Source: Bolinopsis microptera | Taxonomy: Eukaryota > Ctenophora > Tentaculata > Lobata > Bolinopsidae | Direction: 5' to 3' | Length of the DNA: 64,000 nucleotides | NCBI RefSeq assembly: GCF_026151205.1 | Contig: NC_087079.1 | Location: 15,314,445-15,378,444 of the forward strand | Shown here: positions 1-64,000 of the stretch, one piece after another | Layout: the number at the start of each line of letters is the position of its first letter | Numbering within the stretch: position 1 is the stretch's first letter | Position numbers and translations under genes: made by a program | The notes under the pieces: model-generated | Databases searched by the model: none | What the model was told of the DNA's origin: nothing | The model's input: only the letters and a program-made list of their open reading frames with translations

Positions 1-67
1 ACTCTGCTGCGACTGACTATTAAGTTAGTAAAGTGCGGAGAATATTGAAGAATATTTTGAGTCTTAC

Positions 68-1251
68 CTTGATAGCTATCTCCCCTCTAGACTCCAGCTC
101 GTAGCCTCCGATCTTTGAGAGGGCATCGTACGCGTCGTCACTCATGTGAATCTTAAGAGGAAGACCGTTAGATTCCATCCTACTTGCGGTGTTGACGGTG
201 TCTCCAAAGAGGCAGTAACGAGGCATCTTCAGTCCTACCACTCCGGCACACACTGAACCTACAGAAATGTTCATTATTACGACGGGTTTTCCGTTTTAAC
301 ACGAGGAAAGTGAAGCTGGTATACGGTATAATATACCAAAGTCCGCGACAAGAGTTCAAAATTAGTTTACACTTCAGGTGAAACAGACGGACAGCCTGGT
401 AGTGGTAATGGGAAGGTTATTACCAGTGTGCAATCCTATCCTCAATCTGAGCTGAACATCAGGTTTGTGCCTCACTTTGAACTTCTTGACGAAGTTAAGA
501 AAGTCGAGACTCATATTGGCTATCTCAGCGACGTGTCTGTTTCCATTCCGGACGGGCAGGCCACTGACTACCATGTACGCGTCCCCGATTGTCTCCACCT
601 TGTACACGTCGTGACGTTCTACTATACCGTCAAACAGACTGTATAGGTCGTTTAGTAGATCCACAACCTGTTGAGGAGGTAAGCCATAAGGTAAAGGAGT
701 TATCAAAATAAAGATAAGTTCGTGAAAATAGTAGATTCAAGATTCAACTTAGGAGATAATGTGACTGCTAAAGGTTAATTAGTAAATGAAGTGTATCGAT
801 GGATCAGAGAGAAGGAGGGGAGCAAATTGTTGTAACCTGGAATGGTGTTGATTGAGAGCTGAGATCTGTAAATCCGACAATATCTGAGAAATATATCGTA
901 ACTTCATCATAAGCCTGAGGGGCGACTGGCTCTCCTTGCTTCAGTTTCTCTGCTATCGGCCTGAAGATAAGTAGTACCTGTTATTATACTAGAGAGTTAT
1001 TATTTTTGTATGACCGGCTTAATCAGGAATAGGGAGAAAGTGACAATTAAACAAATAAAATTGGCAACCAAAGGTTACGGACGAAATTTTAAATTTCAAA
1101 ATTATCTTACTTCGGAAGCATTCTACATAGAAGGTTGTCAGCTTTTTCTTTCTCGATGGCAAGCTGTTCACTCCGCTCAGCAACCAATTCCTCAAGGTTA
1201 TCAGTGTATTGTTCCATCATTTTTATCATTCGATCAGTTATTGATCTCTGC
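68..1251 (-). CDS. Receptor guanylyl cyclase exons 15-18: dimerisation helix and catalytic domain
   Basis: Exon 15 (1251-1111) encodes the coiled-coil linker, with [20 protein letters not shown]. Exons 16-18 encode the class III cyclase. Two metal-binding aspartates are present (FSDIVGFT and [10 protein letters not shown]). The guanine-selecting Glu (VETIGD) and Cys (RYCLFGD) are both present, as are the Asn and Arg of [11 protein letters not shown]. All key residues therefore look functional for GTP. The exon 17/18 junction gives [10 protein letters not shown], which is exactly the family sequence. The domain breaks off after GEIAIK at base 68, a short distance before the expected end, so at least one more exon lies left of the window. 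Confidence 0.95.
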
Positions 1252-4200
1252 CTAAAATATAAAAGCTGTTACCCACCAAGTTCTGTCATTGTCTACGAGA
1301 AGTATAGTAAATATCTAAATCCCTTAATATATATAAGTTAATACTAAAGCTCTAAAGGTTATGAAAGGTGTAGACCAGCTGTCACCCATGTTGTGCTCGC
1401 CAAGTAAGCAAGTAGCAATATCCATTAACCCAAAAGGGCATAACGGCTTTTGGCACACAAAAAACACGCAATTGTAACCAGAAATGTTAAGTAAGACGGT
1501 TACTAAATACTAGGGTTGTAAATTGACCAAACTCAAAAATGGGAACAATGCAAGAATGGAAGAGCGGGACAAAATAAAAGAGAAAGCCATAGAGATAAGA
1601 TACGGTGTATCTGCTATTTCATCAACTACGAACATTTTAGTGCAGTTTTGAAAATAAGATCAACAGAAGAGGTTCCTTTTATAGCAGCCACCCAAATGAA
1701 GTCGATGGTACTCATCATTCAAGTGGCTTCAAACTAGAATGTAGATAACGAAATGCTGTGTCCTTCTTACAAGCTGGATGAAAATGTTCCAAAATTAATC
1801 GTCTTACCGTCCACTGTGATTGTAAAGCGAATAAATTTATGTGACATCGTTTCGGGCACAGTATTACAAATTAAGGCGTTCGGAGGGCATATATATTTTT
1901 GAGGGATTATCTGAAATCAATCTTTCAAAACCCCCATTAGAATTTATTTTGTTAAACGGAGTAGAGGAATTCAACTAAAATCTTACTTTTGAGGTTGAAG
2001 GACGTGTAAGAAAGCTAGAATCTTGGGGAAGTCGGGTCTTGACAAGGGCTGTTCATCCCAACACATTTTTATTAATTCAGCAAAACCTTCAGTACATTCC
2101 AGCGGCATGTCAGGACGGAACGGTGGCACATATCCTTCCTGGACCTTCATCACTATCTCTGAAAAAGGGATTAATGATCAGTCGATTTGCTTTACAAACC
2201 ATTTTTACAAGACAAGTTTTCAAAGAGTGTTAAGATCTCACGACGTGATCTGGAGTATACAGTTATAAACTGTATGTTAACTGTACCTTTAGCAGAACAA
2301 TTTACATCTCCGTATGGAGTATTTTTCGACATGATCTCCGATACGATAATAGCAAAAGAGTAGATGTCTCCCTTCTGAGATCCGATCGCTCGTTCTGGGA
2401 TTGTTTCTCTTTGTCTCAGATGCTCTGGAGCCATCCATAACATATCTGATGAGGAATGAGGACATTTATTATTCATTATTCATTCATTTTCCAACTAATT
2501 TAACGATTGCAATGTCTAACCTAAATTCGCTGTGACCCTCAATATCGAGACCGTATATATATAGAGCCTTATGAAATTCTTGTAAATTAAAAATGGCCTA
2601 AACTTACCAAAGAATTTCCCATCTTCTGATTTGAGGGGATCTACTAAAGCATATGAAGACAAGAACTTCCTTAATCCATAATCTGTAAGCTTTAGCACCC
2701 AATGAGAATCAATTACACAGTTGCAGGACTTTAATCGACCGTGAAACTTTATAGGTGAGTTGTGTATAGCTTGCATACCCTGTAAAGCATTATCGTAAAT
2801 TATGAATCCCGATTCTACCTCATTTAGCATTCAAATGAGTAGCTATTTTCTTTTTCTCATAAACGTATTTTTGAGTGCCAAAAACTGAAACTATCTCAAC
2901 AAACCTTGCAAATGTCGAATATAAAGCTCATCTTGAACATGTCATCCAATTTGAGGTTTGAATCAGAGAGGACATCCTGTAGACTTCCTTTGCGATAGTA
3001 AACAGAAGCAAGGAAGAAGTTGTCTGGCACCTCGACACAGGACCCAATGTAGGGATTCAGATTCTGGTGGGTCAGTTCTCTGACCTGTGGTGAATAGAAC
3101 GTGTTTAGTCGCAATGTGCACTTCACAGATGTGAGTATAATTTTAAACTAAGCAGGAGATAATACCATGCACCTTAGAATACACTGTCGAAAAGAATTCA
3201 AACAAGGTTTTATCTATTGATATATAAATATAACTAAGATATAACTTGGTTAATACCTGCTTGAACTCTAGAATTATCTCATCTGTAACAGTGAAGTACT
3301 TAATATCAGTGTTGAGATACTTCAAGAAGGTGGGATTGTTCTTGTAGTACGCGACAATACCATGGTTGAGAGTGGCATCAGATGCTGTAGACATTCGGGA
3401 CATGCTCCGATCGACTGACCTGAACCTGCAGAACAATGATTTTGGTCAGATTAATCTACGTAATTGGTCTTATATTACAGGACACAGTGACCATTTGCAT
3501 AGCAGATTTGTGCAAATAACAACTAAAATCTATTGGAATCTTTTATTTGCCGGGAAGAATCATTTTGAATGGAGGTTGGTAGAAATGCAAGAACTATGGT
3601 ATATAAAGAGATCGTCATACCTGCCGGATTGCGCCGCGGCGTCCTTGAACTCAACATCGCAGCTTCGGATCTTCCAGAGACACCGATCTTGTAATCGCTG
3701 AACCTTGTTCCTCCACAGAAGAAAGACAATAAGAACTGATACAATTACCAGGAGGGTTACTCCTATAGGCAGGGTCACCAGCAGGATTGTTTTCTGAATA
3801 TCAGGCTCCGTACACAGTTCTCTGCCATCACCACATGCTGAAGGTGTGTTCTGCGGAGGGATAAGAGTTAATTAATTAATTAATTTGTAAATCGACCGTA
3901 CCTTATTATTGTCAGCCAGAATTACGGATTTATGTGAATAAATAAGGATTTTTCTAACGTAAGATTATAGGATTTTTACTAAAGGGCTGTAATTATGAGT
4001 GCAATCAATCACAACTTTTTATCTCCAAATGATTCAAATAATAGTAGTATGAAATAGAAATAGAAATCGTATCTTCTGAGCGAAAATGTATGGGTGGTGC
4101 ATGAAACTTTGCTGAGATTGTCCTTAATAGGAACCTATTTAATTGCGAATAATCTCTTGTGTTACATGCTGTGTGAATTTGATTATCATTCTAATCCTAA

Positions 4201-7200
4201 TATTAATAATATCCCATACATCAATGGGCTAATCATTCATTAAAATTTGGTACGGGATTTGAAATCGAAAGAAGATTCGATAATCAATTTTAATTAATTG
4301 TGTGACCAAGTGAAGATTAATTAAGGGTCACTTGGTCACTACTAGGCTTTTATTTACATACTGGGCCTACAGTAGTATAATCCTGGATCAAAACCTGTAG
4401 ATAAAATGTCGGATTTATCACCAATGTGTTAAATAATGGGACATCCAGAAATGTTACACTATGGGATAAAAATGACAAAGGCCTCCTTAACAACTGCCTG
4501 TGTGGAACCATTACGTAAATATACAGACTAGAACGAATTACGGTTTCGGATATGTACACTGTCCTTATATAAGTATATAACAACGTTTCTAGTAACAAAC
4601 TTCTCTTGCATCTAATAACCGTTTAAAATTAACGATTTGGTTCCATTTGAGTGCAGTCAAATAAAAAGTACTTCCAACTTACATCCGAACCGTCGTTCCA
4701 CTGAAAAGTGGCGTCCTGAACCAACTTTAGCTTGCCAGTGGAGTCCGTCTCAAAGATAGGGACCAAGTAGATGGTGCCGTCCACAACTTGAGCCTGAAAC
4801 ACTTCCAAAGAGGTCTTCCTGTCTGCATTAGCATCAAACTTCACTTGTCCTGATGCTCCCTCAAATAGGTCCAGTGTTGATATTACCTAAAATATCAAAA
4901 TTTAGTGAAGATTAAGAAGAAGTTTAGTTATCATGTTTGCGATCCGCACCTGAGAAGTAGCTATCATCCGTATAAAGACTGAAAGTTTAACTTGCGAAAT
5001 TATTTTCTTCAAAACAGAATGAAATCATTGAAATCAATCGCACGCCCATTTAGTAATTTTTGTGCACATGATGAGATAATGAATTCATACATTAAACTTC
5101 CTGCTCTACTGCTTCACAAACCTGAGCCATATTTGTTCCGTTCTTAATGAGTTTCTTAGCACCGGCCTCTTTTACTGCCAGCTCTTGCGAATCGTTCTCT
5201 AAGTAGTAATCATCTTTGATCTTTTTGGCTGCCATAGCGTAAGTCAGTAGTGAGTCGTACAGAGTCGCACTGTACACGTCTAACTGAGGAATTAGTAAAG
5301 TAATTAATCTTGCTAATTTGAATTTCAACACTTGCACCCTCGGTACCCTTGGTTTCGAAAGCCCTTCAAATAATACCTTATGAAATACCTTACCCTGATT
5401 CAGAAAATAAGCTAGTGAAGATTCTACCGGACAAACTTACAACGATGTCGGGTTTTCCTGTGATCTTGCGAACGTTATTAGTCAGATCTTGGAACATGGT
5501 GTTGTTGGGATTCTTCTGACTGAGCGATAGTAAGCCCCTGGTGTACTTTTGTGTGTCTGGAAGGAAGGCATAGTGATTAATCAAACAAAAGTTTAATCAA
5601 ATAAAGTATACCGACGGCTGATTTTAGTTTTGACACAATGGTAACCAGACCTATTAGTTTATATAACTGTGTGTTTGCCCATCATTAACGTTATTAAAAT
5701 ATAAGCATAAAATATTTGTCAACTCTCCAAATATTCTCTGCATGTCCATACCTAAATCTGAATTTTTACGATATCATCGATTTTATAATTTATTCGAAAG
5801 CAATGATTCCAGGGCAAATCTCCAACCTACCATTCTTAACCGTGGCTGTGGTCACTTCAAGTGAGATAAAAGCGCTCTCTTTAAAAGGGAAAGATGGTGT
5901 AGAGTGAGCGGTCTTCAAGAAAAGGATAACATCTGAGTCGTAAGCCAGGATCATGAACACTGAAAATAAAAATAAAATGAATTAAGGTGTTTATATCCCG
6001 CTCTCATATTATGATAAACAAACCAACACAAGGAAGGTTGCTAAACATACCAGAGTGGCATGCTGTGAAAGCTGTGCACAAATATCACATACAAGAACGT
6101 GGCTGGATTTACAGTCTTTCTCAGCTCTATAGATGAGTATGAAATACATATTTATGTCATCGGAAATCAGATTGAAGTTGATGTGGTAACTATGGTAACT
6201 ATGGTAACTGTGGTAACTATGGTAACTATAGTCACTATGGTAACTATGGTAACTATGGTAACTATAGTCACTATGGTAACTATGGTCCTACCTCTGACTT
6301 CATCCTTGCATTCTTTAAGAATATCTTTAGCAGTAGCCTCCTTCTCAGTAGCATCTGCAGTGTCGTCGAAATACCACACTTTGTAACACACGACTTTGAA
6401 TCCGTCCGGCATTCTGTCGTTGGTTTCACCCTCAAAGGCATTTTCTAATGTCTTCTTCAATTCGGCAGCAGCTTCCTGTGCAACAAGTTATGAATGTGGG
6501 TTTCTATTTTATAGGCTGAGCTCTTTATTAATAAAGTTACAGACATACTTCCGTATCACTTCTATGGTTCAAGAACCCTTTATAATTGTCGAGCCTATTT
6601 ACTAAAGATTCCAAATTTCAACCGTAAAAGGATTCAGTATTAAGGAAACATTGAAACACTTGAAGTTTTTAAAGAAATAAATCTTATAAAACTCCACCTC
6701 ATACAGGTTGATATTTCTGTAGATAATCCCAATCCGTTCCCAGCCCATGTGATCGACTATAGTAACCATGGGGCCACCGTTGGCACCGACACTGCTCACA
6801 GTTCGAGCGAATGTAGAGTACTCCTTTTTGTTACTCAGACTGTCCAGCGTGCAAGCATACGAGATCTGAAGTTTAGATGGGATTTTAAATATTTAATTAC
6901 CCAAAAATGACAGATAGTTACTGCAATGCCGACCATCTATTAATAGCTGGTCGGCATTGTAACTTTGTAGTTGCCCGCAAAATACTTGACAAATTTAAAC
7001 AATCCATAAATGTAGTAACAGTCTTAAACATGAGTTTAATTTGAATTAACGTACCATAGGTATATCGAAGCCTTCTTTGGAGGCGATGTAAGCAGTGTTC
7101 TTACAGACTTCAGAGCACCCGGGTCCAATGAAACCGTCCACCCTGGCACTGAAAACATTTAGATTAATATCAACAAAACATAACACATCTTTCGATTGAA

Positions 7201-7581
7201 AATGTTACAACCCGAAGCAAACAAACAGTTTAGACTTATTTAGATTTGAATCCCCCCGACGGTCCACATAACGGACTATTTCCGTCCTTCCATAACAACT
7301 TACTCCACTCCATCGCTCTGATCCACGTCCACCACCCTACGAGTACTCTGTATCAGCCCCGTCTTGGTGTTACACTTTGCGTGAATGTACTCTAACTCTA
7401 TCTTTATCCCCTGGTCCCTCAAAATGTTATCTCTGGCGTACTCGAGCGTCTCATTTGCCTTTATCGGCCACACTTGGTTTTCTTCCCCGACTTCTAGGAT
7501 AGCCCCGACTTTGAAGGATAGTTCAGAGAGGAGGGGAGAAGGGAGGAGGAGTAGGAGGGTGGAGAGGAGTGTGCACATCAT
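68..7581 (-). CDS. Receptor guanylyl cyclase (natriuretic-peptide-receptor-like), C-terminus off window
   Basis: Single-pass membrane receptor that would make cGMP from GTP on ligand binding. Exons, in transcript order: 7581-7304, 7148-7055, 6865-6698, 6475-6292, 5959-5831, 5556-5441, 5283-5122, 4886-4683, 3850-3621, 3425-3257, 3084-2905, 2779-2608, 2445-2287, 2158-1987, 1251-1111, 960-837, 667-424, 258-68. All are bounded by AG/GT and keep one reading frame, giving about 1,039 residues. That is close to the usual length of the family, and the final exon is missing to the left. Domain order: signal peptide, ANF-receptor ectodomain, transmembrane helix, kinase-homology domain, coiled-coil linker, class III cyclase. 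The start is the first Met of [19 protein letters not shown]; the second Met is equally possible. Family assignment is firm from many motifs. The ligand and exact orthologue are unknown. Confidence 0.95.
1987..3425 (-). CDS. Receptor guanylyl cyclase exons 10-14: kinase-homology (pseudokinase) domain
   Basis: Residues about 523-806. Recognisable pieces are [90 protein letters not shown] and a final [15 protein letters not shown]. The HRD catalytic aspartate is absent (the loop reads HGRLKSCNC) and the DFG position reads DYG. This is the normal receptor-cyclase pattern of an ATP-binding but inactive kinase. Exon 14 is extended to 1987 rather than the earlier possible donor at 2004, because that gives a GTAAGA donor and restores phase 2 into exon 15. 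Confidence 0.93.
3621..3850 (-). CDS. Receptor guanylyl cyclase exon 9: juxtamembrane cysteines and transmembrane helix
   Basis: Residues about 446-522. The exon opens with a short cysteine-containing extracellular stalk ([16 protein letters not shown]). About 24 hydrophobic residues follow ([20 protein letters not shown]), then a basic stop-transfer stretch ([11 protein letters not shown]) and the motif [10 protein letters not shown]. This WxI segment leads into the kinase-homology domain in receptor cyclases. It joins the previous exon in phase 0 and the next in phase 2. Confidence 0.93.
4683..7581 (-). CDS. Receptor guanylyl cyclase exons 1-8: signal peptide and ligand-binding ectodomain
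   Basis: Residues 1 to about 445. A hydrophobic leader is followed by an ANF-receptor (periplasmic-binding-protein-like) fold. Family landmarks include [11 protein letters not shown] in exon 2, SYACT and FARTVSS then GWERIGIIY in exon 3, ILAYDSDV in exon 5, [15 protein letters not shown] and NGTNMAQ in exon 7, and [19 protein letters not shown] in exon 8. The exon 1 donor is placed at 7304 because phase 2 there restores the frame into exon 2. The intron between exons 4 and 5 carries a 9-bp minisatellite. Cysteines in exons 1-3 probably form the disulphides usual in this ectodomain (inferred from the family). Confidence 0.93.
6184..6288. repeat. 9-bp minisatellite (GGTAACTAT)n in a receptor cyclase intron
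   Basis: About eleven copies of GGTAACTAT with single-base variants (GGTAACTGT, AGTCACTAT). It lies inside the intron between receptor exons 4 and 5 (minus strand) and runs to within a few bases of the exon 4 donor at 6292. Open frames through it are repeat artefacts. Confidence 0.93.
6924..6959. repeat. 12-bp-arm hairpin in a receptor cyclase intron
   Basis: CAATGCCGACCA (6924-6935) and its exact complement TGGTCGGCATTG (6948-6959) flank a 12-base loop. After a 2-base bulge the pairing continues for four more pairs (GTTA/TAAC). It lies in the intron between exons 2 and 3. No function is evident. Confidence 0.8.
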
Positions 7582-7649
7582 GGTTTCATGGTGGGTGGTA
7601 GGGAGATGGTTCTTGCTGCATAATACACCCTACACTCATGTGGAACTTT

Positions 7650-9510
7650 ATCAATATGGGATAACTAGAACAATGTTTCTAAATATTTTTTACTCAGTTA
7701 TGTAACAGTAGCAGTTTATAAAATTTCCTCCAGATGTGGTAGTATAGAAGAGAAAAAAAAGGCCATGTCAGAAAAACAACCCATCAAAACTAAGAATCAA
7801 ACTAGATAAATAGCGCGTCAACCCGCTTAAGAAGGTTTACATAAGAAGATGCTTGGTGAATACTGCATAGGAAACTATAGAAAAGAACATATTTAAGGAG
7901 TAAGAAAATGCAAGCTAATTATGCAATCCGGAAAAAGGTGTTACCAACCAACTGGTCACCAATTAGAATAGTCCATTAGACTATTTCCCAGCAGACGGCT
8001 CGTCCGTGTGTCAGACGATGAGAGAGATTAACAGCAATTAAAACAAGTTCTTTAAATCCTTATATTATGTAAACAAGATTTTGTGAAAGTTAAAAGAAAA
8101 AAGAAAGGTCACAGACGGTCACATGAGGTCTGAAAACAATTTAAGCATGCTAATTACCCGTTCTAAATGCTTATGAAAATACTTCATAAATCTTTAAACT
8201 CTGTTTTAACTGCTTCAAAGACCAATCGGAGCAGACTCCAAATGATTCGGTTGTTAATGTTATTGGATAAAAGTAATCATCATCAACGTATATCCTTGGA
8301 TACGTGGTTCACCAGCATGAAGAAAACGTGATAAAATCTTAACTCTGTATGTTTTCAATGCAAACAGGATTTGTAACAAGCTAATAGAAGAATGTCCGGA
8401 TACGTTTTGCCACTTGGAGTTAGCAAGAGTTGCTATAAAGTACCAGCTCGTCTAAACAAAAGTCTTAAACGTTTTAAACTTCCTAACCGCAACCAAAACA
8501 TTTCCAATGATGGCCCCTTGTGGCAGAATCGTAAGCTGTGACCTGCCTTGAATTGCTCCAGAGACCTATCACAAGGATTATAACGATATTCAACATATAC
8601 ATAATAATATGATATATAATATATGCGTGTCAATAGAAGTAGAACCAATCATCAGCAAGAGGGTCATGCAGATTCGACAATAAAGCGTTTATCTAAAGAC
8701 GTTCTCGGGAAGCTGCCGCCAGTTCTGTGTGCACTTACACTAGTGTGGTTGTTAATCAAGGTCAGATTTGAAACGAACGAAGAAATAATAAAAATAAATA
8801 AATGGATTTTACTTTGGTTCCTCAAAGTTCATTTTCCGGTAAATTGTTCGAATATTAAAGTACCTAACAAAGTAACAACGAAGTATTTAATGATCTTAAA
8901 ATGTATTTATTTATTAAAATAATTATATAAATAATTGAATAGATATTATACTGGTTCCACGAAGTCCAATTCAGTCGGGTTTATTGTCTGGGAATTTCCT
9001 TGAAAGTTAATTGACAGTAACGTATTTAATTATTTAGAAATTTACTAATTTATTATTTATTAAAGTCCTATTCAGTCGAGTTTATACTTCATGGCTGTCA
9101 ACAAAAAGGCTGACAACCCAGAACGCGTCCAACAGGTTCAACACTAGTGCTCAAGGGAATAATAAATAGTTTAATTTTTACGAAAAAGCCGCTAGTACGC
9201 TGATAATTCCTTCCAGCACAGAAATTAAAGTAAACGGTAAAGTAAGATCGCACCTATGCTAATATTTGGAGCACAAAGGGTGCAGATGTGACTTTTTTCG
9301 GGTTTTGTTGACACTTGTAAAGAAATTGTGGAGTTCCGCAAATCTTTTCGACTCCATAATAAGATAATAGGAATCCATTTATTATTGCTCGATAAATTCC
9401 GTTCGAGCAAATATTACGTGTTTGGAGTCGAGTGTTGGAAAATAATAGTGACTATATCAGCATCACAACAAATAGAAACAATGATGATTTAAAGATCTAT
9501 AAACTATCTA
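7650..9510. other. Non-coding stretch upstream of the receptor cyclase first exon
   Basis: No exon, repeat array or RNA gene recognised. It should contain the promoter and 5' UTR of the minus-strand receptor cyclase, but I see no definable core element. A 25-base motif around CAGTCGGGTTTATTG (about 8962) recurs imperfectly at about 9062 (CAGTCGAGTTTATAC). Confidence 0.5.
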
Positions 9511-9511
9511 T

Positions 9512-9841
9512 ACTGGGGTTATTTCTAATGAGGCACTCTATGCTCGTTGTTATGTCACTCCCTTGTCTGTGAGAGTCTCTAAGTTTCGATGGAGAATGTT
9601 AGGACATATCTTAAGAGGACAGGAAGACTCACCAGCATACACCTCTATGTTATTTGCTATAAATTCTGATATTTTTATGGAAGGGAGACGGGGTAGACCA
9701 TGTTTAAACTTATTAGATGTTATTAGAAAAGACTTGACTAGTAGAAATCTTGATATTAGACTTAAGAATTTGACTGATTTCGAAGACCTTAGATTTTTAG
9801 CTTTAGATAGGGAGGAGTGGAAGAAGTTAGAGGATGGTTGA
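9512..9841 (+). mobile_element. LINE reverse-transcriptase C-terminal remnant
   Basis: The reading frame ends in a pattern typical of the extreme C-terminus of LINE ORF2 proteins. It reads NEALYARCYVTPLSVRVSKF, then RWRMLGHILRGQED, a glycine-rich GRRGRPCLNLLDVIRKDL and a final FLALDREEWKKLEDG before a stop at 9839-9841. The frame can be followed upstream to about 9512 without a start codon. No RT catalytic core is present, so this is a 5'-truncated copy. A T-rich stretch follows the stop. Confidence 0.75.
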
Positions 9842-9849
9842 TGTTTTTG

Positions 9850-12540
9850 TTTTCTTTTTTATGCGTTTTGATATCTATAAGGTGCCTAGGATGCTCTTTT
9901 AAAGAGATATTTCGTACTTTGAAAGATTTACTACTATAAACATAAGGTGCCCGGCACGATGTTCCCGATTCTACCTCGAATAAAAAACCCATAAAAGGCA
10001 AGTTTATTCGAGATATTCCAGTTGAAAACTTCAATGTCAGTAAATTTTTGAACAGCCTCCATAGTGGTAGTAATAGTAGTAATAATAGTCCATCGCAACA
10101 AAGTTAAATCGCTTATTAACTCCCCTTAAATATGGGAGCGGCCAACTGAAACTGATACTTCCAAATTGAGGTTCAGAATTACAGCCAGGTAGTTATTGAA
10201 TTCAATGGCAGTGACGATGAAACTTAAATAATTCCTTTCTAGTGAATCTGAAGTCATCATAGTAACTCGATTGAAGTAATGTAAATTTGTATTAACGATT
10301 CAATAAATTGTATGGACATGTTGAAAATCTGCAACCTGAACGGCGAACAAAGACATAAAAATCTTGATATCTCTTCAGTCTTCAGTTGAAATCAAATTGG
10401 GCTAATGGCCATGTGAACCATCGAACTTTTCACCATTCAGCTCTAAAAACAATTAAATTAATTTTCACTGCAAATCAACAAAAAGGTTGTGATCCAGGTT
10501 TTAAACAAAAGCGTCTTTAGTCCTGAGAAGTGAGGCACATCTACCACCCATAAACGAAAACAATTAAATTAATGAATATAAATTTAAAACAAAAGGTTAA
10601 GTCAATTGTTTGGACGAGATCAAATTGAACTGATGACAATGGAAGCCATCGAACCAATTAAAATTCAGGGTATTTTCTAAGAATAATTTCATAAAACATA
10701 AAACTATAATGAATGTGAACAAAAAGCTTCTGCTGAATCAAAAATGCCGTCTTCGTTTGAAGTGAACCAACCTTAATCAAAACACAATATAAGCAAACAA
10801 CTAGAAATCGACAGTGAGACGACAGATTTTATCTAATATCTTCTTGAACGGTTTAAATACAATCTGAAGCAAATATCTATTCCTGCTAAGCCATTATACT
10901 TGACAAAGATCAAGTTTTTTTAAGCAGGAGGAAGTTTTGCTTCTATTATTCCTAAATCAAATTAAAAGCGAATGATAATGCACCAAAAGCCATAATTAAA
11001 GCTTTAAAGGTAAGACCACAGAATATCAAATACATATTGTACTGCAAGGCCTCAAGGACTGTTCCAAATCAGCTTAGTTCACAGAATTTCAAGTACAGAA
11101 GGTGTTGGAAAGACAGCCTCAGCTCAGGACGACTTAGTTCACATAACATGATGAACAGTACGTGCTGCTCCTGCTCAGGACGGACCACTGTCCACCAGGT
11201 ACCTGAACAATACAGAGTAATCATCATCACCACCTCAACACAATGCTCATTAGCACTTCATCCTCAGTAAATACGATAAGCTTCCTAGGATACATATCTT
11301 AGGATACGTTTCTTGTTATCCAGCGCGAGAGGAGGAAACACTGTGAGGAGAGCTGGAAAGATGCCGTATTTAAGGAAATCTGGCGAACAGAGATAACGTG
11401 ATCATAATTAGAACTAATAGTATATTTGATACCGATTTCATAATCATTAATCACCTTCCAAACTCGGCATAATTCTTCAATTATTATTAGATCCGTTCAT
11501 ACCAGGCCCGACAGTCGTTTAAATCGCAACAAAATCTACCGAAAAACGAGGGAACATTTTTGAATTAAATTGATGAGATCTCGAGAATGACAATGCCCAA
11601 AGGCTTGAACTCTAATTACTAATCCATCAACTAAATGCTCGGGTTGGTGTTAATTCAACCGGAAAAATCTTGACAAAGCCAGAAAATGATCGCGCTGAGC
11701 GTCACTGTAAAATAAGTATGAACTTTCTTGGTACTGTCAGCGAAATATGGCATATTTCTAAGCACCAGGTTAAACTGAAAAGGTTCAAGTTTCAAAACAA
11801 TGACACAAACTCAGCTCGGAGAACAGTAGTAAAACTTGCAGCTGTGTCTGGACTAATACAGTAGTATTAACATTAGTATTTCTGACATACCAAGAAGAAA
11901 ATCGACTGAACATATCGCGAAGCTCCACCAAAACGCAACTATCTCCAACAAATAGCAGAAGAGCAGCTGCCGGCTCTTGACAGTATCGCATAACAATAAT
12001 CGCAGTAAAAGACTGACGAGCTCGGGCACACTCGTACAGCCCGAACAGTGCTTTAACAGAGGATTGTGATGTGTCACGTGATGCCCATATAAGGAGTTGT
12101 ATCACGTGATCTACCCTCACTACAGAGGATTAGACAGCATGCTAGGAGCTGCAAACCTCCCGGTACAAAGCCATATTAGGGCTACATTTCTGTTATACCG
12201 AGCTATATAATACATCAGTAATCTCAATCTTCTTACTAGATATGTACTTATATATATGAAGATATCTCCGTGTAGATCTGAAGTTTTGGGTGCAAATAGT
12301 TGTTCTCAAAGGATCCGATAAATTACAGGTGTCGGAGCAGGGTAATTATGTAGACAGAGCAGAGTATACCAGCGCAGATAATCGGGAGGTTACCAGATAT
12401 AAAAGTGGGTAAATACTTAACAAGCCGGGATGTTGACAGTTGTAGTTGGAGTAACCACGCGATTAATACCACCACAAGACTGCAAAATCTTGTTACTATA
12501 CTAGTATATATATCGGGCAAGAAACCGTGATGAGAGGTGG
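9850..12540. other. Non-coding stretch, no gene recognised
   Basis: AT-rich, with only short unconvincing frames. Diverged internal repeats occur: AAAACAATTAAATTAAT at about 10447 and 10557, and ATCAAATTG at about 10390 and 10618. Around 12075-12115, two CACGTGAT motifs flank CATATAAGGAG. This is promoter-like but has no gene attached. Confidence 0.5.
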
Positions 12541-12562
12541 ACCGGTGTGCACCTGGGTGACA

Positions 12563-12857
12563 CCCTGCCTGGTGATAGTAGAACTGTTAGTAATCTTCCT
12601 TTTTAAAGAAATCCTGCCTGGTGATAGTAGAACTGTTAGTAATCTTCCTTTTAAAAGAAATCCTGCATAGTAGAACTGTTAGTATAAATCTTCCTTTTTA
12701 AAGAAATCCTGCCTGGTGATAGTAGAACTGTTAGTGATCTTCCTTTTAAAGAAATCCTGCCTGGTGATAGTAGAACTGTTAGTGATCTTCCTTTTAAAGA
12801 AATCCTGCCTGGTGATAGTAGAACTGTTAGTGATCTTCCTTTTAAAAGAAATCCTGC
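12563..12857. repeat. 48-49 bp minisatellite, six units
   Basis: The unit begins CCTGCCTGGTGATAGTAGAA and ends CTTCCTTTTAAAGAAAT. One internal unit (about 12660-12705) has lost the GGTGA segment. The 48-bp period is a multiple of three, so the reverse strand stays open and yields a false repetitive protein. Confidence 0.93.
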
Positions 12858-12885
12858 ATGGCAATACAAGAACCTAATGCGTTTG

Positions 12886-14160
12886 TAAGGTCTCGTGACT
12901 CGTACCTATTGAACCCAAATTTCAAGCTAGATAAGACAATCTTTAACCGTCAATTAAGTGGTTTTATGTGCACAAATGTCAAATAACCATGCAGAGCGGT
13001 TATCATATTATGGAGCAGGCTGCTTATCATGTTGATTAAACTTGTTCAGTCAAATCAATCATTTCCATACAATCTACTCATTATAGATAAGAATAAAGGC
13101 GGACAAGGTAAAGAAAGGACTATTAAGACGATCTAGAAGTAAAAGTAAACTATTCAGTTTGTTTTTGTCGGTAACTTGCCGGGTTTTACTGTAAGTGTAA
13201 CTGTGGAGAAATATCAGAAATAGAAGCACAATTGAAAGATCTTTCATGCTTAGTCTCGATAATTTCACCGAACATCATAATAAACTTCTAATAATGATAA
13301 TGGAGTAAGATCTGTGGACATTTCAATGGCTCATAGTACATCTAGGAAAAGGTAAGTCGGTTATTTCAAAAAGAATTAAAAAAGCGTAGAAACTTGAAAC
13401 TACGAACGAAAGAAACCCGGCTATTTTCCAATAAGATATCTCCCAATTCCTTTACTTGATAGTTGACGTGTTGACGTGGGGAGCTATTTGGTGAACGACT
13501 CTCTAACTGGTCGGTAGGGGGAAAAATGTCTAGCAAAATTGTGACTCATTCTGTCACCAGCAGTTTCACGCGGTAGTTCAACCCCTCAGCAAGTTCGGAC
13601 ACTATAACTTTAAAAGCAATATAGCGAAGCGTCTACGACTAATAACTTAATAATACTACACGACGCATGTTCAGGACAACTCTTGTGTCATGTGCTCCAT
13701 ACTGGAGAATGTGGGTTTATTAGTATTTTAGTTGGACTATGTGCAGATAAAGACAGCCAATTGCTCAGTGCAGGTTGCAGTCAGGAAAAGTGGAAATGCT
13801 ATAAATTAATAATATTCAGATCTCCAATAAATCAATGAACGGTAATTCCCAGGATAAAAATAATCACGGATGAAATAGACGTACGATTTTACAAATCGCT
13901 CTGATTAAACCGATCAATCGAACAAATGAGCGCCCGGTAATCACAATCGATATGCTAATTATAATCATGAGAAATTGTGAAGAAAATCCGCATCAATCAG
14001 AGTGAAATTCCTATCTATACTTCTCAGAATTTGACGAAAGCATTCAAATAAGGTCACGAAATAGTTGGCTAGCATTACTACTACAGTACTACAATTCTAC
14101 AATCTACATACAACAAGCGTCTAGCTTGGTTGATTCATTAATCCAAAATGTGGGACGTGG
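12886..14160. repeat. Segmental tandem duplication, copy A
   Basis: Collinear with 14183-14965. Shared blocks in order: TATTGAACCCAAATTTCAAG (12917), TCTCGATAATTTCACCGA (13253), AAAGGTAAGTCGGTTATTTC (13349), GGCTATTTTCCAAT (13420), CTTCTCAGAATTTGA (14017) and ACATACAACAAGCGTCTAGC (14106). Copy A is longer by unshared inserts. No coding potential was seen in either copy. Confidence 0.85.
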
Positions 14161-14161
14161 T

Positions 14162-14199
14162 CGAGACCGTATAAACCCTGCTGCGTTTATACGGTCTCG
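14162..14199. repeat. 14-bp perfect hairpin at the duplication junction
   Basis: CGAGACCGTATAAA (14162-14175) pairs exactly with TTTATACGGTCTCG (14186-14199) across a 10-base loop. The right arm is the start of duplication copy B. The left arm closes the spacer after copy A. Confidence 0.88.
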
Positions 14200-14965
14200 T
14201 GCATATTGAACCCAAATTTCAAGTATAACACGAAATTGGTCTAGAGAAGACAACCTTTTACTTTTGATTAAGTAGTTTGGCGTGCAGAAATAACCAGAGC
14301 GATTATTTTATCATGGGGCTGATTATTATCTCTTAATCAAACTTGTTCAACTTCAGTCAGAACTCAGATCATTCCTTCCTGTTTCATCTAATTATAAATT
14401 GACAGATTTTTCATGCTTACTCTCGATAATTTCACCGATGATCATATTACTTATAAAATTTCATTGGCCGGAAAACTGGAAAAGGTAAGTCGGTTATTTC
14501 AAAAAGCATTAGGAGCTCTAGAAATAAAACTGCGAGAATCGAAAGAACTCCGGCTATTTTCCAATGAAATGTCTCCCAATTCCTTTATTTGATAGTTTAC
14601 GTGTTGATGTTTGTAGCTATTTGGTCAACGACCATATAACTCATGGTCGGTTAAAGAAAAAAAGAAGGAAAGAATAAAAAATATAAATAAAAAAGAGCAT
14701 ATTTTAGGCAAAAGTTTCACTTATTCTGTCAACAGTTTCACCCGGAAGTTCAATTCATCAACAATCGATCGACAATCGATGTGCTAGTGCTACTTTTCAT
14801 TATGGGACATATTGAAGAAAATCAACATCAATCAGAGTAAAATGCCCATCTATACTTCTCAGAATTTGATAAAAGCATTCAAATAAGTAAGTCACAAAAT
14901 ATTTACCTGGTATTACTACTACAATTCTACATACAACAAGCGTCTAGCTTGTTGATTAATTAATC
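14183..14965. repeat. Segmental tandem duplication, copy B
   Basis: Second, diverged copy of 12886-14160 in the same orientation. It contains ATATTGAACCCAAATTTCAA (14203), CTCTCGATAATTTCACCGAT (14420), AAAGGTAAGTCGGTTATTTC (14482), CTTCTCAGAATTTGA (14854) and ACATACAACAAGCGTCTAGC (14931). Many substitutions and indels indicate an old duplication. Confidence 0.85.
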
Positions 14966-17900
14966 TAGCACGGGTATATACTGTTCAAAACAGCAAATTC
15001 ACGATATGATAACTATAAGAGCGATCACATTTAACATGAGCTGGAGCCTGAAAAACAACTTTTGGCTTTACCATCATGACCGTATTAACTCCTCAAGGTA
15101 TCCACCATGGATAAGAAAATGAATTGGTTATTTCTTCTGGTATCATGTCGAGAAATTTGAGTATATATATTCCACCGTCTCAGATCTCTATTTTAATCGG
15201 TTAACCGTTATAAAATGTCTAAATCCTTATAACTTTGTAAACGTCATTACATCATTGTTATATGGAAGGGATTAACTCAATAAGGTGTGGTTTTAGTTTA
15301 GGGTAAGGTTCAAGGATTGGTTATCTGGCTTAATCCCTAAGAATCAAGGGATAGAATTAAGTTCAGGGTTATAGATCATGTGGGTTGTTTAAGAGTTTAT
15401 GTGACGTGGAGCTGTGGGTACTGGCCAGATTTTTGTGAAATAGGACGAGAGGGATCTATTTCTTGTATTGGTGACTAAATCAAACACTAAAAGTGACGAG
15501 AGTGCATTTATCACACACAATACGCAAGAATACGCTGACTTCCGTGTATAGTAGTAGCACAAGAAAGCAAAGAATGAACAGGGTTGAACTTGCTCGGAAA
15601 TGAAGTGAAGCAATCACCCCACTGACAAAATAAGAAGCTGTCCTGACTAAAGTTTTGCTTGACGAATGTTTCGTGATCGCTGTGATAGCACGTGATGTAA
15701 TCCGCCTGTATAGTGACTGTTTCGTTGTCTTCAAGCCCGGGGTACAAAGATGACAAATATGGCAGAGGACCTATGGGCCAGGGGTACGAGGATGACAAAT
15801 ATGGTAGAGACTAGAGGGCCTATGGAATCAATAAGCTTGTCGCTTGAGAGGGTGAAATATAATTACATAATTGGATTAATTATCCTTGATAAAGCAAGGG
15901 TTCTGATATGATAGAATTTATCCAAACAACTGATCACGTCTCGTAGTACTCGACAGTGGTACGTGAGTTACCGAATAGTACGTGCTGGAATGACGGGAAT
16001 GTCGGGAATGTCATTGGTTACCATGGTGACCCCAAACTTCAACCGTTTTTTCCACAATTGCAGCAGACTTTTGGTCTCTGATTTTTGCTCTACTATTTAA
16101 ATGTTAACGTGACAACAAAACCGACAGCAATTACAGGGGAAATTCCTGATATGAGCGGAATTTCCAACAAAGCCCGTATTCCTGTAAAATTAAAACCGAA
16201 TAATTGACGTCTACTTTATACGTCTGCTAAATACTTTTATACCTGTGCTTTAAAATTGTACAGAACAAGGTGTTCAACCTCAAGGGAAAAGTATGGCGGC
16301 TGACTGCTTGTCTTTCGCCTTTACCAGCAGGTCCAAGAATACTCAATTATTGAGGAGGCGACACAATAAGCATTCATTTTAAATTAGATTTAGTAATATT
16401 AGAGGAAATTCCTTGTGCCAGAGGAATTTTCATCAAAGTTAATAATGTTGGAATTAGCTATAAGTGAGATAAACTATTCCTTAGTTATAAACGCTTTGCA
16501 GCAGGATGCCACACCATTGGGTATCTCTGGTAGAAAATAAGGTGGTAAGCAGAATACTTGACCAGAACCAAGTCTAGAAGGAAGATATTACTGTTATTAT
16601 CTATATATATAATCGAGATTCTTATTTGTAATTCATCAATGATCAGCAACTTTGTAGCCAAGTACAGACCATTTGTCTCATTAACAGGTAGTGCCCACTC
16701 TTCTCAGGTTATTGCTCGCGACATGTAAACTGCTTACTATCTTTAGTCCCGAATGAACACTGATATCACAGATATTAAAGAACATGGAACAAGTGTTTTT
16801 AGAAGTTGGAGAGCATCAAGTAAGCTTATTTAGCGTCCACGAGATTTACTGGTCTCCTGATGAAGACGCCCGAAATGTTATAGAAAACACGACAACTGCT
16901 GCACTGAATCTAGATAGTATAATATGTAAAGAAGTAAGTATAAGTACTCATAGCACTGGTTCAAACTACTTGAGCGAGGTGGGGCCTCCATTTCTATATT
17001 TTCGTTGGACCTGGTAGTGGCACAGCCCCTCAAAATTTATAATTAAAGTTCATTTTAATTTAATTCAAATTAATTATCATTATCCCCTAATCACGAATTT
17101 ACAACTTATTTTTTCGATTACGAATAATAGGACATATTATGAGAAGATTTTTTTGGGTTAAAAATCTCAAATTAAGAACTCTGCTCAAGAACAGAAAGGA
17201 AACGACCCCCAGGCCCCAGATCGGAACAAAATTTGTTGCAAACATTTATATACGGTAATGTTTTAACCACGATTTCGGCTAACAAAAAGTATTTTCACAA
17301 GGGAAGGTACAATATACGTAAAATGAAACTATAGATTCGGAATTATTTGACAATTAAAAAAAAACAAATTTCTATTATGATACTGTGCGTGGATAACAAT
17401 ATGATAAACTTCAAAGAAGTTGAATACCGGAAAATAGCATATAGATTTCTCGACAGCTTTTACTCTTCCCACATATCCCGTCTGAATAATGCGGAAAGGA
17501 AAATTAGACTAATTCGATTAAAACGTTTTCTGTCACAAAAAACAGGTTATTGGGATACAATAAGGCAATTTATATTAGTCGTTCTCTGTAAATTTACTGA
17601 GATGAAAAATGTTGCTCGCGCACAATTCAACCTATTCCATTGAGGGTTACAATTATACCTTTGTTCTAACGAAGTCTACTTCAGTACTTAGCCTCTCCCG
17701 ACGTTTTATGTCAGGTTACAAAACATGAAGACTTGATCTGTCTGGACATCTAATCATAAATTGAATCAAGATTTGACGGCAAGTACGGCAGATATAATTG
17801 TCAAATTGTGGCGTCAAAGCAAGGTCGTCAGTATAGCATATGAGTTACTTCTACAAAATCCATGAGTATGACCACCTTATATTAGTTGTTATGGACGTTA

Positions 17901-19590
17901 AAAATGTTTTTACAAAAAATATCGTGAAAAAGTTTTCTCAAATTTGTCCTTTTTAAACGACAAAAAACTATGAATTACTGACGATATACTCTACAGATTC
18001 CAATGTATGTATAACTATTATCAACTGTACAAATACAATTGTTAGCCGAAAAAAAGTTTAAAGACTAAAGCAAGAAAAAACACATTTGAGCAAAGAAGCA
18101 ATTCTCCAGAAGCTATCGTGGTGATGAAACTTAACTTATTTGATCATTGCTGTGTTCCATGAAATATCCAGCTTGCTCAATATTTCATGGAACACTTCAT
18201 GAAATAACATTTAATGGTCATCTACAGAGTTTAGTGAAACAAGCAGTTACAAGACACTAAAGTCTACAAGTACAAAGTACAGTCTCAGGCTGGCGCGTGA
18301 TATCCAATCTCACCGTCAAAATAAAGGTCTGCATTAAAGCATTGAAGCGTCATACTGATAAGCGATGTAAAACGTGAGAGCCGAGGTGTACTAGTGATAT
18401 GGGTACAAAAGAAAATTAATCAAAACAATATATAAAGGATCGGGTGAAGACCACTGAAAACTGGGGTAGGATAGTGATTGATTAGGTGTAACCATGGTAA
18501 CCACTAGAGCCAGTGTCGATTAGACTGCCACTAAAAAGCCCCCAATAGACAATAAACATGATGCAGAGCACCGTGAAAAGTTGGCAATCAAAGTTATTAT
18601 CTGTGGAGAACTCATTAAATGTACGGTTTATAGAGGAGCCCCCAGGTAACGTACAGACTGCGTTCAATCAGTACCACATGATCGTTACCACGCGTGTAAG
18701 AGCAGGCTCAATCACTTCATACCCTCCCAACTGACCAATAAGAAGCAACAGCACTATCTGATAGCCAATCAGAAACGTCATATTCTCGCTTCTACCGGCT
18801 GGTCTAGACTGAGGACCGCTCGTACGGTGTCAGAGGAAGATGAGGTATATCACCATCTGGAGCTAGAGCTGCACTAACAAGCTACAAGCAGGCGGGGAAT
18901 CTGTTCTGATTAATTATTTTGTGGTTCTAGATACCGGCTATGTAACAACGGCAGTCCAGGTGCAGTGCCAGATGTGTTACTGATTAGCATTAATTAATTA
19001 ATAAGTTTTAATCAGCATTTATATTCGTTCATTAGTAATTAGTATCATTAAGTGATCAGTCAGTAGTACTAGTAATCAATCTTGTTAAACTAATTTAGTT
19101 CAAAATGTCATGACAGCGGTAAAACATTCAACGTTCCTAAAAAATGGTAAGGCTTTGATAAAAAAAATTGATCTAAATTTATCAACTAAATTGTAAAAAC
19201 AGTTAAAATTTACATTGAAATTAATGTTGTAGTTTAAAGTACAGGATATAAATTAAAACACAAGTGTTCAAGAACACTAGTTACTCAGGACCAGAAATAT
19301 GCAAAATATGCAGCTAACGTTGAACCAGAAGTGGCCGACGAATAAAAGTATAATTTAGGGTATAATTATAAAAACCAATTACGTCTCGGCGGTCTACTAA
19401 ACTCCAGTAGTCAGTACCGCCATTGTTTTCAGTTCGCATCGATTCGTGGGATTCTCTTAATATCTCACCGTTCAATTTATAACCACTACAATAGCTGGCA
19501 GGTATTTATACTCCTCTCTTGCTCTTTCGCAGCAGTTTAGTGCTTATACGATATGCAGTAAAACATCAAAGGTAATGCTAGGCTTTTTGA
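14966..19590. other. Non-coding stretch, no gene recognised
   Basis: No convincing exon. It contains a twofold repeat of about 41 bp around GGGTACAAAGATGACAAATA (15741 and 15782), a 15-bp hairpin at 18153, and a short CCAAT-rich segment at 18735-18770 (GACCAATAAG, AGCCAATCAG). Two frames (16784-17017 and 17347-17643) match nothing I know and show no codon or motif support. Confidence 0.5.
18153..18194. repeat. 15-bp perfect hairpin
   Basis: TGTTCCATGAAATAT (18153-18167) and its exact complement ATATTTCATGGAACA (18180-18194) flank a 12-base loop. CTTCATGAAATAAC follows directly, a partial third copy of the arm. Confidence 0.85.
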
Positions 19591-19595
19591 ATCCG

Positions 19596-19897
19596 AGGTT
19601 ATGAAACACTCAGACTCAGAGGTTATGAAACACTCAGATTCTCAGAGGTTATGAAACACTCAGAGGTTATGAAACACTCAGAGGTTATGAAACACTCAGA
19701 GGTTATGAAACACTCAGAGGTTATGAAACACTCAGAGGTTATGAAACACTCAGAGGTTATGAAACACTCAGAGGTTATGAAACACTCAGAGGTTATGAAA
19801 CACTCAGAGGTTATGAAACTCTCAGAGGTTATGAAACACCCAGAGGTTATGAAACCCCCAGAGGTTATGAAACACCCAGGTCCCAGAGGTTACATGA
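19596..19897. repeat. 18-bp minisatellite (GAGGTTATGAAACACTCA)n
   Basis: About 15 head-to-tail copies, nearly identical in the centre and degenerating at both ends (CACCCA, CCCCCA variants). Because 18 is a multiple of three, the plus strand reads as repeated MKHSEV. There is no support for expression. Confidence 0.95.
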
Positions 19898-19899
19898 AG

Positions 19900-20780
19900 C
19901 AATCAGCATTCAACCTCTTCAGAGTTCATGCATGGGTCCCCTCCCAACTAAGTAAATCAAACCATTATAAACTGATAACAGATAACAGTGCGGATTGACC
20001 TGCTTCTAGCAACAACTGTACCGAATGACAAAATTTCTGAGTTAACAAGTAGAATTATTTAGCATTAAGCTAAAACCAGCGGGTAGAATTACGTAGCATC
20101 ATACTAAAACCAGACGAAAACTTGCGTGTTTTGCCACTATAACACGTGACTCGTATTTTTAACACGTGACTCGTAACACGTGACTTTTAACAGTACGTGA
20201 CTTTTAACAGTACGTGACTTTTAACACGTGCCTTGATGTCACCCCACATGAGCAGCACTGCTCATTTAGTTTTACTCGGGTCACGTTTCGTAAGGGAGGT
20301 CTTAGGCTTAAAAGAACAGAGAAATATGACTAACTGCATGCAACTAACTCCCTGAAGATCTGAGAGTTGCCGCGGTCCTCCTACAGGTATGACGGATTAT
20401 GATGGCCCTTGCCTGATAAATTGGATAAGCTATGTTGTAAGATGTTGATTTATAGATGTAGGTTTATAAGATTGTAGCCACAAAATGTTGTATACTAGGA
20501 TCAAAGCTGATCGCAAGTGTACAATATGGAAATTTACCTGAATACAGTCACTCCATGTAAATAGTCGTGTAATATCGCGAAGGACAGAGATATGCCGTCC
20601 GTAGAAAGATGTAAGAAATTACAACTGACAAGAAATGCGGTCGCATGTTTTTTGTATGTGGACGACCGCTTAATTTCCTGATCCATTGTATTATATTAGT
20701 TATAATGAAAACCATTTCTTTTGATAATATCTAAGATATCTCAAATATGATTGTTAAAATAGTTCTAAAGAATAAAAAAT
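19900..20780. other. Non-coding stretch between minisatellite and orphan receptor exons
   Basis: Apart from the CACGTGAC repeats, no exon or element was recognised. I looked here for the next ectodomain exon of the minus-strand receptor (a GPGC-type motif) and did not find it. Confidence 0.5.
20145..20235. repeat. CACGTGAC-containing short repeats
   Basis: Five or six copies of (A)ACACGTGACT or GTACGTGACTTTTAACA at 15-18 bp spacing. Several carry an intact palindromic CACGTG E-box. This could be a bHLH or bZIP binding cluster or simply a short minisatellite. It sits about 550 bp downstream, in the minus-strand sense, of the second receptor-type exon at 20788. Confidence 0.75.
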
Positions 20781-20787
20781 GTCTAAC

Positions 20788-21327
20788 CTTTCCATCATAT
20801 CAAGTTCTTTAACCACAGCAATGATGCCTGGTTTGGAGGAACACTCATCATCAAGGTACTTTACTGTTAGGTTGAGCTCCCCGGATTCGAACACTTCCTC
20901 TCTGATATAGTCTACTGCTGTTTGTGTAATGACCCTGAGAAGATAGAAGTTTGTTGGTTTGTGATGCGTTTTAGGGAGGAGTTGATCAGGTTATATACCC
21001 CCAGGGACCAAGTAATTGAAAAAAATACAGTAGTGAATAGTACGATTAAAAAATTCTTTTCTCCTTTCAATTTACGACTACTGAAATGACAATTCGACGA
21101 AGGATGCCTCAGAAGTCTCAAAATATCTGAAATAAGAGATGAAATACGGTCAAGAAAATATGTGAAAGGAATCATTTAACTCATTCGTACCTTTGGTGGG
21201 GAGGCCATTCTCCAAAGTCAGGGAAATTAAACGAAACGAGCACCCCAACTTCGAGCTCGATTGTAGATTGTCGTAAGGGAACTAGTGCTAGTAGAAAGAC
21301 AGCTCTCAGAAGAGGGAATACAGGCAT
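20788..21327 (-). CDS. Two receptor-cyclase-type 5' exons (alternative first exons or start of a second receptor)
   Basis: Exon a (21327-21191) encodes a signal peptide (MPVFPLLRAVFLLALVPLRQ) followed by TIELEVGVLVSFNFPDFGEW. Exon b (20934-20788) continues ITQTAVDYIREEVFESGELN, then LTVKYLDDECSSKPGIIAVV and KELDMME. This matches the first about 90 residues of an ANF-receptor ectodomain and is collinear with exon 1 of the cyclase at 7304-7581 ([39 protein letters not shown]). Splice signals are good: GTACGA donor, TTCTCAG acceptor, GTTAGA donor. Exon b ends in phase 2, exactly as cyclase exon 1 does, so it could splice in frame to the exon at 7148. No other downstream exon was found in the intervening 13 kb. 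A truncated paralogue is the alternative. Confidence 0.82.
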
Positions 21328-21359
21328 AGCAACCCCTTCTTCGTACCTGCACAAGTGAA

Positions 21360-22438
21360 GTGTCGTTATATCTTTACAGATATATATTCCAGATCAATTA
21401 TTCCATCGATAATTTGGATGTTCTCGATTGGAAAGCTGTTATCGTCAAACCAAAATGTTTCCATTTTCGCTAGACTAATCGTTATATCAACAGTCTCCTA
21501 GTGCGAGATTTTAGACAAATTACTGGGCTTGGGCAACAGCTGGCCTCCAAACTTATGAGTTGTTGTAACTTGAATAAAGTTAAATTGCACTTCAACTTAT
21601 TTAATCTACGGTGCACCCAAACGAGATCCTTGTGTTAAACTAAAGATTGTCGCTGCATGAACATGAGAATGTTAACACTCGAAGTAAGGCCCCTAACTTT
21701 TCGATGGCTGCCTTATGACAGTGAATAGGTCAGTTTGGTCAGAGTGACAGAGTTGGCGCCTAAGATAAACGATCTTAATATTACCACTTCGGTAATAATA
21801 ACTACATATTAGCAAATTTATTTGGTCGCACCTGCCGCAGAAAGTGGAAATGCAGTTTTTGGTTAAAGCGTTGAAATCGAAAACAGAAAGAAAATGGGGA
21901 AAGAAAACTTACCTTCTAAGTACAACATGCATGCACGTATTCGATCAGCGACTTCTTGAATTGTTTTTCTTCACATTGTTTTATTAACCACCTAAACAAG
22001 ATCAAATCTTAATATATAATATATCTATATTATATTTTATACTTAACGAAATCCCTCCGGCAACGGGGACATTAAAAAAAACAAACACTGAAAATCGACC
22101 AAAAACCGACCCTCTGGCGTGGCCAATTTTAGCTCGCAAATGGAGTTGAAACCTCGCCATTTTGAGCAGGGTTGTATAAAAAGGATAGGAATAGGTTGTA
22201 GCATTCTTAGAATTTTGATTAAGGCTTTAAATTTTCTATAATCAACGTCGGAAGTGAGGTAAAATAAACGTTAGAATAATGGCGTTATTTTATCAAAGAT
22301 TACCTGCGCCGTTGCTTAGCAACATCAAGAGATTGCACGTGCGCGAGCAAGAACAGATTAGCAACGCGGGCTGTCATGCTCTCTATCTCTCTATTAATGC
22401 TTTTCAAACAAAGTTACAACGAATTCTTCATGTAATGC
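21360..22438. other. Non-coding stretch upstream of orphan receptor exons
   Basis: Presumed promoter side of the minus-strand exon pair at 20788-21327. There is no clear TATA or initiator. A minus-strand GC-AG or GT-AG 5' UTR intron cannot be excluded. Confidence 0.4.
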
Positions 22439-22446
22439 ATCCTGGG

Positions 22447-22736
22447 CAGTGGCGTAACGTTGCTTGTTGGCGCCCCCCTGCCGAAAAAAGCGCCCCCCTG
22501 TTGGCGCCCCCTCCCCTTTTGGTGCCCCTCCCTAAAATTGAACAAATTAGGTGATTTTAAAGAATACGCCGGTAAAATCTCTAAAAAAGTGTGTATTTAG
22601 ATTTAAAACGCGCAGTTTTGCTAGTACTTTAGTTAAGTTTTCGAAATTGTCCCACATTCAAACGACGATTTGGCGCCCCCCTAAGACGGCGCCCCCCTGC
22701 ACAGCGGGGTCAGCAGGGCCTTTCGTTACGCCACTG
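22447..22736. mobile_element. Non-autonomous hAT-type DNA transposon (MITE), 290 bp
   Basis: Terminal inverted repeats CAGTGGCGTAACG (22447-22459) and CGTTACGCCACTG (22724-22736) match perfectly over 13 bp. They are flanked by an identical 8-bp direct repeat ATCCTGGG at 22439-22446 and 22737-22744, the target duplication length of hAT transposases. Subterminal GGCGCCCCCCTG-type motifs occur near both ends. No transposase is encoded, so it would be mobilised in trans. The perfect TIRs and TSD suggest recent insertion. Confidence 0.9.
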
Positions 22737-22744
22737 ATCCTGGG

Positions 22745-25700
22745 CATGAACAGGATATGCCCGTTTAAAATATTTCCATCACGTTGCATTACATAATTCT
22801 CAATAAAAATAATAGATTTGTAGTGTCGTAAATAGTTTAAAACTATAATACGGCATAACTACGCTATGACTAATGACTATCCATAACTTTGGTTGTGATT
22901 GATGTTTTTTGATACGGTAAAAAGTATCGATTAGGGAATACCTAATAAAACCTTTATCGTTATCGGCAAATAAAAATCCATACAATTTATATTACGGAGC
23001 TAGATCATAGATAGATAGATGATGACAAGAAACTATAACATAACTGATTTTAAATTTCCTTTAATAAAGCTTTCAGCTAGCGGATGTGCAGGTTTGAGGA
23101 AGCCTATGAGCTAGGTAAGCAGATAACTTAGTGTTTACCATATTATAAGGCATCGTACAAGAAAAATGTATGGTCAGGAACAGGTTATAAAATATAATAA
23201 TACGGAATATTGAAACTGTCCCTTTGATCACGAATCAATACGAACAAAAAGGTAGATTGATATCAGCGTGAATATGAGGTATATAAGATGAGCTATAGGA
23301 ATAAATAGATATTATGTTTCGCTTTATAAGGCAGCTACCCAGGCCGAGTCTATCGACCACAAAAGAAAAGGATGAAACATTTTTCCTGTAAGCTTGTATA
23401 AAAAATATACTAGCTTGTTGAGTATTACATGCGATGAGCTATTGTTACTTGATCTCTTTATATCACAAGAACCAATCATGTCCTAAAATTCCCTACTCAG
23501 AGTCAATATCCCATTAATTTTAATTGATAAGCTAAGAAGGTACACGAAACGAGTGTGAACAATGTTGCGTTATCCAGCTATTGTCGTGCGAAGTACCTAC
23601 AGCTTTACACGTCACGAGGCACACTGTTCCTACTCAAGTATTGCATCCTAAAAATCTTCTCTCCAGATAAATTTTATTCAGGCAATACTATCGAGAATAT
23701 ATCTATTTATATTTAAATCTTGACGAAAAAATCCATAATTCCTACAGTATAACAGAGCTAGATGATGAGTAGAAATGATAAAACAAAAGAGCCCTGGCAG
23801 GGCCAGCTGACAAAGCATGGACTGAATACTACTGATTACGTCTACAAAATGCCAACTTGCTTTTTTTGTTCTGAACCGTTAAATGTTAATTAATTGAGCT
23901 GTAATGGTGCGGAAAAAAACAAGCAATTCCGGAGAAATCAGCTCAAACTTATCCATCAAAATTGTAAGGCAACTGATAGGTTACCAATCTAGGTTGAACT
24001 AAATTTCAAATTATCAACTGTAAGTTACCAAATAAAGTTACTGAAGTAAATAAAAATTCCGAAAGGAAGTAGTACAATCGCAGACGAAATAGTGTGACAT
24101 TGCCAGCATTGACAACATTGACAGTCAGAACTAACTCTCAAAGTAGCTGACTTTACAACGTGTCATTCAAATTACAAGTACGACGGAAAATAAGTTATAT
24201 TATGAAAGAGCAGGCCTCCTTCATGAGTTATATTCTCATTTATAGTGTTTGTTAACTTTAAGCGCCCAGTGCATTACAGGTATATTTGTACACAGATTCC
24301 CCACACTTCAAACTATAAATAAATCTATGGTAAAATAGAGTGGTATAGGTGGACTTTGTTCCGCTGCAATGAGGCCCATTCTAATGGAACGTACATCAGG
24401 AGCTCAAATGAATTTAGTGAGCTCATGTCATTAAAAATCCCGTCAATGCTCGATGATTCGATGGGTTATTGATATTTTATTCATCACTAAACATGTATTT
24501 TTTAATGAAATGAATTGTATCCTTAGCATTATTATTTGATAACACACAATGGCTTATACATAAACTGGGAGGAATGATGAGGAAGACCCCCCAGAGCAAC
24601 TCTAATAACAAAACTAATTTAGTTTTTAGAAGGTAGTAAAAATCACTCGACTGTAAAGAACCCTCATCAGGTTATGAAAAGTGATATCAAACTATTATCG
24701 CAAAATTATTTCTCGAGTTCTTATGCCAGATTAATAACCTTGATAACGTATCATTACATTAATTTTACTCCTCCATTAGTAAGAGGCAGGTTTATTTTAG
24801 ACCGAGAATAATAGTGCATTGAATGAGGAGCACCTGCCAATAACTACTACGTGCCAAATTAGTTGGAACAGAAACGAAAGATAACAGATGACAATGACAC
24901 GTGAATACGATTACTGATCACTGGTGATTCAGCCAATGTTGTGAGGCACATCATAAGGGGTTATGAGCTGTTTATTACATTAAGTTCAAATGCCATAATT
25001 GTTCTGACATTGACAGCGCTCTTCTCACTAACGAACTCGGTCATTTTTGTTGGGCCCTGAACTAAAAAGCGGCCCTTATTATCGGGTTGCCATGACTACG
25101 CTTGGCAATATTACTACTGTTTTTGTTCAAGATAATTTGCCGCCTTCACGGTTGACAGATAACATATTATACTTTATACAGGATGTTATATATGTAGATT
25201 CTAGACGTTGGCTTATAGCTTTACAACACCCGACAAGCCGTGCTGAAGATCTTGGCTCCTCACTGTCTAGAGTCCACACGATAAATCGTTATCAGACCTC
25301 AATGTTAGATTCAATAGTGTATTAGTTAACCTGCCCTTTTGGCGAGCAAACAGGTCAAGAAATTAATCAATTTGCAGCGTAATCTGTACTGAAAACGAGA
25401 AGCTAAGAGAGCCACTATACATATGATTGTTACCACCTAAGATTCTCCTGAATTAATATAAGCCAAGTATGATATGTAACATAAAGGAAAAACGAGATGT
25501 GTATTTTATCAAAAAGTAAGCAAATAATTTAACAAAGAAAAGGGTATCATCGCAGATCAAAGAAAGAGATAACAGCAAAAGGCCTTGTATTAGAAAATGA
25601 TGCCAAATTAATTAATAAACAGTCTACCAGAAATTAACAATAAGTAGACAGCACAGTACATTAGTTCACATGCTTCGGTGAGTACCAAGATATTGTTCTA

Positions 25701-28570
25701 GATATAGTGACATAGTTACATCCTTGGAAACAGTGCCGTGTACAAAGGTCCTTTGTTTTTACTATACGTGTAATCTCAAGTTTAAGTCTTAAACTTTAGC
25801 TTAAACATACAATGTACTGCTAAAGGCTGTGCAACTGCAAGTACTTTTAAAGATAATGTATTAAGAGTTCAAAAAGAACTGATATAAAAGTTAAAAATAA
25901 ATAAAAGCGGAAAATAATCATCAAGTATTTATAAAGATTGAATAAATAAAGTAGTACGATAATCATTTAATTAGATCAAACCTCAATCTAAATTATTACG
26001 CTGCGCAACAGGACAAAAGATGGGGACGGAAAGAGAATAAACGCCATAATAGCCGTTACGAACAATTAAGCTCAATTAAATATTCTAAGTACCCTAGCAG
26101 CACTGTAATTAACTACTAAAATAATGGCTGATGGCTCTAAGTGCGATTGGACATACTCATAAGCTCACAGTGTTGGTCATATCTCGGAAAACATTAATAT
26201 TTAATACTAATAGTCAGGACATGAGTCACTTCGTTGCTAAGGTGACAAACCGAGTTTATCCCTAACAGAAGCATGAAATACGCTTGCAGCCTTAGGATTT
26301 CATGTAATCAGTCGTTAGTGGACAATCAGGTTAATTGCAGTGATATAACAGGGGAGCATTAGGTATGTGATATGGTAGCAGAGAACGAGAGTAAACAACA
26401 GCATTTTCAGTTAAATTCAAAGTTGAGAACACGGGAAATAGCGTACTTGTATTATTTAATAACTTGCTTTGACCTTTGAAATGAGCTTTATACAACTTAA
26501 TCGTACCGAAAACTACATTGTAGAATCTGACAAGCACCTTGATGAAAACAGACGACTGATTTCTCCTTCATAAAATCAAGTCCTCAAATTTCATAACTAA
26601 ACACAAATCTAATTGAAAAGCCCTGCACGTAATAACTTACTGACAAGTACTATATATATTGCTCCAACGTACCGTAAAATCACTTCGTTCCAAAGTTCTC
26701 ACTAATTCCGACAAAATCTGTCACAACTTACAACTAAGAGAAAACAGATTTAATAAGCCTAAGAACAAGTAGCTTCAAGTATAGCTGCTGTATCACTGTA
26801 TTACAGCTGTAATATTGTGTTGAATAGTGAAACAAACATGCACGTTCAAAGGAAATCGCTTGTTGAGCACTCATAATTCAGATATACGTTTAAAATGGAC
26901 AATACTTACCTCTACTTAATTGCTTGATATTTACTTTTTACTGTGAACTCAACTGTATATTTTCCACTTGCTAAGTGTGAAAAATCAGTGATGTACTGAA
27001 TTGCACCGACTGATAATTACAAATCAGAAACAATTGTGATAATACTTTCAACACTACTATATAACAAATAATTTGAGGAAACGATGTAACAGAGTCGATA
27101 TATTTTAATGTTGCCATGGGGTGGCAAGTCCCCATACATCGCAGTCCGGTAGTTTCATTGCGTCCTAATATATGAACTGTTCTTGAGCATCACTAAAAGA
27201 CTTTTTCTGAGCAGACTCGAGTAAGGTCAAAATTGCTAATAGTCCAGTGAAGAGTTGTATTAGGGCTATGTCGAAAAATTCATGATCATAAAATAATTTC
27301 TACATGATCATTGAAGTGGGACACTGAGTGTTTAACACCAATATCCCTATCAACAATAGGTGAAATGGGAAGACAAGCAAATACCTTCTTCAAGAGGCCA
27401 GCAGATAAACTTATTAAAAATCAGATCAAAGATACAGTGATGACATTTATATCAGGAGAAGAGTGAGATTTCACCTATCGAGAACAACAGTCATTTCTCT
27501 CAGAGGGAAAAGAAGCAAGAGGATTGAAAGGTAGTAGTGCGGTGAAAATATCAGATTTAGACATAAACTTAAAGCCTGCACATGGATTTCATTGGGCTAC
27601 AATTATCAGACACGGGCTTTTTAAAATTCTACTGACATTCCTAAAACTGTTACCGTTTTATTAAAGTCATTAATTGATTTATATATATATATTATCTAAC
27701 CCTATAGTAGTTGGATAATGACCATTGCTGAATTTATCTACAGATAAAATATATTGTTTGAATGACCGTTATTTTGAATACAAATTTCTACAGGAAGTGG
27801 TTAGGATTTGTCCTAATAAACGCCATTTTATGTGTAGTAAAGTAAATTCCAAGGAAATCATAATCCTATCCTGGCGAACCTGAACCTTGCAATCACTTCC
27901 GGATGTCCTTCAGCATAATTGTTATATTCATTTACAACATATCAATAAATTGCCTAAAACCTTCACTTGTGGATAAATTGTTAAAAACTGCTTTGAGCCT
28001 GGCGCTCTGCCAGATTTTGCTAACTTTTGATAGCAAAATGCTAGGAATTTCTCGATAGCTGGAAAGTAACCGAAACGTTCACATTATACACGTTGTGAGA
28101 ATGCGATAATCTGAAGAAGACTGACGAAGAGGATCTGTGTGATGAAGTTGGCGAGATGGCATAGCAGATTAATGAAAAACCGCGTTTTGAAGCTATAACC
28201 GGGTTATCAGGCGGGACCTGTAAAAGTTTCATTTGGTAATTCCAGTACTGTTAATCAGATATTATATTAGTAAAAGCCAAATATCTGAGACTGTGCCAAG
28301 ATCATAAAACTGTTTTCAATTCTACAAACCGATCAACTGAGGAGCAATGTGTCTATCAAGAGTTTGTGTTTGTGATGAAACAGATTACCAAAGAAGACAC
28401 AAAAAACATCATTATATATCAGAAGTGGTAGAAGTCGTTGAAAGGACAAGATATTGGGATGAACAATTTATAATAATGATTAATATTACACAATATCCAT
28501 ACGTGTTTACCGTTATGAGATCCGTTAAGCTTTAACAGGGCCATCATATAATGTGACCACAGAGATCTCT
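22745..28570. other. Long non-coding stretch, no gene recognised
   Basis: AT-rich with no exon, TE protein or large repeat that I can defend. The frame at 25047-25325 is the longest but shows no known motif. A conserved short element occurs at 27042-27076 (see separate entry). Confidence 0.5.
27042..27076 (+). repeat. Conserved ~36-bp dispersed element, copy 1
   Basis: Runs from ATACTTTCAACACTACTATA through ACAAATAATTTGAG. It recurs nearly identically in reverse orientation at 40891-40926 and, more diverged, at 46744-46779. These are probably pieces of one family of short interspersed repeats. Partial matches (AGTAGTGTTGAGAGTATTGA) occur near 53590 and 53755. Confidence 0.75.
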
Positions 28571-28573
28571 CTG

Positions 28574-28735
28574 TCATTCCACTGGCAAAACAGCGCGTTT
28601 GAATTTTGAGGAGTATAGCCCCTGATAGGCAAATCGTAGCATGAGCTGCGATTTGAAATGCTCCCGGTCGCCGATGCAATTCAGATGGTAAGGCATTGCA
28701 TTCCACAATTTTGGTCCAAAGACTGCATCGACAAT
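28574..28735 (-). mobile_element. LINE ORF2 C-terminal remnant
   Basis: The minus-strand frame reads VFGPKLWNAMPYHL, then HFKSQLMLRFAYQG and KFKRAVLPVE before a stop. The FGPKLWNxxP...FKxxL motif is the hallmark of the C-terminus of many LINE ORF2 proteins (jockey/CR1/RTE-type group). Only about 53 codons remain, with no RT core. The plus-strand repeat TTTCATTTCATTTCATC at about 28780 lies just beyond its 5' side. Confidence 0.75.
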
Positions 28736-31254
28736 CTTTATTTTTATTTGGATCGTTGATATAAGGGATACAAATGCTTTATTTCATTTCATTTCATCAA
28801 GATGGGCTCAGATATTGGCGTTTATTTTGACCAAAACTACCAATTTCCCAGTATTTTTTTCAACTGGAAAACTTGAGTGTGGACACAGGTGAAAACTGAA
28901 AAAATTACAATATTTTCCCACACGTCACAGCGATATACCGATTACCATCCTGCATTGACAAATCAAACCCAGAATCACTGTCTCGTGTTACAAAAATATG
29001 GTCAGTATCCAGAGCTCTGGAGTTCCTGGAATAGTAGGTAATAGAAAATGAAAATGAAGGAGTCTTTCAATGAACTAGACGCAGTAACCGTATTTTGCAA
29101 CATAAAATGGTCGAATACTGCATGAAGCACCTTTAAGCATGATTATGATTAATTTGATTATATTTATTGATATGAATTCTAGAAGGATACACGATGCAAC
29201 TGTTAAGTATGTTTTCACACCATGGTCCATCTTCCGGTTGGTTTCATATCAGGAACTTTCGACATTCTGCAAGTTGTGGCGCTTAATCTTGGACTTGATG
29301 AATCACCTCTGGCCAGTGGCAATCAGGAATGCTCACAAGAGGTGAAGGAATGTATCACTATTTACACGATTTTTTTGGGGGAAGGTTCATGTTTGAGATA
29401 TTTGTAGTAACCAGGCTTCAAGGCTTTAAATACCACACATACCCTAACATAGTAACATCTGTATTAGAACAATGAGTATATAGTTTACTCCTATAAATAT
29501 AATGGGTGATCTGAGAGCTAACGGAACACCCACACGGCACACGCCCTTGTGTTCACCCTTTTTAGGATTGTCCTCCACTCTTGTGTCTTCCGCCCTCGTG
29601 TCCGGTTCCCGTTGGACGTATGTGGAGGACGCTTTATAAAAATTTGCCGACACTAATATTCGGGAATAGAGAAGAGTATGATGTTTTGTAAGGTTTCATC
29701 AAAGGAAACAACAACAAAACTTCAAAAACAAAAGCCGAATCTGATGCATGGCATGTCACGAACGATTTAGTTTTCAAGAAAGCACAATCTAACCCCACAT
29801 ACACTCTACTATAATCGTAACAACTCGCATTGCAGTAACGACCCAGCTGCCATATAGTCACATTATCTAAAACAATGATGTTACTATGAACGGCACGGGC
29901 GTCTACCAAGTTAGCACCATATTATTATGGTACCGCTACTACAGGCCTAAGAACCAAATGTAGCACATGCCGCGGTACTTTTAACTAGCCCCACTATATA
30001 TACAACTAATGACAAAACATAAGACCATAGGTATAAATCATATTGACACGTTGTACCTTAAATATCACCTGATACCTATGAAGCTATAACTTTTTTTCGT
30101 GTCCTTAATTGTATAAAATTACGGACGGAAGTATTTCACTGTTACTGTATGACACGATAAGTAGAGCCTGTGATCATTTATCATTCAGAAACAGGTGGTG
30201 TCATGATGGCAACATGCGTTGTCATGACAACATGCGGAAGCAGTCAACTGGTCAACAACCATCATTGATTACAAAGAACACGGTGCAACTGATAAACCGT
30301 TTGTTGTCAAACAATTTGCTTGATGTCAGTGGACAAATGCAAGTGTGGGTAGATCAAAGTACTTGTCTATAATGACAAAGTACTTGTCTATACTGACAAC
30401 TGAAACAAAGAATTACCTATGCAGGGGCTCAACTTTAACCCTGGGCCTGATCAGCGATTAACATTTCCTCTTACATCGTTTGAGCACCGAATTTAACAAT
30501 TAACTTCACAATCCTCGCATATTTTGACAAAAAAGAACAAGAACAAGAGAATCGATTTTATGTCGAACAACTCACATTTTCCTCGTGACAACGATCACGC
30601 AGGGGGGTTAAAAAAGGTCAAAGAAGACGTAATGGCCCGCAAGTTGAATTGGTGGTGTAACAAGTTGCCTCGTTGTGAGCCCGGTAACAAGGCAGGGTCC
30701 ACAGGGGGGGACATGTCTCTCACTGCTACTTGAGCATGTACAGGAGGTGATTAATTTATTAGGTACCAATAGTTGGGAGCTGAATATAGCTCGCTCGTGA
30801 GATGATACACACACAGACCTGTATCTCTTATACGGTACTCTTGTAGTTACCAGGGGTTATCATGGGTTACCAGGGGTTACCAGGGGAGAAAACGGGGGAA
30901 TTGTCAGCAGCGATAAATCAGGTGGGAGCAGATCGAGCATTTGCTTGTTCTATAAAAGTGGTCGACATCTCAATTAAATGATGTCCAACCAAATGATGTC
31001 CAAAAAATGAATATCTTAACTTACTTTATGTATGCCTTCACCTGGTTAAGTTAAAACTCTTGGGTAAAATACCGACCTTTTGTTAGCATGCTAATATAAG
31101 GACGGTTAAATAATGGAGGTGTATTTTATCGAGGAATGTTTTATAATACTTTATTTTCTTTGATATAAATAAGCTATTTGTAATGTGAAAATTAGATCTA
31201 AATATGTCATGATGCTCTGCAAATCACTAAACCAGTGCATTTAATATATGTAAT

Positions 31255-31322
31255 AGGCAATTAAATAGTCAATTTAATAGGCAATTTGATAGGTAAATTA
31301 ATAGGCAATTTAATAGGAAAAT
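31255..31322. repeat. Short AT-rich tandem repeat
   Basis: Four or five imperfect copies of AATAGGCAATTTAATAGG, 16-18 bp each. Confidence 0.7.
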
Positions 31323-33608
31323 TACTGTCAAACCATCAATTTGTGCGAAGAGTTTATGTACGCGATTATTTCACACCCAGAAATTCGGGCAAACTTTTGA
31401 CTCTAATCTCCATTGAATTATTTTAAATCAAGAAAATCGATGCCGTGAATATGATCCACTGTAAGAAAATCGCGAAAAAGAGTGCCCGAAAAAATATCTG
31501 GTTTTACACTTTACAGTTGAATAATCCAAGTTACTTAATAATCGGAATGTTTAACTTACGCTTGCACTTTTAACGGAGGTTTACGACAGTGGGGTGGCGG
31601 AATTATTGCTGTGAACGTGTAAAGTATACGAGTATACGATATACTAGAGTTTACACGGTCAGTCGGTCAAGCTCGGCTTCCAAACTAGGCTCCCAATTAG
31701 GCGTGTGTGCTTTCTGTAATCGCACTGTGCGTGGTCGATTTACTGAATTACTGAATTATTCATCAGTAACAATCATGTCCATTCAACTTTCTGCTTGTAC
31801 CAAACGGTTAATTCTCTAGTCTACCTCAATTTAGTCAACAGAAACGGCCTTCATGGTAGTGGTTATTAAACTAGTGTCTTGTTCTAACCAACATGTAGCT
31901 TAGTGAAGGAATATCTGTGGAGAATATCACCATTTTGGATAATGCAATACCATTGGCTTTTACAGAAAAATGAAAATTAAGTGACATCATTGATGTGGCA
32001 ACTATTGAGAGGAATTATACATTTTAAGCATAAGATTAATCAAAACTCACTCACGCAAGCGGTGCGATAAGTTGTTAGATCACAGAATTTGATCACAGCG
32101 TAACCAGCTATACAAAAGAATAAACATTTTGATTGACAGACGTAATACAAATAAGGTAACGTCTGCTTGTATGTGTACACACTACACATGAGAGCAAATT
32201 ATACAAACAATGATAATATCATCAGTTATCCGGAAATAACCCCATTTAGGTGCACTACATACGTAGAAATGTAAACAAATACCCGAGAGGGTGATAACTT
32301 TGTTGAATATATACCATGGAAAAGCTCTCCTCCGAATAAAGCATTGCAAGCCTAGACTATAGAAACCAAACGATACGGCAAATTATAAAGCGAAATTCCT
32401 GATCTGTGAAAACTCTTAGAAATAAGGCTCCAGAACTATCTAAATATTGTTTAAAGTCTAAATATTACTGGGTCATAAGTCAGTAGTGATTAGTGATTAT
32501 GTCTCTTTGATCCAAAGGCAGCTGTTATTCTGTTATTAATGCGTATATGCTCATAACAACAGCTCATAACAACAGCTTAGGTTTTTAGCCAGATCCTCAT
32601 CTAGCAGCTTTATAACATGATATTAAAGGTTGCTCAGTGTCAGGAAGACACAGAACACCTATTCAACATGGGCCACATATTTTCATGCGGGACGGATAAA
32701 CCAGGACAGAGGACAGATAATCCGACTGATTCCACAACTAACGAGAGACATATATTGAACTTTAAGGGGCTCGTTAGTCATGATAAATAATAAATCAGTC
32801 TGTATAGTTCGACTAAGTCAAATATTTTGCCTTCAAGAGTTCTCCGGACCGATTTTCGATTCTTCTCGAGTGATTTTGAGGCAGAAGACGAATAAGACAT
32901 CATCAGGAGCACGGATCAAAGCGATGCAATACCGTAGTATTTGTTCAAGATACCATATTCCAGAGCTATTCAGTCCGTTGGACGCAGTAATGATTCAACA
33001 TTTCTTTGTGTAAGGTTTATATATACAGACACTATGTAATGCTCTAGTACTCTAGAAGAATATCCATCACAGTGTTAATCGAGATTTACAGAACAGTGAA
33101 CGCAGAGGGCTCTGAAAACAAAAGGGATTATACTAAAAGCTTTAAAAAGAAAGAATGACCGAATAGAGTGATGGGTTTGTGCACAGTCTAATGTTCAGCC
33201 CATTTGGAGGATTGCCAACATTCGGCTGCAAAAATGGTATTACAAAAGCTTGTATATTACAGCTGTACACGGCGGTACACGCCCTAATTATACCCAACCA
33301 TTGCGATGAGAAAATACCAAATTACAACAAAAGAACAAATTCATGGAGAATCTGGACCGAATCATATGAAATTTTCTATTGGAATTTCATACATTGTCCT
33401 TGAAATTAAACAACATTTATTCAATAACTACATGAAGAGTACAAGGCAAATATTACTGATATCATAACACGCATCAGTTTAACTATAGTGTACGACGGAC
33501 GTTTAACATTTGCCTTGTTACCTTCAGTAAATCCCATTTTTAACAGCATGTGCCCAGCATGTGCCATGTTTCCAGGCTAGGTTAGGGTTAGGTTCCCTGC
33601 AGCTTAGT

Positions 33609-33659
33609 CAGGGGTGTAGGAATGATTTTCCTACACCCCTGGGGGGGGGGGGGGGGGGG
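33609..33659. repeat. 14-bp hairpin followed by a G19 homopolymer
   Basis: CAGGGGTGTAGGAA (33609-33622) pairs exactly with TTCCTACACCCCTG (33628-33641) over a 5-base loop. 33641-33659 is an unbroken run of 19 G. The arm resembles the termini of hAT-like elements, but no second terminus or target duplication was found. The G-run length is likely unreliable. Confidence 0.8.
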
Positions 33660-35545
33660 CAAGTTCCCCTCCAAAAGTTGTCAAATTGGATCACGTTAAA
33701 TCAAATCCGACCATCAAAAATCATCAATCATGATTTAAATGTAGTACTTTAAACCTACTCGCGTTCAACATCAGCTGAATTCCCCAAAACCCGCCAAGTG
33801 CGAGGTAGAAAATACTAGAATTTTCAGCCAAGGATGAAACAAAATGGCATAAAATGGCATAAAATATTATTATTATGCTGGTAGTACTAGTCAATAACCA
33901 CAACGTGGCTAATGGCTATCTTAACGAATTAAACATAAAAGAAGCTATTGATTATATGCTGCCTGGTTCACCACAAAAGTTATCAACTAACAAGCAGAAG
34001 TATTATTTTCCAAGCAAGTACTAGAAATAAGTGAGCAAACGAATCGTTTCATGGAATATGCAAAGATAAAATAATACCAACCATCGGTGAAAAGACGGTC
34101 GATGAGGATTGAAATTTGTGAATCAGTCTTACCAACTTATGGAGAATCTAGACCACATACACGATTTCGAATGCTTGAAAGTGCGTGGGGGAGGGAGAGA
34201 CCGGAAACTGTATACGACTCTGGGGAAACTGCCCGCATTTGCCGTTTACAGTCCCTCAAGTCTCCACTGCACAATAAGTGGAGATTTAAAAACAACTACA
34301 ACTTGACATGTCCGTAAACACTGTTAACTCCTTGATAGTTTATAAAACATCCCAAAGAGTTTATCAGTCTTGCGAGAAAGACGACTAACTAAAATCTGTA
34401 AATGATGTTTAAAGAATAAATAAATAAATGTTCACAATATCTTTAATTCTGATTGTGATCTCTGTGGCAGGATAGTAAGCGTAACGATGAAGAGCACGTG
34501 ATTTGTGTCAAGCATCTAGACCTCAGGAACTGCAGTCAGCGGCTAGTGGTGCATTCTGTGCAATGTGCATAGCACTGAAGACTGAGGACAACAACATGTG
34601 TGACGATCAAACTGAATACTAACCAGATCTATCTATAAATTGGATGTTTAAAACTTTGAAATGCGTGATCAGACGGGAATTTTATAGACTTTAAAGTTTA
34701 TAGTTTATCCGATCTGCTAGCTTCTCCCGGGCAAATTCCCGGTACGGACAATAATTTTAATTGTGATGGAATGTCTTAAATCCTACAATTACCAGCGACT
34801 TCTGTAATTGGTGACAAATGGTTGTCATGAATTATTACTTCACCACATCAGTATGCACTGCTACAATGGTTTTGCTGTCAGGTACCCATGGGAAATCAGG
34901 AAATTAGTAGATTGACAAAACCACCACACAGATGATAACCCAACTGGTGAGGAAAACCTTATTGTGGTGTATTCGAATGACACTAGAGGCTTGCATTGGC
35001 ATCAGGCCAACTTCATATGACAGACCTATCTTACAGTAGGCATTGTTTAGGGTCCTTATTATAATATCTTGCTGTTTTTTTATCAGGGAGAAATATCGGG
35101 GTTGCGAGTTGCAGTATCAAGTTAGAAACTTAGAAAAGATAGCCATATCGGGAATGGCTACACAGGGAAATAAGGCAGCTACATTTAGAATTGCAGGTGA
35201 TACTAGATAACTTGACAGATAGATGTGCAGATTGTCCATGTGTTAGAGAGTATCTCATTCTCAATATTGATTCGGGGAGATCAGAGTTATGTATTACTCA
35301 CAGATCAACGGGCATATCATTGTTATATTGTTATACCGTCACGGGTATAAAGTTGTTGACACTGGTCACTGTCACGGGTACATGAAGGTTACAGCTGTCA
35401 CTACTTATTGGCATCAACTGGGTCCAAAGGTTAACTTTATGATATTCATCAAACGAAAGTCTACAATTATAAAATAATCCGTACTTTGCTGGCTACAGTG
35501 CTCCTAAACAATATAAACCTGTCACACTTCATTCGGCGAAATAGC

Positions 35546-35995
35546 TAGTCAGCTAGGAAACATAGCTAGTTGCTAGGCAACATAGCTAGTTGCTAGGCAA
35601 CATAGCTAGTTGCTAGGCAACATAGCTAGTTGCTAGGAAACATAGCTAGTTGCTAGGAAACATAGCTAGTTGCTAGGAAACATAGCTAGTTGCTAGGAAA
35701 CATAGCTAGTTGCTAGGAAACATAGCTAGTTGCTAGGCAACATAGCTAGTTGCTAGGAAACATAGCTAGTTGCTAGGAAACATAGCTAGTTGCTAGGAAA
35801 CATAGCTAGTTGCTAGGAAACATAGCTAGTTGCTAGGCAACATAGCTAGTTGCTAGGAAACATAGCTAGTTGCTAGGAAACATAGCTAGTTGCTAGGAAA
35901 CATAGCTAGTTACTAGGCAACATAGCTAGTTACTAGGCAACATTGCTAGTCAGCTAGGAAACATAGCTAGTTACTAGGCAACATAGCTAGTTAGC
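35546..35995. repeat. 20-bp minisatellite (CATAGCTAGTTGCTAGGMAA)n
   Basis: Nineteen exact-length units from 35561 to 35940, plus degenerate units at both ends. Position 18 of the unit alternates between C and A, and the last units carry TTACTAGG. The repeat contains GCTAG-rich near-palindromes. No open frame follows it. Confidence 0.95.
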
Positions 35996-35999
35996 TAGC

Positions 36000-37699
36000 T
36001 GGTAGGCATTGCTGAGTCGATATCAAGATATGATATTATGATTTCCGTCTCCAATGTCCATGAAACTATGTAATCTCAAATAATGGCTGAGTGAAAAAAC
36101 TGGCTTACACTTGTCAAAGACAGCGGAATTATCTGTAAGCCATCCCGGAAGTGTCCAGGTTAGTGTTTGCTTTGGTACGTTCTTTATTGTGTATTTTATT
36201 TGCGTTTACGTTATCTTTAGCAAACTGATCTTATTTTTAATTATACTGCCTCGATTTTTGATCAGCCCAAGTTTTGAAGGTTAGGCCATTAGCATTAATT
36301 TAATCAATACTACACCCCTGTCCTCTAATGACGTTCTTAAAAGTGGTAACGTCTTTAGGCCTTAGCTATTGGTACGTAATCCGATGAGGAGTTTGTTGAG
36401 TCGAGAAAAAAAACATCAGCTGTTTTAAAATAGAACTAACAACGCAAAGAGCACGATATAATATAAAGATATTCTCCTTCTATAGATATTTAAAAATTTT
36501 GTTCCCTTTGTTTGGTTGCTAGGGGGTTGCGGGATAATGATGATTAAAACGACGTTATGCCACTATATTGTAAAGTTAGTTGCTTTCAACCTCCTTGGCG
36601 GCAAATTCAACTGAGATTGAACCCCATTAGCGAAACTATAAATATAGGATAAATGGGTAGATGCTATGGAAAAGCTTCAGTTCTACTTCCTTTGTGTTTA
36701 ATTGAAGCTCCGAAAGTGAAGTGATCACTTACTTTATAAAGACTATAGATGAGACAAAATGTACGTTAATCAGATAATAAAATATTTGACTCGAATGATT
36801 AATGAAGTATTCGTAAAAATACCAGTGGAAATATTGGACCGTGGATTCCACGTACGGTCATGCATATTGCATAGGCTCATAAAATACTAGTAAATTTAAT
36901 CCTATTTGATAAATTGACAATCACTGGAGTAGATTCCCATATATCCCAATTTGATCCAGCTGCTAGTATACTACTATCATAAATAATAAACAAAATATTA
37001 ATATTTGGATTCACCTGTTGTGTTAGACAATCGTATTGAAATAAGGAAACAACAACTATCTATAGTTCGCGGTGTGAAGTTGCCTTACGCTGTCTCAAGC
37101 TCATAATTGACATTTATTTAATAAAATATGAAAACTTTAATTTAAGTTTCCCCGGTATAAGGAGAGCTAGGTAGACTAGTCACAAAGTCACGATTCAATT
37201 CATATCAGGAATAAATGACGACACTTTCTGTCTTTCATAATTACTGTCAACAAGCAGCGAACTTAGTTCAAGTTTGTTCCTATAAAAGTAGACTCAAGAA
37301 AATTTATAAAAAGTCAACAAAAGTTTAATGAAATGAGACTAAAAAACACGGACGACTTCGCTACGACTAAGTGCTTACCACTAAATAAAGTTGGAGACAT
37401 GACTTACACGATGGAGAACAATAATGTCTGATTATAATTTGTAGATGAAATTGACGTTGCTTAAATTTTATGAGAAGGTCAACGGCATGGGTTTAACATC
37501 TTCATAATTTCATAGCGTTTCAAAGAAACGTCCCGCATTCAGAGTAGAGAGAGTTAACTAAGGAGTGACGTTAAAATTATAATAGTAATTTAAGATTAAT
37601 AACGCATTCAGGGTGTTTAACCCAAAAAAGCAATCCTAATTTCTTAATTAATCCCTACACCAACAAATCTACACAGAAATATGTATTGTTGATGGAGGA
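36000..37699. other. Non-coding stretch upstream of the Ig-like gene
   Basis: Presumed promoter and 5' UTR region of the plus-strand gene whose first coding exon is at 37700. No core promoter element stands out and no other gene is visible. Confidence 0.45.
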
Positions 37700-37751
37700 A
37701 TGCGGGGAGCACTACTGGTTCTAATAATCCTCCTAGCCTGTCCTGGCTTAG
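37700..37751 (+). CDS. Ig-like gene exon 1: signal peptide
   Basis: Seventeen codons, MRGALLVLIILLACPGL, then a single G before a perfect GTAAGT donor. A phase-1 donor directly after a signal peptide is typical of secreted Ig-superfamily genes. The trailing G joins GA of the exon at 40601 to give Gly, keeping the frame. It is assigned to this gene because no other plus-strand exon lies between. Confidence 0.75.
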
Positions 37752-40700
37752 GTAAGTGAACAGTCGACAAACTAACAGCAAATATAGCACATATAGCACG
37801 GCCATAATCAAAATTAATTCAAATATTAAGTCCAATGATGCAACTCAAATGACACGGAACACTTTATAAAGGAGCACGTAAAAAAGGCAATATCATTACT
37901 CAGTGCTAGAGGAAGAAATAATGTAAAATTATAGCTCCGAATTATCGTTAAATTATTTGAGAGTAGCGGGGATCACTAGTTGGGTTGGTTGGAGCTAACG
38001 CAAACAAACGGGGTACTTTATGAAATTGTAAGGTATCTCTTGGTGCTTAGTTAAAACAGCGATAACAACACGAGGGTCTGGTTCGGTGACCGTCTCGATC
38101 CTCAAGGACCCTCGGCATGTAAAATAGGCACTAAGCTCAGCACCAGCTCAGCACCAGCTCAGCACCAGCTCAGCACCAGCTCAGCACGAAACTTGAGCAC
38201 CAGCTCGGCACGAAACTCAAGCACCAGCTCGGCACGAAACTCAAGCACCAGCTCGGCACGAAACTCGGCACGAGCTCGACATCAAGGCCTGCGCCAGCTC
38301 GGCACGAAACTGGAGCAGCTGTGTCTGGATCGCGTCATTAACGAACGTGACGTTAACAAAGTGTTCAGTGTTAACGGATATTGTAGGGGATCTTCCCTGA
38401 GCTTTAGAGTAGACACGCGATCTTATCAAGCAGTGGGTGAAGCAGGTACAAGTGCAGCAGGGTTACCAGGGTTACATATACCAGGGAGAGGCTGGAGCTG
38501 TCAATAAGTACATCAGTGTATAGTGTATAGAAAGATTCTAGTGCATTAAAAGTTATCTACTATGTTTAATAGTTGATATAAACTCTAAAGCGTATAGTAT
38601 AATATGTTTGACCTTCTCATAATTTCAACTGAACTTGCAAATCTTCGAGAATCTTCGACAATAAGGCAGTAGGCACATAACATGTTGATCATGGTCTACG
38701 GAGCGCCAAATTTGTGAACATTTCAATATTCATGTCGAGGTACGGGCCAAACGATCCAGAGCCCAAATTAATGCCATTACGCTTGACTGCAGCATGGGGA
38801 GAGCAGTTCGCGCCTAGGTGTCTTAAAACCCGCAATTTCCAAGAATACCAGTACATTAGGAGTAGGTTAGGAGTAGCAGGGACAGCAATAACTCAATAAT
38901 TTACAACATGGCCCCGCAAGGAGTCCCGCCGTGGTGAGTACAAGATATTAGTGGAAGTAGGAGAAAGTATAAGACCATTAGCATTTGATGATTAGTCGAA
39001 GTAGGGGAACAATTAAATACCGCATTAGATAGAGGGTTCTAAGTTTAAGACTTGTTTTGAGACTGTCAGTGTCACTGCCATCAACAGAACATAGACAAGT
39101 AGTTACGGCTTTAAGAGATGTCGAGACTTCGCAGTAATTATGTCATCAGGATAGTATGTAACCATGTTCAGTACCCCTTCCAACGACCTAAAGACTTCCA
39201 GCTTCAGTTCGCCATGTCTCAGTATTCGCTCTTACGTTGTATGAGAGTTTGGCAAACACTTGGCTAAATAAAAACAAAGCTTCCATGGGTAGAGCAATTA
39301 CTAAGATGGCACTTGCTACGAAGGGAACCTTACAGAGCTATTAACTTATTAAGCTATTAAGATATTAAGCTATTATCTTTTCAACAGATTATCCAAAATA
39401 GACAGCTCTGCAGTAGCTAAGGGCCAATATATGGGAGCCTAAAAGGGGAAAAAAGGTCGGCAACATGATGCAGTTTGCACGTAGATAATAACGAAACTGT
39501 AATTATGACTTTATTATGCCGATAACTTCACTTTTATTATGCAGATAAATTTACTTATAGTAGAACTAAGTCTAGTTAAACCAACATTATAGAACGAAGT
39601 CGAGGCAGTCTTGGAGACAAGAGACATACTACCGTATACTGAAGCCTAATTAATGATCGAAATATCCCTAATATGCACGGAATTCGGCATGAAACCTCAC
39701 AAAATAACATGCTAAACTCTGTTTTAACAGTGCATTGAAGAAATAATTGCAGTGTTTAGCTCCTTATAAATTTAGAGTACTTGTCATTTGATTCCGCAGA
39801 ACTCTCTCATCAGTGCAACCTTCATGGATTCAGGTTCATAATGCAATGATAAATGGAGTAATCGTCCGTGAACCATCACCATTAGATAGAACTGATGACA
39901 GGATGGAGTTATTTGTAGCATTATCTACTATCAGAATTACCTGCAGAGCATTGTAACCTAATTCAAAGTTCCCTGAACTAAATATAGTATGTTTGCGTGA
40001 TATGGGCTGATGTTAATGTAAAGGTGACAAAGCAATGATAGTGGACAGACATAGTCACGTTATGATTCAGTTCAAGATTCAATAAACATTCATCAAGCTT
40101 ATATAGGCCGAGCCAGACTGAGTAAGATCGTCTATATTTTTTCGCCGATAAGATGAGGTAATTGTCAAAAGTTTAAGCAAATGGGATACGATGAGGTAAT
40201 TGTCAAAAGTTTAAGCCTTTACAATTTTTCCTAGAGTGTTTATAATAACAAAAGTCAAATTAACCGCACAATGAAATCAGTGACTTAATAGTGAATATAC
40301 CATTTCACAAAAATGCCTAGTATAGGGCCATATTATAATATATAATGTATATGGTTTGATATGTAAGACAAGAACTAAGAATATTAATATTCCGTATCCG
40401 ACAAAAATAAACTCCAAGTCACAAAAAACAAAATAAAAAACCAAATCCAAAATCACAAAACAAACAAACTTGACATCATAGAACAGGCCAAATCACACAA
40501 ACCCGAACTTACGAAACAAAAAAAGACCCAACCAAACCTGAAGCTCACAAATCTGTAAAAAAAATCACGAAGTTGGCTGACTCACTTGTTTCACTTTCAG
40601 GAGGAGCAGGGGATATCTGTCCACACCTCAACGTTGAGCCATGTGCTAACATTGGCACCATCCGACCTCGAACTTGTACCGCCTGTATTGGTAAGTCCGT

Positions 40701-43700
40701 TATTAACATTTAATTCACTTCAATTCACGAAAATACAGTGCACAATTTTCGGAAAAGAAAGGGTAAAATGGATATGTATATTTCTTTCATTAAAATTTTT
40801 GATTGTTTCTGAATAGACTCAGTGAAGACAGATTTTAATGGAAATAAATGGCTGAATAATGTATCGACATTTCTACGTCATACTCATATTCTCAAATTAT
40901 TTGTTATATAGTAGTGTTGAAAGTATCTTACCTTTAAAAAGTTATTTTGTCGAATCTGAGAGTTTGCCACACAGAAATTCACCAACACATATCAGTCTGT
41001 TAACTAACTCCTGAATATTAAGGAGTAACTAACTCCTGAATATTAAGGAGTAACTGTTAACTAACTCCTGAATATTAAGGAGTCTGTTAACTAACTCCTG
41101 AATATTAAGGAGTCTGTTAACTAACTCCTGAATATTAAGGAGTAACTAACTCCTGAATATTAAGGTGTCTGTTAACTAACTCCTGAATATTAAGGAGTCT
41201 GTTAACTAACTCCTGAATATTAAGGAGTAACTGTTAACTAACTCCTGAATATTAAGGAGTAACTGTTAACTAACTCCTGAATATTAAGGAGTACTGTTAA
41301 CTAACTCCTGAATATTAAGGAGTCTGTTAACTAACTCCTGAATATTAAGGAGTCTGTTAACTAACTCCTGAATATTAAGGAGTCTGTTAACTAACTCCTG
41401 AATATTAAGGAGTAACTGTTAACTAACTCCTGAATATTAAGGAGTAACTGTTAACTAACTCCTGAATATTAAGGAGTAACTAACTCCTGAATATTAATAA
41501 TATTATAAAGGAGTGACGATAGACCAGCCGAGTGTGGCGTACTTGTACCAGGGTCAGAAGAAGGAAGTTAAGTGCATCCTTCACGGTCTCTTTAGTAACA
41601 ACCCCACTGCTAAGTGGGTGGGGGAGGACAGCAAGGGTATTGGAACTGAGATCACTAAAGATGTGACAGGTTAGTTTGAATTTAACTCTATTTTCATTCG
41701 ATTAACACTTGTTATATTTTATCACATATTCATCCGGAAAAAACACTTTCGTTCTCCCATTTCATTACTCTAATCCTAATCATCAAAAATCTTTGATTGT
41801 ATCTCAAAACTTACTTTATGTTACTTAACAACTAACCCCGTCAGAGACCACGGACACTACCCAAGGAACTAAAACCACGACCCTGACACTGACAGTCGGA
41901 GACGAGGACATGAAGTACTCCTGCAAGTACACTGCTCCTGATGGGTTCAGTGTTGAGGACTACATCGTCCATCAGACTGCAGGTGGGTCTTCATCCTGTT
42001 CTATGTGGCAGTTTTAATGTTAGCAAAGAGACCAAACCAACTATATTTACCTCAATTCTCTAGTCTTTTCAGACGCAGAATCTTCTACACTCTCTGACTT
42101 CTTCTGATGTCTGGGACTTACGACCCCAGATGTAGCTTTCAACGACGTTTTAAGGGCCCAACGTTCAGCTGTTCATCAGGGTTAAACTGGGCAGGGTCTT
42201 TCGGCCAGCTGCCAGTTGTCACTCCAGGTCTTGTTGTAGCGACTAAGCCAGATAGTGTAGGAACCTTTCAGGGACACCACCGCTGTTGTGTTAAGTGCCC
42301 TCTTCTTCTTTGCCCGGGTGATGTTAAGGAAGTTGAAAATTCGGGGTAATGTGTGGTGGTAGAATCCACGACATCCAACTTCTACTGTAAAGAGATATCC
42401 TTCCCAGCCTGCGGTCTCGATCTCCACCATTAGCTCTTCGTATCTCTTCTCTTTCCGGGATCTCTGGTCCTCAAAGTTCTCCTCGTTTCCACAGGTCAGC
42501 TCTATCAGGATGACTTTCCTGAGTGTGTTAGAGTATATTACCACATCAGGTCTGAGAGCTGTGTTGACAATATGTTGGGGGAATTGTCTTGTCCTTTCGT
42601 CCTCATCAAACACTAGTTTCCAGTCGTTACCTTCCTCTAGAAGATGAGGTTCTTCTGTAAGCCGTACTTCGGGTTTCCTGTAGGTTCCTTTTCCGGATAC
42701 GAACTTCCTCCACTCTCTCTTTACTTCTGTCTTTGGGGTAGCACTGTTTATCTCCCTCAGCTTCTCTGCAATTGGTTGCACGATTACCCTGAGCACCTGA
42801 TCATGTCTCCAATTATATCTTCCTTGTTTAAGCGACACTGGGCAACACGTTAGAATGTGCTTTAGGTTGCACTGCTGACGCCCACAAAGGGGACAGTTGT
42901 TCGTGGAGCTGTAGTTCCAAAGCTGGAGGTTGCTAGGTGTACTTGCAACGTCGTGGATGGCATTTAGGTGGAACTTTGTCAGCTCGGGGCTCAAGGTATA
43001 CAGCAGGCTTTGCCAGCCAGTGTCTAGCTGCATGGTGTTCTCCCAGGTTAGAAACTTTCCTTGGACTCTCTTATCGTACAGAGTTTGAAGGAGTTCCTCT
43101 TCTTTCAGAGACTTAATTATCTCCACCAGTTGCTCCTTTTTGTTCTTCTTCCTCCTCTGATCACCGAATCCAATACCGGCTCCTTCCCTGGTCTGCACGT
43201 AGCCAATCAGTTCTTTGAAGTAGAGGTCTCTCTCCCTATTAGTCAGCTCCTTGGTGTAGTCCCATCTCTTCTTGTCTCTGTTGGTGTTTTCTCTGTACTC
43301 GAAAACCTCCCTCACTTTAGGGTCAACCGATGTCTTCAGCATATAGGCCTTGGACACCTGTAGACATTTGTACAGGTTGGAGATCTGCTTTAACGATAGT
43401 CCAAAGTGGTCTTTTGATCTGTACAGCACACTATTCGATATGGAAGTAGTAACTCCAAGCCATTTCTTCAAGTATCTGGTACAAAGAGCCTCTAGTGTCT
43501 GGATGAATGATACTGGGAGGTTGTATATCATAATATTCCACTGTACTTTGCTAGTTAGCATGTGGTTGTAGATCCAGCACTTGCTTGGTCCAGAGAGCTC
43601 CGCCATGTCTACTTTTTCCAGCTGGCCTGAAAGTTGAGTGGTGATTAGCTCTCTCGTCTCATCTTGGCCCAGGTTGACGTAAATCCAGTGACCAAGGAAC

Positions 43701-46700
43701 TTTATCGGTGTGTCACCAAGGTACGCTACTTTCTCGTTTGCAATGATGATCTCAGGGTCAAACGATCTGTAGGTATTGTCCACTACCTTCATTCCGAGAG
43801 CAATACACTTGCTGGGTTTAGCTCTCATCGTCCTTGTCCATGCTAAGAATTCCTCCATTTGCCCGACCAGCCTCTTCATTTTGTCGAGTCTGTCAGACAG
43901 CAGGGTGAGATCATCTGCAAAAGCTCTGTTTGTAGTTGGCTCAGAGCTGAACGACGGCTTGTATCCCAGTGTTCTGTCGACCTGAAGTAAATCCAAGAGT
44001 AGGTTGAATGCTATTAAGAATAGCACGACAGAAAGCGGGTCCCCTTGAAACAACCCGATTAGGTAGTAGAACCACTCACTCTTCCACTTCTTCGTCTTCA
44101 CCCGTACTACCAGTTCGTCGTAGTACTTGACAATATATTGGACCACTTCTTCTGGGAACTTGTAGTGCCGAAGCGCAAACACTATCAGCTCATGGGGTAC
44201 TCTCCCATAAGCATTCATAAGATCCACCCATACTGCATACACCTGTCTTCTCTTACTCTTTGCATCCCGCAGTTCCTCCATGAGCGCTTGTGTGTGTTCT
44301 ATGCATCCTGGCATCTTGCGCAGGAAGCCTTTTTGCACAGAGGTATCGATGTACTTATTGGTGGTCATGTAGTCGAGCATTTTATCAGCTAGCATACCCA
44401 TTGCCACTTTCCCACTGGTGTTAGTCATAGTGATGTTCCTAAACTTGCCAGGGTCACTAAGGTCCGTGGTCTTGGGAAGTAGGATGCTTTCTCCAATTCT
44501 CCACTGCAGGGGGACACTGTTTGATAACCAGAGTTTACTAATACACACATACAATAGTTCTCTCAGCCTGGCACACCTTTTGTAAACTATGTATGGCACT
44601 CCGTTGGGCCCTGGTGAAGATCCATTGCGTCGTGTTTTGATCTTCTTTTCAAACTCTTCGTAAGTAGGTACTGTGCACACAAAGGGGTACACTGGGTCTT
44701 TGGCATCTGGTATTCCTGCCATCTTTTCGAAGACATGACATCTATCTCGGTCCATGTATTCCTTGGGGTAGTATCTGTCAGCCTCTTCCTTGCCGAAGGT
44801 AGGCTCTCCCGAGATCTTCTCATCAAGGAGTCTTTTACTGTAGTCATAGGGGTTCCTCCTGAAGCGTTGGGTCTCCTTCTTCTTTTCTTTCTTTTTCCTC
44901 TTCTTCAACTGTTCACGCCTAGACTTGTTGTGGATTCTCACTAGTCTCCAGTACTGCGCTCTTACTGTTTTGGCACCACCAGAAGTGACTCCGCCCTCTC
45001 TCACAGCCTCTCTATACTCGCGTGCTGTATCCTTCTTCTTTTTCCTGAGGGTCTTGGTGACTGGTCCTTCCTTATTGGGCTTGTCAAGGTATGGTTTCCG
45101 TTCTTCCTGTCCATATCTGTCAGCCAAGTACTCGTAGATAGTAAGTTCCATAGTCTTTAGCTCTTTCTCTGGGTCTTTACCCTTCACGATGTTCCCGATG
45201 GCAATGCTTAGGTCTTCATCAATTCCTTTCCATTCATTCATCTTGTTTGCCTGTGGTAAGGATAACTTTAGAGTATCCTTCAGTTCTATCTGTTCTGGGG
45301 GTTTGTCTTTCGCAGAGAAACTAGCTGAGCAGGCTTCTGTCATTGTAGCACTGTGGTTTGATTCCGGGCTTGACTTCAGCTCCGACTTACAGTTGCGATC
45401 TCCCTCCGCTGGTCCAACATCCACTTCCGTTTCTGTATTCTCAGCAGCACGAAGCTCGTCTTGCGGTCTCAGTTTGCATCTCCACTGGTGTTTGGCGACT
45501 TGTTTGAACCCCTTCCCACACCACTCACATACTTGAGGTTTATCCTTAGGTGGTTCAGCCTCAGAGGTTTCATTACCAGGTTGTCGGGTCTGTTCCCCTG
45601 AGGTCAGATCATCTATTCTCCCACCCCGTCCAGTGATCATGTGGGCATTTTTCTTATTGTTTGCTGGAGTGTTGATTGTTATACACAGCTCTGCCGTGTA
45701 TTCCGGCTAATCGCCCTACTAAGGCTATCAGCTTCGGGTCTTTCCCCTGTGGTCAGCAGTCTTTCCAGGCCGTCAGCAGTCTTTCCATGCCGTCATCTGC
45801 CTTTGGCAGTCGTCAACTAGTCTTTCCTAGCCGTCGTCAAGGCTTTCCCTCCTTGCAGAGCAAATCCATGTCCATGTTTGAGACCAAACCAACTATATTT
45901 ACCTCAATTCTCTAGTCTTTTCAGACGCAGAATCTTCTACACTCTCTGACTTCTTCTGATGTCTGGGACTTACGACCCCAGATGTAGCTTTCAACGACGT
46001 TTTAAGGGCCCAACGTTCAGCTGTTCATCAGGGTTAAACTGGGCAGGGTCTTTCGGCCAGCTGCCAGTTGTCACTCCAGGTCTTGTTGTAGCGACTAAGC
46101 CAGATAGTGTAGGAACCTTTCAGGGACACCACCGCTGTTGTGTTAAGTGCCCTCTTCTTCTTTGCCCGGGTGATGTTAAGGAAGTTGAAAATTCGGGGTA
46201 ATGTGTGGTGGTAGAATCCACGACATCCAACTTCTACTGTAAAGAGATATCCTTCCCAGCCTGCGGTCTCGATCTCCACCATTAGCTCTTCGTATCTCTT
46301 CTCTTTCCGGGATCTCTGGTCCTCAAAGTTCTCCTCGTTTCCACAGGTCAGCTCTATCAGGATGACTTTCCTGAGTGTGTTAGATTATCCTCGTACTTTA
46401 CATAAGTAAGTTTTTAAAGTTTGGAACAATGGAACTTTAAACATACAACATAATAATACAACATGGCATATATTAGCTTTCCTTGTTAGCTGTGAACCAG
46501 ACTGAATAGCTCAAAATAAGGAGACTAATAACCAGAGACTGAAAATGTCGGCCAGATTCTTGTTAGACAGAAGCCCAAAACAAGGTTTAGAGTTTAGTTC
46601 GGTGGCTAGGACTGTAATATTCATTCAAGATCAGAGACTGTCAAGCATTTGAAGATTTAAGGTTTATTAATCAAACTATGGACATACTGAGTGTCTAGCC

Positions 46701-49700
46701 GTTGCATTTAGTCCGTTAACTAATAGAAAATAATAAAATCAGAATACTTTCAACACTATTATTTGACAAATAATTTGAGCAAATCATGGAGTCTTGTAAC
46801 GAAGAGTAGTAGAATGGAGACCTCAGACCACGACCAGTCGAAAGTCATTTTTATATCATAATTTGAATACGATTGCCTCCTTTATAACGCGGTTCTTGGA
46901 GAATGGAGTAACCACGTTATGTATATGGGGTATAATTATTATTTATATAGCATTATATAGCGGTATTATAGAGGATTACTTATAGTGTAACTCGTGCCTA
47001 CGTACGGCTGGGACTTCACTATCGCAGATGCTGATGAATTGCAAAAGTATAAACAGTGCAAAAGTAAAATTGTGCACTGTTCATTATAAACTCGCTCAGT
47101 CAAAACCGGCCGCATTAGAGTAAATTTAATTCTGAGCGTGTTATAGAAATTCTGAGAATATCAGAATAACCACACCCCTTTAGCGTTGATTTAATAAATA
47201 TTTCATATTTCATGCATATTAAGGCCGTGATTAAGTGATCTGAAGAGTGCAATTGTTCTCGATAATTAGTGGCACAGCAAACATTCTGATAGGTAAAAAC
47301 TAAGGTTAAAAACTTAGGTAAAAACTCAGAGGAAAATCAAACAAAGGTAGATGCTAAATTTACAATATAAAAACAAACGGTGGTTTAATTAGACAATTCT
47401 ACAAACGGTGGTTCAACTCTACAAACATTCAGAGTGTTCCCTTCTTTTGATTGGTTCATTCGATTCACTGCGGACGTTCTGATTGGATAGCTTCTCAGTC
47501 ACGTGGCAGTCAAAATGAACAACGTGGTAACAACCTTCTACTCGACCAATAACCATCGAGAAAGATAACAACTTACAATGTCTACTCAGCTAATCAGTGG
47601 CGACATATCACATCACGTGACATTGTATCATTCAAAGTTCAAACAATAAAAAGATAATAAGTTCGACTTTTTGTCGGCCAATGAGCATAGCAACCACGTG
47701 ACCTTTTACGTGACCTTTTACGCCAATCAGTGTCTTTCGAGGTAAGCACCATTTCGTGCGTGCGTCGACCTAACCTTGAAGTTGAATATGTGCTGCGTTA
47801 TCTTACCTTATCTTTTCTTAATCTGGCACAAATAGGATTCAAGATAGGACTATGATACGACTATGATACGATAAGTTGAACTTTGAGCATTCCAATGATT
47901 GCGCTTATGATTAAAATCTGTGTTGCTATTGTCATCGTTCTCTGCCCCTGAGGGTTACCAGTGCGCCCCTGAGGGTTATTACTAGAAGAGAATTGTTTCT
48001 AGCGTATATTTTAAGGAAATAAATTCGACCCGATTTTTACCGTCAGATTTGGATCAGTACGAGTTAACCGTATTATTCATTCAGTTGCGGAAAGTACGAA
48101 ACGGTGTGAAGTCAGTTCTGACGGAGATTACTTCAACAAGTAAGGAAAAATCAGAAATATGCAATAATTTAACTTTCCCAAATTTAAACGATTTTGCCTC
48201 AAATCATTCAATTTCAAACATCAAAAAAATTGTGAATCTAGTTCAAGTCTAATTTTATGAATGGCTCGGCCTAAGCAAGCAAAAAGTGTGAAAAAGAACC
48301 CTTCTCAGGTTCTGGGGTTACACAGATAAGACAAACATCATCAGCAGTTCCGACGCGGGATACGCTGTCTCATTCGCAGATCCTATGATGAGTCTTGTGC
48401 TAGATCAGTCCTCGAGTAAGTCAAAACGGCTGGGAGTAGCCGAGAGAGGGGAAAGGTTGTGATCTTTTCATAAAGCTAGTTATCTATAAAACTAACGATG
48501 GTTCCAATTTGTACCTCTAAATTGTAACTACTTTCGCAGCTTGGGAACAAAAACTTACGTACAGATGTTCTGCTTCATTCGTAGCAGCGACGGGAGCCTT
48601 TAAGAGTATCAGTGTCAAAGCAGCACGTATGTATCCGCTTTTTGCTTTTATTCTTGGCCCAAAAGTGCCGGTGGTTCTAATATAATGACCAATTGACAAA
48701 AAATATAAATAAATAAAATTAAAACATAAATAAACTGAACAATTTAACTGAATCCCTTTTGTTAACCGCTGTATTTTCAACTGCCACCATAACCTGGAGG
48801 ACAAGATGTTAATGTCAAATTTTAGATGATGTTTTACTTTTGAAGTTCTAAAGATAATCAATAAAACCTATTTCAGATATCGTAGAGTCTGCGATGTCCG
48901 CAGTGGTGTGGGCTGGAGAAGCTAGCACAATTACTCTAATGTTAGCTTCGGTAAACCCATTAGCTGAGAGCGTTAAGATGAACTTCGGAACAAATGTCAT
49001 TGCCGGCCAGCTTAAGGGGTTTATAACAAGAATAAGATGCACGCTTTCTGACTTTTGAACATTTTATCTTCATACGTCAATTTATTTGAGAAATCAGGTC
49101 ATTGAATTTTCTCGATCCTTTAAAAAAATTTGTTTCCACTCCCAGTGACTTGTACACAGCAACTAGTGAGCTGTCACTCGACTCCACTGCGGAGAAGATA
49201 TGGACCATCTCATCAGAGTTCAAGTATCCGGATGAGAATGCAGTTACGATTCATGAGTATTACCAACTTTACGTCGCAAGTTAGTGAAGTGATTTAGCTT
49301 AAGTTTCTTATTACAATGAAAAAAATCAACTTCAATCCTACAGTTCAATCTTGGACAGAACATAAATTTATACATGTGGTATATTTTGTACAGTTGAATC
49401 TAATAGATTTGACCACATTCCCACGAAAAACCTGAATTTAAGTTCCGACCTTTTAGCGAAATTTTTAAGTATAGCAATTTCCAGCATTAAGTCGTTCTAG
49501 TTCCACAGATCACAGATACTTAAATCACAAACCCCCAGCACTGGAGACTCCGAAGAAGTACGTGTGTTTCAAGGGAGAAGACTGCGACATCACCATCACC
49601 TTCAGCCTTTCCACCATAGAGGGGATCACATCTAACGGACAGTGCGTAAACAGTAAACTATAACTCTTTATTTGCATGGTGTAAAATGTATGTCGATAAT

Positions 49701-52700
49701 GCTGCTCTAAACTGTTTTTTCTGTACGCTCCTGAACATCAATGAGCATCTATTCACTTTAGTTGCCTCAGGATCTGTGATTTCCGGACAAACAATGCAGA
49801 CAAAAAAACAGTGTCGTGGAAATACGAAGACAAGAAGATAACGGCCACCACTAAGCTGGAAAATGTAGCTGATAAAGACTCTGAAAATACTTATAAATGG
49901 ACCTTCCACCTCCAAAACAACACTCAGCTCTCCATGGACATCACGCTTGATGTAGCAGGTATAGTTACTTAGTTTGATCGAGGTTATTACTGATGAGTAA
50001 ACACCAAATTTCCGATTTTGACCGGGAATCCTGTCGACCTGTTATATAGCTGGTGGGTTTTGCATCCCGAGCAGGCCATCACACTAGACCATTTATTAGT
50101 TTTGGGAATATCTGTTATTCGCTAGCTTTAAGTTTAACAAGCAGAGAGATGTTTCTAATGATCAGGGTCAGATACGTGTTTTTTTCAATACCTTCAAATC
50201 GGAACTCGGAAGCCCTACTCGGGGCACTACACTTACGTGAAATAGGGCACTATAAGTATATATGTTCTGGCACGGAAAATAGATCTTTGCCAAGTTGTCA
50301 TAATCATAGGGGGGAGAAGGGTCAGGAAAGCCACACTTTAACTGAATTTCAGAGATAGCACTAGAATATTTTTGGTGGACAGCTGGCAATATTTTTTCCG
50401 AGCCTATTTCCACGACCACAAATCTTAATATTAAGTCACATCAGATTTTTTACAGATAATTGAATTAAGATGGGCCTACCCGGGTCGTGTTTAAGATTGC
50501 TTTATCAGATCTCTCGGGTATGGCCTAATTTTACAAAAGCTGGGTCCTATTTGACTTTTGGGTCCTGTTTTTGTTCCATCTCGTATTGCATGGCCGTGTT
50601 GGTCTAAGGAACCGATTAAGATTCGAGCCATGGAATTCGTTTGATCTCTTTCCAAGACTTGTTTATCAATATTAACTTTTAACTTTTTTTTAATCTTGCG
50701 GTTATCACATATTATAATTTATAAGTAATGAGCCATTGTGCATAACACATTACACGTGGACAATTACATGTTTTCCTTTTTTTCTTGAGAATATGGAAAA
50801 CGCACATCCAATATAACTAAAAACCTTACTAACTCGCCAATTCTTTTAACAGAGATCGTTGCTAAAGATTTGACAGTGTTCGACGCTTTCACCCAAACAG
50901 TCACCTACCAGTTCGAAATTCAAGGAGCTGATGTTGCCCCCACGGCTTGCTATACTCTCATGACTAAGGACGGAGAGGAGGACGAGGCAAGTGGAGTTTT
51001 TTAAAAGTGGAGTTTTTTGCTCATTTATTTCCTTCATGTGGTACTTCGATCGATATGATTATAAACTTTGTCAGGCCGAAAGCTTGGAATTAGTTTGTGC
51101 TACACTTTTATTTACTTTACAAAGTAAAGTATTCTTGAATGTAAAATCGGGTCCTTCTGCCGGTTTCCATGTTAAGCTCATACTGCAATCTGTATTAAAC
51201 GGGAGAGTTTTCGACCAAGACATGTGAGGTTATATTGATTGTTTTATTAAATCAAAACCCCTGGACATCCTCGGCAGTAGGGTGTCACACATTCCTTCTC
51301 GTCTCGTGACACTTTTCTGATAAATCAAAGGGAAGAAGCGGCAAAAATCATGGAATATCTGAATTTCATTTTCACAGAAAAAGCAATCGAGAAAAAGACA
51401 AAAAGTTTCGTCCTTTCTGAGAACTTTGTTTTTTGACGTCTAGTAGGCGTATACGAGGTAAAACATCAAATTAGAGGGCCGATAACTAATAACGTTTCAT
51501 CGTGTACCGTGGTTGCTGGTTAACAAATATTGACACGAGTTCAGTTTTCACTAGACTGTAGATAATTCCTCAAGACTCTCAGACTCTGTCCAACGATGAG
51601 TTGAATTCCATCCACAGTTCTGCTTTAAATCTGAGGAAAAATCCGTTAGATTTTATTTTCCGCATTCAGACGCACGAGTGATCAGAAGTTTATAACGTAT
51701 TGAAGTTTATTACTTAAATATTTGTATAACACAGGACATGTTCAGTTACATGATATTCACCAACTTAATAGATAGTACGTTGAAAGACCAGAAACGCCCC
51801 ATTGAAAGCAAGATTTAACAATGCAGATTAAATACAGAAATATAGAAAATCAATGTTACAATACACTTCCATATAACTGTAAGCTCTATAAGTCACAATT
51901 ATACTGGCTCTCAATAAATTTAGGTCGTGATAACTAATAACCCGTACAGAAAAATGCAACACACAATCACAATGTTTCAGTACCCACTGTAGTAGTTGAC
52001 TTAAGAGTTTTCCATGTTGATTGTTGACTGATATGTTCCCATAGAAACGGACGGGAACCCTGGACGGGAATGTGTGTACAGTGAAGGGAGCACAAGTAGA
52101 GTCCCAGTCTGAGTACTCGTACACGTGCGTGTTTGAGATTAACGGACAGACGCTCAAACAGAAAGTCTCCACTGATTTCATAGGTAATGTGTGTTATTAT
52201 TACACCGAACTCATTTTTTAATCTGATAAATGTTATGGGATTATACAGAGGATATTTAAAATGTAGTATTGGAAATAAATTGCAAGTTTCAATTTTGGAC
52301 ATGCACAAAAAAACCCAAAACCGAAATTCAGAAAATGAACAGATGGTGTCCCAGCGCCAATTTAGATGCATGTAACATACGTCGAGTCTTTAATTCTGAT
52401 ATTTCAAATGTTCAAACTATTCTGTCATGCAAACCAAAAGCAATGTAAAATCAAAAATAGCGGCCACTATGTTTGGCCGCCTATAAAACTTTCACCATTT
52501 CATGCTATCTGTAATCAGTACTGGAGGCGAACCCTAGCAAGCCCGTTGTTAACGTGACTGGAGCAGATGTGACCATGGTGTGCACTGCTAAAGATTACCA
52601 GAAGGAGCCCGTGGAGGTCACGTGGGACTGCACAGGTACAAGAAATCTATTTATAGATTTAGCACGGTCATGTCATGTGCGATGGAACATCGATCGAGAT

Positions 52701-55700
52701 GTTTTTATGAATCATTTCAGCAACTAAACCTTCACGAAGACTAACGCAAAGATTGTTTTTAGTCATTAGGAACCTGCTTTGGTGAAACTTACCGATAACC
52801 GGATAACTCTTTATATTATTATTATATATATATATATCATAAGTTTTTGTGTTTCGTAAACTAAATTATATTCTTTAGGGGAATGGTGTGAACACGCCAG
52901 TAAGAACCTGAAAGAGAAACTAACTGAGGTTGGCTACGACGATCTCCACAAAGCTCAGGATGCGTGCGCTGCTAACCAAGGTACGGTTTGGTGAATTCTT
53001 CCCGAAATGTGATTCCGACAATAAAACTTTAACAGTTACATGTCATTATTGTTTAAAGGGGACTTTTTTATTTGATATTTCAACGGAAAGCTTATATTTT
53101 AGCATATATTAGTCATATTATGGTACATTTTTGGTAGATTGGCCATTTTTACCGTTTCGCCCTCATCATACCTGCAATATGACAACACATTGCTTTCAGA
53201 GTGCACTGGCGTGACAAAAGAGGTGAGGAATGGTGTTACCAAGTATTATCTGATGAAAGGAGAGCTGACGGCCTCAGAGGAGGATGACACCTCCTGGGTG
53301 TCGGGTACTTGTGCAGAGGACCACAGTGGTAAGTTCGCAAGTATTGTTGATTATCTTCTGAGTACCGAATAATGCGTATTGTAGGATTCTTAGACCCTAG
53401 CTAGAAGGTACGTGACCGATCCGTCTAGCTTGGGTCTTATCAACGGTTCTTATCAACAGTTCTTAACTTAATTTATAGTATTATCTCGATAGAGTTTATC
53501 AATAATGTAAATTTTATCAATTATGTTATTTTGGATTGTTTGTTTGATTATATTATATTACATAATTTAATATATTTGTATTAGTACTAGTAGTGTTGAG
53601 AGTATTGAAACTTTGAAAGGTGCCGCTGTATAAAGTTATAATATTATCTCGATAAATTTTAACGAAAGTATTATCTTGAACTGTTTGTTGTAATTGTATT
53701 ACATTAATTAATTAATCTATATTATAGAATATACTTATATTATATTATATAAGTAGTGTTATGAGTATTGAAACTTTGGAAGGTGCCGCAATCAGAACTC
53801 AGAATGTTGACTCTTCAATGATTTTGTAAAGATACACGCAATACTCACATGCATATTAAAATTGAACTTAGGAAGACATTAAATAAATTAACGAAAGCCA
53901 GTGAAACAAAACATAAACCACATTTATTTCCAGGTTGGATTTCAATCATAGCCGATTGTTACCAATCAGCATGTGCTAAACCGTTCGACTTGGAGAAACA
54001 TAGCCTGCAAGTTAGATACACAGCCCAGGACGATCAAGAGAAATATGTGAACTTCTTCGACGAGAAGAAAGAAAGGATAGGGTTCATAAAGTGGTCTCTA
54101 AATCCAGGGTCGGTACAGATATACGATTGTTCCAACGCAGAGGAGCTCAGCTGGACCAAAACTCCCCCGACTAGGTGAGCGATTGTTCGTTGCTTTTTAG
54201 ATGGAGCCTGAAATCTGAAATGGTAAACATAAGTGTTAATTTTAGGTACATAATAAGGTAGTGTAGGTACATAACAATTTATTATATCCCTATCCTTTAG
54301 TCATTGAGAATACTCATCTTAAGGAATCTTTAGTATAAACGGGAGGAGGTAATTCTCTACGTTTTACATAAAGCGGATTAGAATTAATTTAAAGTCCTAA
54401 TTTGGACCAATTCGAACAACATTAGTAATACAATCAAAATTATTTTCATTTGTCGGCCAAAAGAGAACTTTAATATCAATACACTGTGTGATAATTCATT
54501 CATGTGCAGTTTGCACTGTGCAGTCATTCTCAATTCTCATATAAATCTGCTGTAGCAGCTGCGCAGCACGGGAAGTTATCGTTTTACCCAATTTACCCTG
54601 TCGAAAGCTTGTAAAAATTAAAGGGTTTGTGTCAGGGTGTTTCATGATAATTATAGTTACTAGCGAGTTTGAGGTGAGCCATACTACTCCTTCCAGAATA
54701 ACGATGCATGGTTCCAATAAGCACTGATCGAGACTAAGACTTTTGACAGGTTAAACAGTTAATTACTTCCACTGCAGTCGACTTGGTCATTGGCTGGTTA
54801 TGCTGGACACATACCTTCCTCAAAGAGTTATCAATCTTGATGTCTATTTTATTGCAGCACTGATTCAAGAACGTGGACGATAAGCAAGACTAAAACCCAC
54901 ATCACCCTCAAACTGGGCGAGGAAGAGGTATTTTCAATAAATAACACGCCAGGAATGCTTGAGATGCATTATTTAGAATGAGAATCATTCAATCGTAAAA
55001 TCAATAACTTAGAATGATTCCAGAACTTCTATCAACAACTTTGACACAATAGCCTATTCACAGATGTTTTCGTACGAGTTCAAAGACGAACCAAAGTGTA
55101 AGGCACTGTATGAGAAGGATATAAAGTACGTGTCATTTAACGAGTTCCTGTCCAAGACAACCAGTCCCCAGTACCTCAACGTAGGAAGTGGTAAGAGCTG
55201 AGTTTGAGTAGTAAGAAGAGTTGAAAAGGGGTTTATGGTTTTAATAGAGTTTAGACACTAGACACTACTCAATAAATATTGATTTATCAGTGATTTTGTG
55301 ATGAGCTTTTTGCATCTTTTCATTAATTGACCGATGGATTTTTGGTTTATCACCTTTCCGAAAATTCCAGAGAATCAGGACGTTCCGAAGACGGTTAAGG
55401 AAGCCACCACAGCAGTTTCAACCTACACAAACTCAAACCTAACACGTGACACAACTTGCACGTGTACATTTAAATTCAACGACATCAGCATTCTATCTAA
55501 AACATTCAAGATATATGAAGCGAGTAAGTTCATCTTGGTCAATGTTTGGATATTGTTCTAGCATCGTTCAGGTTCCATTTCATATTGAAGAATTAAAGTA
55601 TTAAGAATAGACAATGCAATACAATTTGATCAGTGGTCAAAATACCTACAGTTTATTAACTTTATAAGTTTATTCCATCTTGTAAGAGTACAGAGATGAA

Positions 55701-58700
55701 ACGTGAATTGGTTTTTTGAATGGTGCTTTGATATTTTAAGTTGATAATTAAATTCTAGCTTTAATTATTGACTGGATCTTATGAACGTTTTCCCCCTCAG
55801 AACGTCTGACTCCGAATGCTTACTACTCGCTCCAAAAAACGGAGGTAGAACCCGCCTGCTCGTTTAGCGTGGAATATGCAGATTTAGAGGGAACCGTTCA
55901 GTGGTTCTTCAAAGATGAGGTCATCAAGAATGAGAAATTCACAATGACGAAATTTGATGAAAAGACGGAAATTTACAACATATCTTGTGAGCATCACCTA
56001 ATTTTCAATTAATATTTAAGCTTATTTCATAACTTGATTTTAACCATCTTCACAGAGAAGATTCGTTGTCTCGCATAACATTTCCCTCCCTCCCACAGCA
56101 TCTCTCGGTCTCACAGCATTACAAGAAGAGACCTCCGCACTGGTCACGTGCAAGTTCCTGTTCACTAATGAACCCAGTATTACCTGGACTGTAGCAGTCG
56201 GTAAAGTAGGTACGTGCCCGGAGGGTTAAAGGAGTCCACAAATTTCGCATTTCAAGATCTATATCTTCCTGAAAACGACAAAATATCAGTAAAGTATGGA
56301 CTCCATACTTTACTGATATTTTGTCATTTTCAGGAAGATATAGATCTTGGAATGCGAAATGATTGATTGGGAACTGGGTTTTACTACCCCAGTTAATGTT
56401 TACTAAAATAGATATTGAACAGCAATTTAATAAGATAAAAATCGTACCAGCGTATTTTAAAATCTGTATAATTCATGAAATTAAAAGTAGCTATGACCAT
56501 TATATTAAGAGTTAAATATATTGTTTATATTCCCCATCATGGACTAGTGGCTCAACAAAACTGCGTCGGAAATTAAAGCTCAGCTAAAGCCTGAAGACTA
56601 TTCAGTCTTGTATAGAAAATAACTACAGCTACCAATATGTCCCTCACAAACATGGTCCAAAACATATCAAAACAGCACACGAAACACACACTCAAAAAAA
56701 GTTGTCAACCGTTGCTCTCATCGGCACAATAAATTTGCCCGTCCTTTATGTAAAACTTTTTGGTCGGTTCTGCAAGTGCCCGCTTCTTCATGTCCTGTAC
56801 CAGATCTTTCCGGAGCTTCCTCTGTTCGACAGACCGATCAGGGCTCAAGAAAACTGTCTTAAACTTCTCACTCTGCCGCAGGTTCCTGGCATTCGTCAAC
56901 CGTTTTCTTTTTTCCTATTCTCTGAGCCTCTACTTTTGGCTTTATGCCAATAGTTTCCAGAACTTCACTGACTTGAGATTCGAGCTTCTCTTCGTTTTCC
57001 TCAGGCAGACCGAAGATAAGAAGGTTCCTGCTGCGGTCCTCCTCTGCAACAATAGTCTTGACTACAGACGTCAATGCTTCCGGGCTGATTACTGGAGACT
57101 GTGCTGGCAAACTTTGAACGACTGAGCTGTAAGATTGGAACTCCGCTTTCACTGAATCAGCAACTGAACTTGACACAGTTTTCTTCAACGCTTCAAGTTG
57201 CTCAGTCTTGCAAGCTGATAGCTCGGCCTGAACACTGATAACCTGCTCTTGCTTCTCAATTAACTGATCCTGAAGTCTGGTCAACACATTCTTATACGCT
57301 TCAACGGTCTCCATAAGATAGTTCGTATACTCAAAAGATCGACCACACACATCGACAATCTCCGGCTTATTCAGTCTGTTGAAGTTCTTAGCGTCCGCAA
57401 TGTCCTTTAACTTTCCGTAAGGCTTGCCAAATTTCTTCAGAGTCTCTTTGCTCCAGGTGAACATCTCATTCCACATGTAATTGATACTTTCCAAGTCCAA
57501 ATCTGCCATCGTAAAGATCAGCACAACAAGCTAGCAGCGCAGTAGCGGTGTGATTATCAAGAGATAAGCAGTGCGACAACGAGAGCTAACAATTTTAAAA
57601 CGGCAGTGAGAGTGTATTTTCGATAATTTGTTATTTCTTCGGAAATTGTCGAATTTTTGGTCGTGACACATTATTATTTTCAAATTAGATGGATTCCTCT
57701 GATATTTTCTGAGACGGGGCTTGGTGTGAGTATTGTGATTGACTTTCAAAACTTTTGTATAGTTTTAAAACTTTCATCAACAGAGTTTCCCGTTAACGAA
57801 CTGGTATTCTCGCCTCTCACCAAAACTCTAAGCTACGACTGTTCCATTATTGGAAGTGACGAGGACACGAAATGGACCTACTACAGATCCTTTAGCGTGA
57901 GTATAGCAATATACCAAATGGTCGAGAACCTGTGCTCCAATTTCCTTGCCATGCCCATTACTACTAAAATAACATGCGGTTATCACGAAAATAAACAAAT
58001 GATTCACAAAAGCATATTAATAATGAATTACGTTGTAGGTGGATCCAAATTTTGTTAGTAAGATAATATAAATAAATAAATAGTAAGATAAATATTGGTT
58101 TCAAGTTCATATTTAGTATTTACCATTACTCTTTTAATATGATATTAGTGTTGCCTGAGTTGTACAATTATGTGTATTACTTTGATCAAGTTCAACTAGC
58201 CTTAGCTTACCTTGACGAAAATATTAATAACATTTTAACGGACCCTTAGGGTGGAGAAGAGAAGAAGCTAGATGCTCCAGCCTGGACTGAAGATAGCTGG
58301 GGTCTGACTGATTACACCTTGAAGTGTAGAGCAGAGCTACCAAGCCAGAACCTAACTACTCAATATGTGGTCGACAGAACTGGTCAGTACTTTAGTAGAA
58401 ACAAACCTTTCTGAAATGATGACACTAGGTCGGCCAGGGCGGTCTTAAGATAATTTTATTATTCGGAAATTATGCTTATAGAACACAATGGGCATGTATC
58501 GGATTTTTATCTACAGCCTTTTTTGTGTCGTTTTTAAGGATTGCAGGAAAATAAAAGTTTTCACTCCCTTTATTGTTGTCCTTTTTAGAGACGGTCACTT
58601 CTCCAACCATCAAGGAAGGAGAGCAGTATATCCAGGTTTGGATGCATGGGATGTCTGAGATCTCCGTGCAACTAACCCAACTAATTCACCAACCTGTTGG

Positions 58701-61700
58701 AGCTTCCTATGTTTGCAAAGGTACATCTAGTTAAAACCTAAGAGAAGAAAAATGTAGAAATTAAATTTACGCAATTTTCTCCAAATCCTGTCAGAAACTT
58801 TGCCTAGTTGGCACTGTTAATATAGGTAACTATCAATATAGTTAAATATCGTGGTTAAACCAAAACCATTTCTTACAAAACTGTTAGAGTAGTATAGTTA
58901 TTAGTTAATTTTGACATGCTGATTTAGAAAATAACATGAGTTACTGTACCTATGGTTACTGAATACTGGTGGTACATGGAACAGTCTGATTGGTTTCATA
59001 GTTTATCGGAGAGCTGTTTTAATTTATTAAGTTGAGTTAAGAGTCCTGAAATGGATCTATATTCTTGACCGTGTACGTGCGTCAAATCGACAAGTTGTTA
59101 ACATCATTGAACTATAAAACACATTAAATCACCACTTTTTAGATGCTGAAGATAAAGACTTCCCGCCCAAAGATGGGAAAGATGACACAAGCACTGCATG
59201 GTAAGAAATACACTGAGCCTCAACCTTTCTTGTAACAACTACTTGCCAGTATCCATACTGGATTTTACCCTAGTTTCCGTTTTATCAACCCAAAGGTCCC
59301 ATTTATCTTAAGTCAGCCCCCGGAAGAATGGGAAGAATCAATGAGCTTAGCTTTAATTTGCATGGAAACATCCAGAAAAATCATTCTGAATGGATCGGGG
59401 ACTGGGCACAGAGATTATATAGTAAATCCATACCAGTAAATATATATCATTGATTTAACAGGGAGTTGCTGGTGCCCATCTCAAAGATGCACAGGAGAGG
59501 TATATGGGATGATGTAACCTGTACCTACACCTTCAAGTTTAAGAACAGTGATGTTTCTGTGCCATTCAAGGTCGATGTCTACGGTAAGCAATAAAGATGA
59601 CTATGGTTACTAAGGGTTTTACTTCTGTATATTTCGTAGTTAATTTTCTGTTGACTTATTTGGATTTTGAATGATTCCCAATTTACCAACTCCCCTCTGC
59701 TGGGTAAACAAATAAAACCAGTGGCGGAGTAACACCTCCTTTAACTCTAACTCTAATAATTATAATATATTTATAACAGGGATGAGTAACGTTACAAAAG
59801 TTACCACAGCCGGCTCCCCACTTGAAGTAGCTCTCTCAACATACGGACTCAAGGATGTCACTAATGTTGAGATATCTTGGGATATAGGCGGTAGTGTCGC
59901 CAATAAAGGTAAGATCGGGGAATAGATCGGTTCTTGGACGGCTCTGGAACGGCTATTGAACAGCTCTAGAGCGGTGATTGGTGTTTGACTTATTGGCGAC
60001 TAGCATTATATCTCCACTGTAAGTAACCTATCAACTATTTTTTGTCAGATTTCTTATATTCTATCCCCCAAGCTGAAGGATATACATCCACTGTGACTAA
60101 AAATGAAACCGGAGTTACGAGCACGCTCAAAGTGACAGCCATCCCAGTTGAAAAACACGGCTCTCACAAAATAACCGTGTCGACAAATGGTGGAGATGCT
60201 TCTTCCACCCTTCAGCTGTTTGTAATAGGTAAGCCTGTTCCAGTTTGGTTGCAATTCTGTTATTAAGTTTGCTACAACGCTTCCTTAAATAGGTTAAAAA
60301 CGCACAAATAAACATATAATTGTTGAAGTATTCGGAGTACGTGCAGGAATCTTAACCACCTCCCACGTATCTCATAAAGTTGCGGAATATTCACCAAATT
60401 TCTGCGAACGTAACAGCTTTAAGTTCTACCATTCACTTTTACTTCTTGTGCGGTCCCTATATATTAAGTCTCTATTCACTGTGAATCACATGGTATGACA
60501 GGTCGGGAAGTTAGTTACCGAGTCAACGTTGGAACATGTTTAATGGTTAAATACTGTTGCTCCAAGTTAACTTTTACATACTTCCAGATATAAACCGCAC
60601 CCCACACCCCTCTGTGTTGCAACAGAAAGGCACAGCGGTTAATCTGGTATGCGATTGCATAAACTGGAAAGATAATGCTACTATATCTTGGGATCAAGAG
60701 GGTGAGGCTCTGTATGTGTGCTAAAAATATCTTAAAGAGTTCTGCTTTATTTCTGCACTTAGTCCTTATGCAATGCATGAACAAAAATGAATTTTTGATT
60801 TTAATATATTTCATGAAAACGTTAATTATTAAATTATCAAATCCAGGAACCATCGCAAACAAGTTCAGTCTGTCTTCCATTCAATCAACATACACGGCCA
60901 ACTTTGCCGAGGACACTAAAGTTGCCTGCAAGTTCGCTTTCCATGATAGTGTTGATATCAGCAAGGACTTTGATGTCGATGTATTTGGTAAGAACATTAA
61001 TTAACATTGACTATTCTGAATATCTCAGCTGATGGTTGTGAGATTGTGATTTAAGTATCGGTTCAAATATATCATTATATGTGTTCCATTAAACGTAGTT
61101 CATGATTAAAAACTCTTCTCTGCTTTTTACAATGTTCCATCAATCTATACCTCCCTCTGTAGAAATGGGAGATGTGTCGAAGGAAGCAATAGCTGATGTA
61201 AAGAGTACGTTGAAAGTGGAGTTCCCAATAACTGGTCTCCAAGACTTCAATGCGGCTACCAAGACTTGGTCCTTCAATGATAAGAAACACACTATTCCTA
61301 CTACTTGTAAGCTGATTCTCTGGTTTTGTCGATAATATGATAGAATTAAAGAAACTACTTAGTGCTTAAAATAGAAGTCTATTGTCTACGTTTACTGTAC
61401 TTTGAACTCCCGTGTGTTAATAATTCACGTTTAATTTACTGTTCCAGATTGGAAGGACGTGACAGAGTGTGCGGATGTGCAGTGTACGACCGTCTTTCAC
61501 TTTCAGTACATCAGTCTCGATATTAAGCTGAACTATGAGACTGCTGCTGCCAAGAAAATTCATTTTTATAGCGAGGATCTTAAACTGGTAAAACGGTCAA
61601 GTTTTGATTGATCAATAAACTCTTAAAACTTATATCACTTGAAAAATCTGGTAAACTGTCTGTTTTAGTTTAGCCATGAAAAAGGGACCATTTAGGCTTG

Positions 61701-62557
61701 ACTTTTTTTCGTTATTTCCTTTTTGGATAATGCACAGTCGATAGGGAAAATTAAATTAAAGTTGTCCACTTCCAACATCTTTCACTATAACAGATGGGTA
61801 CACTCTCGTGGACAGACTACAAAGATCTGATTCTGACGGGCTACAACAACGCCCTGGCCTGGACCAAGGATCCTGGATACACTTCCGAGACAAACACTTT
61901 GGAGTGGCACATCGACATCTCCAATCACAAGTGAGACACTTTATATCAAAACGTCTCATAACCCAGTCTCATTCTTATTTCACTGATAAGTGAATGTGTA
62001 TCAGGAAATGATGGGTATCGAGGTAAGAGCTAGGAAAACAAGTTTGATTTGACCACACTCCAGCAGGTTGGTGATCATGTCCCCAGACGAGCAGACCAAG
62101 TACCTTGACTTTGACCTCCAAGTCGGAGGAGAGTGCACGACAGACATGTGTAGTAAGACTGTGACTAGAATTGCTTTCCAGGGATTCGCTGGACTGTCTG
62201 CTAAAGTCTACGATTTCTTGGTGGAAGATAGGTAATGTAGAGGGTAGAGAAGAATAACTTATTCTCTTGCGTTATTCTCTTCATTGATAGCTGCCTTCGT
62301 CAGTTGTGTTCACATTCACTAATACCAATATAAGTGAGCTCAATTAGAAAAGGTGAAAAGATCGATTTTTAAAATGTCTACTTTCGCACCCACCCTCAGA
62401 CATTACATTGAGCAGACAGGAACAACAGCTAACAGTGGAGGAGTTTACACTCTGACAGTAGCAGATGTGGAGGGGAAAGACAGAGCAACTATCCCAATAT
62501 CCATCACTGGAGCTGATAAACAGGAACATGTAGCTAACATCAAGATATACGTTATAG
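37700..62557 (+). CDS. Long secreted or membrane protein of diverged Ig-like domains, 3' end off window
   Basis: Exons: 37700-37751, 40601-40690, 41511-41669, 41845-41982, 48309-48415, 48540-48626, 48877-49018, 49146-49279, 49509-49641, 49762-49958, 50853-50986, 52045-52183, 52519-52635, 52879-52980, 53200-53328, 53934-54174, 54858-54927, 55064-55190, 55371-55523, 55801-55986, 56099-56200, 57784-57896, 58250-58382, 58589-58720, 59143-59200, 59462-59583, 59780-59908, 60049-60229, 60588-60702, 60847-60987, 61163-61306, 61448-61587, 61794-61930, 62067-62231, 62400-62557; one doubtful exon at 48047. About 1,535 residues. Exons join in matching phase (mostly phase 1) except around 41982-48309. Repeated Cys...Trp then Cys...aromatic halves suggest Ig-like sandwiches. 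The last exon ends in phase 1 with a GTAGGT donor, so the gene continues. No family recognised. Confidence 0.85.
37752..40600. other. First intron of the Ig-like gene
   Basis: Apart from the minisatellite at 38129, it holds a 38-bp tandem duplication (GATGAGGTAATTGTCAAAAG at 40152 and 40190) and an A/C-rich low-complexity tract at 40400-40560. No further exon was recognised. Confidence 0.5.
38129..38310. repeat. Nested 11-bp and 24-bp minisatellite
   Basis: Five copies of CAGCTCAGCAC are followed by three or four copies of GAAACTCAAGCACCAGCTC. It lies in the first intron of the Ig-like gene. The 24-bp period keeps an STSSARNS frame open, which is not evidence for a protein. Confidence 0.9.
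40601..40690 (+). CDS. Ig-like gene exon 2: short cysteine-rich N-terminus
   Basis: Bounded by CACTTTCAG and GTAAGT. It reads GAGDICPHLNVEPCANIG then TIRPRTCTACI, with four cysteines in 30 residues. It weakly recalls the C-terminal part of a thrombospondin type 1 repeat, but the Trp-containing half is absent. Phase 1 at both ends. Confidence 0.75.
40891..40926 (-). repeat. Conserved ~36-bp dispersed element, copy 2 (inverted)
   Basis: Reverse complement of the 27042-27076 element, identical over about 35 bases. It lies in the intron between exons 2 and 3 of the Ig-like gene. Confidence 0.75.
41002..41499. repeat. 25-33 bp minisatellite abutting a splice acceptor, 17 units
   Basis: Core ACTCCTGAATATTAAGGAGT, a near-palindrome (one mismatched pair). 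Cores are separated by AACTA, CTGTTAACTA or AACTGTTAACTA linkers. The last unit runs straight into the acceptor of exon 3 (TATTATAAAG|GAGTGACG). Each unit carries a similar TTAAGGAGT string. Confidence 0.95.
41511..41982 (+). CDS. Ig-like gene exons 3-4: first Ig-like domain
   Basis: Exon 3 (41511-41669; 41514 is an alternative acceptor) gives VTIDQPSVAYLYQGQKKEVK, then CILHG and, 14 residues after the Cys, AKWVGEDSKG. Exon 4 (41845-41982) gives TTTLTLTVGDEDMKYSCKYT. The Cys-Trp and Leu...Tyr-x-Cys spacing matches B/C and E/F strands of an Ig fold split by an intron. Exon 4 ends in phase 1 at GTGGGT; the retrotransposon begins 45 bp further on. Confidence 0.85.
42028..45879 (-). mobile_element. 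Full-length LINE with restriction-like endonuclease (R2/NeSL/R4/Hero-type)
   Basis: The minus-strand retrotransposon sits in the intron after exon 4 of the Ig-like gene, opposite to the host gene. It has about 240 bp of 5' UTR with imperfect CCGTCAGCAGTCTTTCC-type repeats (45750-45850), one intact ORF, and a 154-bp 3' UTR ending AACTATAGTTTGG-like sequence without poly(A). The right boundary is taken at 45879 because base 45880 onward is an exact repeat of the element's own 3' end. No target duplication is obvious. The intact ORF and identical repeat indicate recent activity. Confidence 0.88.
42182..45640 (-). CDS. LINE polyprotein: zinc finger, reverse transcriptase, restriction-like endonuclease
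   Basis: 1,152 codons, uninterrupted. A C2HC finger (CEWCGKGFKQVAKHQWRC) lies near residue 40, followed by an acidic and Lys/Arg-rich linker. Reverse transcriptase motifs are GSSPGPNGVPYIVYKRC, AVWVDLMNAYGRVPHELI, GLFQGDPLSVVLFLIAFNLL and the catalytic FADDL near residue 575. A CCHC knuckle (CPLCGRQQCNLKHILTCC, about residue 915) precedes a PD-(D/E)XK nuclease, RPDVVIYSNTLRKVILIELT near residue 1040. This order defines early-branching LINEs that nick DNA with a restriction-like enzyme rather than an APE. Exact clade (R4, NeSL, Hero or R2) is not resolvable by eye. The start is the first in-frame Met; an upstream non-AUG start is possible. Confidence 0.93.
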   Translation of the reverse strand: MITGRGGRIDDLTSGEQTRQPGNETSEAEPPKDKPQVCEWCGKGFKQVAKHQWRCKLRPQDELRAAENTETEVDVGPAEGDRNCKSELKSSPESNHSATMTEACSASFSAKDKPPEQIELKDTLKLSLPQANKMNEWKGIDEDLSIAIGNIVKGKDPEKELKTMELTIYEYLADRYGQEERKPYLDKPNKEGPVTKTLRKKKKDTAREYREAVREGGVTSGGAKTVRAQYWRLVRIHNKSRREQLKKRKKKEKKKETQRFRRNPYDYSKRLLDEKISGEPTFGKEEADRYYPKEYMDRDRCHVFEKMAGIPDAKDPVYPFVCTVPTYEEFEKKIKTRRNGSSPGPNGVPYIVYKRCARLRELLYVCISKLWLSNSVPLQWRIGESILLPKTTDLSDPGKFRNITMTNTSGKVAMGMLADKMLDYMTTNKYIDTSVQKGFLRKMPGCIEHTQALMEELRDAKSKRRQVYAVWVDLMNAYGRVPHELIVFALRHYKFPEEVVQYIVKYYDELVVRVKTKKWKSEWFYYLIGLFQGDPLSVVLFLIAFNLLLDLLQVDRTLGYKPSFSSEPTTNRAFADDLTLLSDRLDKMKRLVGQMEEFLAWTRTMRAKPSKCIALGMKVVDNTYRSFDPEIIIANEKVAYLGDTPIKFLGHWIYVNLGQDETRELITTQLSGQLEKVDMAELSGPSKCWIYNHMLTSKVQWNIMIYNLPVSFIQTLEALCTRYLKKWLGVTTSISNSVLYRSKDHFGLSLKQISNLYKCLQVSKAYMLKTSVDPKVREVFEYRENTNRDKKRWDYTKELTNRERDLYFKELIGYVQTREGAGIGFGDQRRKKNKKEQLVEIIKSLKEEELLQTLYDKRVQGKFLTWENTMQLDTGWQSLLYTLSPELTKFHLNAIHDVASTPSNLQLWNYSSTNNCPLCGRQQCNLKHILTCCPVSLKQGRYNWRHDQVLRVIVQPIAEKLREINSATPKTEVKREWRKFVSGKGTYRKPEVRLTEEPHLLEEGNDWKLVFDEDERTRQFPQHIVNTALRPDVVIYSNTLRKVILIELTCGNEENFEDQRSRKEKRYEELMVEIETAGWEGYLFTVEVGCRGFYHHTLPRIFNFLNITRAKKKRALNTTAVVSLKGSYTIWLSRYNKTWSDNWQLAERPCPV
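45880..46384 (-). mobile_element. 505-bp 5'-truncated copy of the same LINE, head-to-tail
   Basis: Base-for-base the same as 42028-42532 by my reading (offset 3852): the 3' UTR plus about the last 117 codons, including the nuclease ILIELT segment. It is in the same orientation and immediately upstream (in the element's sense) of the full-length copy, so an element tail abuts an element head. The right border diverges at 46385. Confidence 0.9.
46744..46779 (+). repeat. Conserved ~36-bp dispersed element, copy 3
   Basis: ATACTTTCAACACTATTATT then GACAAATAATTTGAG, with three or four differences from copy 1. It lies just right of the retrotransposon block in the Ig-like gene. Confidence 0.7.
47440..47740. 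promoter_or_regulatory. Candidate internal regulatory region: CCAAT and CACGTG cluster
   Basis: About six CCAAT boxes in either orientation (GATTGGTTCA, GATTGGATAG, GACCAATAAC, GGCCAATGAG, GCCAATCAGT) and three CACGTG palindromes in 300 bp, in otherwise AT-rich sequence. It could be an alternative promoter for the downstream Ig-like exons. There is no direct evidence of initiation. Confidence 0.4.
48047..48139 (+). CDS. Doubtful exon of the Ig-like gene
   Basis: Preceded by TTTTTACCGTCAG and followed by GTAAGG. It reads LDQYELTVLFIQLRKVRNGV then KSVLTEITST. It can accept the phase-1 donor at 41982, but its own phase-1 end does not fit the next exon at 48309, which needs phase 2. It may be skipped, decayed, or spliced with an unseen exon. 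Confidence 0.35.
48309..48626 (+). CDS. Ig-like gene exons at 48309 and 48540: Ig-like domain
   Basis: 48309-48415 reads FWGYTDKTNIISSSDAGYAV then SFADPMMSLVLDQSS. 48540-48626 reads WEQKLTYRCSASFVAATGAF then KSISVKAA, with the Tyr-x-Cys of an F strand. The two join in phase 1 (GTAAGT donor, TTTCGCAG acceptor). The upstream partner carrying the first Cys is missing, so this domain may be incomplete. Confidence 0.72.
48877..49279 (+). CDS. Ig-like gene exons at 48877 and 49146: Ig-like domain lacking the usual Cys/Trp
   Basis: 48877-49018 reads IVESAMSAVVWAGEASTITL then MLASVNPLAESVKMNFGTNV. The usual Cys and Trp positions are Leu and Phe. 49146-49279 reads DLYTATSELSLDSTAEKIWT then ISSEFKYPDENAVTIHEYYQ. 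The donor at 49019 (GTTTAT) was chosen because only it gives the phase 2 needed by the next exon. Confidence 0.75.
49509..49958 (+). CDS. Ig-like gene exons at 49509 and 49762: Ig-like domain
   Basis: 49509-49641 contains PKKYVCFKGEDCDITITFSL. 49762-49958 contains CLRICDFRTNNADKKTVSWK, then ENTYKWTFHLQNNTQLSMDI. The phase-2 join uses donor GTGCGT. Here the Cys...Trp half and the following strands share one exon, unlike most domains of this gene. Confidence 0.78.
50853..52183 (+). CDS. Ig-like gene exons at 50853 and 52045, joined by a GC-AG intron
   Basis: 50853-50986 reads EIVAKDLTVFDAFTQTVTYQ, FEIQGADVAPTACYTLMTK and DGEEDE. 52045-52183 reads KRTGTLDGNVCTVKGAQVES then QSEYSYTCVFEINGQTLKQK. 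The first exon has no usable GT. GAG|GCAAGT is a strong non-canonical GC donor and gives the phase 0 required by the acceptor at 52045. Confidence 0.78.
52519..53328 (+). CDS. Ig-like gene exons at 52519, 52879 and 53200
   Basis: 52519-52635 is the clearest B-C half of the gene: VVNVTGADVTMVCTAKDYQK then EPVEVTWDCT. 52879-52980 (EWCEHASKNLKEKLTEVGYD, then DLHKAQDACAANQ) looks helical and acidic/basic rather than Ig-like. 53200-53328 reads CTGVTKEVRNGVTKYYLMKG, then EDDTSWVSGTCAEDHS. All joins are phase 1. Confidence 0.8.
53475..53800. repeat. Imperfect ~165-bp tandem duplication in an intron
   Basis: Two copies, each starting near AGTATTATCTCGATA and ending at TATTGAAACTTTGAAAGGTG (about 53605) and TATTGAAACTTTGGAAGGTG (about 53768). 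AT-rich, no coding role. Confidence 0.75.
53934..55190 (+). CDS. Ig-like gene exons at 53934, 54858 and 55064
   Basis: 53934-54174 is the longest host exon: WISIIADCYQSACAKPFDLE, HSLQVRYTAQDDQEKYVNFF, FIKWSLNPGSVQIYDC. 54858-54927 reads STDSRTWTISKTKTHITLKL. 55064-55190 reads MFSYEFKDEPKCKALYEKDI. Phases are 2, 0 and 1, each matching its neighbour. Confidence 0.78.
55371..56200 (+). CDS. Ig-like gene exons at 55371, 55801 and 56099
   Basis: 55371-55523: TRDTTCTCTFKFNDISILSK, an E-F-G half. 55801-55986: TEVEPACSFSVEYADLEGTV then QWFFKDEVI, a B-C half. 56099-56200: ETSALVTCKFLFTNEPSITW. All joins are phase 1. The last exon ends ITWTVAV with GTAAAG. The following 1.6-kb intron holds a long palindrome and a LINE fragment. 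Confidence 0.8.
56242..56360. repeat. Near-perfect palindrome, 59-bp arms, 1-base spacer
   Basis: Left arm 56242-56300 and right arm 56302-56360 are complementary with two mismatches around a single C at 56301 (AGTATGGA C TCCATACT at the centre). Such a structure would extrude as a cruciform or fold as one hairpin. It lies in the intron after the exon at 56099, about 350 bp from the LINE fragment. Confidence 0.93.
56705..57509 (-). pseudogene. LINE ORF1-type nucleic-acid-binding protein, frameshifted
   Basis: It begins MADLDLESINYMWNEMF (Met at 57507-57509). A coiled-coil stretch (ETVEAYKNVLTRLQDQLIEK) and an RRM-like RNLLIFGLPEENEEKLESQV follow. The frame breaks in an A-rich run near 56903-56915. 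The +1 frame continues LRQSEKFKTVFLSPDRSVEQ and ends ...FYIKDGQIYCADESNG at 56705. Coiled coil, RRM and a basic C-terminal domain are the layout of LINE ORF1 proteins. No ORF2 or reverse transcriptase follows, so it is a fragment, inserted opposite to the host gene. Confidence 0.8.
57784..58720 (+). CDS. Ig-like gene exons at 57784, 58250 and 58589
   Basis: 57784-57896: FPVNELVFSPLTKTLSYDCS, then DEDTKWTYYRSFS. 58250-58382: TEDSWGLTDYTLKCRAELPS. 58589-58720: TVTSPTIKEGEQYIQVWMHG, ending ASYVCK. Joins are phase 0 then phase 1. A corrupted copy of the first of these exons recurs at about 63790-63910. Confidence 0.8.
59143..59908 (+). CDS. Ig-like gene exons at 59143, 59462 and 59780
   Basis: 59143-59200 is a short linker, AEDKDFPPKDGKDDTSTAW, spliced in phase 2. 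59462-59583: ELLVPISKMHRRGIWDDVTC, then TYTFKFKNSDVSVPFKVDVY. 59780-59908: MSNVTKVTTAGSPLEVALST, then VEISWDIGG. Together they give an F-G half followed by a new B-C half in which Cys is replaced by Leu/Ser. Confidence 0.8.
60049..60987 (+). CDS. Ig-like gene exons at 60049, 60588 and 60847
   Basis: 60049-60229: TGVTSTLKVTAIPVEKHGSH then KITVSTNGGDASSTLQLFVI. 60588-60702: VLQQKGTAVNLVCDCINWKD then NATISWDQE, a textbook B-C half. 60847-60987: FAEDTKVACKFAFHDSVDIS. All joins are phase 1 with good GTAAGC/GTGAGG/GTAAGA donors. Confidence 0.83.
61163..62557 (+). CDS. Ig-like gene exons at 61163, 61448, 61794, 62067 and 62400
   Basis: 61163-61306: KSTLKVEFPITGLQDFNAAT then KTWSFNDKK. 61448-61587: WKDVTECADVQCTTVFHFQY. 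61794-61930: MGTLSWTDYKDLILTGYNNA then LEWHIDISNHK. 62067-62231: YLDFDLQVGGECTTDMCSKT (62064 is an alternative acceptor). 62400-62557: GGVYTLTVADVEGKDRATIP. The final GTAGGT donor shows that the transcript continues beyond the window or beyond the damaged end. Confidence 0.8.
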
Positions 62558-62580
62558 GTAGGTCACAATAAGTACCATCA

Positions 62581-63025
62581 TACAGGGTGTATCCCGTAAA
62601 GTGTGACTTTTAAAAGAAAGAATGAACTATTTTCTTATTTTAATGAAGGAGCAGTTGACAAAGACTTGTTGATCACAATGTGTAAATATGTAAGGAATCT
62701 GTGCATCCCAAGAAATGTCGTTACTCTTATATACGTTGTGTTGTACAGCTTATTGAGACGGCCTGCTGTGGGTACGTGGTTGTAAAAGATAAGGATTTCT
62801 TCGTAAACAGTAAAACCATAATCAATTACAAAGCCGGCTCACACGTACATTGTACAAGTACAACAATTTGCTGACTCGTGCTGTTTGAAAAGATACTGAT
62901 AACGTTTCAACTTAGACCGGCTTAGACCAAAATAATGAAAATAATTGATAAGAAGTGTCGAGTGGGTTAAAAAAAAAAACTTTTCGTTTTCCAATGGAAA
63001 ACTGTTACGTTTCATTTTGAACCTG
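62581..63025. other. Intron or intergenic stretch before the damaged end
   Basis: No exon seen. ACAGGGTGTATCCCGTAAA at about 62583 resembles a transposon terminus, but no inverted partner was found. From about 62960 homopolymer runs grow (an 11-A run), so base quality may already be falling. Confidence 0.4.
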
Positions 63026-64000
63026 GCTTTCACTGAATCAAGAAAAACTGAACCTTGAACAACAGTTTTTTCCCTTCAAACGCTTTCAAGTTTTGCTCAG
63101 TCCCTTGCACAAGCTGGGCCTCGGCCTAAAACACGATAAACCCGCCCTTGCCTTCTCAATTAACTGGATCCCTGAAGTCCCCTGGCCCAACACACAATTT
63201 CTTATACGTTTCCCCAAACGGTTCTCCATAAGAAGTTCGTAAAAACTCCAAAAGAATCGCCCCACAAAACCAACATCGCCCAAAATCTCCGGCCTTATTC
63301 AGTCCCTGTTGAAAGTTCTTAAGCGTCCGCAAATGTACCCCTTAAACTTTCCGTAAGGCCCTGGCCAAAATTCTTCCGGGAGTCTCCTTTTGCTCCCAGG
63401 TTGAAACAATCTCATTTCCACATGAAATTGGATACTTTCCCAAGTCCAAAATCTGCCATCGTAAAAGATTCAGCACAACAAGCTAGCAGCGCAGTAAGCG
63501 GTTGGTGAAATTATCAAGAGATAAAGAAAGTTGCGACCAACAAGAGCCTAAAATTTTTAAAACCGGGCAGTGGGAAGGTGTAATTTCCCGATAATTTTTT
63601 GTGTTTAATTTCCCTTCCGGAAAATTGGCGAATTTTTTGGTCGTGAACACATTATTTTTTTTTAAAAATTAAAAATGTTATCCTCTGATATTTTCTGAGA
63701 ACGGGGCTTGGGGTGTTGGAGTTATTGTGGTTTTTGACTTTCAAAACTTTTGAAATATTTTTTTTTAAAAAAACTTTCATCAACAAAAGGTTTATTTCCC
63801 CGTTTAAGGGAAAACTGGGTATTCTCGGCCCCCTTCCCCCAAAAACTCAAAGCCACGACTGTTTTCCCATTATTGGAAAAGTGACGAGGAACACGGAAAT
63901 TGGGACCCACTACAAAATCCTTTAAGCGTGATAATAGCAAATATACCAAAAATGTCGAAAAACCCTGTGCCCCCAATTTTCCCCCTTGGGCCCATGCCCA
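63026..64000. other. Insertion-riddled second copy of 57145-57958 (probable low-quality contig end)
   Basis: Collinear with 57145-57958 from GCTTTCACTGAATCA to CATGCCCA, but about 160 bases longer. The extra bases are mostly doubled or tripled letters (for example CTCTTTGCTCCAG against CTCCTTTTGCTCCCAG). The copy spans the LINE ORF1 5' part, intron and host exon 57784-57896, and destroys every frame and the splice acceptor. Confidence 0.88.

Follow-up and report, generated by a model that had tools for sequence, protein, structure and literature searches.

The locus and its features

The window, by which we mean the whole stretch of 64,000 nucleotides analysed here (G000:C8:15314445-15378444, in a genome of 264.65 Mb), carries a receptor guanylate cyclase gene on its minus strand and, upstream on the same strand, two exons that encode another version of the start of a ligand-binding domain. 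The genome looks like that of a ctenophore: a 155-residue ion-channel piece from it matches ML032222a iGluR (9.7e-33; ML is the Mnemiopsis gene prefix) and 4zdm, a Pleurobrachia protein (1.4e-28), ahead of a kainate-type receptor (5.2e-13). The features on which our argument depends are these.

Exons E3-E18, 6865-68, minus strand: remaining ectodomain, putative membrane helix, kinase-homology and guanylate cyclase domains
Exon E2, 7148-7055, minus strand: presumed common acceptor exon (acceptor score 7.0, donor score 8.5)
Exon E1, 7581-7304, minus strand: candidate alternative single first exon, with putative signal peptide, N-lobe and a phase-2 donor
Presumed A2-E2 intron, 7149-20787, minus strand: 13,639 bp, inside which E1 would lie
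Repeat fragment, 9511-9938, plus strand: 428 bp, with 39 scored copies of 207 first-look candidates at 98-100% identity
Exon A2, 20934-20788, minus strand: N-lobe helix and Cys-loop, with a phase-2 donor (AAG/GTTAGA)
Exon A1, 21327-21191, minus strand: start codon, putative signal peptide and first N-lobe strand of the ANF-receptor domain, with the donor AAG/GTACGA
3' splice site before A1, 21345-21346 (first bases after it), minus strand: 5'UTR intron or spliced-leader acceptor

Exons E1-E18 give the cyclase 18 exons in the window and a stop-free frame of 1039 residues; E18 spans 258-68, and the gene extends beyond the window edge. Pfam finds in this frame ANF_receptor, then PF07714 (5.5e-32) and then PF00211 (6.1e-65); a kinase-homology domain and a guanylate cyclase domain follow one another in a single frame, and the ANF-receptor ectodomain is recognised with the body alone (PF01094, 128.2 bits). 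Hydrophobic stretches were read by eye in A1, E1 and E9. The gene resembles NPR-A and NPR-B, of which NPR-C is an ectodomain relative, in having an ANF-receptor domain, a kinase-homology domain and a cyclase, and probably also in its putative leader and one putative membrane stretch. It differs from NPR-type genes in that two intact candidate N-terminal exon sets stand before one body, and its ectodomain similarity to NPR-C is remote (31.8-39.0 bits). The intron after E4, at about 6180-6290, opens with a GTTACCATA-type simple tandem array.

E1 is an intron-less first exon of 278 nt (92 codons plus 2 nt). Within 140 nt 5' of its ATG no acceptor scores above 3.4; farther 5' there are acceptors of 4.9 (7727), 4.6 (7789) and 7.6 (7874), the last of which can be chance because 38 AG sites in a 20-kb control score 7 or more. 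E1 may belong to a longer 5' exon.

Two intact exons upstream of the cyclase

The original prediction held that two minus-strand exons encode a signal peptide and the start of an ANF-receptor lobe, and our analysis bears this out, with 94 open codons and good splice sites. A1 and A2 together comprise 284 nt (94 codons plus 2 nt), stop-free on translation and separated by an intron of 256 nt, and their product has a hydrophobic leader, a first strand, a helix and a Cys-loop stretch (secondary structure by analogy). There are no disabling changes in them: 0 stops, 0 frame shifts and 0 lost splice sites. The A1 donor (9.7), the A2 acceptor (12.0) and the A2 donor (8.9) score inside the ranges of the cyclase's own sites (18 donors, 3.9-11.0; 17 acceptors, 6.5-13.8), which are favoured as controls because the matrices were built from these same sites. 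An acceptor scoring 10.0 lies 19 nt 5' of the A1 start codon, and in a 20-kb control 2 AG sites score 10 or more.

Coding potential was scored by a dicodon model, for which 24 long frames (51,894 nt) served as training set. A2 has a coding LLR of 17.6; of 6,482 overlapping stop-free background windows 0.66% score as high, under a model that is not sharp, the cyclase's own E12 and E15 scoring -14.8 and -1.1. By itself the score of A1 is undistinctive (10.3% of background windows match it), perhaps because A1 is mostly leader. Against a profile built from six other receptor lobes the open frame of A2 scores 11.7 bits (E 0.051), and the combined score of A2 in an exon scan is 38.5, that of E2 being 30.3. 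Apart from a chance-level match (E 1.58), no second copy of the A1-A2 lobe was found genome-wide.

A2 and E1 exit in the same phase, 2, and either would read on in frame from the E2 acceptor at 7148; the two first-exon sets are intact, both have a start codon of their own, and their donors fit one and the same acceptor. As foreseen, the phase-2 donor of A2 would continue into E2. The shared phase might also be read as a pointer to this particular partner. Phase 2 at the border between the lobe and the E2-like exon is, however, common to three of three relatives (L005, L006 and L007, borders read by eye), and is therefore a family trait that says little about which body A2 joins, so that we rejected it as a pointer. 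Left out of this count were L039, whose border we could not place, the two C2 genes, which are uninterrupted there, and the loci L008 and L040. L008 resembles a 7tm_3 receptor (7tm_3 matches lie nearby on the same strand), and no receptor lobe was found at L040.

The gap between A2 and E2

To which body, then, might A2 lead? The window, including the 13.6-kb gap, contains no N runs, and an assembly gap as explanation was rejected for that reason. The tblastn check suggested for 7.6-20.8 kb was made with the whole receptor against the window, and it returned only the gene's own exons above chance, the best gap match having an E of 3.3; no second body emerged. Between 7.6 and 20.8 kb there was no kinase, cyclase or ectodomain match above chance by tblastn, Pfam or profile, and no second E2-like match, the start of the exon expected after A2, was found at E <1 in the window besides E2. 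ANF_receptor and Guanylate_cyc were also sought genome-wide at E <=0.001, in scans that give candidates only and which weak matches can escape; in the window these scans found only the known gene. The six-lobe profile, which extends to the start of E2, scored 15.7 bits with the E2 frame and 11.7 bits with A2 when run over the window, and E1 was absent among the matches listed. Lobe profiles gave two weak matches in the gap, one at 12846-12983 on the plus strand (7.3 bits, E 1.2) and one at 17675-17550 on the minus strand (6.7 bits, E 1.8, with the profile that includes the upstream lobe and E1, and 4.9 bits without them).

The exon scan looked on the minus strand for stretches of 60-400 nt that resemble exons. 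As a control, 16 of the 17 internal cyclase exons were among the matches listed (12 with exact borders, 4 with one border shifted); E12 was missing among them, and the scan is thus not exhaustive. The best candidates in the gap were 17028-16967 (62 nt, 19.6), 10247-10159 (89 nt, 17.0) and 18757-18675 (83 nt, 15.5), scores close to that of the lowest control among the matches listed (16.4), and none of the three shows any receptor or ANF likeness by eye. A control stretch at 22-42 kb yielded one unexplained candidate of 33.8 (41654-41549) and otherwise nothing above 14.2. A complete second receptor in the gap was rejected on the combined outcome of tblastn, genome-wide Pfam, the exon scan and the local profile scan.

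Do A1 and A2 instead open a separate gene with diverged or short exons of its own in the gap, for example one for a truncated, soluble or cyclase-less binding protein? The three weak exon-like candidates could be read in this way, and A2, if left unspliced, would run to a stop after 11 more codons and give a short secreted peptide. The candidates, however, do not look like an ANF domain, the matches of the lobe profiles in the gap have E values of 1.2 and 1.8, and in a secreted half-lobe the loop Cys would lack its presumed partner in E2 (by analogy with the pairing in NPR structures). We regard a separate gene as improbable.

The gap also contains tandem repeats, in addition to the 428-bp fragment at 9511-9938, which is identical or near-identical at no fewer than 39 scored places in the genome and was therefore inserted recently. 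From the likeness of its peptide, we take this fragment to be probably the tail of a retrotransposon.

Comparison of the two lobes

The upstream exons had been described as collinear with E1 and yet different from it, and so they are: the upstream lobe is encoded in two exons and E1 is one, and the two are identical at 20 of 89 residues (22%), leader included (E 2e-4 among three proteins). We compared eight lobes, namely the upstream lobe, E1, those of L005, L006 and L007, C7b (a 44-residue part from L039) and the tandem pair C2a and C2b, and expressed the similarity of each pair as a z score from 300 shuffles. The upstream lobe has z scores of 9.2 with E1, 8.2 with L007, 5.1 with L005 and 2.6 (weak) with L006, and shows no similarity to C7b, C2a or C2b (z <=1.4). 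E1, against the six other lobes, never rises above 2.1. That E1 was borrowed from the intron-less C2 receptors was rejected (z 0.0 and -0.3).

Other comparisons rank the two lobes in the same order. Against the six-lobe profile the upstream lobe joined to E2 scores 37.6 bits versus 20.3 for E1 joined to E2, and without E2 the scores are 11.9 and 2.9 bits, respectively. NPR-C is the closest solved structure to both composites; the alignment with the upstream lobe (39.0 bits) begins at residue 69 and crosses the proposed junction, and that with E1 (31.8 bits) begins at residue 93. The Pfam ANF_receptor score of the body, 128.2 bits, rises to 135.1 with E1 and to 138.8 with the upstream lobe, the difference between the two lobes being small. 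Neither lobe alone matches any Pfam family at E up to 10, which means that the lobes are recognised solely in context. In a tree of the eight lobes, made without E2 residues, the upstream lobe and E1 pair at 99/98 support with branch lengths of 0 and 2.86 changes per column, and in a repeat with six rows they pair at 97/96 with branches of 0 and 4.94; these trees have 74 columns and very long branches, place their long rows unsurely and are rooted for drawing only.

The tree, the profile, the NPR-C alignments and the layout in relatives (below) point to the upstream lobe as a conserved front end and to E1 as a diverged one. On this sequence evidence, A1-A2 is probably the canonical, conserved front end and E1 a derived, diverged, intron-less copy. 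The label "orphan", which the original prediction had given to the upstream exons, is thus probably backwards, since the tree, the profile and the z scores favour A1-A2 as canonical.

If so, is E1 used at all? That A1-A2 is the sole front end in use, with E1 an unused or dying copy, would agree with the outlying position of E1 (z <=2.1 with six lobes, where the upstream lobe reaches 8.2 and 5.1 with two of them) and with its very long branch. However, E1 has kept its 92 open codons, its leader, its loop Cys and its donor, and it adds 6.9 bits to the ANF_receptor match; because it is open in spite of its divergence, it was probably under selection to stay open. An unused E1 is the least probable of the alternatives that we consider.

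Layout of related receptors

The arrangement of A1, A2 and E2, with the lobe in two exons, is also present in L005 (C7, 6.38 Mb) and L007 (C7, 6.64 Mb), and in L006 the second of two lobe exons is seen. Because these relatives have the lobe intron and E1 lacks it, it is E1 that is unusual in its layout, and the upstream pair conforms to what is usual. The first lobe border is not fully conserved: in L005 it is in phase 2 and splits an Arg codon (WDEGPR/AIA, compared with WPPHQR/VIT in the upstream lobe), and by eye it is in phase 1 in L007 and in phase 0 in L006. One lobe each was found at L005, L006, L007 and L039 (about 7 kb upstream were searched, 4 kb for L039), which indicates that a double front end is not a habit of the family. 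Downstream of the lobe, a cyclase match on the same strand lies at 12 kb in L005, 38 kb in L007 and 6 kb for C7b, and C2a and C2b adjoin a cyclase domain; L006 may not be a cyclase, since there is no cyclase match among the matches listed for it.

Some features of these loci are noted in their own right. At about 7215-7345 of L006, a tandem duplication covers the acceptor and the opening bases of the E2-like exon, so that two near-identical acceptors are present. At 4768-6160 of L039 there is an E2-like stretch of another receptor cyclase (RGWNTALVSTCHVA) in three listed frames. The locus G000:C2:8349241-8356889 (L038) consists of two tandem receptor cyclases, one of which runs from ANF domain to cyclase in a single intron-less frame of 1244 residues, which suggests origin as a retrocopy.

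The main competitor of a shared body is a tandem duplication of the receptor cyclase, after which deletion of the other exons of one copy would have left A1-A2 as its 5' end, now non-functional or near decay. Several observations agree with such a history: the upstream lobe and E1 are mutually the closest N-lobes among the eight compared, one tandem receptor-cyclase pair exists elsewhere in the genome (C2:8.349-8.357 Mb), mobile-element sequence has recently entered the gap, and a whole-gene duplicate with recent loss of its body predicts the same tree and the same splice phases. Yet A1-A2 is intact, and its branch is shorter than that of E1, which is the opposite of decay, and the kinase and cyclase exons, though more conserved, have left no remnant in the gap (tblastn best E 3.3). 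The explanation would require that the duplication be old, that the copy then stayed under constraint for a long time, and that everything beyond A2 was lost recently and cleanly. We consider it unlikely, and less likely than a shared body.

Discussion

The reading that we prefer, with a probability of about 0.62, is that A1-A2 and E1 are alternative first-exon sets sharing one receptor guanylate cyclase body. One body with two N-lobes was the central claim of the original prediction, and it keeps the support of a gap that lacks body exons, of E2 as the sole match at E <1 and of the better composite scores, and loses that of the splice phase. Transcripts begun upstream of A1 would splice A1 to A2, pass over E1, for want of a good 3' splice site near it, and join A2 to E2, and their product would be a receptor with the conserved N-lobe start. 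Transcripts begun just upstream of E1, near 7.6 kb, would join E1 to E2 and yield the diverged N-lobe start. Both forms would share everything from E2 onward, that is, the rest of the ligand domain, the putative membrane helix, the kinase-homology domain and the cyclase. As to the order of events, we infer that A1-A2 is older and that E1 would have arisen as an intron-less duplicate 155 bp before E2, followed by fast divergence.

What would such an exchange do? In NPR structures helices of the outer lobe take part in the dimer contact, and the lobe forms a wall of the ligand cleft. By analogy with those structures, the Cys of A2 or of E1 presumably pairs with the GPGC Cys of E2. The functional consequence would be a choice of ligand or of dimer partner: the part swapped would be the outer-lobe helix and half of the disulfide loop, so that ligand or dimer partner could change with signalling held constant. 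Should A2 indeed join E2, swapping about 70 residues of the sensor could bring a second specificity for ligand or dimer partner. Receptor diversity would then be gained without duplicating the signalling half, by a route distinct from whole-gene duplication, and two lobes on one and the same body, one conserved and the other evolving fast, would offer a direct means of mapping the residues that determine specificity in comb-jelly receptor cyclases.

Promoter choice may not be the only switch. In Hormiphora, according to the accessible portion of the report, spliced leaders are carried by at least 56% of mRNAs and many genes are nested in introns (PMC8527503). Such a leader would fit the strong 3' splice site ahead of A1 and, spliced leaders being common in ctenophores, the acceptor at 21346 may be a leader site; cis- versus trans-splicing, besides promoter choice, could decide which lobe is made. 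E1 would likewise resemble the nested genes described there, in sitting in a long intron parallel to its host (PMC8527503), although it differs from them in sharing downstream exons with the host rather than being a separate gene. The full proposal, one gene with two homologous, exchangeable starts of its ligand domain, one old and conserved and the other fast-diverging, with the start site, or cis versus spliced-leader splicing, as the switch, is one for which we see even odds.

Precedents exist for parts of this arrangement. In C. elegans, as far as the excerpts of the reports go, the c and d isoforms of gcy-28 differ in expression, and constructs with a gcy-28.c promoter and a 3.0-kb gcy-28.d promoter have been used (PMC9249223, PMC8816384, PMC3842693). 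Like our locus as we read it, gcy-28 is a receptor cyclase gene for whose isoforms separate promoters have been used (excerpts of PMC9249223 and PMC8816384), and on this showing receptor-cyclase isoforms with separate promoters are not new in kind. At our locus the first exons would be homologous lobes, swapping about 90 residues of the precursor, of which about 70 lie in the ligand domain. Genes with alternative first exons, for example ADGRB1 in the partial account available, put different first exons on a common body; unlike in such genes, both first exons here are homologous versions of the same half-lobe, and the join is a predicted one. For Mnemiopsis, the portion of the source available mentions three ANPR-like receptor cyclases (PMC10073611). 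Among the matches listed in a literature search that covered few subscription journals and sources in part, no paper on homologous alternative N-lobes or alternative first exons of a receptor cyclase appeared.

Mobile elements elsewhere in the window

On the minus strand at 42188-45706, a frame of 1173 residues with a reverse-transcriptase domain (RVT_1, 2.6e-18) belongs to a mobile element. Just 3' of it, at 41549-41654 on the minus strand, is an exon-like stretch with a coding score of 22. The frame at 56874-57530 on the minus strand, for which Pfam gave a sub-threshold match only, is similar to one that starts at 3438 of L040; the two share the pattern Q.EL.ACK.EQLE.L...V.SSV..SVKAEFQS and probably belong to one mobile-element family.
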